59,121 nt of DNA, from positions 1 to 59,121 of the forward strand of contig JACQFP010000039.1 in the NCBI GenBank assembly GCA_016200005.1, read 5' to 3'. The DNA is from Verrucomicrobiota bacterium (lineage in GTDB: Bacteria; Verrucomicrobiota; Verrucomicrobiia; Limisphaerales; PALSA-1396). The stretch's first letter is position 1; every line of letters starts with the position of its first letter. Of the stretch, positions 1-59,121 are shown in pieces. A program made the position numbers and the translations under genes. Below the pieces are notes generated by a model. It was not told the DNA's origin. It worked only from the letters and a program-made list of their open reading frames with translations, and searched no databases.

Positions 1-121
1 CACGGCTGGCCGGTTAAGGTTCTAATCATTGTTTGCTACAGTTTATTTCTGAGCGACTTGCACATGAAAAGTGATGTCACGCATTTGAAATTTGAGGTGT
101 CTCTGCGCACGCTTCCGGCGC

Positions 122-1291
122 ATGAATTCCGGCCGCTACATTCTTTCTCAAGTTTTGGATTTGGTCGATCGCAAGACGCTTTCCCGTTTGGTGGAACGCT
201 ACGATGCCGAGTCGCGGGTCCGGCATTTCGGCTGTCGCCAGCAACTCATCTGCATGGCGTTTGCGCAACTGACTTGGCGCGAGGGACTGCGGGACATTGC
301 CACCTGTTTGAATGCCAAGCCGGAGGCGCTTTACCACTTGGGCTTTCGCGAACCGGTGGCCAAATCGACTTTGGCAGATGCCAACGAGCAACGGGACTGG
401 CGGCTGTGGGAGGACTTGGCGAAAAAACTCATGGGCCAAGCCAGAACTCTCTATGCCGGAGAAGACCTCGGTCTGGAGTTGGAAAATACGGTCTATGCGC
501 TGGACTCCACGACCATCGATCTTTCGCTCACGCTTTTCCCTTGGGCCGACTTTCGCCGCACCAAAGCGGGAATCAAAATGCACACCCAAGTCGATTTGCG
601 TGGCCCGATTCCCACCTGCATTTGCATCACCAACGCCCGCCAGCACGACGTTCGCTGGCTCGACGAACTCGGCTTGGAGCCTGGGGCCTTCTACGTGATC
701 GATCGCGGCTACATGGATTTCAAACGCCTGCACGGGATTGCCTGTGCCGGAGCGTTCTTCGTCACGCGGGCCAAAGACAACCTGCGCTTCTCCCGCCAAC
801 GATCGCTGCCGGTAGATGCCCCGGCGGACGTTCGCAGCGACCAGATTGGAAAACCCACTTTGGCCAAAGCGCGAACTGCCTTCCCTGCACTGTTGCGGAA
901 GGTGCATTACTTCGATGCCGAGACGCAACGGGATTTGGTCTTTCTGACCAACCATCTCGAAATCCCGGCACTGACGGTAGCCTTGATTTACCGGCTGCGG
1001 TGGCGCATCGAGTTGTTCTTCCGCTGGATCAAAGGTCACTTGCGAATCAAACATTACTACGGCACGAGCCCCAACGCGGTGAAGACACAAATCTGGATTG
1101 CCATCACCGTTTACCTGATGGTCGCCATCATCCACAAGCAGTTGAGCCTGCCCGGAACCTTGCACAGAACTTTGCAGCTTTTGAGCGTTCATCCTTTTGA
1201 AAAAGCACCTTTGCATGAGCTACTTACAGAAACAGAGTTCAATATCCCACCCGCCATTAACTCCAATCAATTACTGCTGTTGGACTTATAG
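122..1291 (+). CDS. IS4-family transposase (DUF4372 + DDE domain)
   Basis: Transposase of about 389 residues that would cut and paste its own insertion sequence. The N-terminus (MNSGRYILSQVLDLV, then an RLVERY motif) matches the DUF4372 domain that opens one IS4 subgroup. The DDE/RNase H-like core follows: ALDSTTIDLSL carries the first catalytic Asp, YVIDRGYMDF the second, and YRLRWRIELFFRWIK is the Y-(2)-R-(3)-E-(6)-K signature of IS4 transposases with the catalytic Glu. The ATG at 122 was chosen because family members begin there; a TTG at 92 is also in frame. The gene looks intact. I could not define terminal inverted repeats or a target duplication: only a weak shared GTTAAGG stands at about 13 and in the complement of about 1336, so the element ends are unknown. 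Confidence 0.9.
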   Translation: MNSGRYILSQVLDLVDRKTLSRLVERYDAESRVRHFGCRQQLICMAFAQLTWREGLRDIATCLNAKPEALYHLGFREPVAKSTLADANEQRDWRLWEDLAKKLMGQARTLYAGEDLGLELENTVYALDSTTIDLSLTLFPWADFRRTKAGIKMHTQVDLRGPIPTCICITNARQHDVRWLDELGLEPGAFYVIDRGYMDFKRLHGIACAGAFFVTRAKDNLRFSRQRSLPVDAPADVRSDQIGKPTLAKARTAFPALLRKVHYFDAETQRDLVFLTNHLEIPALTVALIYRLRWRIELFFRWIKGHLRIKHYYGTSPNAVKTQIWIAITVYLMVAIIHKQLSLPGTLHRTLQLLSVHPFEKAPLHELLTETEFNIPPAINSNQLLLLDL

Positions 1292-1304
1292 CCGGACGCG
1301 CGTG

Positions 1305-1322
1305 ATGTTGCATATGCAACAT
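1305..1322. repeat. 18-bp perfect palindrome downstream of the transposase
   Basis: ATGTTGCATATGCAACAT is its own reverse complement and lies 13 bp after the transposase stop and about 100 bp before mnmA. It could be part of the insertion-sequence end, a protein-binding site or a remnant; nothing else decides. Confidence 0.5.
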
Positions 1323-1422
1323 AAACTTGTCCTTAACGTTTCTGGGTGAAAAGGCCGGACGGCTCCCGGCAACCGGTTCGTCGCGCTTTACACAGTTCGC
1401 CTCCGTAAGTAATCTACATGCT

Positions 1423-2556
1423 GTGACAGTGACGACAAAAACTCGCGTGGTGGTGGGCATGAGCGGCGGTGTGGATTCCTCCGCGGCGGCGGCGCTGCTC
1501 GTCGAGCAAGGTTACGACGTGATCGGCATCACGCTGAAGTTGTGGCCACAGGATTGCATTTCGCGCGCGGAAGACAAGTGTTGCGGCCCGCAAGCCGTCA
1601 CCGACGCCCGCAGCGTCTCGCACAAGCTCAACATCCCGTACTACCTCATCGATGAGGCGGAGGATTTTCAGAAGCAAGTCATCAATTACTTCGCCGAGGA
1701 ATACAAGGCTGGCCGCACGCCTAATCCTTGCGTGATGTGCAACGAGAAACTGAAGTTCGGCACACTTATCAGTCGCGCCCGTCAACTGGGCGCCGAGTAC
1801 GTGGCCACGGGACATTTTGCTCGCATTGAATTTTCCCCTCACCCGACCTCCAGCCACCCTCTCCCCGTCGGACGGGGAGAGGGACGGGGTGAGGGGCGAT
1901 ACTTGCTCAAGCGCGGACGCGATCCGCGCAAGGACCAGAGCTATTTTCTCTTTTCGTTGAAGCAGGAACAACTGGCGCGTTCGCTGTTTCCGCTGGGCGA
2001 GTTGACCAAGAGCGACACGCGCCACGTTGCGCATGAGCACCATCTCAAAACTGCCGACAAGGAAGAGAGCATGGAAATCTGTTTCGTGCCGGACAAGGAT
2101 TACGGCGCGTTTTTGCAGAAGTCTAAACTGGTCGAGAAGCACAAGGGTGACATCGTGGACTTGCATGGTCGCGTGCTTGGTTGGCACGACGGCATCGAGT
2201 TCTACACGATCGGCCAACGCAAAGGACTCGGCATTTCCAGCCCGAAACCGCTTTACGTCATTGAACTCGACGCCACGAACAACCGTGTGATTGTGGGAGA
2301 TGAATCCGCCCTCGAGCGTGATGAGTTCAATGTCGAGCGTTGCAACTGGATTCCTTTCGACGTGCCACCCGCAACGCTCGAAGTCACCGCCAAGATTCGC
2401 TACAACCATCCCGGCACGGCGGCCACCGTCGCGACGGATGGGAATGGTGGCGCACGAGTGAAGTTGCACACCGCCCAACGCGCCCTGACACCGGGACAGG
2501 CTTGTGTCTTTTATCAGGACGATTTGGTGGTGGGTGGGGGCTGGATTACCCGTTGA
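1423..2556 (+). CDS. mnmA: tRNA-specific 2-thiouridylase MnmA
   Basis: Catalyses 2-thiolation of the wobble uridine (U34) in tRNA-Lys, -Glu and -Gln in the cytosol. The PP-loop (VVVGMSGGVDSS) lies close to the N-terminus. NPCVMCNEKLKF holds the first active-site Cys region and MEICFVPDKDY the second; GHFARIE, DQSYFLFSL, FYTIGQRKG and a C-terminal barrel ending VGGGWI are all typical. Extra cysteines (DKCCGPQ, CVMC) could fit the iron-sulfur type of MnmA, which is inference. The start is set at GTG 1423 because upstream in-frame sequence (from 1327) is unlike the family; GTG 1429 is an alternative and no strong ribosome site is visible. Oddity: about 22 residues (SPHPTSSHPLPVGRGEGR and on) interrupt the usual RIE...RYLLKRG stretch and are encoded by a palindromic repeat. 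Confidence 0.93.
   Translation: MTVTTKTRVVVGMSGGVDSSAAAALLVEQGYDVIGITLKLWPQDCISRAEDKCCGPQAVTDARSVSHKLNIPYYLIDEAEDFQKQVINYFAEEYKAGRTPNPCVMCNEKLKFGTLISRARQLGAEYVATGHFARIEFSPHPTSSHPLPVGRGEGRGEGRYLLKRGRDPRKDQSYFLFSLKQEQLARSLFPLGELTKSDTRHVAHEHHLKTADKEESMEICFVPDKDYGAFLQKSKLVEKHKGDIVDLHGRVLGWHDGIEFYTIGQRKGLGISSPKPLYVIELDATNNRVIVGDESALERDEFNVERCNWIPFDVPPATLEVTAKIRYNHPGTAATVATDGNGGARVKLHTAQRALTPGQACVFYQDDLVVGGGWITR
1835..1896. repeat. CCCCTCACCC palindromic repeat translated inside mnmA
   Basis: A 62-bp imperfect hairpin: CCCCTCACCCGACCTCCAGC on the left, GGACGGGGTGAGGGG on the right, and CTCTCCCCGTCGGACGGGGA at the centre. It sits in frame in mnmA between the codons for GHFARIEF and RYLLKRGRD, adding about 22 residues. 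A related element split by another repeat occurs at 12715-12920. Confidence 0.8.
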
Positions 2557-2684
2557 CTCAAACTGTTTTGATGGCGGAAGGTCGCGATTGTGTTGATTTG
2601 CGGGCCAACGGGAGGTTTGATTGGACTTGGCAACAGGCTTGCAGCAAAAAGGGCGGTGGCTTCCAAGAAGCGCCACCACGAACT

Positions 2685-3923
2685 ATGACACAGATTTGGA
2701 ATGAAGAGATAGAACGCCTCAAACAGGACCCGGACGCCTCGGTTTTCCTCGTGTCGTTCGCCTCTCAAAATGAAGCGAAATCCACAATCCACAAGTTATC
2801 GTTCGCGAGACAAATAACCAAGGACGGCAAGACCGGGCTGGCGTTGCCCGGACATATCAACTTCAAAGTGGGCAAGTCGGACGACGGATCGCTCTGGGTT
2901 TTGCTGGCTGGTCGCATGTCAACAGAAGAAAGTCTCGAGGCATATCAGCTCTTCGGCTTGCATGGGAACGAGCAAATGATCGTCGTCCCAAGCCAGGTCG
3001 AGAACGCGATCACCGGCACCGCAGCGACACCAACTGAACCGGCATCCGCGCCTCAGCCGGTCGAGGTCACGCCAACGCCACGTCTTGCCGATGTCAAAGC
3101 GATACCAGAACCTGATAAGAGATTATCAGCGCGAGAGCCCATCGTCGCCGAGCCGACGTTGGAACCAGCCAAACTCGAAACCACTCCCATCGTAGCCACT
3201 CCGACGCAAACGCCAGTTGTAGTCGCTTCACCACAATCGCCGGTCACGGAAACCAAAGCGCCAGTATCAACTGTCGCTGCTCCGGTGCAAGAGCCAGTCA
3301 AGTTCACACCGGCGACAACATCGTCCGTCGTCAAACCGGCACCGACCTCGACCGAGATCAAGCCTGCGCCAGTTGTCGTATCGGTCGCGAAAGAGCCTGC
3401 GAAGGTCGTTTCGGTTCATGAGCCGGCCAAAGTCGTGGCGGTGCCGGAACCCGCCAGGGTTTCCTCGGTGCCACAACCGGTCCTCGCCAAGCCAGCACAA
3501 GAACCTGCCGTCGTCAAAGTCACACCAGCTCCAACCGCGATCAAAGCTCCACCCGTCGTTGTTAAAGCAGCACCGGAGCCAGTCAGCGTTGCGCCTGTTC
3601 AAGAACCAGCGAAGATCGTATCGGCACCGGCACCAGCCAAGGTCACGCCATCGCTCGTAACTGCCGGCGCACAAGCTCCGAAAGAAGAGAAACGCATTGC
3701 TCCAGCAGTCGCGCAACCGACCGGCGACCCATCAGTAACGCGGATTCACTTGGCGCGCCAGGGGAAGCGGGAAGGGCCATATACACTTGGCCACATTAAA
3801 GCGCAGATCGCCGCCGGTCGCTATAAAGATGACGATTTCTGGGCCTGGCACGAGGGACTTCCAGAGTGGATTCCGCTCTACAAGATTCCCGGTGTTGCCC
3901 AGCTTTCCAGTGCAAAGTCGTGA
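2685..3923 (+). CDS. GYF_2 (DUF4339) domain protein with Pro/Ala/Val-rich linker
   Basis: About 412 residues, function unknown. Residues 1-100 form a compact domain (MTQIWNEEIERLKQDPDAS..., FKVGKSDDGSLWVLLAGR). Residues ~104-335 are a low-complexity linker of repeated P, A, V, T and K with many PEPAKV- and APVVV-type units. Residues ~350-405 are a GYF_2/DUF4339 domain: GKREGPYTLGHIKAQIAAG followed by DDDFWAWHEGLPEWIPL, a fold that usually binds proline-rich peptides, possibly its own linker. No signal peptide or membrane segment is seen. ATG 2685 is preferred over ATG 2571 because the sequence between them looks non-coding. The gene follows mnmA by about 130 bp. The linker could be a spacer or a wall-spanning segment as in TonB-like proteins, but no anchor is present. 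Confidence 0.75.
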   Translation: MTQIWNEEIERLKQDPDASVFLVSFASQNEAKSTIHKLSFARQITKDGKTGLALPGHINFKVGKSDDGSLWVLLAGRMSTEESLEAYQLFGLHGNEQMIVVPSQVENAITGTAATPTEPASAPQPVEVTPTPRLADVKAIPEPDKRLSAREPIVAEPTLEPAKLETTPIVATPTQTPVVVASPQSPVTETKAPVSTVAAPVQEPVKFTPATTSSVVKPAPTSTEIKPAPVVVSVAKEPAKVVSVHEPAKVVAVPEPARVSSVPQPVLAKPAQEPAVVKVTPAPTAIKAPPVVVKAAPEPVSVAPVQEPAKIVSAPAPAKVTPSLVTAGAQAPKEEKRIAPAVAQPTGDPSVTRIHLARQGKREGPYTLGHIKAQIAAGRYKDDDFWAWHEGLPEWIPLYKIPGVAQLSSAKS

Positions 3924-3979
3924 GTTTGCCTGAGATCTATTGATGGGCACCAATTGGATTTCGAGATAAACTGCCGCGC

Positions 3980-4506
3980 ATGAGTTGGGACCTGTGGATC
4001 TATAACTGGCCGAAAGATGCGAAAACTGTCCGAGATATTCCCGACGACTGGCAACCTCCAGTAATCGCTCCGCGTTCGGAAATTATCTCCAAGATCAAAG
4101 CGGTTGTGCCTACCGCGGATTTTTCGAAACCAAGCGATGGCGTAATTGATGGTCCGGGTTACTCTATTGAAGTCAATTTGGGCAAAAGCGAGGACTGTTA
4201 TTCTGTTGTTCTGTTGTTCTATACGTAAGAGGTGATGAACGTTGTGTGGACGTAATCTCAAAAGTCATAACAAAGCTAGAGGTCCGAGCCATCGACACAG
4301 GCACAGGGGATTGGTTTAAACCAGGAGCGGAAGCCGCCGAGGGATTTCGTCATTGGAACGCATACAAGGAGCGAGTTTCGGCGAAGGTGTCGCATCAACC
4401 GACTTTGACTTCGGTCTTTCGTTCGACTGACCTTCTTCTTCTGGCCTTCTGTGTGGTTGCCGCGTTTCTGTATTTCATGAGATCAGCGTTCTTTAAAAGA
4501 AAATAG
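3980..4506 (+). pseudogene. Small membrane-anchored protein gene broken by an 8-bp tandem duplication
   Basis: Two open frames, 3980-4228 (MSWDLWIYNWPKDAKTVRD...) and 4246-4506 (...TGDWFKPGAEAAEGFRHW...), are pieces of one gene. At 4201-4216 the octamer TTCTGTTG occurs twice in tandem. Removing one copy gives one uninterrupted frame of 172 codons reading ...YSVVLYVRGDERCVDVISK... across the junction. The C-terminus has one hydrophobic segment (LLLLAFCVVAAFLYFM) and a basic tail, so the intact product would be a tail-anchored protein. Function not recognised. As sequenced it would stop after 82 residues. This is either a true slippage mutation, potentially reversible, or an assembly error. Confidence 0.75.
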
Positions 4507-4608
4507 GTCTCAGGATTTGTCGCATTGCACATGATCCTCTTTCGGTCTTTGGAAACTTGACTGGACGTTTTCGTTTTTTTCCCTTTTCCTCTCGGCATCG
4601 CAACCACC

Positions 4609-6261
4609 ATGACCTGGGCGCAGAATTACGATCCGCTCAACAATGCCGCGCTTTCGACGTTGCTTGCGGCGCTGCCCGTGGTTGTGTTGCTCGGCTCCAT
4701 CGCGGTGCTGAAGATTCGCATTCACTTCTCCGCCTTGCTCGGTCTGGCAGTCGCATTGGCCGTGGCGCTGTTTGTTTATCAAATGCCGGTCAAGGCGGCG
4801 GCGGCCACGACGATTTTCGGCGCGGCTTACGGGCTGTTTCCCATCGGCTGGATCATTCTAAACCTGATTTTTCTTTATCAACTGACGGTCAACAAAGGTT
4901 ACTTCACCATTTTGCGGAGTAGTCTCGCAACGCGGGCGCCGGATCCGCGCATCCAGGTGATTTTGATCGCGTTTTGTTTCGGCGCGTTCTTTGAAGGCGC
5001 GGCGGGTTTCGGTACGCCCGTGGCGGTGACGGCAGCCATTCTGATTCAACTCGGTTTCAAACCGCTGCAAGCTTCCGGGCTGTCGCTCATCGCCAACACG
5101 GCGCCGGTCGCGTTCGGTGCGCTCGGCACACCGATCCTCGCTTTGAGCAAGGTGACGGGCATTGACGAACTGACGCTCTCGGCGATGGTGGGACGGCAGT
5201 TGCCGTTCTTCTCGCTCATCGTTCCGTTCTGGGTCGTCTGGGCGATGGTCGGTTTTCGCGCGATGCTGGAAGTGTGGCCGGCGGCGCTGACGGCGGGCGT
5301 GGCGTTTGCCGTCCCGCAATTTCTCGTCTCCAATTTTCATGGTCCGATGCTGGTGGACATCGTGGCGTCGATCTCCTCCATTGCTGCGGTGTCTGTGCTG
5401 CTCCGTTTCTGGCGACCCGCAAGAATCTGGAAATTGTCGGCGGTCAACAACGACTCCTCCACGCCGGCCAAGCATCACCCCGCTGAAGTAACGCGCGCCT
5501 GGCTGCCATGGATTCTATTGAGCTTGCTGGTTTTTATCTGGGGCTTGCCGCGGGTGAAGCAAATCCTCAACGACCTCTCCGCGCCAAAATTCCAAGTCGC
5601 AGGATTGCACAACGTCGTCGTTCGCGCGCCACCGGTGGTGACGCTGCCGACGCAGGACAAACCCACGAAACCAGAGGAGGCAGTCTTCACCCTCAACTGG
5701 CTTTCGGCAACCGGCAGCGGCATTTTTGCCGCCGCCATCCTCGCCGGTTTCCTCATGAGATTTTCCGTCGCGGAAATGCTCAAAGTTTATTGGGCAACTC
5801 TGGTGCGAGTTCGCTTCTCACTCATCACCATCGCCGCGATGCTGGCGCTCGGCTACGTGACAAAGTATTCAGGTACAGACGCCACGCTCGGATTGGCGTT
5901 GGCGAAGACTGGTGTGTTGTATCCGTTTTTCGGTACGTTGCTCGGCTGGTTGGGCGTGGCGTTGACCGGATCGGATACGGCATCGAACGTATTGTTCGGC
6001 GGCCTGCAAAAAATCACGGCGGAACAAATCGGCATCAGTCCCGTGTTGATGGCGGCGGCGAACAGTTCCGGCGGCGTGATGGGCAAGATGGTGGATGCTC
6101 AAAGCATCGTCGTGGCCAGCACCGCAACGAATTGGTACGGTCACGAAGGCAGCATTCTGCGCTTCGTATTCTTCCACAGCCTGGCGCTGGCGACACTGGT
6201 GGGCATTCTGGTCTTTCTTCAGGCTTACGTTTTTCCGTTTACGCAGATGGTCGGGAAGTGA
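4609..6261 (+). CDS. lctP: L-lactate permease (LctP/LldP family)
   Basis: Integral membrane symporter of 550 residues, the usual length of the family, importing L-lactate (glycolate in some members) with protons. Hydrophobic segments run through nearly the whole chain. Family signatures are visible: [51 protein letters not shown], and near the end [16 protein letters not shown] and [18 protein letters not shown]. Several charged residues lie in membrane-adjacent loops. The ATG at 4609 opens with [10 protein letters not shown], the typical N-terminus. No strong ribosome site is visible, and no lactate dehydrogenase genes (lldD, lldEFG) lie nearby, so substrate is assigned by family only. A palindromic repeat follows the stop codon at 6297. 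Confidence 0.92.
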
Positions 6262-6296
6262 CGAAACGCCGGGAGCCGCTCCGGCTCGCCTCGAGA

Positions 6297-6351
6297 GTTG
6301 GAGTTCACGCTTTAGCGTGTCCGCCGAACAAGGTGAAGCTTGAACTCCAAC
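6297..6351. repeat. GTTGGAGTTC...GAACTCCAAC inverted repeat, copy 1
   Basis: A 55-bp element with terminal arms GTTGGAGTTC and GAACTCCAAC and an inner hairpin (CACGCTTTAGCGTG). It lies between the lactate permease stop and the stop of the convergent PVC gene at 6376, so it may double as a bidirectional transcription or mRNA end. A second copy is at 27000. Confidence 0.75.
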
Positions 6352-6375
6352 GAGCCGAGGCGTCGCTCAGGTCTC

Positions 6376-9300
6376 CTAATTCGCCAGGAACGTCGCGTCT
6401 GGTGATTCCAGACGGATGGCATCGGGAATTTTCTTCGGGTCGATTTGCACGAGCACGCGGTGCGTGCCAGCGGACAACGCGGCGACGGATTCGCCCGCGC
6501 CACCAACACGTTTGCCATCGATCCACACCTCGCTCGCTGCGGCATCAAGATTGAGTTTGACCGGGCCAGCCTTAGCCGTCTGCAACTCAGTTGCGGCATA
6601 AATATTCAGGACGCCAATCCAGAATTCACGCTTGCTTGCCTCTTCCAGCACGCGCCGGGTCAGCTTGCCGTTCGCCAGGGCAAACGTCGGTTGCCACATC
6701 TTGTCGCCGAGCGGCGCGTCCCAGATGACGTTGCCCAGTCCGTTCTGCTGGTCGGTGTGCGTGAAGGTGTAAATGCGCCAACGCCGTGCCACGCCGCCCT
6801 TGCTGGCATCGAACTCGCCCGGTTTGCCGAGACGCGAGAGAAACGCGATCAAGTCCAGCTTGTCCTGTTCGGCGAGGTTGTCGAGCAGCCCGCTAGGCAT
6901 CAGCGAGACGGCGCCGTTCTGGCGGCTCTCAATGTTCTTCTTGGCCACGCTGACTTCGACATTGACGGTGTTGCGCAGAACAACTTCGTCAGGCGTTTCG
7001 CGCGCGAGCGTGCCCGTGAGCGACTGGGCGTCTTTGGTCTCGATGTTTACGGGAGCGTAACCTTCCTTGATCTTGGCGCTCGGCAGCAACAGCGATTCGA
7101 CGAGGTAATCGACAGGCGCACTGGCGCCAATGCTCGTCATGTCCGGGCCGACTTTTCCGCCCGCGCCGCCAATCGAATGACAGGTCATGCACGCAAGGTC
7201 AGCGCGGCGAAAAACAAATTCACCGCGAACGGGATCGCCGGAAGCCACAGCTTTTGCCGCGAGGTCCGCAATCACTTCGCCCGTCAACGCGGTCGTGTCG
7301 GCAGCCAGTCCACCGGCCTTGGCGAACGCGACGACGAGATCCACGTCGTTGCGACCGCCCTCGCGCGCGGCGCGCATTCCGGCTTTGGCGGTGGCCGCAG
7401 ACAAACTCTTTTCCAGCAGCGCATCGCGCAGCGACTGGCCTGCGCCCTTCACAGCGAGAACGCCCCGCCACAACTCCAGCGCACCGGCTTCGTCGGTCGT
7501 CGCTTTGGCGATCTCGACGACGCGCGGTACCGCCTGGCCGAGATCAACAGCGGCGAGCGCGGCGGCGGCTTGACGGCGAATCGCCGCGTCCTTGTCAGCG
7601 GCCGTCAACCCAACCAAAGTATCGACAGCGCCCTTGCCAGCGATCTGACGAAGGGTGTTGAACGCAGCCTCGCGCATCGTGGGGCTGGAGTTGGGCGAGG
7701 CGGCGAGTTCGCCCAGTTTTGGAAAATACCGGCCCAACTCTTTCCATTCGCCAGCCAGCTTCAGCGCTTCGAGCCGCACGCTTTCGGATGGGTTGTCCTG
7801 CAACTTGCCGACTTCGGTCGTCGAGCCGGTCGGCTTGACCTTGCGAAGGCGCGACGCCTCGGCGAGGGATTTGAGGGCGCGAACGGATGCGGCGTCACCA
7901 AAGTCGGCGTTTAAAACCTGATCGAAGAGTTGGCGCAATTCCTTGGGCGTCCCGGCGGCGCCGATGATTTCAATCCATGGCCCTGTGCCGTCGCGAGTGA
8001 GCGGACGCGAGGCGAGAATCTGACCAAGGACGCGGCTGGCGTTTTCCGGCTGAATCGCTTTCAGGCCAAACTCGAGTTGCTTCTCGCGGCCGTCGGGTTG
8101 CCACGCACCACTTTGGATGGCGGCAATCCACGGCTCGGCGAGATCATTGATCGTGAGCCAAAGCGCGTAATCGAGTGTCGGGTCCATTGGCTTGTCGAGG
8201 ACGCTCAAGGCGAGTTCGGCGGATTGTGCGGTCGGAATCCTTGCGAGGGCGCGCAGGGCTTCGACCCGCACGCGCGGCGAATCGTCGCGCACGAGTTTCG
8301 CAAGCCGGTTGATGGAATTAGGTAGAGAGGCATTGTTCGCAAGGTAGCGGGCGCCCGCCGCGCGAAAGTTGGCGTCCGATGAAGTCACAACTTTTTCCAA
8401 CAGCGCGTCATCAAATGTACCGAGCGATTCGTTCAACCAGAGCGCTTCGAGAATTGCGCGGCTGTCTGTTTGTCTGGTGGCCCAATCGTGAATCTCTTTG
8501 GAGGATTTCTCCCCGGCTTTGGAGCGCAGCTTCAACGCGGCAACCCGCCGTGCTTGTTCCTGTTCCCAGCCGTTCTTCGACAAAGTGCGATCCAACAGGT
8601 CGGTAATTGAGAGTTTGGTGAGACCCCGCACAGCCGCTGTCGGGGTTTCGGATTTCGGGTTTCGGATTTCGGATTTGGCGATCACCCGCCAGATGCGGCC
8701 GTGCTCGTGGTCGCGGCGGGGATCGCGGAAATCCACCTCGCCGTGCTGGATGATTGGGTTGGACCAGTCGGCGATGTACAGCGCGCCGTCTGGACCCATG
8801 CGCAGATCAATTGGACGAAACGTCACGTTGGTGGAGCGGAGCAGGTCGGGCATTTCCTTTCCGGCGAAGGTCGAGCCGGCTTCGCTCAGCTTGAAGCGCA
8901 CGACTCGGTGCGCGCGGAAGTCGCACGTGATCGCATCGCCCTGCCAGTCGTCTGGGAACTGCGGCGAGTGGATGAGTTCCAGGCTGGCGAACTTGGGCCA
9001 GTTGCCAGGGGTGGTGCTGTCCGCCTCGCGCCGCATGTCGGCATAGGTGAAATAGGTCGCGCCCTCCATCGCGTGATAGATGCCCTTGCCGCCGGCGCCG
9101 TCGGTGAAGAAGTCGTTGCCGTATTGGTCCCAGTGATGGCCCCACGGATTGCAGCCGCCCTTGGTGAAAATCTCCATCCGCCACGTCTCAGGATTGAAAC
9201 GCCAGATGCCGGCGCTGTTCAGGCGCGCGACGCCGTGCGGCGTTTCAATGTGCGTGTGCGTGTAGATGGACTGGTTCATGTAGAGGTGGCCGTCGTAACC

Positions 9301-10854
9301 CCAGCGCAGCGTGTGCAAGTTGTGATGCGTGTCCTCGGTGCCGAAGCTGGACATCACGATCTGTTTCTCATCCGCCTTGCCGTCGCCGTTTTTGTCGGCG
9401 AAGTGCAGCAACTGATGGCTCGCGCCGACGTAGCAACCGCCCTGATTATCCGGTACCACGCTGGTCGGGATCAACAGGCCGTCGGCGAAAACGGTGGAAG
9501 TCTCCGCCTTGCCGTCGCCATTGGTGTCTTCGAGGACAATCACCGCGTCCTCGGCATTCTGGCCGGGGCGAATCTGCGGATAGACCCGCGAACTCGCGAC
9601 CCACAGCCGGCCCTTCGCGTCCCAGTTCATCTGGATGGGTTTGTAGAGCATCGGGCTTTCGGCCCAGAGTGATACCTCGAATCCGTCGGCGACCTCGAAC
9701 GTCGGCACGGGTTGTTCCTTGAAATTCGGATCGCGATGCTCATGCGGTTTGTCGGCGAGCAACTCCTGCACTTCCTTCACCGTCGCCGGGTCTTGATGTT
9801 TCAGGTCGCGAAGTTTAGCGATCCGCGCTTCCCACTCCGCTATGAGCGGATCGAACTTGGGAATCTCGACGGCATTCTGACCTTGCTCGTGTTTGCGGAA
9901 GCCAAAAAGGTAGGTCCAGTTTTCCGGCCGCCAGCGGTGGAAGAAAAGTTCGTTCTTCTTGCGGATGGCATTGAGGAGAGCCTTATGGCCAGCCTTGTTG
10001 TCGCGATCGCTGGACGCGCTAGAGAGTAGTTTCATTCCAGTAACTTCCTGTTTGTTCAACCGTTCTTCTAGGCTGAGCTGACTGATTATTGCAAGAGACG
10101 CCCAAGCATTGCCTCTTTCGTTTGGCGCGAAACCATCCACGGCACGAGGCGTGATGTCATCCTCCACAACTCGTTCATAGACCTTGAGCAGTGAAACAAA
10201 CGTCGCGCCGCGCTGAAGGGAAAACTCCCGGAGGACTGCTTCCGTCGCACGAATCGGTTCGTCCTTGTCCGAAATGTTTTTGCCGAAGATGAGATTGGAA
10301 ACCGCACCACCAGCGTGACGTTCTCGTAAGGTCGGTCCAAGCAATATAAACCTCACCTTCTGCCCGCTGACTTCCTCGATGGCATCCATGAGCTTGCCGA
10401 GGTCTCGCTTGAACTTTTCCAACTTCGCCGCTTGATCCTTCGGCTTGGTTTCAGTTAGTTCGAGCGCCGCCGTCATGCCGTAGCTCAGGAACGCCACGGT
10501 CGGTTTAACGAGCGCGACTTGTTCCTTCACGCGCTTGAGCCATTCGCTCTCAGGCTTGTTCCAATCGAAACTCGCGCGCGAGCGGCCCATCGGCGTATCG
10601 GCAGCCCAGGCGAGATTGCGGAAGGTGATGTTGCGGTCGGGAAACGCAGCCGTGAGCCGCGTCTCGATGTGCCCGTAATCCACCTCGCGCTCGAAGAACG
10701 TGTCGCCAATGAACAACACGCGGTCGCCATCCCGCAGTTCAAAAGGCGGCTGTGCAGTTGGGGTGGCGGCGTTCGACGCACCAAGCGAAGCGAACAGCAG
10801 CAGGCAAAGGCCGACGCCGATTCGCAGGACCGCAACAGGCAAGATAGATTTCAT
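6376..10854 (-). CDS. PVC-type GDSL-like/dehydrogenase-propeller/HEAT/cytochrome c protein
   Basis: Exported protein of 1,492 residues with an architecture common in Planctomycetes and Verrucomicrobia. In order: signal peptide (MKSILPVAVLRIG...); GDSL/SGNH-like domain from ~45 (RVLFIGDTFFERE), with Thr at the usual nucleophile Ser position; membrane-bound-dehydrogenase type propeller at ~380-720 (FEVADGFEVSLWAESP, GPDGALYIADWSNPI); HEAT-like helical repeats at ~760-1190; cytochrome c domain with haem motif CMTCH at ~1221; and a C-terminal region with two Trp-rich motifs. A periplasmic sugar or alcohol oxidoreductase passing electrons to its own haem is the usual inference; substrate unknown. 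The start at 10854 is chosen because MKSIL begins a signal peptide; an in-frame TTG lies 17 codons upstream. The sequence KSEIRNPKSE at ~725-735 comes from a repeat tract. Divergent from the gene at 10988. Confidence 0.88.
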   Translation of the reverse strand: MKSILPVAVLRIGVGLCLLLFASLGASNAATPTAQPPFELRDGDRVLFIGDTFFEREVDYGHIETRLTAAFPDRNITFRNLAWAADTPMGRSRASFDWNKPESEWLKRVKEQVALVKPTVAFLSYGMTAALELTETKPKDQAAKLEKFKRDLGKLMDAIEEVSGQKVRFILLGPTLRERHAGGAVSNLIFGKNISDKDEPIRATEAVLREFSLQRGATFVSLLKVYERVVEDDITPRAVDGFAPNERGNAWASLAIISQLSLEERLNKQEVTGMKLLSSASSDRDNKAGHKALLNAIRKKNELFFHRWRPENWTYLFGFRKHEQGQNAVEIPKFDPLIAEWEARIAKLRDLKHQDPATVKEVQELLADKPHEHRDPNFKEQPVPTFEVADGFEVSLWAESPMLYKPIQMNWDAKGRLWVASSRVYPQIRPGQNAEDAVIVLEDTNGDGKAETSTVFADGLLIPTSVVPDNQGGCYVGASHQLLHFADKNGDGKADEKQIVMSSFGTEDTHHNLHTLRWGYDGHLYMNQSIYTHTHIETPHGVARLNSAGIWRFNPETWRMEIFTKGGCNPWGHHWDQYGNDFFTDGAGGKGIYHAMEGATYFTYADMRREADSTTPGNWPKFASLELIHSPQFPDDWQGDAITCDFRAHRVVRFKLSEAGSTFAGKEMPDLLRSTNVTFRPIDLRMGPDGALYIADWSNPIIQHGEVDFRDPRRDHEHGRIWRVIAKSEIRNPKSETPTAAVRGLTKLSITDLLDRTLSKNGWEQEQARRVAALKLRSKAGEKSSKEIHDWATRQTDSRAILEALWLNESLGTFDDALLEKVVTSSDANFRAAGARYLANNASLPNSINRLAKLVRDDSPRVRVEALRALARIPTAQSAELALSVLDKPMDPTLDYALWLTINDLAEPWIAAIQSGAWQPDGREKQLEFGLKAIQPENASRVLGQILASRPLTRDGTGPWIEIIGAAGTPKELRQLFDQVLNADFGDAASVRALKSLAEASRLRKVKPTGSTTEVGKLQDNPSESVRLEALKLAGEWKELGRYFPKLGELAASPNSSPTMREAAFNTLRQIAGKGAVDTLVGLTAADKDAAIRRQAAAALAAVDLGQAVPRVVEIAKATTDEAGALELWRGVLAVKGAGQSLRDALLEKSLSAATAKAGMRAAREGGRNDVDLVVAFAKAGGLAADTTALTGEVIADLAAKAVASGDPVRGEFVFRRADLACMTCHSIGGAGGKVGPDMTSIGASAPVDYLVESLLLPSAKIKEGYAPVNIETKDAQSLTGTLARETPDEVVLRNTVNVEVSVAKKNIESRQNGAVSLMPSGLLDNLAEQDKLDLIAFLSRLGKPGEFDASKGGVARRWRIYTFTHTDQQNGLGNVIWDAPLGDKMWQPTFALANGKLTRRVLEEASKREFWIGVLNIYAATELQTAKAGPVKLNLDAAASEVWIDGKRVGGAGESVAALSAGTHRVLVQIDPKKIPDAIRLESPDATFLAN
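8644..8678. repeat. GGATTTC heptamer tract inside the PVC oxidoreductase gene
   Basis: About five degenerate copies of a 7-bp unit (TTCGGAT/TTCGGGT) translated on the minus strand as KSEIRNPKSE, at the junction between the propeller and the HEAT region. It reads as a short minisatellite tolerated in a linker. Confidence 0.6.
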
Positions 10855-10987
10855 CAATGGTCTCAAAGAATATTTCCACCAGTAAAACTGCGTTTGCCCT
10901 CTCAATCAAGCCGGGAAATGTTCCTTTCGAGCCGCACAGTTTTTCTGGATTGAACATCCGCAAGGGACGAATTAGATTCTGCGTGTC

Positions 10988-11767
10988 GTGAGCGAAGTGG
11001 ATAACAGAATCATCACGTTGCTGCTCTTGTCGCTGTTGGTGCTGGTGTTGACGATGAGCGCCGCGCTGGTGGGTCTGGTGATTCATTGGCGGCGACAGGG
11101 CCGCTATTCGGGCTATTCCAGATTTGTGGATTATTACCGCAGCCGTCTGCCCGCTGGATTAAGTTTTCGTTCCTCCTTTTTGAATCGCCCGCCCTGCTGG
11201 CTGGCCATCCGCAGCCGCAACCTGCTGGCGGTGCAATCCGTCCTCCGCCTGACCAATGCCCGGCCTTGTTCTTGGGCGGAAGGATTGGCGGGCGCCACTG
11301 AAAGAAAACTTTTTGTTTCGCCGCCCGTGGATGGCTGGATTCTGATCATCGGTTCGGCATTGCCCGACCCCGCGGACGACGTGGATGCGTGTTACCGGTT
11401 CGTGATGGAATTGAGCCGCAAGCTTGGACACGTCCAGTTCTTCAGCGCCAACCGCGTTCTCAATCACCATGCCTGGGTGCAGGTCGAGGCGGGGCGCGTC
11501 CGGCGGGCCTATGTGTGGGCGGGAAAAACTTTATGGAAACAGGGCCTGAAAACCAGGGCGGAGGCCGATCTCGGATTGAAATGTTTTGATTACCTGGAAA
11601 TAGCTGACCACACGTCATTCCGGATGTCCGACGTCATCCTCACCAACGTGGAAAAAGTTCCGCAACTGGCCGCACGCTGGAGCATCGACCCCGCCAGCAT
11701 CGATGAGCGGTTCTTCGAACACGCGCGCGGCATCGCCGGCGAATCCTCGCGGCTGAAGGGATTTTGA
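10988..11767 (+). CDS. Membrane-anchored conserved protein of unknown function
   Basis: About 259 residues from a GTG start at 10988. One N-terminal membrane segment (IITLLLLSLLVLVLTMSAALVGLVIHW split by no charges) anchors a cytoplasmic or periplasmic soluble domain. Recognisable stretches include LAIRSRNLLAVQSVLRL, GWILIIGSALPDP, ACYRFVMELSRKLG and HHAWVQVEAGRVRRAYVWAG. I do not recognise a characterised family. It is transcribed away from the large PVC protein with a 133-bp divergent intergenic region, and the GNAT gene follows 58 bp downstream, so it probably heads a short operon 10988-12683. The GTG start puts the membrane segment at residues ~8-33; no closer ATG gives a better N-terminus. 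Confidence 0.75.
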   Translation: MSEVDNRIITLLLLSLLVLVLTMSAALVGLVIHWRRQGRYSGYSRFVDYYRSRLPAGLSFRSSFLNRPPCWLAIRSRNLLAVQSVLRLTNARPCSWAEGLAGATERKLFVSPPVDGWILIIGSALPDPADDVDACYRFVMELSRKLGHVQFFSANRVLNHHAWVQVEAGRVRRAYVWAGKTLWKQGLKTRAEADLGLKCFDYLEIADHTSFRMSDVILTNVEKVPQLAARWSIDPASIDERFFEHARGIAGESSRLKGF

Positions 11768-11825
11768 GTCTTGCGCCGGAAGGCCGGTGTGAGCAGAGTG
11801 GGAAAAACTCAACCACGGAAATTCT

Positions 11826-12407
11826 ATGTCATTGGAACTCGCACTGCAAAAGGCACCAAAGGAGATTGCCCTGAAAGACGGCATGAAGTGCAAACTGCGC
11901 CCGCTCCGCAAAGACGACGAACAGGTTTTTCACGAGTTTTTTCTGGCCGTGCCCGCACAGGAACGCATGTTCATCAAGCACCGCGTGACCGAGCGCAACG
12001 TGATCCAGGACTGGTGCCAGAACATCGACCTGGGCCGCAACCTGCCCCTGCTGGCGCTGGTGGATGGAAAGATCGTTGGCGACGCCACGCTGCACCAGCA
12101 ATTGGGCGGTTGGAAAAGGCACATCGCGCGCATCAGTGTGCTGGTGCACCCCAAGTTTCGCGGGCGCGGACTGGCGAAGGCGCTGGTGTCCGCACTGGTG
12201 GACATTGCCCGCAATGCCGGCCTGCAAAAACTGGAGGCGGAATTCATCGGCGAACAGGAGGCGGCCATCAAAATGTTCGCCCTGCTCGGATTCAGCAACC
12301 TGCTCCGGCTGGAGGATTACGTCATCGACATGCAGGCCATCAAGCACGACTACGTTTTGATGGGGCTTGATCTGACGACCGACGAAGAGTACGCCGGGAT
12401 GGAATGA
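11826..12407 (+). CDS. GNAT-family N-acetyltransferase
   Basis: Cytosolic protein of 193 residues expected to transfer an acetyl group from acetyl-CoA to an amine. The GNAT core is clear: KCKLRPLRKDDEQVFHEFF (motif C/D region), LLALVDGKIVGDATL, then ISVLVHPKFRGRGLAKALV, which is motif A with the R/Q-x-x-G-x-G/A pyrophosphate loop (RGRGLA). Motif B follows (GLQKLEAEFIGEQEAAIKMF, LLGF). The substrate cannot be read from the sequence; family members act on antibiotics, protein termini, polyamines and amino acids. The ATG at 11826 gives a normal N-terminus. It lies between a membrane-anchored unknown (58 bp upstream) and a zinc-ribbon protein whose ATG is 3 bp after this stop, suggesting co-transcription. 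Confidence 0.88.
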   Translation: MSLELALQKAPKEIALKDGMKCKLRPLRKDDEQVFHEFFLAVPAQERMFIKHRVTERNVIQDWCQNIDLGRNLPLLALVDGKIVGDATLHQQLGGWKRHIARISVLVHPKFRGRGLAKALVSALVDIARNAGLQKLEAEFIGEQEAAIKMFALLGFSNLLRLEDYVIDMQAIKHDYVLMGLDLTTDEEYAGME

Positions 12408-12410
12408 TTG

Positions 12411-12683
12411 ATGCCTCCTGATGTCTGCCCCAACTGTGGCGCGGACGTGCCGCGCAACGCCAAGGTCTGTCCCGAATGCGGCTCGGACGAACAAACCGGC
12501 TGGTCAGATGAAGCGGAGACCGGACATTTGGGCCTGCCCGATGATTCCTTCGACTACGATGAGTTTGTTGAAAAAGAATTTGGATCGCGCAACCCAGTAC
12601 CGCGCGGACTCCATTGGTTCTGGTGGTTGGCGGGATTGATTCTGCTGGCCGTCCTGATCGTGATGTGGTTGAAATGGTTTTAG
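12411..12683 (+). CDS. Small zinc-ribbon membrane protein
   Basis: About 90 residues. The N-terminus has two CxxC knuckles (CPNCG and CPECG, separated by ADVPRNAKV), a standard four-Cys zinc ribbon. An acidic linker with DDSFDYDEFVEKEFG follows, then one C-terminal membrane helix (FWWLAGLILLAVLIVMWLKWF). The topology suggests a cytosolic zinc ribbon tethered to the inner membrane. Function unknown; such proteins often serve as small adaptors. ATG 12411 is preferred over the adjacent TTG 12408. It starts 3 bp after the GNAT stop codon and is probably translationally coupled to it. Confidence 0.8.
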   Translation: MPPDVCPNCGADVPRNAKVCPECGSDEQTGWSDEAETGHLGLPDDSFDYDEFVEKEFGSRNPVPRGLHWFWWLAGLILLAVLIVMWLKWF

Positions 12684-12704
12684 CACATTTCTGGAATTGA
12701 GCGC

Positions 12705-14207
12705 GTGAACAACTCCCCTTACCCGACCTCCGGTCACCCTCCCGATGAACCTCGCAGCAGCGGACGTGAGTCCGCTCCATCTATATTCGATGAAAGTCAG
12801 AGCCGACTCACGTCGGCTGCTACGGCCGGCTCCGACTCGGAGTCGCGGTTCGGATTCAATGAGCGAAATTCTTCGGGGATTTCTCTCCCCTCCGGATGGG
12901 GAGATGAACGGGATGCGGGGCATTCTTTGGATTTCGGTTCTTACAGCATTCGCAGTGCAAAGTTTTTCTCCTGGCTCCTGTCGCTGATCGTCAGCATTTC
13001 CGCAACAGCAGCAAACTTTTCGGATTGGCCGCAGATTCTCGGTCCCACGCGCAACGGCGTTTATGCCGGCAACGACCTGGCTGAGGCGTGGCCCAAAGAA
13101 GGGCCGCCGGTCGTCTGGGAGAAAAAGATCGGGCGCGGCTTCGCCGGACCCGCCATCAGCGCGGGTAAAGTGATTCTATTTCATCGGCTCGACGATAAAG
13201 AGTCTGTCGATTGCCTCGAAGCCAAATCTGGCAAAGAGCTTTGGACATTCGATTACCCAACGGCATACCGCGACGATTTTGGTTTCGACGACGGCCCGCG
13301 CGCGGTGCCGGCGATTGCAGACGGCAAAGTCTATACGTTCGGAGCGGAAGGCGCGTTGCACTGCCTTGACTTCGCAACGGGCAAGAGAATCTGGAACGTG
13401 GATACGAAAGCAACACTCAAGGCAGGCAAAGGTTATTTCGGCATGGCCTGCTCGCCGCTGGTGGAGGGCGATGCGGTCTTATTGAACATCGGCGGTGCAA
13501 ACGGGGCGGGCGTTGTCGCTTTCGACAAGGCGACCGGAAAACTGCTTTGGAAAGCCACCAGCGATGAGGCCAGTTACTCCTCGCCGACGGCCGCGACGGT
13601 CAACGGCAAGCGGCGCGTTTTCTTTCTTACGCGCGCCGGACTGGTGGCAATCGAACCGAAGACGGGCAAAGTTGAATTCCAATTTCAATGGCGCGCCAGT
13701 AATTCCGCCTCCGTCAACGCTGCCACGCCGCTGGTCATCGACGACCTGGTATTTCTCTCCGCCAGCTACCAAACCGGCGCGGTGCTGTTGCGCGTCACGG
13801 AAAGTGGCGTCGAAAAAATCTGGTCAGGTGACGACCGGCTCTCGAATCACTATGCCACGAGTGTTTATCGGGACGGGTTTCTCTATGGCTTCGACGGTCG
13901 CGCTGACCCAGGTTTCCAACCACCGCCGAGTCTGCGCTGTGTGGAGTTCAAAACCGGCAAGGTGCGGTGGAGCAAAACCGGGTTGGGCGCGGGGACGGTC
14001 ACTTTGACCGGCGACGCTTTACTGCTCCTCTTGGACAACGGACAATTGCTGCGCGTCGCCGCTCAACCCGATCAATACAAAGAAACCGGCCGCGCGCAGA
14101 TTTTCCCCACGGGAATCCGCGCTTATCCAGCCCTCGCCGAGGGACATCTTTTTGCACGCAGCAAGGACAAATTGTTCTGTGTCGATTTGCGGAAATCGAA
14201 ACCCTAG
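12705..14207 (+). CDS. PQQ-like beta-propeller protein (secreted)
   Basis: The body of this gene (from about 13010) encodes a PQQ_2-type beta-propeller of ~390 residues resembling BamB/YfgL-like exported proteins of Verrucomicrobia. The blades are visible as repeated ATGKxxW motifs: SGKELWTFDYP, TGKRIWNVDTK, TGKLLWKATS, TGKVRWSKTG. A signal-like segment (FFSWLLSLIVSISATA) stands just before NFSDWPQILGPTRNG. The start is uncertain: GTG 12705 would place about 80 repeat-encoded residues before the signal sequence, while an in-frame TTG at 12927 gives a conventional signal peptide. A different frame (ATG 12904/12913) also begins signal-like but stops at 12987, hinting at a past frameshift. The early part consists of two nested palindromic repeats. 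Function not predictable beyond propeller scaffold or binding. Confidence 0.8.
   Translation: MNNSPYPTSGHPPDEPRSSGRESAPSIFDESQSRLTSAATAGSDSESRFGFNERNSSGISLPSGWGDERDAGHSLDFGSYSIRSAKFFSWLLSLIVSISATAANFSDWPQILGPTRNGVYAGNDLAEAWPKEGPPVVWEKKIGRGFAGPAISAGKVILFHRLDDKESVDCLEAKSGKELWTFDYPTAYRDDFGFDDGPRAVPAIADGKVYTFGAEGALHCLDFATGKRIWNVDTKATLKAGKGYFGMACSPLVEGDAVLLNIGGANGAGVVAFDKATGKLLWKATSDEASYSSPTAATVNGKRRVFFLTRAGLVAIEPKTGKVEFQFQWRASNSASVNAATPLVIDDLVFLSASYQTGAVLLRVTESGVEKIWSGDDRLSNHYATSVYRDGFLYGFDGRADPGFQPPPSLRCVEFKTGKVRWSKTGLGAGTVTLTGDALLLLLDNGQLLRVAAQPDQYKETGRAQIFPTGIRAYPALAEGHLFARSKDKLFCVDLRKSKP
12715..12920. repeat. CCCCTCACCC-type palindrome split by another repeat
   Basis: The left half (CCCCTTACCCGACCTCCGG...) lies at 12715-12744 and the right half (CTCTCCCCTCCGGATGGGGA, then ...GATGCGGGG) at 12883-12920. 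Together they match the arms and centre of the mnmA repeat at 1835-1896. Between them sits a GCAGCAGC-type element (12753-12824) plus about 58 bp of GC-rich sequence, so one repeat appears to have landed inside the other. Confidence 0.65.
12753..12824. repeat. GTAGCAGC hairpin repeat, copy A
   Basis: Left arm GCAGCAGCGGACGTGAGTCC and right arm GACTCACGTCGGCTGCTACG flank a variable ~25-bp loop. The arms are near-complementary (G/C swaps at two places). It lies inside the open N-terminal extension of the PQQ-propeller gene. Confidence 0.85.
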
Positions 14208-14295
14208 CCGACAAAGCGGAGCGGCAGACGATTAAAGTTTAGCGCGATATTCCGTCGGTGTTGCTTAGTGGGAAGGCTTTGGGCAAGATACAGAC

Positions 14296-17200
14296 ATGCT
14301 CATCAGGGACTTCAGTGGCTGCCGTGCACTGCTGATTTGGCGAGCACCAACATGGGTGCCGGCATTTTTCATGGCAGTCGTTTCCGTGATCACTGCGAAT
14401 GCGAACGGCGTCCCCGGATACGGAATGCAGTTTTGGCAACGGCAGCACGGCCTGCCGGAAAACACCGTCAAGGCCCTTTACCAGACTCGCGACGGATACT
14501 TGTGGATCGGCACTTACTCGGGATTGGCGCGTTTTGATGGACTCAAGTTCACCGTCTTCAATCACGTCAACCTGCCGGGTTTACCCAGCGATGTGTGCAA
14601 GGCTCTGGTAGAAGACGGCGAGGGCAACTTATGGATTGGAACGGATAATGGTCTGGTGTGCTGGCAGGACCAAACGGTAAAGGTGTACACTACCAAGGAC
14701 GGATTAAGCGGCAATGACATCCGATTGCTCTGTATTGGTCACCAAAACCGGCTGTGGATCGCCACAAGTCAGGGGCTGGACCGGTTCAGTGAAGGAAGAT
14801 TCACAAGGTTGAATGCGCGGGATGGATTAAGCTTGGACTTCGTCGCTTCCATGTACGAAGACCCATCCGGGGCACTTTGGGTCAGCACCACTCGCGGCGT
14901 CGAGCGGTGGGATCCGGTCTCGGCGAGATTCAAGGACTGCGTGAACTACGCCACAACCGAAACCGACCATCCCCGACCCGGCCTTTGGAGTAATTGCCAG
15001 TTGAGCGGGAGGGACGGGACTGTCTGGCTGGGCAGCGTTCACTCGCCCGGAAGCAATTCTGACGGGTTGGCGCTGTTAGGTTGCACCAACGAGCCGGCAG
15101 TTCTGACTTCGAACCTGCTCTTTGCTACACCTGCGATGCTTTTCATCTACACTAATACGCCTGGCATTGTGAACGGCCCGATCCAGTCCATGGTTCCTGA
15201 TCGCCAGGGCGACCTCTGGCTTGTTACCGAACGGAATGGGCTCCTCCGATTCCGCAACGGGCGCTTTGCTCACTTCGACAAGTCGGACGGTTTGCCAGAC
15301 GTTTGGGGCCTAAGCATGTTGGAGGACCGAGAAGGCAATCTCTGGATTGGCACGCGAAGCGGCGGATTAAATCGCTTGCAGCCGCAGAGTTTTCAAGTGT
15401 TCACCATGGATAATGGCCTGCCACACGATAAAGCATGGACGATGTGCGAAAGCAAAGACGGGAGCGTTTGGTTGGGCACCGATGGCGGAGTCACTCATTG
15501 GCTAGACGGATGCATCACCAATTATATCGAGCAACACGGCCTGAGCTTCCCCGCAGTACGCTCGCTACACGAGGACAATGAAGGCACGCTTTGGATTGGC
15601 ACCAGTTGGAGGCTGTTTTCCCTGCATGATGGCAAACTCACCAGCCATCGGCCAATCGCTGATCGCGAGGATTATAGAATTCGCGTCATCACCGGCGACC
15701 GCACCGGCAATCTTTGGATTGGTTGGGACAAAGGATTAATGCGATTCAGCCAGGGCCGCTGGCAGAATTTCACGACCAACGATTGGCTTTCCTGCAACGA
15801 CGTGCGGGCCGTGCTGGAGGACCGGCACGGTGCGTTGTGGCTCGGCACGTTCGGCGGCGGGTTGAATCGCTGGCAAGACGGGAAAGTGACCGTGTTGACC
15901 ACGAAAGACGGCCTCGCCAGCGATTTCGCCTGGACGCTCCATGAGGACGCCGACGGTGTGTTGTGGATCGGCACCGAAGGTGGACTTAATCGCTATGAGA
16001 ACGGGCGGCTGACCACGTACACGACCCGCGAGGGCCTCTTCGATAACTTGATCAATCAAATCCTCGAAGACGACCGCGGCTATCTCTGGCTCAGTTGTGA
16101 TCGCGGCATCTTTCGGGTGAGCAAACAGGAACTCAACGACGTCGCGCAAGGCAAGACGCGCTCTGTCCACTCGGTTGCCTACGGCGAGGCCGATGGCTTA
16201 ATCAGTGTCGAAACCAACGGACGCAAAAGCCAGCCCGCCGGCTGCAAGACCCGCGATGGCCGACTGTGGTTTCCCACGGGAAAAGGAGTTGTGGTGATGG
16301 ATCCAAGCAAGCTGGACTACGAGGAGATTCCGCCACCCGTGGTGATCGAAGAAGTTCAGGCCAACGGCCAGCTCATCTTCAGCAACAGCCGTGTAGCTTC
16401 CTCCCTCGCCGAGAATCCAGTAGCAGCCGACGTGAGTCAGCTCCATTACCCAAAGAATCAGAGCGGACTGACGTCCGCTGCTACGGCTTTGAAAGGATCG
16501 CCTAAATCTGAAATTCACCTGCCTCCCGGCGGTGCACATTTACTCGCCTTTCACTACACCGCCAACAGTCTCGCCGCGCCGGAAAAAGTCCGGTTCAAAT
16601 ACCGCTTGCTCGGGAGTCATTCGGATTGGATTGAGGCCGGGACACGGCGCGTGGCCCATTACACAGACTTGAGCCCGGGCCATTACCGCTACCAAGTCAT
16701 CGCCGCGAACCAGCACGGCGTTTGGAATCAGACCGGTGCGAGCATGGCATTTTATCTCGCACCTTTTTTTTACCAAACCTGGTGGTTCTACGCGATTTGT
16801 GCCCTCGGTGTTGTGGTCGCCGCTTTCGCTGCCCACCGTGTGCGTGTGGGAGTAGTCCAAAGACTCGAAGACTTGGAAAAGGCAAAAGCCCTGGCAGATG
16901 CTCGGCTGAACATCGCGCGCGATCTCCATGAGAAACTTGGCGCCAAGCTGACACATCTCGCGCTTCTGGGTGACAGCCTCCAGCCGCAGATAGATTCACT
17001 GGCAGCGGCAGCCACACACGAAAGCGTGGCCGCCATGGCGCGCGACAGCGTTGGAGATCTTGGCGATCTGGTTTGGGCGGTTGACCCTCGTTGTGATTCG
17101 CTGGAATCGTTTGCCGCCTACATCATTCAATCCGTCGAGGAATACTGCGAGCAGAACAATATTTCGTGCTCGTTCGACATTCCCAAACAGTTGCCGGACG

Positions 17201-17502
17201 TGCCGCTTTCCACTGAAACCCGTCACGCGCTGCTCCTGACCGTGAAGGAAGTCTTGCGCGGCATCGCCGATTCCGGCGTCGCGACAAACCTCGCGCTCCG
17301 CATCGCTACGGAGGCCGCCGCCATCGTGATCGTGATTGAATCTCGCCACGGCGGTGCGGAAACCTCGCCCGTCGCGCTCGAGAATTCGCAAATCACTGCG
17401 GCGACCCGGCGCGTTCGCGCTATCGGCGGATCGTTCGAGGTTGAGTGCAGCGGCGTCGGCGCGAGGCGCATCACTATTCGCACCGCGATAGAGCGTCCTT
17501 GA
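14296..17502 (+). CDS. Two-component propeller sensor histidine kinase (degenerate ATPase)
   Basis: Membrane sensor of 1,068 residues. N-terminal signal or anchor (AFFMAVVSVITANANG), then about 12 two-component-regulator propeller repeats to ~690, each with a GxLWIGT-type strand (YLWIGTYSGLARFDG, NLWIGTDNGLVCW). A Y_Y_Y domain lies at ~735-825, a membrane helix at ~826-848 (WWFYAICALGVVVAAFAAH), and a HisKA_3 dimerisation helix with phospho-acceptor His878 in IARDLHEKLG. The ATPase region is abnormal: the N-box position reads LTVKEVLRGIADSG with no Asn, and neither a DxGxG nor a GLxNM motif is found. It may be a weak or dead kinase that still signals by conformation. A palindromic repeat at 16420 adds ~22 residues before the Y_Y_Y domain. 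The response regulator gene follows, its start (17559) 56 bp after this stop. Confidence 0.9.
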   Translation: MLIRDFSGCRALLIWRAPTWVPAFFMAVVSVITANANGVPGYGMQFWQRQHGLPENTVKALYQTRDGYLWIGTYSGLARFDGLKFTVFNHVNLPGLPSDVCKALVEDGEGNLWIGTDNGLVCWQDQTVKVYTTKDGLSGNDIRLLCIGHQNRLWIATSQGLDRFSEGRFTRLNARDGLSLDFVASMYEDPSGALWVSTTRGVERWDPVSARFKDCVNYATTETDHPRPGLWSNCQLSGRDGTVWLGSVHSPGSNSDGLALLGCTNEPAVLTSNLLFATPAMLFIYTNTPGIVNGPIQSMVPDRQGDLWLVTERNGLLRFRNGRFAHFDKSDGLPDVWGLSMLEDREGNLWIGTRSGGLNRLQPQSFQVFTMDNGLPHDKAWTMCESKDGSVWLGTDGGVTHWLDGCITNYIEQHGLSFPAVRSLHEDNEGTLWIGTSWRLFSLHDGKLTSHRPIADREDYRIRVITGDRTGNLWIGWDKGLMRFSQGRWQNFTTNDWLSCNDVRAVLEDRHGALWLGTFGGGLNRWQDGKVTVLTTKDGLASDFAWTLHEDADGVLWIGTEGGLNRYENGRLTTYTTREGLFDNLINQILEDDRGYLWLSCDRGIFRVSKQELNDVAQGKTRSVHSVAYGEADGLISVETNGRKSQPAGCKTRDGRLWFPTGKGVVVMDPSKLDYEEIPPPVVIEEVQANGQLIFSNSRVASSLAENPVAADVSQLHYPKNQSGLTSAATALKGSPKSEIHLPPGGAHLLAFHYTANSLAAPEKVRFKYRLLGSHSDWIEAGTRRVAHYTDLSPGHYRYQVIAANQHGVWNQTGASMAFYLAPFFYQTWWFYAICALGVVVAAFAAHRVRVGVVQRLEDLEKAKALADARLNIARDLHEKLGAKLTHLALLGDSLQPQIDSLAAAATHESVAAMARDSVGDLGDLVWAVDPRCDSLESFAAYIIQSVEEYCEQNNISCSFDIPKQLPDVPLSTETRHALLLTVKEVLRGIADSGVATNLALRIATEAAAIVIVIESRHGGAETSPVALENSQITAATRRVRAIGGSFEVECSGVGARRITIRTAIERP
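16420..16484. repeat. GTAGCAGC hairpin repeat, copy B (translated in the sensor kinase)
   Basis: Left arm GTAGCAGCCGACGTGAGTCA, right arm GGACTGACGTCCGCTGCTAC, loop of ~17 bp. It is read through as VAADVSQLHYPKNQSGLTSA at ~709-730 of the kinase, in the linker before the Y_Y_Y domain. Confidence 0.85.
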
Positions 17503-17558
17503 ACGATGAAAAATCAATGCTCAAAGTTGCACGTTGGAAAAGCCGGGCCGCACCTCGT

Positions 17559-18194
17559 ATGACAATCAACGTCTGCATCATTGAAGACGACGATCCGCTT
17601 CGCCGGGCCTATGTCGCCATCCTGAACGGGACAGACGGCTTCCGATGCGTGGGTGATTTCCGCACCGCCGAATCTGCCCTCGAGAAACTGCCGCTTCTTA
17701 AACCGGACGTCGTCCTCGTGGATCTCGTGCTTCCCCACCAAGGCGGCATTGAGTGTATTCGGAAACTTAAGGTTACTCTTGGAGACGCCACGCGATTCCT
17801 CGCCCTCACTGTCACCCGCGATCCACAAACTATCTTCGCCGCGCTGGAAGCTGGCGCGAGCGGTTATCTGGTCAAAGGCCAACGCCCGGCGAAAATCCTT
17901 GAAGCCATTGAGGAGGTCCACGGCGGCGGCGCGCCCATGTCCAGCGCCGTGGCCCGGCTGGTCATCCAGTTCTTTCACGGGCGCGGACAAGCTTCCCGCG
18001 AGTTGGCCAGCCTGACGCCGCGCGAAGAAGAAATTCTGGGCCACCTCGCCGAAGGCCGTCACGACAAGGAAATCGCCGCCAAACTCGGCTGTCAGGTTCG
18101 CACCATTGCCGCCCATTGCCATAACATCTATGAGAAGCTCCACGTCCATTCCCGCGCCGCAGCGGTAGCCAAGTATCTCCGGCAAAAAGACTGA
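17559..18194 (+). CDS. NarL/FixJ-family response regulator
   Basis: Cytosolic DNA-binding response regulator of 211 residues. Receiver domain at 1-120: acidic pocket E9-D10-D11, phospho-acceptor Asp55 in PDVVLVDLVLP, Thr in FLALTVT, and Lys in SGYLVKG. The LuxR-type helix-turn-helix is at ~145-205 (LTPREEEILGHLAEGRHDKEIA then VRTIAAHCHNIYEKLHV). The receiver motif set is complete, unlike the ATPase of the partner kinase. ATG 17559 is preferred because MTINVCIIEDDD is the normal receiver start; ATG 17517 is in frame upstream. It lies just downstream of the sensor and is surely co-transcribed. Targets cannot be read, but the following secreted-protein genes are candidates by position only. Confidence 0.92.
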   Translation: MTINVCIIEDDDPLRRAYVAILNGTDGFRCVGDFRTAESALEKLPLLKPDVVLVDLVLPHQGGIECIRKLKVTLGDATRFLALTVTRDPQTIFAALEAGASGYLVKGQRPAKILEAIEEVHGGGAPMSSAVARLVIQFFHGRGQASRELASLTPREEEILGHLAEGRHDKEIAAKLGCQVRTIAAHCHNIYEKLHVHSRAAAVAKYLRQKD

Positions 18195-18497
18195 CCACCT
18201 TCTCCTACGTTCAATGTTGGATGTTCGGTGTTCGATGTTGAACGTTGAATGTTGAAAGTTCAGTTGACCATACTTCCGCTCCTTCTAATCAAAACTGCCT
18301 AGAAAGCGCGACACGCGGGCGCTTTCGCCCTCCCGAATTGACAGTTCTGCCAATTGTATCCGCCAAAGGCTCTGCCCGATAATTAGTGACCGAACCCGAC
18401 GCATGAAAAGTTCACGCTCAACTCCAACCCGAACCTCCCGGCCAGCGTCTTCGGTATGCAACCAAGGACTGCACAAACAACAGAAAGAAAACCGACC
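18195..18497. other. Intergenic region with minisatellite tract
   Basis: About 300 bp between the response regulator and the lipoprotein gene. It holds the GATGTTG-type tract at 18210-18266; the rest shows no convincing gene, promoter or terminator. Confidence 0.6.
18210..18266. repeat. Degenerate GATGTT(G/C) minisatellite
   Basis: About seven imperfect copies of a 7-9 bp unit (AATGTTGG, ATGTTCGG, TGTTCGATG, TTGAACG, TTGAATG, TTGAAAG) in tandem. Similar in style to the GGATTTC tract at 8644. Confidence 0.65.
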
Positions 18498-19175
18498 ATG
18501 AAAATAACTCTCAACTCTCAATTCTCCCCAAGCCTCGTAGCAGCGGACGTGAGTCCGCTCGCTCATTCCGGAGAAGTTAGAGCCGACTCACGTCGGCTGC
18601 TGCGCCGGAAGGGCGCAGCCCTGCTGCTGGCCCTTTGCGGTCTGCAGCTCGGCGCGCTGCCCACGGCACGGGCTGTCATCCAATTTATTCTCCTTCTTGC
18701 AGCTCTCCTTCTGGCCGGATGCGCGACCCCACCCGGATCGAGCCTGGTCGAATCACCGGACGCCGCGGCGACGCCACCCAGCGGCCAGGCTCTCATTTTC
18801 ATTGTGCGCACACCTAACTTCGTAGATTCCGCCACCAGTTGGATCATCGGCGTTAACGGAGAATACTTGGTGACCCTTTCCAATGGTCGCTACTATTCTT
18901 TCACGAACGCACCCGGAACGCTCAGTTTCTCGACACGCTTCGCGAACAGCGCACTGAATGTTGGACTTCTGACTCCTTTTAACAAGGCCCACGAGATCCT
19001 GACGCTGGATACTCAAGCAGATAGGACCTACTACCTCAAGTTTTTTGCTGGGACTCTAAAACAACTCCCACGGCAAGAGGGACAAATGGCTCTGGCCAAA
19101 TGCAAAATGGCCGTCCCCGATCCAGCTCGGACGGGAAAAACGAACAACTTCAACTTAAAACGGTCGGACTCCTAA
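18498..19175 (+). CDS. Putative lipoprotein with displaced lipobox
   Basis: About 225 residues. After MKITLNSQFS the next ~25 residues (VAADVSPLAHSGEVRADS) are encoded by a palindromic repeat. Two hydrophobic stretches follow, the second ending in the lipobox LLLAGC at Cys75. The mature part contains a DUF2846-like pattern (GQALIFIVRTPNFVDSATSW, LSNGRYYSF, RTYYLKFF), a family of small lipoproteins of unknown role; that match is tentative. The repeat pushed the signal sequence more than 30 residues from the start, so export may be impaired or use an internal start. ATG 18498 was chosen over an upstream frame because it is preceded by a purine-rich stretch (AGAAAGAAAA). The next gene starts 14 bp after this stop. 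Confidence 0.7.
   Translation: MKITLNSQFSPSLVAADVSPLAHSGEVRADSRRLLRRKGAALLLALCGLQLGALPTARAVIQFILLLAALLLAGCATPPGSSLVESPDAAATPPSGQALIFIVRTPNFVDSATSWIIGVNGEYLVTLSNGRYYSFTNAPGTLSFSTRFANSALNVGLLTPFNKAHEILTLDTQADRTYYLKFFAGTLKQLPRQEGQMALAKCKMAVPDPARTGKTNNFNLKRSDS
18537..18604. repeat. GTAGCAGC hairpin repeat, copy C (translated in the lipoprotein)
   Basis: Left arm GTAGCAGCGGACGTGAGTCC, right arm GACTCACGTCGGCTGCTGCG, loop ~25 bp. It is translated as VAADVSPL...VRADSRRLL near the N-terminus of the lipoprotein gene. Confidence 0.85.
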
Positions 19176-19189
19176 CTCTCATCCCTATC

Positions 19190-20194
19190 ATGAAAACAAC
19201 TGTCAATGTTCAGCTTTCAGTCTTCACAAAATCCCAAAATGCGTCGCAACTGTTGTGCGTTATGGGTCTTCTGCTGGCCGCACAGTTCATGGCGCAGTCT
19301 GCGACCAACACCCTCTACGACCTCGCTGTCGCCAGCGTCAAAGCGCCCAAGACCATCAATCTCAAAGGCCCAGCCGCATCGTTGACCAGAATAGTGAAAG
19401 TTCAGATCCGAAATCTTGGTTCACAGGAAGCCAACATCCCGGATCTCGAAACGCTTGCGCAATTGGTCACGGTCCAAGTGAATGCGCTCGGGACATCGAC
19501 ATGCGAGACGCCAGTCGCCAACTTGATCATGGGACCGCCCAACAAACCGAAAGTGCTAAAGGTGGGCAAGAAACTGAACGTATTCTTCAACGTGATTTAC
19601 GATTGCGCTGTCGACAGCGCCCAGGGCGCAGGCCACGAAGACTTCACCTACACGTCCACCGTACACAGTGATGTCCTTTACGGAACTGCAGACTCGCACC
19701 CAGCGAACGACATTTGCCCAAGGTCCTCGTGCGTCGCGCCAGTGTCGGATGTGGTTCTTGCGTCCGGTGGCGGTACTGCCCTCGATTTCATGAAGGCTGA
19801 TATCAGCGGCGATTTCAATCTGAACTTCTCCACTCCAAGCAATGCGTTCCCCACGGCCACAATCACTTTGGGGACGCAGTCCATGTTCGATGTCGTGATT
19901 CACGGACAGGAGGCTTCCGGTAATGTGGCAATTTCCGTTGGCGCTGACGGTGTCACTGGTCCGGGCACTTACGCAATCACTTACGTCTCGTACGTGTCTC
20001 GCGAGCTGCCAGCCGCCGCTTACTTCGCCTACGGCATGGGCACTGTCACGTTTACCAAGGTCGATCTGGCGCAGCAAAAGCTGGTTGGCAAATTCAGCTT
20101 CAACGCCAGCAGATGGTTCCCCGATAGTTTTGGTTCGGTGAACGTGTCAAATGGATCATTCAGCATTTCAAAATTCGCTACCTCTCAACAATGA
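19190..20194 (+). CDS. Secreted protein of unknown function
   Basis: About 334 residues from ATG 19190. The N-terminus has a signal peptide (LLCVMGLLLAAQFMAQSA). The first third reads like a CARDB/immunoglobulin-like beta domain (LYDLAVASVKAPKTINLKG, VKVQIRNLGSQEANIPD, KVGKKLNVFFNVIYDCAVD, GHEDFTYTSTVH). The last third is also beta-rich and Gly/Ser-rich (GPGTYAITYVSYVSRELP, SFGSVNVSNGSFSISK). No catalytic motif is seen. It lies 14 bp after the lipoprotein gene and about 110 bp before the large CSLREA protein, so it belongs to a run of exported proteins. Function unknown; adhesion or matrix roles are possible but not shown. Confidence 0.75.
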   Translation: MKTTVNVQLSVFTKSQNASQLLCVMGLLLAAQFMAQSATNTLYDLAVASVKAPKTINLKGPAASLTRIVKVQIRNLGSQEANIPDLETLAQLVTVQVNALGTSTCETPVANLIMGPPNKPKVLKVGKKLNVFFNVIYDCAVDSAQGAGHEDFTYTSTVHSDVLYGTADSHPANDICPRSSCVAPVSDVVLASGGGTALDFMKADISGDFNLNFSTPSNAFPTATITLGTQSMFDVVIHGQEASGNVAISVGADGVTGPGTYAITYVSYVSRELPAAAYFAYGMGTVTFTKVDLAQQKLVGKFSFNASRWFPDSFGSVNVSNGSFSISKFATSQQ

Positions 20195-20306
20195 TGAGCC
20201 TTGATTCACCTCACCGCTTCAACCGCGCCGCGTTGCTACCTGAACCGATGACCTCGGCGAATAGCCATCCATCCGAATCAAACCACGCTATAAAACGGAG
20301 CTAAAC

Positions 20307-22877
20307 ATGAAATCCCTTGGCAACATTCAACGCTCGACGCTGATCCATTCGTTCCAACAGGCCTTAGCCGCCTGCGGATTGCTGCTGCTGTTTTCCGCAG
20401 CTCAGGCCGCCACGCTCACCGTCACCAACCTCGATGACAGCGGGCCCGGCTCGCTCCGCCAAGCCATCGCCGACGCCGCGCCCGGCGACACCATTGATTT
20501 CGCCACGAATGTTACCGGCACCATCACGCTGACCAGCGGGGAACTGGTGGTCACCAACGACCTCACCATCAGCGGGCCGGGCGCGACGAATCTGACGGTC
20601 AGCGGGAATTTTACGAGCCGAGTTCTCTTGACCACCAATGGCAGCATAGCAATCTCAGGCGTTACAATCGCGAACGGTTACCTTCCGCCGAACGACGACT
20701 ATCTCGACCCCAATTTCCGTGGAGCGGGTATCTACAACGCAACCACGCTGGTTATCAGCAACTGCGTTGTCAGCGGGAATACGAACCTCGCTCGCAATTT
20801 CGGCGGCGGGATTTGCAATATAGGCGCACTGACAGTGATCCGCAGCACCATTGCCAAGAATCATGCGGTGTGGGGCGGGGGGATCCAGAACGATCCTACC
20901 GTTGGTGGCTCCGGGACGCTGAAACTGATCGGGAGTGCTGTGGTCCAGAACACAGCATCTCAAGGGGGCGGGATTTCGGGCGGCGGGATCTGCGCGGTTA
21001 CCAACGCCACAGTTTCCGAGAACTCAGCCTCTTTTCTAATTGGTGGTATATTTCAATCAGCCGCTCTCTACCTGCACAACTCAACCGTATGCTCCAACCA
21101 TAGTCCAACAACCGCACCTTACCCGGCAGGAATTTGGCTCACAGATGGTGGAACGGCCGTAGTTGCTAATTCGATTATCGCTGGCAACGGCGAACCAACT
21201 TTCGATTTTCGCGGCCCCTTGGTTTCCCACGACTTCAACCTCATCGGCGACACCAACGGTGTGACCATCACCGGCGTCACCACGCACAACATTTACGGCC
21301 AAGACCCGTTGCTCGGCCCGCTGGCGGACAATGGCGGGCCGACCCCAACGCACGCGCTGTTGCCCGGCAGCCCGGCCATTGACCACGGCAGCAGCGGCGG
21401 CCTGGCCACCGACCAGCGCGGCCAGCCCCGGCCCTTCAACTTCCCCGCCTACTTCGACGCCGACGACGCCAGCGACATCGGCGCGTATGAATTGCAGGAG
21501 CGCGCCCAAACCGGCCCCGGCTTCACCGTCAACACTACCGACGATGCGGATGACGGCGTGCCCGGCATCGCCCACTGCTCCCTGCGCGAGGCCATCGCCG
21601 CCGCCAACGCCAATGCGGACACGAACACGATTGATTTCGCCGCCGAAGTCCCCGGCCTCCATACCGGCGTCACCGGCACGATCACGCTGACCAATGGGCA
21701 ACTCACGATCACGAACAGCGTCAACATCAATGGGCCGGGCGCGGGAAATCTGACGGTGAGTGGGAATGATTCAAATCGGGTGTTTCTGATTACAAATAGC
21801 ACTGTTGCTTTGTCTCAAATGTGCATTGCGAATGGAAACGCGGGAAACAGCACCGGCGGCGGTATCCGAATCAATCGAGGCCAAGTCACGGTCACGAGAT
21901 GCAGCTTGGTAGGCAACAGAGCCTCAGAGGGAGGAGCGATTGCCGGTGCAATCAGTCCTTGGACGATCAATTTGATCGGTAGCATGATTTATTCAAACCA
22001 CGCGACGAGCACAGGTGGAGGGGTCTACAATCCCGGAGGCGATCTGAATGTGCTCACCAGTTCCATCTTTGCAAACCAAGCGGGGAGTTTTGGAGGCGGA
22101 ATCAATAACGGCGGGAATCTCACTTTGAGGAACTGCACAGTTTCGCAGAACTCTGTGATTTCGGGCGGCGGAGAAGGTGGTGGGATAGCAGCGCAAACTT
22201 TGAACATCATCGTCAGCAGTACCATATGCTCCAATTCTGCACCAGGCGCGGGTGGCGGCATTTACCTTCTGGGGAGTGATAGCTCTGATCAAGCTGTAAT
22301 TTTGAACAGCATCATTGCCGGAAATAGCGCCTCTTCCGGGCCGGACTGTTACAGCGCACCCAAACCATTCAATTCACTCGACTACAACCTCATTCAAAAC
22401 ACCAACGGCTGCACAATCACGAACCTCACCGCCCACAACATTTACAACCAAGACCCGAAGCTCGGACCATTGGCCGACCTGGGCGGGCCGACGCCCACGC
22501 ACGCGCTGCGCTTCGACAGTCCGGCCTTGGATGCCGGCCACAGCGGCGGCCTGACCACCGACCAGCGTGGTCTGCCCCGCCCCATTGATGATCCGACCAC
22601 GCCCAATGCCGAGGGCGGCGACGGCAGTGACATCGGCGCTTATGAGGCCGATCCCAACCTGCGCATCACGTCCATTGAGAAACTCGGCGATGACATTCGC
22701 CTGCGTTTCAACACCGTCCTTGGCCGAACCTACGGCGTGGACAGTGAGAACAACCTGGACGGTTCATGGAGCACGCTCACCAACAACATTCCCGGCGACG
22801 GCAGCAGCGTGCAGGCGGTCGATACCGGCACCGCCAACGTACCCCGGCGCTTCTACCGCGCCGTGTTGTTGCCGTAA
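20307..22877 (+). CDS. Secreted right-handed beta-helix protein (CSLREA / choice-of-anchor Q)
   Basis: Exported protein of 856 residues with a signal peptide (ALAACGLLLLFSAAQAA). It contains two homologous halves. Each starts with a CSLREA-like unit (DDSGPGSLRQAIADAAPGD and GIAHCSLREAIAAANAN), continues as a parallel beta-helix rich in GGG, NCTVSxN and SNH turns (polymorphic outer-membrane-protein style), and ends in a choice-of-anchor Q module (LADNGGPTPTHALLPGSPA..., DQRG, DIGAYE). The C-terminus is a small beta domain (RLRFNTVLGRTYGVDS, RRFYRAVLLP) typical of PVC secreted proteins. Probably a surface adhesin or matrix protein. ATG 20307 has a good ribosome site (GGAG 7 bp upstream). A decayed copy of its C-terminal region lies at 25570-25800. 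Confidence 0.88.
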   Translation: MKSLGNIQRSTLIHSFQQALAACGLLLLFSAAQAATLTVTNLDDSGPGSLRQAIADAAPGDTIDFATNVTGTITLTSGELVVTNDLTISGPGATNLTVSGNFTSRVLLTTNGSIAISGVTIANGYLPPNDDYLDPNFRGAGIYNATTLVISNCVVSGNTNLARNFGGGICNIGALTVIRSTIAKNHAVWGGGIQNDPTVGGSGTLKLIGSAVVQNTASQGGGISGGGICAVTNATVSENSASFLIGGIFQSAALYLHNSTVCSNHSPTTAPYPAGIWLTDGGTAVVANSIIAGNGEPTFDFRGPLVSHDFNLIGDTNGVTITGVTTHNIYGQDPLLGPLADNGGPTPTHALLPGSPAIDHGSSGGLATDQRGQPRPFNFPAYFDADDASDIGAYELQERAQTGPGFTVNTTDDADDGVPGIAHCSLREAIAAANANADTNTIDFAAEVPGLHTGVTGTITLTNGQLTITNSVNINGPGAGNLTVSGNDSNRVFLITNSTVALSQMCIANGNAGNSTGGGIRINRGQVTVTRCSLVGNRASEGGAIAGAISPWTINLIGSMIYSNHATSTGGGVYNPGGDLNVLTSSIFANQAGSFGGGINNGGNLTLRNCTVSQNSVISGGGEGGGIAAQTLNIIVSSTICSNSAPGAGGGIYLLGSDSSDQAVILNSIIAGNSASSGPDCYSAPKPFNSLDYNLIQNTNGCTITNLTAHNIYNQDPKLGPLADLGGPTPTHALRFDSPALDAGHSGGLTTDQRGLPRPIDDPTTPNAEGGDGSDIGAYEADPNLRITSIEKLGDDIRLRFNTVLGRTYGVDSENNLDGSWSTLTNNIPGDGSSVQAVDTGTANVPRRFYRAVLLP

Positions 22878-22945
22878 AAACAGATGTATGCCCCATCATT
22901 GCGATGTAACCGAGCAGAAACACACCATTCGGAAAGGAGTTCAAC

Positions 22946-25489
22946 ATGAACCGCACTCTCAACGCTAATCGCCAAGTGCGCACGCATCATCACAGCCTTA
23001 TATTTGCGGCACTCTTGGCGATGCCTTTTCTCGCCCAAAGCCAGACGACGGCATGGATTAATCGCTATAACGGTCCAGGCGACGGCGATGACACCCCGGC
23101 CGCCATTGCCGTTGACACCGCCGGCAACGTGGTGGTGACGGGAAAGTCGGTTAGCACCAGCACAAATCTCAATCCCGACTACGCGACCATCAAATACTCC
23201 AGTGCAGGCGTACCATTGTGGACCAACTTCTATGACGGGCCGGTGAGTGGTTATGACGAAGCGACAGCAGTGGCGGTGGACGGTAGCGGGAATGTGTATG
23301 TGACGGGCTATTCCAGGTCGCGCTTTTTTAGTGACGATTTCGACTACGCGACGATCAAGTATTCCAGTGCGGGTGGTCCTTTATGGACCAATCGTTACGA
23401 CGGGCCGGGGAACAACTACGATCAAGCGAATGCCGTGGCCGTGGACGGCAACGGGAACGTTTATGTGAGTGGGTATTCCGTGGGCGCTGGCACTGGTGAC
23501 GATTACGCGACGATTGCCTATTCGAGTGCCGGCGTGGCGTTGTGGACAAACCGCTATAAAGCCGGGGCAACTTTCGATGGGCCAGACAGGGCTTATGCCA
23601 TCGGGGTGGACACCAATGGGCACGTCTTTGTAACGGGCTATTCGTACAACAGCAACGGAGTGCCTGACCGTGCGACGCTAGGTTATTCAAGCGACGGAGT
23701 GCCGCTGTGGACCAACCGTTACGACCCAGCAGGAAGCAGTGCTGTCCCAGTGAATGCAATGGCGGTTGAGGTTAGCGGAAATGTCCATGTGACAGGTTCT
23801 TCGTGGAACGGTACTAATGATGACTACGTGACGATCGGCCACTCGAGTGCCGGAGTGCCGCTGTGGACGAACCGATACAATGGGCCGGGAAACGGCCCTG
23901 ATGAACCAGCAGCTATTGCGGTGGACCGCAGCGGGAACGTTTTTGTAACGGGGCATTCGTGGAACGGCAGTTCCAATGCGATCGCGACGATCGCATATTC
24001 GAGCGCTGGAATGCCTGTGTGGACCAATCGTTACAGCGGCATCAGCGGCGCGTCGGCCTCGGCCTTGGCGGTGGACAGCAACGGAAACGTGTATGTGACC
24101 GGCTCTGCGTGGTATTATGATGGCAGTCAATTCCATTATGATTACGCGACAATTGCATATTCGAGCGCTGGTGTTGCGTTGTGGACCAATCTTTACAACG
24201 GACCGGGGGACGACAACGGACCGGGGAACGATTATGACCAAGCAAAAGGGGTGGCGGTTGACGCCAGCGGCAACGTATACGTGACCGGACAATCACTCGG
24301 CAGCGGCACCAATTATGATTACGCCACAATCAAGTATTTGCCTGTGCCGTTGTTGAGCATCCTGTCGGTGCGCCCGACAGCGCAATTTCCGGCGACCAAC
24401 GGCACGGGCTACACGGTGAGCGTCGTCACCAATGGGACGAAGGTTGAACACCGCCTCTCGTTTGGCGGACACCATTTCCTTTCCCTCGTGAACGCCAGCG
24501 GCGCGTTTGCCATTCGACCTCATCCCGGCGTGGACCGCAACGGCTGGGGCGGCACGCTCTATCCACACCCATTTATTGCCGGAGCTGTGCTTACGAATGC
24601 TGTAATTGGAAACATTACGACGAACACCAACAATGTCTCCATCGCGGCTTCGGGGCCTGTTTCCTGGGGTACCAACGGTGATTCCTACGGCACGTGGACA
24701 AATTCCCTGAGCTTCTGGTATGACCCATTGAACAAAGCCGTCCACGGCACCGGCACGTGTTCCATCATGCTCACGGGTGTCCTAGCCAACACAGGACAAG
24801 ACTTGAATATCTTCAAACTCGCCAACAATGTTCTCACCAATGTTCCATTACTGTTCGGCGGAACGAATGGCAACACAGGCGACATGTCCGCCGCCCGGTT
24901 TTTCCGGCACGACGGACTCACCAATGAATGGGATTTTCTGACCGATACGCAGCATTGCCCCGACCCGGTTACTTACGTGCTGGCCGTTGAAACAGACGGC
25001 GCTTTCAACCAAATCGACACTAGTGCTCAAAACCAGTGTCCCATCCAGGCCGCGTACAAACCCAGCTTCCGAGTTATTTTAACGTCTGAGGATGTAAACA
25101 TTCCCATGAAATTCTGCGGCTTCTTCGACACTGCGGCTGCCACGAATTTCGCTTCCGACAACATTGGCATCAACGCAGTGGTACTAAAGCATTATACAGC
25201 TACTAACTACGCATTTGAGATTCTATTCGACTCAACTGCCATGCCGAACGATGGCGTTGGCATGGATGCAACTCTGTCGGCGACTTACAGCGGCACGAAC
25301 GACCTGCTGGCCGTTTACTTTGCCGATTCGCTGCAGATGCCGTTTAGACGGCTCGTAGGCGCGTTGCCAAGGTTGAGTTCGGGCACGAACGTTTTTCGCG
25401 ACACAATCGGCATCCCTTCTCCACCGTTCGAGGCTAAGCCGGTTCAGTCAGGGTTTTTCCGCGTGCAGACTCCGTGCAATGCCCCATGA
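22946..25489 (+). CDS. Secreted SBBP beta-propeller protein
   Basis: Exported protein of 847 residues. A signal peptide (LIFAALLAMPFLAQS) is followed at ~35-465 by about eight SBBP repeats, each near 50 residues, of the form DYATIKYSSAGVPLWTNRY then AVDGSGNVYVTG. The C-terminal ~380 residues are beta-rich with no repeat (RPHPGVDRNGWGGTLYPHP; NVFRDTIGIPSPPF) and probably form a lectin-like or anchor module. The ribosome site is strong (AAGGAG 8 bp before ATG 22946). Its stop is followed by a decayed fragment related to the preceding gene. The role is presumably extracellular binding; no enzyme motif is visible. Confidence 0.87.
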   Translation: MNRTLNANRQVRTHHHSLIFAALLAMPFLAQSQTTAWINRYNGPGDGDDTPAAIAVDTAGNVVVTGKSVSTSTNLNPDYATIKYSSAGVPLWTNFYDGPVSGYDEATAVAVDGSGNVYVTGYSRSRFFSDDFDYATIKYSSAGGPLWTNRYDGPGNNYDQANAVAVDGNGNVYVSGYSVGAGTGDDYATIAYSSAGVALWTNRYKAGATFDGPDRAYAIGVDTNGHVFVTGYSYNSNGVPDRATLGYSSDGVPLWTNRYDPAGSSAVPVNAMAVEVSGNVHVTGSSWNGTNDDYVTIGHSSAGVPLWTNRYNGPGNGPDEPAAIAVDRSGNVFVTGHSWNGSSNAIATIAYSSAGMPVWTNRYSGISGASASALAVDSNGNVYVTGSAWYYDGSQFHYDYATIAYSSAGVALWTNLYNGPGDDNGPGNDYDQAKGVAVDASGNVYVTGQSLGSGTNYDYATIKYLPVPLLSILSVRPTAQFPATNGTGYTVSVVTNGTKVEHRLSFGGHHFLSLVNASGAFAIRPHPGVDRNGWGGTLYPHPFIAGAVLTNAVIGNITTNTNNVSIAASGPVSWGTNGDSYGTWTNSLSFWYDPLNKAVHGTGTCSIMLTGVLANTGQDLNIFKLANNVLTNVPLLFGGTNGNTGDMSAARFFRHDGLTNEWDFLTDTQHCPDPVTYVLAVETDGAFNQIDTSAQNQCPIQAAYKPSFRVILTSEDVNIPMKFCGFFDTAAATNFASDNIGINAVVLKHYTATNYAFEILFDSTAMPNDGVGMDATLSATYSGTNDLLAVYFADSLQMPFRRLVGALPRLSSGTNVFRDTIGIPSPPFEAKPVQSGFFRVQTPCNAP

Positions 25490-25569
25490 GGAGGGAGGGG
25501 CATGCGGATTGGGCTTGCTCTGCGTTGGCCAAACCACAGCTCTCACACGCTCCCTAACGACGACTGGCC

Positions 25570-25800
25570 GCGCCAAATCGGGTGGCCCGACGCCTACGCA
25601 CGCGTTGCGCCATAACGCCCGGCCCTGGACTCGGGCCACCGCAGCGATCTCACCACCGACCAGCGCGGTCTGGTCTGGCCGATTGATGATCGGAACTTTT
25701 CCCACCCGCACTGCACAGACATTGTTTGGGAGGCTGAACCTGCGTATCGCCGCCATTGAGAAGCTCGGTAACGACATTCGCCTGCGCGCAGCAAAGAAAC
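25570..25800 (+). pseudogene. Decayed copy of a choice-of-anchor Q C-terminus
   Basis: This stretch resembles 22480-22715 of the CSLREA gene. Shared pieces in the same order are GACGCC(TA/CA)CGCACGCG, CTCACCACCGACCAGCGCGG with TGATGATC, and CGCCATTGAGAAGCTCGGTA with ACGACATTCGCCTGCG. Frameshifts break it, so no frame spans it. It is a degraded duplication lying between the SBBP gene and the acyltransferase-family gene. Confidence 0.7.
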
Positions 25801-25876
25801 ACTCTTCCGTATCGATTTTCGCAAACAGAAATAGATTGAACCTACCGCGCAAAAGGGTTTTTCATCTTTCAAAACC

Positions 25877-27000
25877 ATGAGCGATACAAATGTCACGCCG
25901 CCCGGCAAAACCCTCACGCCACGACTGCTATCCCTCGATGCGTTGCGCGGATTCGACATGTTCTGGATTGTCGGCGGGGAAGAAATTGTGCATGCGCTGC
26001 ACAAGGTCAGTCAGACCGGATCGGTAAACTGGCTGGCTACGCAAATGAACCACGTGAAGTGGGAAGGCGTTCACTTTTACGACCTGATCTTTCCGCTGTT
26101 CGTCTTCATCGTCGGGGTGTCGATGACTTTTTCCCTGGGCCGGATTGTGCAGGAGTCGGGAAAGTTTGCGGCGTTCAGACGGATTTTCTGGCGCGCGCTT
26201 TTGCTTTATCTGATCGGGATTTTTTACTACGGCGGATTTTACAACGGCGCGGAAAAAATCCGCCTGCTTGGCGTCCTGCAACGCATTGCGCTCTGCTACC
26301 TTTTGCGGGGATGATTTTTTGCACGTTCAAGCTGCGGGGCATGATCATCACTTGCGTTTCGCTGCTGGTGGTTTACTGGGCGCTGATGACGTTTGTTCCG
26401 GTGCCGGACGTGGGCGCGGGGAATTTTCAGGAGGGCGCCAACCTCGCCAATTACATCGACAAGCAATATCTCCCGTTGCGCAAGTGGGACGGCGACCACG
26501 ATCCCGAAGGATTGTTGAGCACGCTGCCGGCAATCGCCAACTGCCTGCTCGGGGTTTTTGCCGGACTGCTGTTGAAAAGCAAATCCATCGGCGAACAGAA
26601 GAAAGTCGTCTGGTTGTTGGGCGCGGGCGTGGCCGGAGTCGTGGCCGGACATTTGTGGGGACTGCAATTCCCCGTCATCAAAAAAATCTGGACCTCCTCT
26701 TACGTGCTGGTCGCCGCAGGTTACAGTTGTGTTTTTCTGGCGGTGTTTTATCAGATCATCGAGGTCTGGAGATTTCAGAAATGGGCGATGCCGTTTGTGT
26801 GGATTGGCGTGAACCCAATTACAATTTACCTGGCGCACAATCTCATCGACTTCGAAAAACTGGCGAACCGGTTTGTCGGCGGCCCGATCAAGGCCGGGTT
26901 CGGCGATTACGGAGAACTGTTGGTGACGGTGATTGTGATCGGCATGAGTCTTCTGATCGTCCGTTTCCTTTACCAACGAAAAATCTTTTTGCGGTTATAG
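25877..27000 (+). pseudogene. HGSNAT/DUF5009-like acyltransferase-family membrane protein, frameshifted
   Basis: The 5' part (25877-26314) reads LLSLDALRGFDMFWIVGGEE...GVLQRIALCYLLRG and then stops. The 3' part continues one frame over from ~26300 as FAGMIFCTFKLRGM...VWIGVNPITIYLAHNLIDF...YQRKIFLRL to the stop at 26998. Adding one T to the TTTT run at 26301-26304 restores a single frame of about 374 residues. The intact product is a ~10-helix membrane protein of the heparan-alpha-glucosaminide N-acetyltransferase/YeiB-like superfamily, called DUF5009 in Bacteroidetes and Verrucomicrobia. These proteins are thought to carry acyl groups across the inner membrane to sugars. It is either a real pseudogene or a homopolymer sequencing error; the rest of the frame is well preserved, which favours a recent event or error. 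Confidence 0.85.
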
Positions 27001-27058
27001 TTGGAGTTCAGCCTCCAGGCTGTTTGCGCGGACGAACCCACTGAATGGTGAACTCCAG
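27000..27058. repeat. GTTGGAGTTC...GAACTCCA inverted repeat, copy 2
   Basis: Terminal arms GTTGGAGTTC and TGAACTCCA with an inner hairpin (CAGCCTCCAGGCTG). As with copy 1 at 6297, it begins at a stop codon (last base of TAG at 27000) and lies between convergent genes. Confidence 0.7.
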
Positions 27059-27098
27059 CTTGATTCCACTAACCGGTCAACCTAAACGCCGCCCTCAA

Positions 27099-29246
27099 TC
27101 AACCTTTATCGCCTGCGTTGCCGCTGGATGAACTTTTCCCAATCCCAATTTGTTTGAGGAAAGGCTCAATGGATCGGGGTCGTCCGAGAAATTTCTCAAT
27201 CGAAATGTTCACGTCGCGCGAATCGCCGGGTTCATAAATCTCCTTCCGCAACCGGCGACCGGCATTGGCGTCGAAATAACCGCCCGGCGCTTTCTCGAAC
27301 ACGGTCGCCATGTCCGCCGCGATGGCGTCCGCCCACGCGTAACCGTAATAACCGGCGTCGTAACCCATCAGATGACCAAAATAAGCGACGAACGCCGTCC
27401 CTTCCGGCACCGGAAAGAATACGTCACTCAGAATCTCATTCGATAATTTCACGGCGTCCGTGTTTCCGCCCTCGTGGATTTGCGTGTGCAACGCCAGGTC
27501 CAGCAGGCCGAAGGAAAGCTGACGCCGGTAGCGCGTGCCTTCGGTGGCGAGCCTTGCCTCTTTCAATTGCGCCAGAATTGCCGGCGGGATTTTTTTGGAC
27601 GGGTCGCGGTAGTCGGCGGCGAAGCTGTCTAAAACCTTTTTGTCCCAGACCCAGTTCTCCAGCATTTGGGAGGGCGCTTCGACAAAGTCCCTTGGCACGC
27701 TGGTGCCGGAAAAGCGGCCGTACTTGGCGCGGGTCACGATAGAATGCAGCGCGTGCCCAAATTCGTGGAACAACGTCTCCACTTCCTGATGGGCCAGCAG
27801 TGATGGCTGGTCTTTTTCCGGTGGTGGAAAGTTGCAAACCAACGCCACCGTGGGCCGCTGGTATTTCCCGTCGGGCAGCGCCTTCCCGTCGATGATGCCG
27901 AACTGGGCGAAATGATTGTATTTCCCTTCCCGTGGAAACATGTCGAGATAGAACAATCCGAGTGGCTCGCCGGTGGTCGCGTCCGAAACGGCGTAGAGTT
28001 GCAGGTCATCAATCCATTTGTACGGTGGCTCAAGACGCTCAAACTTCAGCCCGAAGATGCTCTGGTAAATGTTGAACATCCCTTGCAGCACCTTTAGATA
28101 CGGGAAATAAACGCGCAACGCCTCGGCGTCGATCGTGTATTTTTCCTTCTTCAATTGATTACTGTAGTAACGCCAGTCCCAGACATTGATCTTCGCGCTG
28201 GCATCGCCGGTTTCCTTCACCTTCAGCGCGCGAAACTCGGCGATCTCCGCGTCGAACTTGGGTTGCAAACCGGTCTTGAGTCGTTCAAGAAAATCCCGCG
28301 CGTTGGCCGCCGTCTTGGCCATCTTCGGTTCGATCTGATAATCCGCCCAGGTCGCGTAACCGAGTTTGTGCGCAATCTTGTCGCGCAGTTCGAGAATCTT
28401 TTGCAACAACGGAACATTTTCTTCCTTGGCCAGTGTGTCGTGGATGATCAAGAACCTTTTCCGAACGTCCTCGCTCTTGGCATTCTCCATCAGCATCAAG
28501 TAATGAAATGTGATGTTGGCCATGACGGTGTATTCGTCGTCGCCGGTTTTGACGCCCTTCTGATTGAGAAAACTTTCCGGCACACCCACCAGTTCGGTCT
28601 TCGTGAACTTAACCGGCCTTTGCACCTTGGTGATGTTGCTCTCAAAATCCGTCGTCAGCCGGCTCAGTTCCTTGCGCATCCTCTCAACTTCGTCGCGTTC
28701 CGGCTTCGGCAATTCCAGGCCGGCCCGTTTGTAATCGCGCAACGTTTCGGAAAACAGTTTGGCGTCCTCGCCGATCAATTTCGGATGCGTGGCGGCGAAC
28801 GCCTTGACCGCCGCGTAAACATCCTCGCGATAATCCAACCCCACCGCCCATTCCTGCAAAACCTTGGTCGCGTCGGTGGCGGCATCGCGAACGGCGGCGT
28901 TGGTGCTGGTTTCCTTAATTAGGCTGATCCGAATCGCCGTGAGATTGGCCTGATAACCGATGTCGTCCAGCGCGCGCACGGTATTCTCAAACGTGACCCT
29001 GGCGGGTGCCAGCTTGCCGAGCCGATCCAACGCGGCATTGGCCGTGGCGATGGTGCTCTTGATCGAAGAGTCGATGGCGTTGGTGCTCGTCTCAAATGTC
29101 GGCAAGCTGAAGACGGAATGGAAGCGGGCCGCTTTCTTCTGATAATCCTCAAACGACATCGCAGTGCTGTCGGTTCGGGGTGGAACGGAGTGGCAGGCTG
29201 TGAGCAGGTAAAGTGGTGTCAGAATCAAAATGGTTTTCGAATTCAT
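27099..29246 (-). CDS. M3-family metallopeptidase lipoprotein
   Basis: Exported zinc oligopeptidase of 715 residues, the length of the thimet/neurolysin/Dcp group. The N-terminus is a lipoprotein signal (MNSKTILILTPLYLLTACHS; lipobox Cys18), so it should sit on the periplasmic face of a membrane. The catalytic motif HEFGH is at 494-498 (ETLFHEFGHALHSI) and the third ligand Glu is in DFVEAPSQMLENWVW about 28 residues later. C-terminal substrate-binding motifs are present (YFGHLMGYDAGYYGYAWADAIAADM). It degrades short peptides. The gene is convergent with the broken acyltransferase gene and isolated from its other neighbours; ATG 29246 gives the signal sequence directly. Confidence 0.93.
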   Translation of the reverse strand: MNSKTILILTPLYLLTACHSVPPRTDSTAMSFEDYQKKAARFHSVFSLPTFETSTNAIDSSIKSTIATANAALDRLGKLAPARVTFENTVRALDDIGYQANLTAIRISLIKETSTNAAVRDAATDATKVLQEWAVGLDYREDVYAAVKAFAATHPKLIGEDAKLFSETLRDYKRAGLELPKPERDEVERMRKELSRLTTDFESNITKVQRPVKFTKTELVGVPESFLNQKGVKTGDDEYTVMANITFHYLMLMENAKSEDVRKRFLIIHDTLAKEENVPLLQKILELRDKIAHKLGYATWADYQIEPKMAKTAANARDFLERLKTGLQPKFDAEIAEFRALKVKETGDASAKINVWDWRYYSNQLKKEKYTIDAEALRVYFPYLKVLQGMFNIYQSIFGLKFERLEPPYKWIDDLQLYAVSDATTGEPLGLFYLDMFPREGKYNHFAQFGIIDGKALPDGKYQRPTVALVCNFPPPEKDQPSLLAHQEVETLFHEFGHALHSIVTRAKYGRFSGTSVPRDFVEAPSQMLENWVWDKKVLDSFAADYRDPSKKIPPAILAQLKEARLATEGTRYRRQLSFGLLDLALHTQIHEGGNTDAVKLSNEILSDVFFPVPEGTAFVAYFGHLMGYDAGYYGYAWADAIAADMATVFEKAPGGYFDANAGRRLRKEIYEPGDSRDVNISIEKFLGRPRSIEPFLKQIGIGKSSSSGNAGDKG

Positions 29247-29472
29247 GCGGCGACAAACTACCGACGGAAACTACCGGCAATCAAGTCGATTCGCCGAAGC
29301 ATGATGGTGACGACGAGAGTTTTGTGTTTGCCAAGCCGGTGTGCCGCCAATACCATCACGCTCATGTTTTCTGAATTGAAGACCGTCACGACCACGACGA
29401 TGTAGCGTTCGTCTCCTAACGAGATGGACGTGAACGCCTCTGACCGACCGTCCGGGGCGTTTTTGTTTACGG

Positions 29473-29508
29473 TTCTAACCGCAGATGAACTCAGATGAAC
29501 GCAGATGA
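29473..29508. repeat. AACCGCAGATGAACTCAGAT repeat, copy 1 (direct)
   Basis: TTCTAACCGCAGATGAACTC followed by AGATGAACGCAGATGA. Internally it is a 10-11 bp unit (GCAGATGAAC / TCAGATGAAC / GCAGATGA). The ATG used by the GxxExxY gene (29495) lies inside it. Confidence 0.85.
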
Positions 29509-29917
29509 TTTTTCCAAACCAGACGCCGGGAAGGCGGAGGCCTATCCGTGCAAAGAAGAGACTCATGCCATCATCGGCTGTGCGTTCGAGGTGTTGAACG
29601 AACTCGGACACGGCCTAAACGAGAAGCTTTATGAGAATTCGCTGGTCGTGGAATTCAAACGTCGCGGCATCGCTTTTGATCAACAGCGCAATTTTGAAGT
29701 GCGTTACAAAGGCGAGCACGTTGGCGAGTTCGTTCCGGATTTGATTGCTTACGGGAAAGTCGTCGTGGATGCCAAGTGCATTGACCGGATTACCGACCAC
29801 GAACGCGGCCAAATGTTGAACTACCTGCGCATTACCAAACTTCCCGTTGGCCTGATTCTGAACTTCAAGCACGCCAAGCTGGAATTTGAAAGGATCGTTC
29901 TTTCTAACCGCAGATGA
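29495..29917 (+). CDS. GxxExxY family protein
   Basis: Soluble protein of 140 residues. The family motif is visible as ELGHGLNEKLYENSLVVEF, preceded by THAIIGCAFEVLNEL. Later conserved parts are FEVRYKGEHVGEFVPDLI, VVDAKCIDRI (the D...E/D-x-K pattern of PD-(D/E)xK nucleases: DLIAYGKVVVDAK), HERGQMLNYLRIT and GLILNFKHAKLEFERIV. The nuclease-like fold is established for the family by motif only; the biological role is unknown. Both ends of the frame are built from the flanking repeat: ATG 29495 is in copy 1, and the terminal residues LSNRR plus the TGA stop are in copy 2. An inverted third copy lies at 30030. Confidence 0.9.
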   Translation: MNADDFSKPDAGKAEAYPCKEETHAIIGCAFEVLNELGHGLNEKLYENSLVVEFKRRGIAFDQQRNFEVRYKGEHVGEFVPDLIAYGKVVVDAKCIDRITDHERGQMLNYLRITKLPVGLILNFKHAKLEFERIVLSNRR

Positions 29918-29936
29918 ACTCAGATGGACGCAGATA
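29902..29936. repeat. AACCGCAGATGAACTCAGAT repeat, copy 2 (direct)
   Basis: TTCTAACCGCAGATGAACTC then AGATGGACGCAGATA, in the same orientation as copy 1, 429 bp away. It encodes the last residues (SNRR) and stop of the GxxExxY gene. Confidence 0.85.
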
Positions 29937-30029
29937 ACAAACAGCAAAACGGAGTTTGGTGCTTTGCCGGATGGAAGCCTGGCAGAATTCAGGTTCTGTC
30001 TTATCACGGCAGCTCCGCCGCCGTAAAAA

Positions 30030-30061
30030 ATCTGCGTTCATCTGCGTCCATCTGCGGTTAA
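30030..30061. repeat. AACCGCAGATGAACTCAGAT repeat, copy 3 (inverted)
   Basis: ATCTGCGTTCATCTGCGTCC then ATCTGCGGTTAA: the same unit in inverse orientation, ending 14 bp before the thrS ATG. It may occupy part of the thrS leader. Confidence 0.85.
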
Positions 30062-30074
30062 ACTTTTGGAATCT

Positions 30075-32141
30075 ATGGAAAACGAACGCAAAACTTTAGA
30101 CGACCGCGCCAAGATGACCGAGCTGGAGCGCATCCGACACTCCTGCGCCCACGTCATGGCCACCGCCATCCTGCGCCTGTGGCCCGACGCGCAATTCGCC
30201 GCCGGGCCGCCGGTGGAAAATGGTTTCTACTACGACGTTGATTTGAAGCACCGCATCTCGCCCGAAGATTTTCCGAAGGTCGAGGAGGAGATGAAGAAGG
30301 AAGTCAAAGCAAACCATCCGTTCGAGAAAATCGTCGTCACGCGCGAACAGGCGATGAAGGACTCGGAGAGCGGACGGCTCGGCGGATTGACCGAGCGACC
30401 GGGCAATCCGAGCAAGTTCAAGATCGGCAACCTGGAAGCCATTCCCGAGGGCGAGCAGATCACTTACTACAAGAACGGCGACTTCATTGACCTGTGCGCC
30501 GGGCCGCACGTGATGCGCACCGGCAACATCGGCGCGTTCAAGCTCACCACCGTGGCCAGCGCCTACTACAAGGGCGACGAGAAGAACCCGCAACTCCAGC
30601 GCATCTACGGCACGGCGTTCAAGAACAAGACCGCGCTCGACGAGTATTTCAAGATGCTCGAAGAGGCCAAGCGCCGCGACCATCGCAAGATCGGCGCGGA
30701 GATGGGGCTGTTCGTGATTGACACCGAGTTTGTCGGGCCGGGACTGCCGCTTTGGTTGCCGAAAGGGACGGCCATCGTGGAGGAACTGGAGAAGCTCGCG
30801 AAGGAAACTGAATTCGCCGCCGGTTATGTGCGCGTGAAGACGCCGCACATCGCGAAAGAAAAAATGTATCTCACCAGCGGGCATCTGCCGGTGCTTTACA
30901 AGGAAAGCATGTTTCCGCCGATGAAGCTCGACGAACTGGCAGAAAAACGACACGAACTTACGAACTCGCTACGTGCGGCTTCCAACATCGTTTATGGTTG
31001 GGCGGCAAGCCAAATTAGTGAGGAAATGGCGAAACATGGTGAGCCCGTGGAGTTGATGGAAAAGGTCATCGCCGAGTACCGGAATTCGAAGTCTCTTCCC
31101 GCAGAAGTATCTCAACAGTTATCCGTATTCGAGTCGGTGAAGCGAGCGCTCCGCGAGCTTTCTCCGCCGGAAACTTACTACCTCAAAGCCATGAACTGCC
31201 CGCATCATCACCGCATTTTTGCGGCTGAGCCGCGCAGCTATCGCGATCTGCCGTTGCGTCTGGCCGAATACGGATGCAATTACCGCTACGAGCAGAGCGG
31301 CGAGTTGTTCGGCCTCATGCGCGTGCGCTCGCTCAACATGAACGACGCGCACATCTATTGCACGCCGGAGCAGTTCGCCGCCGAGTTCAACGCGGTGAAC
31401 GAAATGTATCTGAAGTATTTCAAGATTTTCGGCTTCGAGAAATACGTCATGCGCTTCAGCACGCACGACCCGTCGCGCCTGACCGGCGACAACGCCAAGT
31501 TCGTCAACGAACCGGCGCTGTGGAAGCAGACCGAAGACATGGTCCGCGACACGCTGAAGAATTCGGGCATCCCTTACGTGGAAGTGCCGAACGAGGCGGC
31601 GTTCTACGGCCCGAAGATTGACGTGCAGGTCTGGAGCGTCATCGGCCGCGAATTCACGCTGGCGACCAACCAGGTGGACTTCGCCGTGCCCGCCCGGTTC
31701 GGCCTCACCTACCGCGACAAGGACAACTCAAACAAGACGCCGCTCTGCATCCATCGCGCGCCGCTCGGCACGCACGAACGCTTCATCGGCTTCCTGATTG
31801 AGCATTACGCGGGCAACTTCCCGCTCTGGCTCGCGCCGGATCAGGTGCGCGTCATCACGCTCAACGACGACGAAGCGTTGATCGCCTACGCCAAGCCCAT
31901 CGTGGCCGAACTGCGCGCGAACATGGTGCGCGTGGATGCGGATTTCAGCGCGACGCCGTTCAAGGCGAAGATTGCCAACGCGGAACAATTGCGCGTCCAC
32001 ACGATGCTGGTCATCGGCGGTCGCGACATGGAAGCCGGCGCAGTGAGCGTGCGTCTCCACCACGGCGGTCCGCAAGGCGCGAAGCCGAAGGCGGAAGTCA
32101 TCGCGGATATTCTGGCGAGCATCAAGGAGCGCAGGGCGTAA
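30075..32141 (+). CDS. thrS: Threonyl-tRNA synthetase with in-frame insertion
   Basis: Charges tRNA-Thr. About 688 residues from ATG 30075 (TTG 30066 is also in frame). There is no N-terminal TGS domain; the chain begins at the editing domain (RIRHSCAHVMATAI with the HxxxH metal site; DLCAGPHV). The class II core has MNCPHHH (zinc Cys), motif 2 RYEQSGELFGLMRVRSLNMN, and motif 3 GTHERFIGFLIEHYAG. The anticodon-binding domain ends the protein (QVRVITLNDD..., LVIGGRDMEAG). Oddity: about 78 residues (~287-365, nt ~30937-31170), including LTNSLRAASNIVYGWAASQI, sit between SMFPPMKLDE and YYLKAMNC, where homologues are nearly continuous; this part is less GC-rich than the rest. A 3' fragment of a second copy lies at 33502 and another piece at 38085. 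Confidence 0.94.
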   Translation: MENERKTLDDRAKMTELERIRHSCAHVMATAILRLWPDAQFAAGPPVENGFYYDVDLKHRISPEDFPKVEEEMKKEVKANHPFEKIVVTREQAMKDSESGRLGGLTERPGNPSKFKIGNLEAIPEGEQITYYKNGDFIDLCAGPHVMRTGNIGAFKLTTVASAYYKGDEKNPQLQRIYGTAFKNKTALDEYFKMLEEAKRRDHRKIGAEMGLFVIDTEFVGPGLPLWLPKGTAIVEELEKLAKETEFAAGYVRVKTPHIAKEKMYLTSGHLPVLYKESMFPPMKLDELAEKRHELTNSLRAASNIVYGWAASQISEEMAKHGEPVELMEKVIAEYRNSKSLPAEVSQQLSVFESVKRALRELSPPETYYLKAMNCPHHHRIFAAEPRSYRDLPLRLAEYGCNYRYEQSGELFGLMRVRSLNMNDAHIYCTPEQFAAEFNAVNEMYLKYFKIFGFEKYVMRFSTHDPSRLTGDNAKFVNEPALWKQTEDMVRDTLKNSGIPYVEVPNEAAFYGPKIDVQVWSVIGREFTLATNQVDFAVPARFGLTYRDKDNSNKTPLCIHRAPLGTHERFIGFLIEHYAGNFPLWLAPDQVRVITLNDDEALIAYAKPIVAELRANMVRVDADFSATPFKAKIANAEQLRVHTMLVIGGRDMEAGAVSVRLHHGGPQGAKPKAEVIADILASIKERRA

Positions 32142-32188
32142 AGCAAACGATGTGGAGTGAGGTTTCCCTGACGCGCCTTTGTTGCGGT

Positions 32189-32596
32189 TTAACCTCTGCG
32201 CTGGCGTGAAGGTTTCGTTTCTCGCTTGTCAGAGGGTGAAATCAGTTTCTGCGCGGATTTCTTTTTCGAGGCTTTCGCGTTCGGATTAAATGCCAAGGCA
32301 AGTTTCAGCCAGTCGTCCAACTCGCCATCGGTTGCCAGTCCCGCTGGATTGACAAACACGAAACCGCGCATCGGACGCCCCGTAAAATCCATCGGCACGC
32401 AACCTTTCCTACGTAGCGCGGTGTCATAGACCGCTGGATCAATGCGCGCCATCAGGCGGTTCTTCTCGACGCCTACGCACATCTTCCCGTCCACCATGAA
32501 GCAAAGCCCGCCCATCATGTGCTTTTCCTCAAACCGCACTCGCGACTTGGAGAAACCGCGACGGATGCGCTCCGCCAGTTGTTCATCGTAAGCCAT
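32189..32596 (-). CDS. TfoX N-terminal domain protein
   Basis: Small cytosolic protein of 135 residues. Its core is a TfoX/Sxy N-terminal domain: AERIRRGFSKSRVRFEEKHMMGGLCFMVDGKMCVGV, YDTALRRKGCVPMDFTGRPMRGFVFV and DDWLKLALAF. A Lys/Arg-rich tail follows (KASKKKSAQKL...SRQRRG). In gamma-proteobacteria the two-domain TfoX/Sxy activates competence genes; stand-alone N-terminal-domain proteins like this one have no agreed role. The gene starts 3 bp after the stop of the hxlR-type gene, so the two form an operon read leftward, convergent with thrS. ATG 32596 was chosen for the correct domain start. Confidence 0.87.
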   Translation of the reverse strand: MAYDEQLAERIRRGFSKSRVRFEEKHMMGGLCFMVDGKMCVGVEKNRLMARIDPAVYDTALRRKGCVPMDFTGRPMRGFVFVNPAGLATDGELDDWLKLALAFNPNAKASKKKSAQKLISPSDKRETKPSRQRRG

Positions 32597-32599
32597 AAG

Positions 32600-33019
32600 T
32601 CAGGATTTGGGATTTGGGTTGGTAAAGCGCGCCGCCAATTCACGGATGAAACCATCGCGGTCGGTTCGGATGCGGCGCATAACGGCTGGCGGCGCTGTGG
32701 TTTTGGGGTCGTATTTTGCCGACCACAAACTGATTTCTAAAAGGGCGGGAAGCAAATCCAGTCCCTTTTGAGTCGGAGAGTAAATGAATTGTCGCCGGTT
32801 GCTCTGGTCTCGTGATTTTGCGATCAAACCCTCGGCTTCAAGTCGCGCCAGCCGCTCCGACAGGATGTTGGTGGAAATCCCCTCTTCGGCTGCCAGCAGC
32901 TCGCTGTAGTGCCGTTTGTCTTTGAAAAGCAAATCCCGCAGGAGCAGCAAACTCCACTTGTCGCCAAAAATATCGAGCGCGAATGCAATGGGGCAGTGAG
33001 ATCGCGTTGTCCGTTTCAT
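32600..33019 (-). CDS. HxlR-family transcriptional regulator
   Basis: Winged-helix regulator of 139 residues. The HxlR core is clear: CPIAFALDIFGDKWSLLLL, then RDLLFKDKRHYSELL, GISTNILSERLARLEAEGLI and RRQFIYSPTQKGLDLLPAL. One Cys close to the N-terminus (SHCPIAFAL) sits where redox-sensing family members carry theirs; sensing is inference. The start at 33019 (MKRTTRSHCP) is typical; a longer frame upstream would cover the operator region. It heads an operon with the TfoX-like gene (3-bp gap) and is divergent from the NTF2-like gene at 33143. Two near-identical palindromes lie between the two starts, suggesting autoregulation and control of that gene. Confidence 0.9.
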   Translation of the reverse strand: MKRTTRSHCPIAFALDIFGDKWSLLLLRDLLFKDKRHYSELLAAEEGISTNILSERLARLEAEGLIAKSRDQSNRRQFIYSPTQKGLDLLPALLEISLWSAKYDPKTTAPPAVMRRIRTDRDGFIRELAARFTNPNPKS

Positions 33020-33044
33020 TTCAGCATTTCCATGATTAAAAATC

Positions 33045-33100
33045 GGCTTGCAAAAGGCAAGCCATCCGGCACTTTTATTACGACTTGCAAAAAGCAAGTC
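33045..33100. promoter_or_regulatory. Pair of palindromic operators between hxlR and the NTF2-like gene
   Basis: Site 1, 33045-33063: GGCTTGC, 5 bp, GCAAGCC. Site 2, 33082-33100: GACTTGC, 5 bp, GCAAGTC. Both have 7-bp perfect arms around an A-rich spacer and are 37 bp apart centre to centre, close to 3.5 helical turns. They fill the 123-bp gap between divergent genes and are the likely HxlR binding sites. Confidence 0.75.
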
Positions 33101-33142
33101 ATTCGACACCGCCAACGAAACAATCAACCGGCAAAAAGAAAA

Positions 33143-33508
33143 ATGAAAACCGCGAGTCAAACAGTGAATCACTTCTATGACGTGTGCAACAACAAGCAGG
33201 GTCAGGGCTTGGATGCTCTGGTTGCAGACAACATCACCTTTGAAGGGCCGCTCATGCGCCTTTCGGGTGCGAGTCAATATCTGTCAACGGTCGGCCCGTT
33301 CCTGAAATTCCATAAGAGCATGAGAATGCTCCAGCAGTTTGAAACCGGAGAACACGTCTGCTCGATTTACGAGATGACGCTCGGCACACCAGCGGGCGGA
33401 ACTTTTACTTCGTCGTTCGCCGACTGGATTCGCGTAGTGAATGGAAAAGTGGCAGAGCAAAAGCTTTACTACGACCCGCGCGAGTTCGCGAAAGCCTTCG
33501 GGATGTGA
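33143..33508 (+). CDS. NTF2-like / SnoaL-type small protein
   Basis: Cytosolic protein of 121 residues with the length and pattern of the NTF2-like superfamily: TVNHFYDVCNNKQGQGLDAL, DNITFEGPLM, YLSTVGPFLKFHKSMRM, SIYEMTLGTPAGGTF, FADWIRVVNGKVAEQKLYYDPREF. Such proteins bind or isomerise small hydrophobic ligands; the substrate is unknown. It is divergent from hxlR across the double operator, so it is probably the regulator's main target. ATG 33143 follows an A-rich stretch. Oddity: its last codons and TGA coincide with the first bases of a thrS-like fragment (from ~33502), so the gene's natural end may have been altered by that insertion. Confidence 0.83.
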   Translation: MKTASQTVNHFYDVCNNKQGQGLDALVADNITFEGPLMRLSGASQYLSTVGPFLKFHKSMRMLQQFETGEHVCSIYEMTLGTPAGGTFTSSFADWIRVVNGKVAEQKLYYDPREFAKAFGM

Positions 33509-34136
33509 CGCGCAAGGTGTTGATCGAATCCGGCATCAACTACGTGGAGGTCGCCAACGAGGCGGCGTTCTACGGGCCGAAGATTGACGTGCAGGTGCGG
33601 AGCGCCATCGGCCGCGAATTCACCATCGTCACTAAGTCCGAGCCGGATGGGCGGGGACTTCGCCCTGCCCGCTGGTGTCCGTCCGCAAGGACTTCGGCCT
33701 CACCTACCGCGACCAGGACAATTCCAACAAGACGCCGTTGTGCATCCATCGCGCGCCGCTCGGCACGCATGAGCGGTTCATCGGCTTCCTCATCGAGCAT
33801 TACGCGGGCAACTTCCCGCTCTGGCTCGCGCCGGATCAGGTGCGCGTCATCACGCTCAACGACGACGAAGCGTTGATTAACTACGCCAAGCCCATCGTGG
33901 CCGAACTCCGCGCGAGCATGGTCCGCGTGGATTCGGATTTCAGCGCAACGCCGTTTAAGGCGAAGATTTCCAACGCGGAACAATTGCGCGTTCACACGAT
34001 GCTCGTCATCGGCGGTCGCGACATGGAGGCCGGACAAGTTTCCGTGCGGTTGCACCACGGCGGCCCGCAAGGCACGAAGCCAAAGGCGGAAGTAGTAGCG
34101 GAGATTCTGACCGCCGGGCGGGAGCGACGCGGATAA
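33502..34136 (+). pseudogene. 3' fragment of a second thrS
   Basis: Begins with VLIESGINYVEVANEAAFYG, matching the intact thrS from ~31550, and runs to the same C-terminus (MLVIGGRDMEAGQVSVRLHH). It covers about 190 C-terminal codons. The frame shifts near 33640-33690 (an altered stretch in place of NQVDFAVPARFG), so two frames share it: 33505-33876 and 33675-34136. From ~33800 the DNA is almost identical to 31806-31880 of intact thrS, which means recent duplication or gene conversion. There is no start, editing or motif 2 region, so it cannot make an active synthetase. Confidence 0.88.
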
Positions 34137-34179
34137 TTCCGTTCTCAGTGCCGCTGTCGATGAAGGTTTTTGCTTGCAT

Positions 34180-34209
34180 GAATTCTTGTCCCACCTGGGA
34201 CAATAATTC
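34180..34209. repeat. CACCTG-centred palindrome, copy 1
   Basis: Thirty bp: arms GAATTCTTGTCCCA and TGGGACAATAATTC around CC (one mismatch). It lies 15 bp from the stop of the PaaX-like gene, at the left edge of the TOTE module. Confidence 0.85.
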
Positions 34210-34223
34210 ATCAACCGGCTTTG

Positions 34224-35009
34224 TCAGCCCGACGTGAAGGTTTGCAGTTGCGATCCAGCCTGCCGCAGAACCGCAACTCTCCGCTGCCATGCCGATTGCC
34301 CCAGGTAACCGGATGGCCAAAGTCGTTCCGGCAGCAGCGGATCATCCGTCACCGCGTCCAGCCAGGCATCGCGTTCAACCGTCGCCCAGCGCAGCAATGC
34401 CTTCGCTGCTGCTTCACTCCGCAACGCCCCGTCTGGCTGTTCGTCCAAGATTTTTATCAATCGAAGATAACGCCGGTTGATGCGCTCGAAGTCCCAAGCG
34501 CCGGTGACGATTTCCGCGTCGGATTCGCAGGCGCAGGGTCGCGCGTCGAGCAGGAGTAACGATTCTACGTCAATCTTTGCGCCGACGAGAATTTGGCGTT
34601 CCTCCTCCAACGGATCAGGTGTGACCCAGACGCTACCTTGAAGGCATCCGAAACCTCGGTCGTGCAAGTAACGTCGCAACCGCTTGCGATGGCTGTCGCG
34701 AGCGACTGGAACATCAAACAACACCAAGCGCCATCGCCCGTCCCATTCACGCGACCACCGAACCTGCGGGTCGCGCCCGCCCAACGCATGGAGGCGTCCT
34801 TGGGCGGTGAGGCGATAAATGCGCTCATCCGAACTGCCTGCCTGGGCTTCGATCAATTCCCCTTTCTTCAAAACTGAAAGCTGCTGTTGCAGTCCATTTC
34901 GATAGGCCCAGCTTTCGTAAGAATCGGTGAAGTTGCGAAAGGTCGGCCGCATCAGCTTGTCTGCGGACCAGAGCAAAAAATTCAGGAGTTCTTCCGTCTT
35001 GGATTTCAT
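34224..35009 (-). CDS. PaaX-like transcriptional regulator
   Basis: About 261 residues. N-terminal winged helix (KTEELLNFLLWSADKLMRP..., LQQQLSVLKKGELIEAQ, RIYRLTAQGRLHALGG), a central ferredoxin-like domain (WDGRWRLVLFDVPVARDSHR, LRRYLHDRGFGCLQGSVWV), and a C-terminal helical domain (WDFERINRRYLRLIKIL; LLPERLWPSGYLGQSAWQRR). This is the PaaX layout; its central domain shares the Cas2 fold. PaaX represses catabolic operons in response to CoA thioesters, but no such operon is here. The gene is divergent from the TOTE gene (117 bp between starts), with a 30-bp palindrome in the gap, so it is likely the module's regulator. ATG 35009 starts the winged helix; the longer frame would read through the palindrome. 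Confidence 0.8.
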   Translation of the reverse strand: MKSKTEELLNFLLWSADKLMRPTFRNFTDSYESWAYRNGLQQQLSVLKKGELIEAQAGSSDERIYRLTAQGRLHALGGRDPQVRWSREWDGRWRLVLFDVPVARDSHRKRLRRYLHDRGFGCLQGSVWVTPDPLEEERQILVGAKIDVESLLLLDARPCACESDAEIVTGAWDFERINRRYLRLIKILDEQPDGALRSEAAAKALLRWATVERDAWLDAVTDDPLLPERLWPSGYLGQSAWQRRVAVLRQAGSQLQTFTSG

Positions 35010-35048
35010 GGGCGTCAGTTTGCAGGAAACCGGCAACGAAAGCCATAC

Positions 35049-35078
35049 GGATTTCTGTCCCAGGTGGGACAAGAATCC
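35049..35078. promoter_or_regulatory. CAGGTG-centred palindrome, copy 2, in the paaX-like/TOTE divergent promoter
   Basis: Arms GGATTTCTGTCCCA and TGGGACAAGAATCC around GG (two mismatches). It lies 40-70 bp from both divergent starts, a normal operator position. Confidence 0.75.
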
Positions 35079-35125
35079 ATCGCTAGCATGGGCGGCGGCA
35101 CTCGACGGCCTTTCGGGTTTTGGCT

Positions 35126-37981
35126 ATGGTGCGGTGCGTGGTCACGAACACTTCTCCATCCGCCGCGAAGATTGAATTGTTCAGGTCGCTGTTTCGCGGA
35201 AGATCGGATGTTTATCCACGCCGGTTCGAGAGCCGCAAGACCGGGAAGGCCGGCTACGCGCCGGCTTGTGCCAATGAATGGGTGAGGGGCGTGTGTGAGA
35301 AACCACGAATCAAGTGCGCCGATTGCCCGAACCGGCGCTTCCTGCCGGTCACCGATGATGTGATTCGCTGGCATCTTTCTGGCCACGATGATCAGGGCCG
35401 CATTTTTGTCATGGGTGTGTATCCGATGCTCCAGGATGAAACTTGTTTTCTCCTGGCGGCGGATTTCGACCGGGAAAGCTGGCAGGAGGATGCCGGCGCG
35501 TTCCGCGAAACCTGTCACCGGCTCGAACTGCCGGCGGCCTTGGAACGCTCGCGCTCGGGGAACGGCGGGCATGTCTGGCTTTTCTTTGAGGAAGCCCTCT
35601 CCGCCAGCCTCGCGCGTAAATTGGGTTCGCACATCCTCACCGAGACAATGGAGAATCGTCCCGAGATCGGCCTCGGCTCCTATGATCGGATCTTCCCCAA
35701 TCAGGACACATTGCCCAAAGGCGGGTTTGGGAATTTGATCGCACTGCCTTTGCAAAAGCTCGCGCGGCAACGGGCCAACGCCGTCTTCCTGGACGCCCAA
35801 TTCCAGCCGCATCCCGATCAGTGGTCCTTCCTGGCGTCCGTGCGGAAAATCAGCCGCGCAAGGGTCGAGGCGGTGGTGCGCGATGCGGAATCGCGCGGGC
35901 GGATCATCGGGGTGCGCGTGGCAGCGGCTGACGGGGACGACAATGCTCCGTGGACCACGCCACCGTCGCGTCGCCAAAAAGCGCCGCCCATCATCGGGCC
36001 GTTGCCGGAGAGCGTCGAACTGGTCCTCGCGGATCAAATCTATGTTGGCAAGGAGAACCTTCCTCCGGGACTTCGCAATCGGCTGCTCCGGCTCGCGGCC
36101 TTTCAAAATCCAGAGTTCTATCGCGCCCAATCCATGCGTTTGCCGACCTACGACAAGCCGAGAATCATCCATTGCGCCGAAGATTACCCCAAGCATTACG
36201 GCCTGCCGCGCGGTTGCCTCGAGGGTGTGCAGCAACTGGTTCACACACTGAAAATCAAATCTGTTGTCCGCGATGAACGCTGCGACCGCACCCCTCTGGA
36301 CGGGTCCTTCCACGGTGCGTTGCGCCCCGAACAGGAGGCGGCTGCCAAGGCGATGCTGGCGCACGATACCGGCGTCCTGGCCGCCACGACGGCTTTCGGC
36401 AAAACCGTGCTCGCGGCCTGGCTCATTGCTCAACGTGGCGTGAACACTCTGATTTTGGTTCACCGCCAGCAACTCCTGGAGCAGTGGATCGAGCGCTTGT
36501 CCACGTTCCTGGGCGTGCCGACAAAAACGATTGGACGGCTCGGCGGCGGGCGGAAAAAACTCACGGGCAGCCTGGACGTGGCGCTGCTGCAAAGCCTCGT
36601 CCGCAAAGGCGCCGTGGACAACCGGGTCGCGACTTACGGCCATCTGGTGGTGGATGAATGTCCTCATCTGTCCGCCCGCAGCTTTGAACTGGTTGCGCGG
36701 CGGGCCAAGGCGAAGTTCATCACCGGCCTGTCGGCCACCGTCACCCGCAAAGACGGGCATCACCCGATCATCTTCATGCAGTGCGGGCCGGTGCGCTATC
36801 GGGTGGATGCGAAAAGGCAGGCGGCAGCGCGGCCCTTCACTCATCAAGTGTTCGTTCGCCCGACTGGATTCCGTTCGATGGAAACGCCCGCGCCAGATCA
36901 GCGCGTGGAATTTCATCGGCTGTATGAGGCATTGTGGAATGACGAGCGGCGGAACGCATTGATCTGTGCCGATGTGTTGAGAGCGGTGCGTGAAGGTCGC
37001 TCGCCCTTGTTGCTCACGGAACGGACGGAACATTTGCAGCACCTGGCGGAACGACTGTCGTCCGACATTCCAAACGTGATTATGTTGCAAGGCGGGATGG
37101 GGAGGAAAGAACTACAAGCTGCTCTTGACCGAGTGGCAACGAATCCTTGTCCCAGGTGGGACAAGGATTCGTCAGCACAGGCAATGGGTGGAACCGTCGG
37201 TCGGGTGATTCTGGCCACGGGAGGATTCATTGGCGAAGGGTTCAACGACCCGCGTCTCGACACATTGTTCCTCGCGCTGCCGGTTTCGTGGCGGGGAACA
37301 ATCGCCCAGTATGTAGGTCGGCTCCATCGCCTCCACGAAGGCAAACGCGAAGTGCGGGTCTATGATTACGCGGACTTGGACGTTCCCATGCTGGCGCGGA
37401 TGTTCGACCGGCGCTGCCGCGGTTACGAGGCGCTCGGTTACACGATTCTGTTGCCCGCCAGCGCCGTGCCGGGATGGCCGGTTACCGTACCGCTGCCGAT
37501 TGATCCGGAATGGAAACGGGATTACTCCGCCAGTGTTCGCCGGCTCATTCGCGATGGCGTGGAGGCACCGCTGGCGAATCTGTTCGTCCATGCCGCGCGT
37601 TCCCTGTCCCTGGAGGCCGAAGGGGCCGGCCGCGCCCGAAGCGCCAGCGAAGCATTCTTGTATCGGCGGCTGCAGACGCTGCCCGAAACAGCCGGCCGTT
37701 TCCGCCTGAATGAGAACCTGCCGATTTCCTTTGATGGGAGTGGCGGGATGGAGGTGGACCTCTTATGTGCGGAGGTCCGCCTGGTGATCGAACTGGACGG
37801 CGTGCAACATCTGTCCGACGCCGAAGCTTATCGGCGCGACCGGCGAAAGGATGCGCTGCTGCAACAGAACGGATACTTCGTCTTGCGCTTCCTGGCGGAG
37901 GACGCGAGCAAACAACTCGATCACGTATTGGACACAATCCTCGCCGCGCTGGTCCATCGGCAGAAGGATGAGAGATGCTGA
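35126..37981 (+). CDS. TOTE conflict-system protein: AEP primase + SF2 helicase + DUF559 nuclease
   Basis: About 951 residues joining all three core TOTE activities in one chain. Residues ~10-350 are an archaeo-eukaryotic primase domain (ELFRSLFRGRSDVYPRRFES; four-Cys zinc site CEKPRIKCADCP with upstream Cys; catalytic Asp113-x-Asp115 in LAADFDRESW; His149 in GNGGHVWLFF). Residues ~400-750 are a superfamily 2 helicase: Walker A Lys426 (TTAFGKT), DEAD-like box Asp510-Glu511 (VVDECPH), motif III GLSATV, motif VI QYVGRLHR. Residues ~840-940 are a DUF559/PD-(D/E)xK nuclease: Asp878, Glu889 and Asp891 (MEVDLL...VIELDGVQH). TOTE systems are thought to attack invading DNA; evidence for that is mainly comparative genomics. 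A palindrome adds ~10 residues (NPCPRWDKDS) between helicase motifs. ATG 35126 follows an in-frame TTG at 35120. Confidence 0.9.
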   Translation: MVRCVVTNTSPSAAKIELFRSLFRGRSDVYPRRFESRKTGKAGYAPACANEWVRGVCEKPRIKCADCPNRRFLPVTDDVIRWHLSGHDDQGRIFVMGVYPMLQDETCFLLAADFDRESWQEDAGAFRETCHRLELPAALERSRSGNGGHVWLFFEEALSASLARKLGSHILTETMENRPEIGLGSYDRIFPNQDTLPKGGFGNLIALPLQKLARQRANAVFLDAQFQPHPDQWSFLASVRKISRARVEAVVRDAESRGRIIGVRVAAADGDDNAPWTTPPSRRQKAPPIIGPLPESVELVLADQIYVGKENLPPGLRNRLLRLAAFQNPEFYRAQSMRLPTYDKPRIIHCAEDYPKHYGLPRGCLEGVQQLVHTLKIKSVVRDERCDRTPLDGSFHGALRPEQEAAAKAMLAHDTGVLAATTAFGKTVLAAWLIAQRGVNTLILVHRQQLLEQWIERLSTFLGVPTKTIGRLGGGRKKLTGSLDVALLQSLVRKGAVDNRVATYGHLVVDECPHLSARSFELVARRAKAKFITGLSATVTRKDGHHPIIFMQCGPVRYRVDAKRQAAARPFTHQVFVRPTGFRSMETPAPDQRVEFHRLYEALWNDERRNALICADVLRAVREGRSPLLLTERTEHLQHLAERLSSDIPNVIMLQGGMGRKELQAALDRVATNPCPRWDKDSSAQAMGGTVGRVILATGGFIGEGFNDPRLDTLFLALPVSWRGTIAQYVGRLHRLHEGKREVRVYDYADLDVPMLARMFDRRCRGYEALGYTILLPASAVPGWPVTVPLPIDPEWKRDYSASVRRLIRDGVEAPLANLFVHAARSLSLEAEGAGRARSASEAFLYRRLQTLPETAGRFRLNENLPISFDGSGGMEVDLLCAEVRLVIELDGVQHLSDAEAYRRDRRKDALLQQNGYFVLRFLAEDASKQLDHVLDTILAALVHRQKDERC
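37141..37170. repeat. CAGGTG-centred palindrome, copy 3, translated in the TOTE gene
   Basis: Perfect 30-bp palindrome: arms GAATCCTTGTCCCA and TGGGACAAGGATTC around GG. It encodes NPCPRWDKDS at ~673-682 and keeps the reading frame. Confidence 0.9.
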
Positions 37982-38039
37982 GGTTCCCGGCACACCAAGG
38001 GCCGACGACAAACCACCCGTTCTGCGCGAAAATCATTGT

Positions 38040-38073
38040 GCAAACTTTTGCTTCAGGTGAAGTAAAAGTTTGC
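38040..38073. repeat. CAGGTG-centred long hairpin after the TOTE gene (copy 4, divergent arms)
   Basis: Arms GCAAACTTTTGCTTC and GAAGTAAAAGTTTGC (15 bp with one G-T mismatch) around AGGT, starting 59 bp after the TOTE stop. The centre CTTCAGGTGAAG shares CAGGTG with the TTGTCCCA palindromes but the arms differ. It has no T-run, so it is not a standard terminator. Confidence 0.7.
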
Positions 38074-38084
38074 ATCACGATGAA

Positions 38085-38202
38085 GAGACGTGTCTGAAGT
38101 GTTTGTACGTATTTGGCTTCGAGAAATACGTGATGTGCTTCAGCACCCACGGCCAAGAGAGGTTGGGCATGACATTCGTCAATGAACCGGAGTTGTGGTT
38201 GG
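38085..38202 (+). pseudogene. Internal fragment of a thrS
   Basis: Translates as CLKCLYVFGFEKYVMCFSTH then MTFVNEPELW, matching YLKYFKIFGFEKYVMRFSTH and KFVNEPALW of the intact thrS (nt ~31405-31525). Only about 40 codons remain. In the protein it belongs just before the piece at 33502, but on the chromosome it lies after it, on the far side of the TOTE module. Confidence 0.8.
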
Positions 38203-38260
38203 CGCTGCGAAGCCAGGTGGACGTTACTGATGCTTCAGCCGTACCAGCTTTTGAAGATGC

Positions 38261-39694
38261 TCAAGGCATGGGTTGCACAGGGAATCGCGACGGGTCCAAC
38301 GCTGGCCGGACGCCGAAAGGCGCAGCGTTCACCGAGCCGAGCGCCAGGCGACCGGCGCGGATTTGCAGACAGGCGAAGCCTTGCGGATGTGGCGCGTAAA
38401 GGTCGCCGTGCGCGGCCAACGTTTCACGCTGCCATTCCTCCGGCCACAGGCTCAGACCGCGATAGTAATGATGCCCGTTGCGCTCGACGTGTTCGATGCC
38501 GAGCAGTGACATCATGGCCAGGTCCTGCAACAAAGTGACTGGTCCGAGCGTGCACAAATCTTCACCCGTGAGCACCACGCGTTCGCCGCGTCGCCGCCGA
38601 TGCTCCAGCAAGCAGGCGTTGGCGACACCCTTCACGATGCCCTTGCAACTCTTGTAGCTCGTCCCGACGTAACCCAACCCGAGCGCCCGCGGCACGTCGC
38701 CGAGCGCACCTTCGGATTAGTCAATGATGAGCGGCGGACGGTCGCCCCAAGCACGCAACGTCGCGCCCGCCTCGTCGCTCAACGCGTGGTCGCGATGCAC
38801 GGGTTGTTCCACGACGAGGATGTGCCGCCACAGCTCCCGGAGACTCATGTCCGTGGAGGCCGATTGCCAGAACTCGCGGAACGCTGCGAAGCTCTTGACA
38901 TTTTCATTGCCGTCGAGCGTGACAAAACAATTTCCGCCGGTTTCGCGTTCCAACACACGGCTCAAGTCGCGCAGTCTGGGAAAATTCCGTTGGGCATCGC
39001 CGAAGATTTTGACTTTGAAGTAACGCAAGCCGTAGGCGCGAATTGAACTCTCCACGTCCTGTGGCAGGCCGTCCTCCACGCGCTCGTTTGCCGGAATGTC
39101 CGCCGGCGTGAGCGCGTCGCCCAAGCCGACGGTGTGCCGCACGAAGCAAGCATCCAGCGGCGTCGCGTGAAGCAAATCGCGCGGTTGGGCGTCGTCCAGT
39201 TCGGCGTAGATTTCTCCCAGACGCAACCCGAGCCGGTTGGTCGCGATGAGGCGATGCAACGGTTGATCTGCCAGCCGGCACAACCCATCCAGCACCGCAC
39301 GTTCAACCAGGCTCACGCCGAGATTCGCCAGCAGTGGCGCGAGCGAACGGGAACTGGCCCATTCACTTTGCTGCCGATGCAACTCGCGCCAGAAGTCGAA
39401 AAACGTCATCGGCGATTGCGCGATTTGCTCCGCGAGTTGCGCCGCGTGGCTGATGACTTCGAGCATTTCGGGCAAATCTTGCTCGAAGGTCGTGGCCGGA
39501 TTTTTCGTGAACCACTTTGGCGGGAGGCCCTCGCTGGTGAGGCCGAACAAGGATTTGCTGCTAACCGTGACTCGCGTGCGGACGAAAAGGTGCGGCACCT
39601 CGGTCATGCTTGCGATACCATAGCGAAACGGGAATCGCGTCCGCGTGTGCCGGACGAAGAATTCAAAGGGAGAAATCGTAAATCGATAGTTCAT
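38261..39694 (-). pseudogene. Enolase-superfamily (mandelate racemase/MLE-like) gene with a nonsense codon
   Basis: From ATG 39694 the frame runs MNYRFTISPFEFFVRHTRTR... to PPLIID and a TAA at 38717-38719, then continues in the same frame as SEGALGDVPRALGLGYVGTS to 38261. Apart from that codon the chain of ~477 residues is continuous. Enolase-superfamily features are present: the KxK acid/base motif (YFKVKIF), metal ligands in VTLDGNENV and VVEQPVH, and the third at IID followed by the stop, where family members have DE(S/A). GAA to TAA would explain it. The loss would remove the last metal ligand and the barrel end. The last residues before 38261 (FPVQPMP) border the thrS scrap and may be altered. 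The original substrate is unknown, probably an acid sugar or dipeptide. Confidence 0.82.
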
Positions 39695-39716
39695 CGGAGA
39701 AGATGGCCATAAAACT

Positions 39717-40061
39717 TCATTTCACAAATTCCCATTGTGAACCTGACTTGGGATCTTTTGCAGAAATCCGCTCTCCATTCCAATGATAATCAAGTGCAGG
39801 ATACCCATACATTAGTTCAGCGGAACGCGATACGATAATAACGACACGCCCGTCCGACCAAAGGGCATATGGGAATACCAGGCCAGCACCACGGCTATCT
39901 CTGGCGTCGATCCCTTTGATATGAAGCTGTAAATGATCACCAGAAATGTGAATGAAGTTGGAAGTTCCTTTTTCAAGGTAAGTGCCTGAAGGAATACGCT
40001 GCTCCACTGTTGTGCACCCGGTTAGGGCCACCAAAAGCGCAAACAGCAGGAAGCTTTTCAT
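39717..40061 (-). CDS. Small lipoprotein of unknown function
   Basis: Protein of 114 residues with a clear lipoprotein signal (MKSFLLFALLVALTGCTTVE; lipobox Cys16). The mature part is a small beta-rich domain (SGTYLEKGTSNFIHISGDHL, YALWSDGRVVIIVSR, YHWNGERISAKDP) with no recognised family. Its ATG overlaps the stop of the MetE-like gene by 4 bp (ATGA), so the two are co-translated, MetE-like first. A 22-bp gap separates it from the broken enolase-family gene on the same strand. It may simply be carried in that operon; no role can be read. Confidence 0.75.
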   Translation of the reverse strand: MKSFLLFALLVALTGCTTVEQRIPSGTYLEKGTSNFIHISGDHLQLHIKGIDARDSRGAGLVFPYALWSDGRVVIIVSRSAELMYGYPALDYHWNGERISAKDPKSGSQWEFVK

Positions 40062-41074
40062 TTCCGTCCCAAATACAAATCGCGACCTTTGACCAGCGCG
40101 GCGATTTTGCGGTCGGCTACGGAGCGTTTGAGCATCCAGAAGCCGCAGTCCGGATGCACGTAGCGCACGCGATTCGGCCCGAGAATTTTCTCCGCGCGCT
40201 CGATGGCACGGGCGACTTCCTCCGGCGTTTCAATGCGGTTAACCTTGACATCCACGACACCGAGTCCCAGCCCGATGCGCGCGTCCACGGCCTTGAGCGC
40301 GTCGAGGTCCTCGGGCGGACGGTGGGCGAGTTCGAGCACGAGGTGGTCGGTACGAAGGCTGTTGAGGAACGCGGTCAGCGCGGCCCACGTGCCTTTTTGA
40401 ATCGTCTGCCCGCCGTAGTTGCCAAAGCAAAAGTGCACCGCCTTTTCCCCGCGCACGGCGTCCAGCACGCGATTGATCGCGGTCGCGGCGAGCGGCGCGT
40501 CGGCGGGATTGCCGGGAATGTTGGCCTCGTCCACTTGCACGCAAGCGCAACTCAACTCGCCGGTTTGCGCGGCCAGGGCGTCGGCGATGGCGAGCGTGAG
40601 CTTCTCCAAATCCTGATAGTGCTCGTCCAGCAACGTGCGCGCGAGCATGTAGGGGCTGGTGAGCGTGAACTTGAACGGCCCGCCTGCCACGCTCGCGGCG
40701 CGCGCGCAGTCTTCCGGCAAGTTCAAGGCGCCTTCAGTGATCGGACCAGTGACAACACCAGCCGGTTTGCCGCGAAAGCGCATCTCCGGTTTCGCGCGAA
40801 AAGCATTGGTCTCACGCCGGCCAACGTCGCAACGGATGCCGCCCAACCGACTGACAAAATAATCAATCATCCCGTTCGTGTCGGGGTGGTTGACATCGAA
40901 GCGATACAATTCGCCGTCGGTGGGCAGGTCAATGCCGGCCTGACGTTGCAAGTCGAAGACCACGCGCGTGGCGTCGAGCACCGCTTGTTCGCTGGGCAGA
41001 GCCGCGAGCCATTCGGGCACAGGATACGAACCGACCGTGCTGGTGAGGATGCGGGTCGTAGTGCTCGTGTTCAC
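40058..41074 (-). CDS. MetE C-terminal-like (cobalamin-independent methyltransferase fold) protein
   Basis: About 338 residues with the UROD/MetE-like TIM barrel found in the C-terminal half of MetE and in stand-alone methyltransferases. Motifs: TSTVGSYPVPEWL (start of the barrel), GIDLPTDGELYRFDV, TGPITEGAL, ACVQVDEANIPG, KAVHFCFGNYGG (His and Cys ligands), and VHPDCGFWMLKRS (second zinc Cys). The zinc set H-C...C is therefore kept, pointing to thiol methyl or alkyl transfer, as in methionine or coenzyme-M-type reactions. The full MetE lies at 53287, so this is a paralogue of different specificity. The GTG start at 41074 is inferred from the barrel start; a longer in-frame extension to 41227 is not like the family. 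Operon partner of the lipoprotein at 39717. Confidence 0.85.
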   Translation of the reverse strand: MNTSTTTRILTSTVGSYPVPEWLAALPSEQAVLDATRVVFDLQRQAGIDLPTDGELYRFDVNHPDTNGMIDYFVSRLGGIRCDVGRRETNAFRAKPEMRFRGKPAGVVTGPITEGALNLPEDCARAASVAGGPFKFTLTSPYMLARTLLDEHYQDLEKLTLAIADALAAQTGELSCACVQVDEANIPGNPADAPLAATAINRVLDAVRGEKAVHFCFGNYGGQTIQKGTWAALTAFLNSLRTDHLVLELAHRPPEDLDALKAVDARIGLGLGVVDVKVNRIETPEEVARAIERAEKILGPNRVRYVHPDCGFWMLKRSVADRKIAALVKGRDLYLGRK

Positions 41075-41399
41075 AGATCGAGAATAGCAGCAAGTCGTCA
41101 GGGAGCAAGTTCGCTTGGCACGGACGAACGATTGATAGTCGGCAACGAACTCCGCGCGCAAACAGTTCAAGGGCCAGCCGACTTCCGCACAAAAGGGATC
41201 GATCCGCAGATCGCGGTTCATTTCCACGGCAAACGCGCCTAAGAGCGAATCCGAAAAGGAGTGTTGTCATGGATATTTTGCTGGCGATTGAGGAATGAAG
41301 CACCTAAATATGCAGCCCTTGAACCGAAGCGTGGAGCGGCGCAGTGCTGCGGATTGATATTCCGTGCCTGCCTCACAACCCACCGCAAAGGAAACCAAG
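41075..41399. other. Divergent intergenic region
   Basis: About 325 bp between the MetE-like gene (leftward) and the nucleotidyltransferase gene (rightward). It contains a ribosome site (AAGGAG) before a nine-codon frame at ~41270 (MDILLAIEE) but no supported gene. Promoters for both neighbours are expected here; I could not pick them out. Confidence 0.4.
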
Positions 41400-42245
41400 A
41401 TGGAAATAAAGAAAGCGGTCATCACCGCCGCCGGACAAAATCAACGCTCGCTGCCGCTCCAAACTCTGGTGGATCGTGACGGGCAGACGAAATCCGCGCT
41501 GGCCATCATCGTGGAAGAATCCGTCCAGGCGGGCATCGACGACATTTGTGTGGTCATCAACCCTGGCGACCAGAATTCCTACCGCGCCGCCGCCGGGGCG
41601 CACGGCAAACGATTGGCATTCGTGGAGCAGACCCGCCCATTGGGCTATGGCCACGCCGTTTGGTGCGCGCGCGAGTTCACTGGCGCAGCGCCCTTCCTGC
41701 TGCTGGTCGGAGATCACCTTTACATCAGCCGGAGCACGAAGCGTTGCGCGCAGCAACTGGTCGAAACCGCCGCTGGAGAAGCCTGCACGGTCTCGGCGGT
41801 GCAGGCCACGCACGAAAGCAAGCTCCCGCATTACGGCACGGTGGGCGGCCGGCTGGCCGATGCCCGCCAGGGAATTTATCTAGTGTCGGACGTGGTGGAG
41901 AAGCCCACACCCACAGAAGCCGAACAGAGGCTGATCGTGCCCGGTTTGCGCGCCGGCCACTACCTCTGCTTCTTCGGCATGCACGTCCTCACACCGCGGG
42001 TCATGTCGCTGCTTGAGGGGGATGTTGCCAAGGCGGGCGAAAAAGGCAGGGTGCAACTGAGCGCCGCGCTCGCGCGACTCGCAGAGAATGAACGCTACCT
42101 GGCCTGTGAGTTGGACGGTCGGCGCTTTGACATTGGCGTCAAATACGGTCTGCTCACCGCGCAACTGGCGCTCGCGCTCAGCGGCGAAGACCGCGATGAA
42201 GTTCTTGCCGGTCTGGTGGAGTTGCTAGCGCTCAGTGCCAAGTGA
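41400..42245 (+). CDS. Sugar-1-phosphate nucleotidyltransferase (GalU-like)
   Basis: Cytosolic enzyme of 281 residues with a nucleotidyltransferase Rossmann-type fold. The N-terminus ([20 protein letters not shown]) is a variant of the AAGxGTRxxP nucleotide-binding loop, missing the usual GxGTR glycine pattern, with a Lys later (GQTKSAL). Other GalU features are present: [45 protein letters not shown] (the metal-binding Asp), [10 protein letters not shown] and [19 protein letters not shown]. It should make a UDP- or other NDP-sugar; the altered loop makes the exact reaction uncertain. ATG 41400 lies about 10 bp after a purine run (AAAGGAAA). The next gene starts 13 bp downstream and is a fused kinase/uridylyltransferase, so the pair likely acts in one sugar-activation route. 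Confidence 0.82.
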
Positions 42246-42258
42246 TGATTCATTGCTC

Positions 42259-45200
42259 ATGGCCAACACGCTGATTGAGATCATCACCTCGACCGACCCA
42301 GCGATTCGGAACCGCTCACTCGATTCCGTATGTCGCGACGCGTCGGCTGAACAACTCCTGGCGGCTTGCGCCGAACTCGACAACTTCCGCCGACACAGTG
42401 ACAACCTGTACGAGCGCGTTCGGGCTTTGTTTTTTTTGTATGCGACTCACCGATTTCATTTGCCGGCCCGGTCCGGCATTGGCCAGCGCGGCTTGATTCC
42501 TTTTTCGGGTTTCGAGCACTTGTTGCATCGCCGGTTCGCCGAAGCGATTGACCACTTTCTCACCGCGCAAAGCACCCAAGGCCCAAGCCAGGCCATCTCC
42601 AGCGCCCTGGCAGCGGCGTATCAACGGCTCGCCTTCCAGACGCTCGCCGATCAGGTGCGTCGCAGTGTCCGCTCCGTTCGTGGCAACCAGTGGATGTTCC
42701 GCATGGGCCATCCGACGGATCATCCTCTGCGCATCCGTCCTGAGTTGCTACTGCGCGACGCCGACGGTAGCTACCCGATTTTGCGGGAGCGCACACCGGT
42801 GCGGATGGACCTCAGCCACAGTGGTTGGAGCGACATTTTCTTTCTGGGCATGGATTTCCCGGAGGGCGCGCGTGTGCTTAACGTGTCCATCGATCTTGGC
42901 GTGCATGGCCGGGACGCTTCACCGCGGCCGCCCATCGAAGTGTTTTTGCGTGTCATCGGCGAACCGGTCTTGCGGCTGACCAGCGTCGATCTTGGCGCCA
43001 GCGCGGACATCAACAACCTCACGGAGGTCTTCGATTTTGCGCGTGATTACCTCGGCCTGCTCAAGGCGGCCGTCATCGCCGCGGGCATTGTGCCGCCCGG
43101 CATCGAAGGTTCGGGACAGAAACTCGCGGATCTGCTGGCGCGCGTCGTCGGGACGGGCCGCGGGTTGGAAATTGTTTCCAACGTCAACAGCATCCCCAAA
43201 GGTTCGCGGCTGGCCGTTTCCACGAATCTGTTGGCCTCGCTGATTTCAGTCTGCATGCGCGCAACGGGTCAGGCGAAATCGTTGGACGGCACGTTGCAAG
43301 AGGACGAACGCCGGCTGGTGATGGCGCGCGCGTTGCTCGGTGAATGGCTCGGCGGTTCCGGTGGTGGCTGGCAGGATTCCGGCGGCGTGTGGCCGGGCAT
43401 AAAACTCATTTGTGGCGTGCTGGCAGGCGAGGATGATCCGGAATTTGGCATCAGCCGGGGCCGCTTGATGCCAACACATCGCATTTTCGATCAGCACGAT
43501 GCCTCACCGGAAACCCGGCGCCGGCTGCAGGAGAGTCTCGTTCTGGTTCACGGCGGCATGGCCCAAAACGTCGGGCCAATCCTCGAGATGGTCACGGAAA
43601 AATATCTCCTCCGCTCCGATGCCGAGTGGCAGGGCCGCCTGCAGGCCATGGGCATTTTGGATGACCTCCTGGAGGCGTTGCGAGCCGGTGATGTGCCACG
43701 GGTCGGAGCGCTGGTGACGCGCAATTTCCATGAACCAATCCAAACCATCATTCCTTGGGCAAGCAACTTTTTCACGGAGACGCTTATCCGGCGCGTGCGC
43801 GAGGAGTTCGGAAAAGATTTCTGGGGCTTCTGGATGCTTGGAGGCATGGCTGGCGGCGGCATGGGTTTTATTTTTGAACCGGCACACAAGGCGCGCGCAC
43901 AGGAGCGCCTGCTGATCATCATGTCGGAGACCAAGCGCGAACTGCAACACGCCCTGCCGTTCGCAATGGAGCCGGTCGTTTATGATTTTGCCATCAATGA
44001 ACGCGGCACCTGGGCCGATCTGCTCTCCGGGCCGGAGGCATTGCTGCCCGCCGCGTATTACTCGATCCACGTTCCTCATTGGTTGCGGGCCGAGCCGCAG
44101 ACGTTGCCGGCTGAACGCCGTGTGGAAATGGGCAGGTTCAGCACCGCCTGCCACACTCGACCCGAATTGGGTGGCATGATGTCCACGCTGTTTGACCGCC
44201 TGCTGCCCCAACCTAAGACGGAGGCTGGCCGGCAACAAAGCCTTGCCGAATTGCTCGAACAAAATGGCTTCGACCGCGCTCAACATGATCAAATTAGCGA
44301 CGACCTCAAAGCGGGCCGCATCGGACTGGCGCAAAACCGTCTCCCCCCCAGCACCGACATCCGTGACGTGGGCGATGGCGATGTGTTGAGCGTGATTGAT
44401 GGACGCGCCGAGCAGTATCGCGAGGCTGGTCTCGCGGCGCTGGCACGCGGTGAGTTGGGCATCGTCACGCTGGCCGCCGGTGTGGGCAGCCGATGGACGC
44501 AAGGTGCCGGCGTGGTGAAAGCGCTGCATCCCTTCTGCCGACTGGGCGGCGAGCACCGGACATTCATCGAAACGCATCTGGCCAAGAGCCGGCGCATGGG
44601 CAGAATGGTGGACCACCCGTTGCCGCACATCGTCACCACCAGTTACCTGACGCATCAGGCCACCGCCGATTATCTTGCGAAGCAAGGCAACTATGGTTAT
44701 CCCGGCCCGCTGTTGCTGTCGCCTGGCCGCTCCATCGGTTTGCGGATGGTGCCGATGGTTCGCGACCTGCGTTTTCTCTGGGAGGAAATGCCGCAGCAAA
44801 TGCTCGATGAACAGCAGCAAAAGGTCCACGACAGCCTCCACGCCGCGCTGCTTGGCTGGGCACGCTCGGCCGGCGAGGGCAACGACTACACCGACAACCT
44901 TCCCGCCCAATGCCTGCATCCGGTCGGCCACTGGTTTGAATTTCCCAACCTGCTCCGCAACGGCGTGCTCGCGCGTCTGTTGACCGAACGGCCCCAATTG
45001 AAGCATCTGATGATGCACAACATTGACACGCTCGGCACCGACGCCGATCCGGCAGTCTTCGGTCAGCACATGGCGGAAGGCGGTGGCCTCACGTTTGAAG
45101 TCATCGCGCGGCGACTGGAGGACCGCGGCGGCGGGTTGGCCTGCGTCAACGGCCAGGTGCGGCTCGTCGAGGGTCTGGCTATGCCGCGGGAGGAAGTTGA

Positions 45201-45579
45201 ATTCACGCTCAGTTATTACAACTCGAATACCTGCTGGATTGACATCGACCAGTTGTTGACGGCCTTCGGCCTGACCCGCAGCGATCTGGTGAACGCGGAA
45301 AAAGTCGCCGCCGCCGTCCGCGCGTTGGCGGCGCGGATGCCGACCTACGTCACGATCAAGGAGGTGAAGAAACGCTGGGGCCATGGGCAGGAGGATGTTT
45401 TTCCCGTGAGCCAGTTTGAAAAACTGTGGGTGGACATGACAGCGCTCCCGCAGCTCAAGACCCGTTTTGTGGTGGTGCCGCGCTTGCGCGGACAGCAACT
45501 CAAGGATCAAGCCCAGCTTGATGGCTGGCTGCGCGACGGCTCGGCCGCATACGTCGAGTCGCTGTGTGAGTGGACGTAG
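42259..45579 (+). CDS. Fused GHMP-kinase-like and UTP-sugar-1-phosphate uridylyltransferase-like protein
   Basis: About 1,106 residues, two enzyme modules. Residues ~230-400 carry GHMP-kinase-like motifs: [18 protein letters not shown] (the sugar/ATP Ser-rich loop) at ~310 and [19 protein letters not shown] at ~363, resembling the fucokinase/FKP signature. Residues ~720-1090 resemble a UDP-glucose-pyrophosphorylase fold: [19 protein letters not shown] (nucleotide loop plus Lys) at ~736, [11 protein letters not shown] and [18 protein letters not shown]. Known bifunctional FKP enzymes have the order pyrophosphorylase then kinase; here the order is reversed. Together the halves would phosphorylate a free sugar and activate it to a nucleotide sugar for glycan synthesis; the sugar is unknown. 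ATG 42259 is chosen over GTG 42235, which overlaps the previous gene. Confidence 0.8.
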
Positions 45580-45920
45580 GCGCGGAATGGAAGGAGCATG
45601 ATTTCAAATGCGGTGTATTCGTTGTTCGAGAGACCGATTGGAGTGATTTGAGTTCAGAAGTTCCCGCCATCCAGTAACGCGGCGATGACAAGTTCGTGAC
45701 TTCGTAAAATTTCGCGAAAATGTTGCTTGACAGCCACGCGAACATTTGGTGAGGTTACGGGTATTCCAACAACGCCAGTCGATCGTATGGTTTCTGACGC
45801 AGACATACGCCGACGGGTTAGTTCAACCGCCGGGGGCACAGGGAAACGGGTTGAGGTCGTGCTGCACGAACGACGCCAATCCGAGAGGAAGAAAACAATC
45901 ATCATTAACCCTTCAGCACT
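45580..45920. other. Intergenic region upstream of the three-repeat secreted protein
   Basis: About 340 bp. It holds a TTGACA box at ~45727 and AT-rich stretches that could be promoter elements for the gene at 45921, but no convincing -10 partner. A 65-codon open frame from 45727 has no recognisable features. Confidence 0.4.
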
Positions 45921-48900
45921 ATGAACATCTCGAAAATTCCAAGAACGTCCTTCGTGAAATCTTTGCCGGGTTTCGTGTCAGCGGCCGCTCTGTTGCTGGC
46001 CTTGACGACTCCCGCGGCATGGGCGCACTGGCCAAATACCAACGCGACCAAATGGGTCCAGTATCCGGATCCAACCGACAGAGGCATTGATGTGCTGGCC
46101 AGTCCGGTTCCCGGAGCGCAATCGATCGCCCTGGCGGATGACTTTTTGTGCAAGCAAACCGGGCCGATTACCGACATCCACATTTGGGCGTCCTGGCTGG
46201 GAGACAAGCCAGCCACTAATGCAGTTATCACCTTGAGCTTCTGGTCGGACGTGCCGGCCACCAACAGCCCTACTGGCGGTCTCGTGCCCAGCCATCCCGG
46301 AACACGACTTTGGACACAGACGTTCGGTCCGGGCCAATACCAAGTGAAAGCGTGGCAGTCAGCACACGAACTGTTCTGGAATCCAGACCAAGGCATCATG
46401 GGAAATGACACCATCATGTGGCAGTACAATTTCTATCCGGATCCAGCCGGGGCTTTTAGGCAGCAGGGAACGCCGACGGCACCGGTGGTTTACTGGCTCT
46501 CAGTGTCCGCGGGGCCGACCGGCATACCGGCATTTGGCTGGAAGACGTCCACCAATCATTGGAACGATGACGCGGTGTTTGGACATCCGGATACTGGCGG
46601 GAATGTGTCGGATTGGAAGGAGTTGCGTGACCCAAATAGTCCCGCCAATCCCATCAGTCTCGACCTTTCTTTTGTGTTGACGACACCACAGGTCATCACC
46701 AACCCGCCGCCACAACCGCCGGTCAAGTGGGTACAGTATCCTGACCAGTCACCCGAGGGACTCGACGTTCAAGACACGTTTCCGAATATTCTGGCCGACG
46801 ACTTCCTCTGCAAATCTGCCGGACAGATCACCAACATCCAGGTCTGGGGCTCCTGGCTGGACGACAACGTGGATCCCAATACGCGATTCACGCTCGGCAT
46901 CTGGAGTGATGTTCCAGCGGGAGCCAGTACCGCGGGCGCAAACATCACCTACAGCCATCCCGGGCAGTTGTTGTGGACGGCTACTTTTAGCGCGGGGGAT
47001 TACACGTTTGGGGTCTATTCCACGGGACCAGAGCAATTCTACGATCCGAATCCGACGCCACCGTTCTTGGGGCCTGACAACCAGATCTGGCTCTACAACT
47101 TTACTCCGAAACTGCCCTTCTGCCAGAGAGGCTCCACCAACCAGCCAGTGGTTTACTGGCTTTCCGTCATCGCCCGGACGACCAGCGGCCACCAGTTTGG
47201 CTGGAAGACCTCGACCAATCACTGGAACGACGACGCCGTTTATGGTCATGTCACCGCAGCGGGTGGGCCGGTCAATGATTGGAAAGACCTTCATGACCCG
47301 AGGTCCGGCATCAGTCTTGATCTCTCGTTCCGCCTCCAGAATGGCCCACCCATTGATTGCGACCCGCAACACAAACCGAAATGGGTCCAGTGGCCCGATC
47401 CGTCCACCAACGGCATCGATGTGCGCGCCACCTATCCGAAAGTTTTGGCGGATGATTTTCCGTGCCGTGTTCGCGGCCCGATCCGCGGCATCACGGTCTG
47501 GGGTTCGTGGTTGAACGACAAGGTGGACCCCAACACCATATTTCAACTGAGTCTATGGGATGACGTGCCGGCTGTGACCAACGCGACCGGCGTTACTCCC
47601 AGCCATCCGGGACAACTGCGCTGCAGCAGTCTCTTCTATCCGCCTCAATCCACTTCCGCCGCCGCCTCGTTCCTCCGCTACAAGTATCGCCTGGATGTAG
47701 ATAATGTGCGGGAGCAGTTCTACGATCCCGACATTCCCCCTCCCGGCGGCATCATTGGGAACGACACTCAAATCTGGCGCTATGACTTTTATCCGCGCCA
47801 GAAATGCTGGTTCCAAGATGGTTCGCCATTCAATGGCCGCAAGATCTTCTGGCTGTCGGTTTGTGCCTTTACAGACACCAACCAGTTTATGTTCGGCTGG
47901 AAGACTTCCACCAACCACTTCCAAGACGACGGCGTTTATGGGCATCTTGGCCCCAACAACAATGCGCTGGGTGATTGGAAAGATCTCCACGATCCCAACC
48001 CGCCAGGCAACAGTTTGGATTTGTCTTTCGCGATCCGGACTTTCCCGGTCGTAGGTCTGAACAAGGACTTGCGGAACGTGACTCAACAAACCGCCGACGG
48101 CCTGCAGATTGTCGTCGCGGGCATTCACGAAGTCACCTGGCACTACGATGACAATGCTTCAGGCACGCCGTGGCCGAATTTCCAGTCCGGTGATGCCGGA
48201 GGCAACACGCTCCTTCAATGGTCTGGCAAGCTGGTGACCAACGGGCAAGTCAGCCATGTCGGCTTTGAAATGGCCGGTACACCGCCCGACCCGCAAATCG
48301 TCTCGATGAGCTGGCTGCAGGGCAACGTCGTCATCGGCAAGCCCATCCAGGTCAACCCGCATGTGCTGGCCAACAGCGGGATGTTGACATTCGCCAACGA
48401 CCTCTTCCCTGGTACGTTGATGCTGAACCAAGGACACGTCGAGTGGTTCATGGACCCACCGGGTCTGGATATGATGATGCCCGGCGTCAATCGGAATCCC
48501 ATGGGTTCAGCGCCGCTGCAATTCGACATGCCATACCTGATGCCAGGCGGAGCGATGATGGTTCCCATCCCGCCTGCGCCGATGGGTGCAAGATACTCGT
48601 TCTTCGACGTGTTTGTTGACCTTGCGCCGGGCGCCAGACCAAGCGGCATCGGTCCGGCAGGCGTCGCTTCCGCGACCGAAGACTTTCTCTTGATGGCGCT
48701 CGACGCCGAGGTGCAACCGATCATCGAGGACATTCAACTGAGCGGTACTGACGCAACCGTCACTTGGACGTCCGTGCCCGGAAGAACCTACCGGCTGCAG
48801 TCCAACAGTTCCGTCAACGGAGCCGTCTGGACGGACTTGGGCGATGTGGCCGCGACCGATCCGGACACCAGCATGACGGTGCCGATTGGCGGCGACCAAA

Positions 48901-48932
48901 CCTACTATCGCGTCGCCCTGCTGCCGGAGTAA
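45921..48932 (+). CDS. Secreted three-repeat protein of unknown function
   Basis: Exported protein of 1,003 residues. A signal peptide (SAAALLLALTTPAAWA) is followed by three tandem homologous domains of ~210 residues beginning near 44 (KWVQYPDPTDRGIDVLA), 268 (KWVQYPDQSPEGLDVQD) and 487 (KWVQWPDPSTNGIDVRA). Each contains LADDF-C, WGSWL-DK-DPN, HPG-LLW, W-Y-F-P-, FGWKTSTNHWNDDAVYGH and DWKDLHDP-SLDLSF. The pattern is seen in Verrucomicrobia and Planctomycetes secreted proteins, but I cannot name a function. A further beta domain (~710-940, starting VVGLNKDLRNVTQQTADGLQ) and a C-terminal module (RTYRLQSNSSVNGAVWTDLG) follow. There is no clear enzyme motif. The gene ends 19 bp before a strong terminator-like hairpin. 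Confidence 0.82.
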   Translation: MNISKIPRTSFVKSLPGFVSAAALLLALTTPAAWAHWPNTNATKWVQYPDPTDRGIDVLASPVPGAQSIALADDFLCKQTGPITDIHIWASWLGDKPATNAVITLSFWSDVPATNSPTGGLVPSHPGTRLWTQTFGPGQYQVKAWQSAHELFWNPDQGIMGNDTIMWQYNFYPDPAGAFRQQGTPTAPVVYWLSVSAGPTGIPAFGWKTSTNHWNDDAVFGHPDTGGNVSDWKELRDPNSPANPISLDLSFVLTTPQVITNPPPQPPVKWVQYPDQSPEGLDVQDTFPNILADDFLCKSAGQITNIQVWGSWLDDNVDPNTRFTLGIWSDVPAGASTAGANITYSHPGQLLWTATFSAGDYTFGVYSTGPEQFYDPNPTPPFLGPDNQIWLYNFTPKLPFCQRGSTNQPVVYWLSVIARTTSGHQFGWKTSTNHWNDDAVYGHVTAAGGPVNDWKDLHDPRSGISLDLSFRLQNGPPIDCDPQHKPKWVQWPDPSTNGIDVRATYPKVLADDFPCRVRGPIRGITVWGSWLNDKVDPNTIFQLSLWDDVPAVTNATGVTPSHPGQLRCSSLFYPPQSTSAAASFLRYKYRLDVDNVREQFYDPDIPPPGGIIGNDTQIWRYDFYPRQKCWFQDGSPFNGRKIFWLSVCAFTDTNQFMFGWKTSTNHFQDDGVYGHLGPNNNALGDWKDLHDPNPPGNSLDLSFAIRTFPVVGLNKDLRNVTQQTADGLQIVVAGIHEVTWHYDDNASGTPWPNFQSGDAGGNTLLQWSGKLVTNGQVSHVGFEMAGTPPDPQIVSMSWLQGNVVIGKPIQVNPHVLANSGMLTFANDLFPGTLMLNQGHVEWFMDPPGLDMMMPGVNRNPMGSAPLQFDMPYLMPGGAMMVPIPPAPMGARYSFFDVFVDLAPGARPSGIGPAGVASATEDFLLMALDAEVQPIIEDIQLSGTDATVTWTSVPGRTYRLQSNSSVNGAVWTDLGDVAATDPDTSMTVPIGGDQTYYRVALLPE

Positions 48933-48950
48933 ACGCGACCAAAGATCGTA

Positions 48951-48993
48951 AGCCTTCTCCCTGCCTCAATGCGGGGAGAAGGCTTCTTCATTC
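48951..48993 (+). terminator. Hairpin terminator after the secreted protein gene
   Basis: Arms AGCCTTCTCCC and GGGAGAAGGCT (11 bp, perfect) with a 12-bp loop, followed by the pyrimidine-rich TCTTCATTC. It starts 19 bp after the stop. The T-run is imperfect, so strength is uncertain. Confidence 0.7.
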
Positions 48994-49099
48994 AACCGCC
49001 TAAACCTGGACTGGCCTGGCGCACCGGCGGGTTCAACGGTGTTCGCGAATAACATTGGCAGCGCAGGTGGGATGCATTACTGATTACTCCGACACGGCG

Positions 49100-49140
49100 G
49101 GAAGGGTGGCTGAGTGGTTAAAGGCACCTGACTCGAAATT
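49100..49140 (+). tRNA. Truncated tRNA-Ser(CGA), 5' half only
   Basis: GGAAGGG (acceptor), TG, GCTGAGTGGTTAAAGGC (D arm), A, CCTGA and CTCGAAA (anticodon CGA) match the 5' half of a serine tRNA. The next bases (TTGTA) cannot pair with CCTGA, and no variable arm, T arm or CCA-side stem follows within the window. The tRNA is cut just after the anticodon loop, a usual crossover place for integrases, so this looks like one end of an integrated element or an att scar. Confidence 0.7.
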
Positions 49141-49522
49141 GTAAAACGCACTTTTGGCCATCTTTAGCTATGATGTGAAATCGCTGATTCGCTCAATGTT
49201 TACAAGGGTTTTATTCGTGTTCAGCGTTTATTTTGATTAGCTCCTTTTGGCTCCAAAAAGCGCGAATAGTATAGAAAAGCAGTATAGAACTTTCCCCCGC
49301 TGAAAGTGCCGGAATTCAAAATAAGCGAGCGCTTTTTGCAGCGTTGTTTTCACCGAGTGCGCGAAGGGAGATGCGTGACAGTGGACCCGAGGAATCTTCA
49401 ACCCGCGGGGTCAACGTCTTGCGGCACTTTTCGGCGAGAGGTTCCCGGCAGGATCGCCGACAGGTTCAGGAATTATTCTTCGCGTCCGGTTGTGAGCCGG
49501 GCGTTGGGTTGACTGAGGGGGC
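49141..49522. other. AT-rich stretch after the truncated tRNA
   Basis: About 380 bp, more AT-rich than neighbours at first (GTGTTCAGCGTTTATTTTGA region), holding a short inverted motif TTTGGCTCCAAAA at ~49245 that could be an integrase arm site. No supported gene. Confidence 0.4.
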
Positions 49523-49813
49523 TCAGTCGGCCTTCAAGAGTCTGAGCAGTTCGGAGCGCGGCACAAGGAGTTTGCCGCGCAACGCGCGGCAGGGCTTCAA
49601 TTTGCCCCGCTGAATGAGCCGGTACACACTGAAGTAATTCACGCCTAACAGGTCGGCGGCTTCCTGGATGGAATAGGCCAGCCGTTCGATCGGCGTCGGC
49701 GGTTCGCTTGGGGTTTTCGTAGGTGAGGAAAGCAATGCGCCGCCCTGCTCAGCGGGCGCGACCTGATTGGACTCCGCTGTTTCGTGGACTCGCTCTGCAA
49801 AATGCGTGGGCAT
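49523..49813 (-). CDS. Excisionase-type helix-turn-helix protein
   Basis: Small DNA-binding protein of about 96 residues. The C-terminal half is an excisionase/MerR-like winged helix: LAYSIQEAADLLGVNYFSVY, then RLIQRGKLKPCRALRGKLLV and PRSELLRLLKA. The N-terminal ~45 residues are low-complexity (TKTPSEPPTPIE). Such proteins steer phage or island integrases or act as small repressors. It lies about 380 bp from the truncated tRNA-Ser, which fits an integrated element, but no integrase gene is visible nearby. ATG 49813 was chosen; an in-frame TTG at 49852 would add 13 residues. Confidence 0.75.
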   Translation of the reverse strand: MPTHFAERVHETAESNQVAPAEQGGALLSSPTKTPSEPPTPIERLAYSIQEAADLLGVNYFSVYRLIQRGKLKPCRALRGKLLVPRSELLRLLKAD

Positions 49814-50184
49814 TTGCTTCCATTTTAGGGGCGGGCGGGGTGTAGGTCTCAACGGCTCGGCGGTAATTGTCCCGAAGTGCGGGTCCCTAGCTTGTAATGT
49901 ATCTATCGAAGCTGCACCTGATTCTCAACGCTCCACCCTCCGCTGCCCCGACATTTCTTCCTTTCCCATCATCAAGTCGAAAATTGAAACACTTTCCTGT
50001 CCGGCAATCGGAAGGGGCGCAGAGCGTAGAAGCCACCGGAAAAGGAGTTCAGAGGGCTTTGCCCTTCGGCATGGGCTCGGGCCGGAGTGAGGCCCAGCGC
50101 CGGGGTTTGAGGACGCGCGAGTCCCCAACAAAGGCCGGCCGCTGAACCCTCTCGCGGATCCAGCGGCGCAAAATATGGGAGGGG

Positions 50185-50560
50185 TCAATTTTCGTCGAGC
50201 ATCATCAATGTGACCGCGGGTTGCGGGTCGTCAATGTCGGCCGGGCCGCAAGTCGCGATGAGTTTTGCGAGGCGCGGGTTTGCGATTGTCGTTGCGCACG
50301 TAGAGCGCGAACCGCAAGCGCTCGTGGCCGGGCCTGCTGCATCGCATCACGAGGCCCGGCATCCAGACAATATCCCAACCTCGATGCAACCTTGGAGTCA
50401 CTTGCGACATAAGCGTCGCCTTGTGCTGTTTCACCGGATCAAGCCGTTGACGCACCTTTTTTTGCCGAATTCATTTGGGTTGTTGAATTGCGGCACGTTC
50501 GAAGACAGTTCGCCGTCAAACACCAGTGGCGTGAAGAAATTGACACCGCCAACCGAACCT
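50185..50560 (-). pseudogene. Frameshifted gene remnant
   Basis: The minus strand reads VNFFTPLVFDGELSSNVPQF then, after a shift in a run of seven A, VRQRLDPVKQHKATLMSQVT...HERLRFALYVRN, and after another shift RLAKLIATCGPADIDDPQPA...MMLDEN and stop. The pieces look like protein but need at least two frame corrections. Family not recognised. Confidence 0.45.
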
Positions 50561-50624
50561 CACTCCCAAGAGATCGCGGCGAACACCAGAGCCTTGAGGC
50601 GAAGGGATTTTTCCACGAACCGTA

Positions 50625-50780
50625 TCACCATCACCATTTGGCTTTCCGCAAAGGAGGCCGCAAAGAAACTCAGTGTCTCCACCGATACCATCGGGCGGCG
50701 GGCGATCGAGTGGCAAGAGTCGCCCGAACGATACAAGGTGCGCTACAAGTATCTGGTCTTGGACAAGGGTGCCGAACCGC
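50625..50780 (+). pseudogene. Helix-turn-helix fragment
   Basis: An open frame reads ITIWLSAKEAAKKLSVSTDT then IGRRAIEWQESPERYKVRYK and YLVLDKGAEP, a typical excisionase/AlpA-like winged helix with its C-terminal extension. It lies within a longer open frame (50210-50860) whose flanks look non-coding, so I treat it as a remnant, though a short functional gene starting near 50630 cannot be excluded. Confidence 0.4.
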
Positions 50781-51249
50781 CACGATCCGCCTGCGTTGGC
50801 GAGTTGTCGGCGAGTCAATTCAGTTTTATCCGAATGGTGGCGGAGTCCGCCAGCCACTGAAACTTTCACTGAAACTCGACGCTTTTGCCTCCAAAAACCC
50901 AGCAAAAAGGCTGGAGGCGGGAGTCGGAATCGAGCAGGTCTCTCATCTATCCAAAACCCCGCCTAAACCGTTCGACAGCGGAAACTTCTCTAAGTGCTGC
51001 ACTTGTAAGAACATTAACACCGCTGGACCCTGTAATCAAGCCTACAATTCTCAACAATCGCCTACAATCATCAGCCTTTTCCAACACTTTTAGTGCCCGT
51101 TTTAGTGCCCGTCATTTTCATAACAGCACGAGAAAGTGGGGAGACACTGTTTGCGATACTTGCTGTTCCTCACGGTCAAATTAGGAATGTGGGATTACTA
51201 CAGATTGTGGTGATCGTCTGAAGCAAGTTACTCCACCGGTGGCGAGAAC

Positions 51250-51819
51250 TCAGTGAAGTGGCGTTGTGATTCCTCGCTGCTTCTGATATTTTCCGCCTCG
51301 GTCGGCATAGGAAGTTTCGCAGACCGCAGCGGCGCGAAGGAACAACACCTGCGCCAATCCTTCATTCGCGTAAATCTTCGCGGGCAGCGGTGTGGTGTTG
51401 GAAATTTCCAGCGTGACGTGTCCTTCCCATTCCGGTTCAAAAGGCGTCACGTTGACGATGATGCCGCAGCGGGCGTAAGTGCTCTTGCCGATACAAATAG
51501 TGAGGATGTCTCGCGGGATGCGGAAATACTCAACGCTCCGGGCAAGCGCGAACGAGTTGGGCGGCACAATGCAAACCGCCGCCTGCAAATCCACGAAGGA
51601 CTTCGCGTCGAAGTTCTTTGGGTCAACGACAGTGTTGAAGACATTGGTGAAAACCTTGAACTCGTCCGCCACGCGCAAGTCGTAGCCGTAGCTCGACAGG
51701 CCGTAGCTGACGACACGTTGGCCGTTATCAAGTTGTCGGACTTGGCGTTGGATGAATGGTTCAATCATCCGTTGCTCGACGGCCAGGCGACGGATTTGTT
51801 TGTCAGAGAGAATACTCAT
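51250..51819 (-). CDS. dcd: dCTP deaminase
   Basis: Converts dCTP to dUTP and ammonia, supplying the thymidylate route. About 189 residues, the family's usual length. Motifs: [12 protein letters not shown] start, [39 protein letters not shown], the catalytic region [20 protein letters not shown] (Arg and Glu), and [20 protein letters not shown] with QVLF. The family's C-terminal flexible tail is present ([11 protein letters not shown]). The ATG at 51819 overlaps the stop of the upstream CWC/DUF5522 gene by 4 bp (ATGA), so it is the last gene of the nrdA-metE-nrdB operon. Placement with ribonucleotide reductase fits dNTP supply. A longer in-frame start at 51849 lies inside the upstream gene. 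Confidence 0.95.
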
Positions 51820-52226
51820 GCGGTTGGAACGGTATGGGTGAAAGGACAATGACGGCAGCCGTTGCCGCAGCAGTAGCGGCGCTTTAAGTGATAGACTGCC
51901 GTGAACACGATTGTTCCGTGTTCATCAAGATAGAAATCTCCAGATTTGGCCGGCTGAACTCCGCAAACCTCAGCGCGCACGCGGCACAGGACGGTTTCAG
52001 CGTCGTCGGATATCGCCGCGTGGCGTGCCACGGCAGACAAGCAGCGCTGGCAGAGGCAGGCTGGCTCAAGGTGCATCTCGGCGACATGACGTGCCATTGT
52101 AGGTGGAATGCTGACGGCCTCGCACCAACAAGGGCCTTTGTAAAGACAGCCGTTGGCGATGCGACACTCATTCGCTTCACAACAGATTGGACAACACCGG
52201 TCGTTGGCCAGTAAAACATTCACCAC
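51816..52226 (-). CDS. Cysteine-rich CWC + DUF5522 domain protein
   Basis: Small protein of 136 residues. The N-terminus is a cysteine-rich CWC domain ([15 protein letters not shown] then GPCWCE), a putative metal or iron-sulfur site. The C-terminus is DUF5522 ([34 protein letters not shown]) with four more cysteines. Neither has a known activity. It sits between nrdB and dcd, overlapping the nrdB stop by 7 bp and the dcd start by 4 bp, so it is translationally coupled to both. A role in metal handling for the manganese/iron reductase is an attractive guess from position alone. Start: tandem GTG codons at 52226/52223, no ATG available. Confidence 0.85.
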
Positions 52227-53281
52227 GCAAGCGAGCCGCCAGTTTGATACTCAGTCACGCGGGTCTCGAAAAAATTCTTCTCCTTCCCCAAGTCAATCGT
52301 CTCGCTCATCCATGGGAAGGGATTCTTCGAGCCGTGTTTCGGCTGAAGACCGATGCGCTCCAAGCGTCGGTCAGCAATGTGTTGGACGTATTCGCGGAAC
52401 AATCCGGCGTTGAGGCCGAGAATGCCGCGTGGGAGACAATCTTCGGCGTATGCGATTTCAAGTTCGACGGCCTGTTCGATAAGCCGCTGCAACTCCGTCT
52501 GAAACTCCGCCGTCCAAATCTCCGGGTTCTCGGCCTTGATGCCGTTGATGAGATCAATGCCGAAATTCAGGTGAATGGTCTCATCGCGCAAGATGTATTG
52601 GAACTGCTCGCCCACACCGGTCATGCGGTTCTGGCGATGAAACGACAGCATCATCACGAAGCCGCTGTAAAAGAAAATGCCTTCCATGATGACGTAGAAG
52701 CCGACGAGGTTTTTGACGAAGCGTTGCATTCCCGCGACGGTTTCCGTGCTGAAATCCGGCTGAAGGATGTCGCTGGTCAGCTTCATCTCGAACGTGTCCT
52801 TGTCGCGGATGGAATTGACCTCGTGATACATGTTGAAGACCTCGCGTTCGTCGAGCGCGAGCGATTCGCAGATGTAATGGAACGTGTGCGTATGGATCGC
52901 CTCCTCGAACGACTGCCGCAGCAAATACTGCCGCGCTTCGGGATTCGTGATGTGCTTGAAGATGGCGAGGACGATGTTGTTGCCGACGAGACTTTCGGCG
53001 GTGCTGAAGAAGCCGAGGTTGCGCATGATGACCTGACGTTCGTCGGCGGTGAATTTGTTGGACTTCCACAACTCGATGTCCTTTTGCATCGGCACTTCGG
53101 TGGGCATCCAATGATTCGCGCAGCCGTTGAGATAATGTTCCCACGCCCACTTGTATTTGAGCGGCATGAGTTGGTTCACGTCCACCGCGCGGCAGTTTAA
53201 CAGCCGTTTGTCTTCAGCGTTGATGCGCTTGGTGAGGTCGTGATTTTGCGGACGTTCGTTCGTTGTGTTGCAACAAGACAT
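52220..53281 (-). CDS. nrdB: Class Ic ribonucleotide reductase beta subunit
   Basis: Makes the radical-initiating metal centre of ribonucleotide reductase. 353 residues. The metal ligands are Glu96, Glu127, His130, Glu200, Glu234 and His237 (in [32 protein letters not shown]). The position of the tyrosyl radical is Phe134 (HTHTFHY), and the first ligand is Glu rather than Asp. Each of these lies exactly seven residues after the Chlamydia trachomatis R2 position (89, 120, 123, 127, 193, 227, 230), as do Trp58, Tyr136, Tyr229 and Tyr345 of the radical path. It is therefore a class Ic, probably Mn/Fe, enzyme. Third gene of the operon, 5 bp after the metE stop; ATG 53281 begins [11 protein letters not shown]. 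Confidence 0.96.
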
Positions 53282-53286
53282 AATTG

Positions 53287-55629
53287 TTAGTTGATGGTTG
53301 ATGATTCAGAGTTGATGAATTCACGGGCCGCTTTGGCGGCGGCAACGAGATTCTTCAGCGCCGGTTTCACTTCTTCCCAGCGGCGGGTTTTCAAGCCGCA
53401 GTCAGGGTTCAACCATAGGCGTTCCTTCGGGATAACCTTCGCGGCAGCGTGGATGAGGCCAAGCATTTCGTCCGCTGAGGGAACGCGCGGCGAGTGGATG
53501 TCCCACACGCCTGGCCCGATGTCGTTCGGGTAATGGAACTGCGCGAACGCGCCGAGCAATTCCATGTTCGAGCGCGAGGTCTCGATGGAAATCACGTCGG
53601 CGTCGAGAGCGGCAATGCTGGCGAGAATATCGTCGAACTCGCAGTAGCACATGTGCGTGTGAATTTGCGTATCGTCACGCACACCGCTGGCAGCGAGACG
53701 GAAGGCATCCACCGCCCAATTCAAATACTCCTGCCAGTCGGCGCGGCGCAGCGGCAATCCTTCACGCAACGCCGGCTCGTCAATCTGGATGATGGGCAGG
53801 CCGGCGGCTTCGAGGTCGCGCACTTCATCGCGCAACGCGAGCGCGATTTGTTTGGCCGTTTCGCTGCGCGGCTGGTCGTCCCGCATGAAACTCCATTGCA
53901 GTATTGTGATCGGGCCGGTGAGCATTCCTTTCATCGGCTTGCGTGTGAGTGACTGTGCGAGCTTCGACCAGCGCACCGTCATCGGTTGCGGACGGGAAAC
54001 GTCGCCGAAAATGATCGGCGGTTTGACGCAGCGCGAGCCGTAGCTCTGCACCCAGCCGTTCTCGGTAAAAACAAATCCGGCAAGCTGCTCGCCGAAATAC
54101 TCCACCATGTCATTCCGCTCGAACTCGCCATGTACCGGCACGTCGAGGCCGACTTCCCCCTGCCAGCGGATGCACTCGGCGGTTTGCTGTTCAAGAAATT
54201 TTTCGTAGTCGGCGGATGAAAGCTCACCTTTCTTGAAACGTGCGCGGCCAGCGCGCACTCCCTCCGTCTGCGGAAAAGAACCGATGGTCGTGGTGGGAAA
54301 CGCTGGCAGATTCAACCGCGCCTGCTGTTTTGGCTGGCGCGTGGTGAAGGCATTTTGCCGCTGCAAATCTCCCGGCGACACAGCCTCAGTTCGGAGTCTA
54401 ACAACCGCATCGTGGATGCGCGGGCTGCTTCGGCGATTCGCAATGGCTTTGCGGTTTTCCAGCAAGGCCGCGCTGTCGCCATTCTGGTTCACGAGTTGCG
54501 CGAGTAAGCCAACTTCCGAAAGTTTTTCCTTCGCGAACGCGAGCCAGCTTTTAAGTTCCGGGTCGAGTTTAGTTTCATGCTTCAGACTCAAAGGTGAATG
54601 AAGCAATGAGCAGGACGGTGAAACGATGAGCCGGTCATTTCCGATGGCTTTTGCCGCTTTTTGCAGCAAGTTTAGCGAACGCTCAAAATCGTTCCGCCAG
54701 ATGTTGCGTCCATCCACGACGCCGAATGAAAGCTGCATTGTCGGCGGCAACTCGGTGAGCAGGCGGTCGAGTTCGTGCGGTGCGCGCGCGGCGTCGAAAT
54801 GAAGCGCCTCCACCGGCAATTGGCAGGCAGTCGCGAGATTTTCGCGCAGGTCGCCAAAATAAGTCGCGAGCAGAAGTTTCAATCCTGGCGCGGCTTCGTG
54901 AAATTGTGCGTAGGTAGTGCCAAACGCAGCACGTTGTTCCGGCGTCAAGTCGAGGCATAGCGCAGGTTCATCCAGTTGCACCCACTCCGCGCCTTGGGCA
55001 TGGAGACGGCGCAGAATTTCGGCATAGACCGGAAGCAACTTCGGCAAAAGCGAAAGCCGGTCAAAGTTTTCCCCGCGCGTTTTGGCGAGCAGGAGAAAGG
55101 TTATCGGCCCGACGAGCACTGGCACAGTGCGGATGCCAAGCGCCAGCGCCTCGGCAAACTCGTCGAAAGGTTTCGTGGAGGAGAGCCGGAAAGTTTGCCC
55201 CCCCTGCAATTCCGGCACAAGGTAGTGGTAATTCGTGTCGAACCACTTGGTCATTTCCAGCGCAACGGCTGGACCGCCGCAACTTCCACAGTCGTCACCT
55301 TTCCCACTGACACCGCGTGCCATTGTGAAGTAGGTGGCAAGGTCAACGTGCTCGCCCTGCCAGTGGAATCGCTCCGGCACTGCACCGAGCAACGCGCAGG
55401 TGTCGAGCATCTGGTCGTAAAGGCTGAAATCGTTTGACGGGATGAGGTCAATGCCGGCAGCGCGCTGGCGTTGCCAGTTCTCAGCGCGGATGGCTTTGGC
55501 GACTTCGACAAGTTGCGCCTCGGCGATTTTCTTCGACCAGAAGGATTCGAGGGCGCGTTTGAGTTCACGCTTCGCCCCGATGCGGGGGAAGCCCAGGTTA
55601 TGTGTTCGTATGTTTTTGTTCATGTTCAT
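53287..55629 (-). CDS. metE: Cobalamin-independent methionine synthase
   Basis: Transfers the methyl group of 5-methyl-tetrahydropteroyl-triglutamate to homocysteine; zinc enzyme, no B12. About 780 residues, slightly longer than the E. coli enzyme. N-terminal barrel: [20 protein letters not shown], and [14 protein letters not shown]-terminal barrel: [58 protein letters not shown], zinc ligands in [11 protein letters not shown] (His, Cys) and [14 protein letters not shown] (Cys). The ATG at 55629 overlaps the nrdA stop by 4 bp (ATGA), so it is translationally coupled; ATG 55623 is an alternative. It sits between nrdA and nrdB, an unusual order. Upstream cobalamin riboswitch control makes sense because B12-dependent MetH would replace it. 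Confidence 0.96.
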
Positions 55630-58514
55630 TGGCAAGCCTCGCACGTTGGGTCGTTCAGTAAGCACGCTTTCACGGGCGCAGCTTCGGCTTCGGCGGAAAC
55701 CGGCTCGCCCTCGCGTTGAACTTGAATGTCTGCTGACGCGCTTTTGTTTTTCATCCAGCGGGGTTGCAGGCCGCGCCGGTTCGTGTCCGTGGTGGACTTT
55801 TCAATCTGCGTCGCGGCGAGCGAGCGGAGATAGTAAGTCGTCTTGAGTCCCTTTTCCCACGCGAGGAGATACATTTCGCTCAATTGTTTGCCGTTCGGCT
55901 GCGCGAGATAAAGATTCAGAGACTGGCCCATATCCAGCCACTTCTGTCGGCGGCTCGCGCATTCGATCAGCCAGCGCGGCTCAATCTCGAACGCGGTGCG
56001 ATAAAGCCCCTTCAGTTCCGCCGGGATACGCTCAATCTCCTGAATCGAACCGTCGTAATACTTGAGGTCGTCCAACATTTCGTCATCCCACAAACCACGT
56101 TGCTTCAGGTCAGCAACCAGGAACGTGTTCGCCGTGGTGAAATCGCCGCTCAAGTTGGCCTTGGCGAAAAGATGCTTGTAGGTCGGCTCGATGGACTGGC
56201 CGACCCCGACAATGTTCGAGATGGTTGCCGTTGGCGCGATGGCCATCGTGTTGGAATTGCGAAGGCCGTGCTGGTGGATGACTTCACGCGCGCGCGACCA
56301 GTCGAGCCGTGCGGTGCGGTCCATGTCCACGCCGCCGCCGCGCTCCTGCGCCAACAGTTCAATAGTGTCAAGCGGCAGCAAACCCTGACTCCACTTCGAG
56401 CCTTGGAACGTCGAGTAAGCGCCGCGTTCCTTTGCGAGTTCGGACGAGGCGAGCAGCGCGTGATACGCAATCAACTCCATGCTCGTGTCGGCGAACTCGA
56501 CAGCGGCGGCACTCGCGTAAGGCAGGCGGAGCTTGTAGAGCGCATCCTGAAAGCCCATCAGACCAAGACCAACCGGGCGATGCTTGAGATTCGCGGCTCG
56601 CGCCTCGGGCGTCGGGTAGAAGTTGATGTCAATGACATTGTCCAGCATCCACATTGCGGTGCGGATGGTGCGGGCGAGCAAGTCACCATCGAGGCCATTC
56701 TCGGTGACATGCGCCGCGAGATTAACTGAGCCGAGATTGCAGACGGCGGTTTCGTCCACGGACGAATTGAGCAGAATCTCGGTGCAGAGGTTGGAACTGT
56801 GGACGACACCAACGTGGCTTTGTGGCGAGCGGATGTTCGACGGGTCTTTGAAGGTGATCCACGGATGCCCGGTTTCAAAAAGCATCGTGAGCATCTTGCG
56901 CCAAAGCGCGACGGCTTCGACGCGCCTGAAGAGCTTGATGTGGCCCGCGTCAGCTTCACGTTCGTAATGTTCGTAGCGTTCCTCGAAAGCACGGCCATAG
57001 AGGTCGTGCAAATCCGGCACGTCGCTCGGACTGAACAACGTCCAATTCCCGTTCGTCTTCGCGCGCTTCATGAACAGGTCGGGAATCCAGTTCGCGGTGT
57101 TCATGTCGTGCGTGCGGCGGCGTTCGTCGCCGGTGTTCTTGCGCAGTTCGAGGAAGTCTTCGATGTCGAGATGCCACGTTTCGAGATAGGCGCACATCGC
57201 GCCTTTGCGCTTGCCGCCCTGATTCACGGCGACGGCGGTGTCGTTGGCGACTTTGAGGAATGGAATCACGCCCTGGCTCGTGCCGTTCGTGCCTTTGATG
57301 TGGCCACCGGTGGCGCGAATGTTCGTCCAATCGTTGCCCAAGCCGCCCGCCCACTTGGACAGCTTCGCGTCGTCGCTGATGACTTTGAAGATGTGGTCGA
57401 GGTCGTCCATCACGGTGCTCAGGTAGCACGAACTGAGTTGCGGATGCGGCGTGCCCGCATTGAACAGTGTCGGCGTGCTGCTGACGAAGCGGAACGTCGA
57501 GAGCACTTCGTAAAATTCAGCGGCGCGCTCGTTCTTCTTCACGCCTTCGTTGATGGCGAGGCCCATCGCCACGCGCATCCAGAAATACTGCGCCGTTTCC
57601 AGCCGCTGCCCCTCGTGGTGAATCAGGTAACGGTCGTAGAGCGTCTGCGTGCCCATGTAGGTGAACTGCTGATCGCGGTCGAGACGAAGCGCGGTGGCGA
57701 GTTTCACCAGGTCAAACTTCAGGAGTTCGGGCGAGAGCCGACCGACTTCAACTCCACGCGCGACGTAGCTCGGGAAGTAATCACGGTGCCGGGCGGCAAG
57801 TTCCGTCGGTGTGCTGAACGGTGGCAACGCTTCGCGGTAAATCTTCCGAAGCAACAAACGCGCGGCGACGAATGTGTAGTCGGGTTCATGCTCAATGCGG
57901 GAGCGCGCCGCAAAAATCATTGCCTGCTCGATTTCCTCCGTCTTCACACCGTCGTAGAGGTTCTTGAGTGTTTCATCGGCGAGGCCGCTGGCGGAGCAGT
58001 TCGCCTCGACACCCCGGCACGCACTGATGAGGCGACGACGAATGCGTTGCGAATCAAGCGGCTCACGGTTGCTGTCCGGGAGCATTACGAACAGTTGCGC
58101 TTGCGGCACACCCTCTGTCGTGCGGTCGCCGCGCAACGCCCGTGCTTTCCGTCGTTCTTCGCGATAAAGGATGTAACGTCGGACAATACTGTGATGTCCA
58201 GCCTCCATCAGTTGCGTTTCAACCAAGTCTTGGAGGAACTCGATTTCGAGCGTGTCACCTTTCACCGCGCGAGTGATGGCGGCGTGAATCACCGCGTTGG
58301 CGACCCAAATGACGTTATTCTGCGCGGCGGGCGGCAGCGACTGATCGCGATGAAGTCCGGCGTCGGCTTTGAACGCGGCTTCGATGGCAAGTTGAATGCG
58401 GGTCTCGTCAAAGGCAACGACGCGACCATCGCGTTTGCGGACCGAAAAAGGTTGACCTTGTAACGGGTCGAGTTGCACCAGCCGGAGCTGGCCGTCGAGT
58501 TGTTCGTGCAGCAT
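55626..58514 (-). CDS. nrdA: Class I ribonucleotide reductase alpha subunit
   Basis: Reduces ribonucleoside diphosphates to deoxy forms. About 962 residues. Two ATP-cone regulatory domains lie at the N-terminus ([40 protein letters not shown]), giving dATP feedback. The ten-stranded barrel follows with SSCYLS (substrate Cys), HSSNLCTEI (thiyl radical Cys), AVCNLGSVN (redox partner Cys), [10 protein letters not shown] and the allosteric loop. The C-terminus ends [12 protein letters not shown], the CxxC that relays electrons from thioredoxin. ATG 58514 was chosen: AGGAAA stands ~10 bp before it. An in-frame TTG at 58607 would add 31 unlike residues. First gene of the nrdA-metE-nrdB-CWC-dcd operon, 200 bp after a cobalamin riboswitch. 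Two ATP cones recall chlamydial NrdA. Confidence 0.95.
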
Positions 58515-58671
58515 GTCGGGCGATTTCCTGTTGGCGGCTGCCACACCGCATTTCACTACGAAGGGAAACCGCTCGTGCGCGACACGCGGGCACAAAAATT
58601 CCCGCAACCACTCACGAGGGAGTGAAGGCGGGCCTCAAATGACTCCGAACAAGCTCGTCTTTTCCCTCATC

Positions 58672-58689
58672 CTGTCTTTGGCAAGACAG
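58672..58689 (-). other. Hairpin between riboswitch and nrdA
   Basis: Arms CTGTCTT and AAGACAG (7 bp, perfect) with loop GCCA on the minus strand, preceded by a second stem CCGAC/GTCGG at ~58696-58710. No T-run follows. These stems may belong to the expression platform of the upstream riboswitch or to Rho-dependent control. Confidence 0.5.
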
Positions 58690-58723
58690 TTGCCGACGTC
58701 ATGTCGGACTTGATGAGCATGAA

Positions 58724-58890
58724 AAGCAGGTCTTCTGGCTTCGAGGTCATCCTACTTGCCTCACCTTCCCATCCAAAATCGGACAGTGGTTTTTTTCAGG
58801 CGTTCGTCGCTCGTTACAGCGGGACTTTACCACACGGGATTCTCACCCGTTTTCCTATTCTCCCTTGGCTTTCGCCACGGGCACTCTTCA
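58724..58890 (-). ncRNA. Cobalamin (AdoCbl) riboswitch
   Basis: Read on the minus strand the hallmark blocks occur in order: GTGCCCG, GCGAAAGC, AATAGGGAA-like AGAATAGGAAAACGGGTGAG, AATCCCGTG, GTCCCGCTGTAACGAGCGAC, the CCACTGTCCGA block, TGGGAAGGTGAGGCA, and GCCAGAAGACCTGC at the 3' end. The last block, CCAGAAGACCTGC, is the standard closing segment of B12 riboswitches. It lies in the leader of nrdA-metE-nrdB-CWC-dcd, ~210 bp upstream of the nrdA ATG. Bound cobalamin should repress the operon, because B12-independent reductase and methionine synthase are dispensable when B12 is present. Confidence 0.92.
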
Positions 58891-58894
58891 TGTT

Positions 58895-58985
58895 AATAAC
58901 ACAACTAATTGTGCTTGGACTCAAAGAACTGTCAACAGATTGTATTAGGACTAGGAAGTCGTCAACACAACTCTTCCAAGTTGTC
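58895..58985 (-). promoter_or_regulatory. Candidate promoter region of the nrdA operon
   Basis: On the minus strand, TTGACG (about 58961) with TACAAT 15 bp later, and TTGACA (~58935) with ACAATT 17 bp later, both upstream of the riboswitch. Spacing and -10 boxes are imperfect. Which one is used, if either, cannot be told. Confidence 0.35.
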
Positions 58986-59035
58986 GTGTAGCAAACAAAG
59001 TTGGAAAAGAGTGTGCGATCAAAGTTGGAATGGAT

Positions 59036-59121
59036 TCAGAACACTGGGCAATGGAGCAGAACGATGGGTTTGGCTTCTGGGTCTGGAGCGTGGCGGAGGT
59101 AGTAAATGTCTCCATCGGGGC
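59036..59121 (-). CDS. C-terminal end of a gene cut by the window edge
   Basis: Minus strand, open from the window end to a TGA at 59036. It reads DGDIYYLRHAPDPEAKPIVL then LHCPVF and stop (28 residues visible). The regular, charged composition looks like a real protein end, but the fragment is too short to place. It would be read in the same direction as nrdA, about 520 bp upstream of its ATG. Confidence 0.4.
   Translation of the reverse strand, partial: PDGDIYYLRHAPDPEAKPIVLLHCPVF

Follow-up and report, generated by a model that had tools for sequence, protein, structure and literature searches.

A PaaX-family gene bracketed by dispersed palindromes in a verrucomicrobial genome, and a Cas2-like-domain residue that tracks the palindrome core

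A PaaX-like gene in a Verrucomicrobiota bacterium is bracketed by two copies of a palindrome that is also dispersed through the genome, and across related loci a single residue in the Cas2-like domain of the encoded protein goes with the two core bases of the palindrome. We consider that gene and palindromes probably constitute a REP/RAYT-like unit in which a PaaX-family protein takes the place of the Y1 transposase. The adjacent gene for a TOTE-type primase-helicase-nuclease is a neighbor of this unit and has received one copy of the palindrome in its reading frame.

Results

The PaaX-like and TOTE genes and their palindromes

The window analyzed here is the whole stretch of 59,121 nucleotides, in which the following features are pertinent.

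30066–32141, plus strand: intact thrS (profile search)
33529–34133, plus strand: 3′ portion of a second thrS, with stop codons in each of the three frames (sequence comparison)
34178–34211: palindrome, downstream bracket of the PaaX-like gene, core GTCCCA..TGGGAC, just past the PaaX stop codon (core-copy search)
34224–35009, minus strand: PaaX-like protein, 261 amino acids, residue 109 Lys, likely ATG at 35009 (PaaX_M profile, predicted structure)
35049–35078: palindrome, upstream bracket, centered ~54 bp before the PaaX ATG and also upstream of the TOTE gene (core-copy search)
35126–37981, plus strand: TOTE protein, AEP primase, SF2 helicase, and DUF559 nuclease, 951 amino acids from ATG (Pfam domains, motif positions)
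37139–37172: third palindrome copy, in frame within the TOTE gene (14-amino-acid insert absent from the three nearest homologues)
38039–38074: member of a related palindrome subfamily with core GCTTCA, just past the TOTE stop codon (not among the 43 model matches described below)
38078–38154, plus strand: internal fragment of the second thrS (sequence comparison)

The two fragments of the second thrS lie on either side of the PaaX–TOTE module and are not arranged collinearly with thrS. A GxxExxY (PD-(D/E)XK-like) protein is encoded at 29495–29917.

The initial annotation of this DNA, made from the letters alone, had described a TOTE primase with three domains in one chain, and profile searches bear this out. 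By its match to Pfam PF22548 the 951-amino-acid protein is a clear AEP-TOTE family member, the N-terminus being assigned to that family with an E-value of 1.2e-97 (326.5 bits versus a cut-off of 27), and ResIII (E 3.1e-15) and DUF559 (E 2.7e-13) also score above their cut-offs. The residues proposed to be catalytic (D113/D115, H149, K426, D510-E511, D878, E889, and D891) are each found where they had been placed. The single-chain layout had been thought noteworthy but proved to be common, because 29 of the 30 best TOTE loci carry an open frame of 933–1068 amino acids (3 of those with one internal stop). Matches of lower-ranked homologues are often limited to residues 8–780, without the DUF559 part, and homologues are present in 61 of 245 genomes of the order. 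The TOTE protein of the window is an ordinary single-chain member that differs from other TOTE systems only in its palindrome-encoded insert of 14 residues. TOTE systems are thought to act against invading DNA; our search of the open-licence PMC literature on TOTE found nothing relevant.

The gene divergent from TOTE had been called PaaX-like with a Cas2-like central domain, and both parts of that assignment held up. The protein matches PaaX_M (E 7.2e-18, 64.9 bits versus a cut-off of 24), and comprises a winged-helix region, the Cas2-like central domain, and a PaaX_C-like tail whose score (20 bits) is slightly below the cut-off of 22. The profile for the paa-operon PaaX equivalog, the phenylacetyl-CoA repressor, gave 61.6 bits, far under its cut-off of 264.55, and Pfam gave no Y1_Tnp match in the protein, so that the Y1/HUH transposase of a REPtron is not found here. 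The predicted structure is of moderate quality (pLDDT 79, pTM 0.41). Its best solved relatives by sequence and Foldseek E-value are E. coli PaaX (PDB 8a39), with which it shares fold family and domain order, and Rv0674 (3kfw), followed by the PaaX-like regulator 3l09 and then by Cas2 chains; whole-chain superposition on the solved PaaX relatives is weak (TM 0.27 and 0.31). No PaaX relative was confirmed in viral contigs and none was found in phage records. Eight plasmid records hold distant relatives, six of which were fetched as controls.

The palindrome reads TTGTCCCA(GG)TGGGACAA, and its three copies in the window all fall in the PaaX–TOTE module. No further copy with three or fewer mismatches is present in the window, and none of 100 shuffled sequences gave as many matches. 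Rfam yielded no match above curated cut-offs in positions 29000–42500. The operator-like palindrome that had been noted between the two genes is real (35049–35078), but it is one of the pair that brackets the PaaX-like gene and not an operator of TOTE.

Palindromes bracket PaaX-like genes in this genome and in related loci

Elsewhere in the 6.54 Mb assembly there is one more zero-mismatch copy (C79:19045). A search allowing two mismatches revealed two other PaaX genes that are likewise bracketed, by palindromes of their own subfamilies ~860 bp apart, and brackets also surround the fourth, so that four of four strong PaaX genes here have them. A fifth PaaX_M match was not taken as PaaX because it is weak (E 9e-4). 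Recognizable remnants of PaaX genes beside palindromes are limited to two places, C63 and the region upstream of the C45 unit. Several of the PaaX palindrome cores resemble variants of parS, and one site (G000 C77:521, TTGTTCCACGTGGAACAA) is parS-like.

A scan of a genome contig collection by PaaX protein alignment alone gave 48 loci, of which two (L147 and L148, with matches of 43 and 23 residues) were dropped before the bracket counts. By title, nearly all of the 46 usable loci come from Verrucomicrobia or its subgroups, with one from Kiritimatiellae. Of the testable loci, 28 of 44 had a strong palindrome upstream, 29 of 44 had one downstream, 18 of 42 had them on both sides, and 36 of 42 on at least one; among 9,170 random intervals matched in length and drawn from these loci, the corresponding numbers were 36 (upstream), 23 (downstream), and 0 (both). 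By a looser dyad score (≥24), the counts among the 46 loci were 35 upstream, 33 downstream, 24 on both sides, and 44 on at least one, versus 11 of 1,571 random windows. Seven loci of canonical PaaX, one in E. coli K-12 and six on actinobacterial plasmids, stayed below even the looser score on both sides. Under the strict test, ten strong PaaX loci of relatives comprised three with both brackets, three with one, and four with none; one of the one-sided loci has a different palindrome, of 58 bp, and another is cut by a contig end. A divergent PaaX relative (31% identity; L050/L232 of genome G053) has a one-sided 58-bp palindrome of other sequence.

The two brackets of a gene resemble each other, with a core difference of 2.2 versus 6.8 when shuffled (37 loci scored on both sides), and none of 2,000 shuffles gave a value as low. 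In 34 of the 41 loci scored, the start codon follows the center of the upstream palindrome by 51–57 bp. A spacing fixed near −54 bp suits autoregulation, which is described for E. coli PaaX in the available excerpt of a review (PMC9493321), and it therefore favors an alternative in which the protein is a self-repressing PaaX-family regulator with two looping operators and a genome-wide operator regulon, nothing being mobile. Several of the PaaX units are syntenic orthologues, and thus the PaaX gene does not hop freely.

A residue of the Cas2-like domain goes with the palindrome core

Residue 109 is flanked by two arginines (R-X-R) in helix 1 of the Cas2-like domain. In Cas1–Cas2, the Cas2 residues at the corresponding place touch DNA. 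The initial annotation had singled out this domain for its Cas2 fold, a hunch that proved fruitful: the domain contains the residue that tracks the palindrome core. Among 41 proteins with a readable palindrome, residue 109 goes with the core dinucleotide: Glu with TG in 13 of 15, Ala with CG in 5 of 6, Val with TC in 5 of 7, Lys with CC in 4 of 4, Thr with CG in 2 of 3, and Leu with TC in 2 of 2, while Asn, Ile, Gln, and His occur once each. Five proteins fall short of these tallies, three because of unread bases (C56, with Val, is part-read) and two as true exceptions or reversals (L110 and L143). Glu 109 occurs with CG at L110, L145, and one bracket of L105.

The association was also assessed by prediction of held-out cores. 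The alignment holds 42 proteins, 41 with a readable palindrome, and the removal of four with unread core bases and two near-duplicates left 35. With training proteins less than 65% identical to the one predicted, residue 109 was correct in 29 of 31 predictable cases and ranked first of 261 columns; the runner-up, residue 102, which is part of the same loop, was correct in 18 of 31, and a majority guess in 3 of 35. A crude test of changes between sister pairs did not single out residue 109, because two other columns scored 15 of 17 and residue 109 scored 13.

Thirteen loci of the scan lie outside the alignment: L130, L135, and L137 are affected by faulty frames or stops, L118 equals L075, and the remainder were omitted as a precaution. 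Six of the seven readable ones fit the same pairing (L107, L120, L125, L131, L137, and L140, several of which are close kin of proteins in the alignment), and L145 does not. L105 is mixed, its downstream bracket fitting residue 109 and its upstream bracket not; L130 is ambiguous, L129 has no palindrome, and L135 and L146 gave no residue.

Lys 109 together with CC appears at three places in the tree. One of these is L106, whose syntenic sister L102 differs from it by Ala instead of Lys together with CG instead of CC in both brackets. This concerted difference suggests that selection or conversion keeps gene and palindromes matched. In another genome (G055), the PaaX protein has Thr 109 and the solo palindromes, those away from PaaX genes, carry CG. 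Shared coding cannot explain the covariation, because none of the palindromes in this comparison overlaps the PaaX coding sequence. Covariation of this kind indicates recognition, which a regulator with operators would equally require, and that alternative also gains from the L102/L106 pair, in which the bracket is kept and switched in concert.

Dispersed copies in gene ends and reading frames

A covariance model located at least 43 distinct sites in the genome, eight of them PaaX brackets; this number is a lower bound because 150 of 1,710 candidates were scored, with a model built on the window's own genome. Thirty-six of the 43 sites have a symmetric core (TG 15, CG 14, CC 4, and CT 3). The TG, CG, and CC cores match the proteins of the genome that have E109, A109, and K109, respectively; CT was attributed to the V109 unit, which itself has mixed brackets. 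Of the remaining seven sites, two have TT cores, two are the mixed V109-unit brackets, and three are further mixed sites.

Solo copies lie in convergent gaps (15), in co-directional gaps (13), in divergent gaps (2), within called genes (4), and at an edge (1), as placed by a home-made gene caller that in the window shortened TOTE and missed PaaX. Convergent gaps are over-represented, with 15 of 30 intergenic solos versus 19% of intergenic length (p 1e-4), or 10 of 25 when clusters are collapsed (p 0.011). The shortage in divergent gaps is not significant (2 of 30 versus 16%, p 0.12), a result that is compatible with an operator regulon.

Copies also sit in frame within genes. The insert in TOTE occupies a linker at which three other loci (L075, L076, and L077) have 33-nt inserts, and the tree favors, with moderate support, at least two separate insertions of palindromes there. 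ObgE has 33–46 extra residues relative to eight relatives, and the insert contains a palindrome; it sits in a linker whose length varies among the relatives too (149–162 residues there, 195 here). NuoF has ~22 extra residues, again containing a palindrome, relative to the one relative compared. The same NuoF protein (L180 3541–6174) also has a longer insert, unrelated in sequence (NEEHPTSNIQHSTP...). C6 and C78, the latter in obgE, have in common a 111-bp element around the palindrome that is 95% identical at these distant sites.

An operator regulon accounts well for the upstream bracket but not for the solo copies, because these favor convergent gaps, lie within the TOTE, obgE, and nuoF frames, and include the 111-bp element common to two distant sites. 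For these reasons we regard the purely regulatory alternative as doubtful, and return to a REP-like unit as the reading that we prefer.

Solo copies have an extra flanking repeat that PaaX brackets lack, and another agent could therefore move them. A RAYT or other Y1 transposase of the host was considered as that agent and rejected, because the genome's four Y1_Tnp genes have no such palindrome within ~1.5 kb (one contig ends sooner). No exact empty site with a target duplication was obtained from same-genus contigs, the matching ones of which did not span a site; at obg, the match in the same-genus genome covers residues 1–98 only. A candidate palindrome pair without PaaX (L217, genome G042) was rejected, being two solo copies 770 bp apart in a larger repeat of ~100 bp. 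At two loci (L030 ~7131–7386 and L039 ~6609–6864), three palindromes lie exactly 108 bp apart with alternating core types, an arrangement that is REPIN- or BIME-like.

Co-occurrence of PaaX and palindromes across genomes

In 58 genomes of the order, PaaX_M matches (E ≤1e-10, a cut-off chosen after the gap in E-values was seen) occur in eight and palindrome matches in 11. Both are present in six genomes, PaaX only in two, palindromes only in five, and neither in 45 (Fisher p 2.7e-4, in a table that includes the genome on which the palindrome model was built). One genome of the palindrome-only kind, G037 (L187 and L221–L230; 96% complete), has 63 palindrome matches, counted on both strands, and no PaaX was found in it. 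The one same-genus genome searched (82% complete) gave neither a PaaX nor a palindrome match.

PaaX is unlikely to be a dedicated partner of TOTE

According to the initial annotation, the window holds a TOTE defense module with a dedicated PaaX regulator, an idea that was to stand or fall with the adjacency of the two genes in related genomes. A neighbor search found PaaX within ~1.5 kb of TOTE in just 2 of 30 loci, the window and L075 (some contigs end sooner). In the reverse view, TOTE turned up in 1 of the 48 named PaaX loci, L118, the sequence of which is identical to L075. L112 has a thrS end and PaaX with no TOTE within the 6 kb examined, its thrS end being 97% identical over 34 residues. 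Because of these three findings, non-adjacency is largely what the related genomes show. The association does recur, since L118 (genome G110) has the full thrS-PaaX-TOTE order with cognate palindromes as in the window, and palindromes entered the same TOTE linker in four loci, probably in at least two separate events. It is nevertheless the exception, and we judge a dedicated regulator of TOTE to be very unlikely. That PaaX serves TOTE specifically is a tempting reading that is mostly wrong and is corrected here.

Discussion

We propose a unit bracketed by palindromes, in which the PaaX-like gene supplies the protein. A dimer of the PaaX-like protein would bind palindromes of 36–40 bp, with its winged helices probably reading the outer arms, by analogy with E. 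coli PaaX, and its Cas2-like domain reading the core. Such a unit would keep one cognate palindrome ~54 bp upstream of its start codon and another just past its stop codon, while copies of the same subfamily would be dispersed in REP-like fashion, most of them at the ends of genes and some within genes in frame. The unit would be a neighbor of TOTE and not part of it, one copy having gone into the TOTE gene; repression of TOTE by PaaX from the palindrome upstream of it is conceivable, as is autoregulation of the PaaX gene from the same site. The protein may move the palindromes or may only bind them. More tentatively, it is possible that the Cas2-like domain, with a one-residue code (E: TG; A or T: CG; K: CC; V or L: TC), not only recognizes the dispersed palindromes but also itself mobilizes or maintains them.

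That the palindromes are instead REPs moved by an unrelated host transposase, lying beside PaaX by chance or tolerance, is scarcely credible, because even though 5 of 58 genomes have palindromes without a strong PaaX match and solo copies have extra common flanks, this account is at odds with the single-residue code, with the four Y1_Tnp genes of the genome being free of palindromes, and with the both-side brackets of near-fixed upstream spacing in many lineages versus none in 9,170 random intervals, statistics that already speak against chance placement.

The closest known systems are the REPtrons, RAYT genes related to the Y1 transposases of IS200/IS605 together with their REPs. RAYTs are vertically inherited. 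As portrayed in excerpts of one article (PMC3733652), a REPtron likewise has a single gene with palindromes on its flanks, and these palindromes recur across the genome as solo and clustered copies, mostly between convergent or co-directional genes and some inside genes. The unit described here differs in that its protein belongs to the PaaX family and not to Y1/HUH, its palindromes are near-perfect dyads, and its copies number in the tens. The GTAG/CGTC foot tag of REPs has no constant counterpart that we noticed on viewing the 40-mers by eye. REPs of the CGTC type are reported without a dedicated transposase in the same excerpts (PMC3733652). In-frame insertion in coding genes is shared with the Rickettsia palindromic elements as outlined in part of another article (PMC10969869), the difference being that here a gene for a cognate and probable binding protein is present.

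Among transcription factors, the excerpt of the review cited above gives the E. coli PaaX operator as TGATTC-N27-GAATCA (PMC9493321), a dyad of 39 bp and so of a length similar to the palindromes here, and states that the structure of a PaaX–operator complex had yet to be elucidated. The seven canonical PaaX loci tested have no bracket, and the family described here differs further in having a Cas2-like-domain residue that goes with the core bases. In the open-licence PMC literature, judged by title, we found nothing on PaaX with palindromic repeats, transposition, Cas2, or Verrucomicrobia.

On this proposal, REP-like palindromes that lack an adjacent tyrosine transposase would have a protein dedicated to them, and the link between an amino acid of a Cas2-like domain and the core bases is a code that can be tested directly. 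If the proposal is true, it would define a class of REP systems that operates without a tyrosine transposase, and a Cas2-fold domain that acts as a sequence-specific reader of palindromes outside CRISPR.
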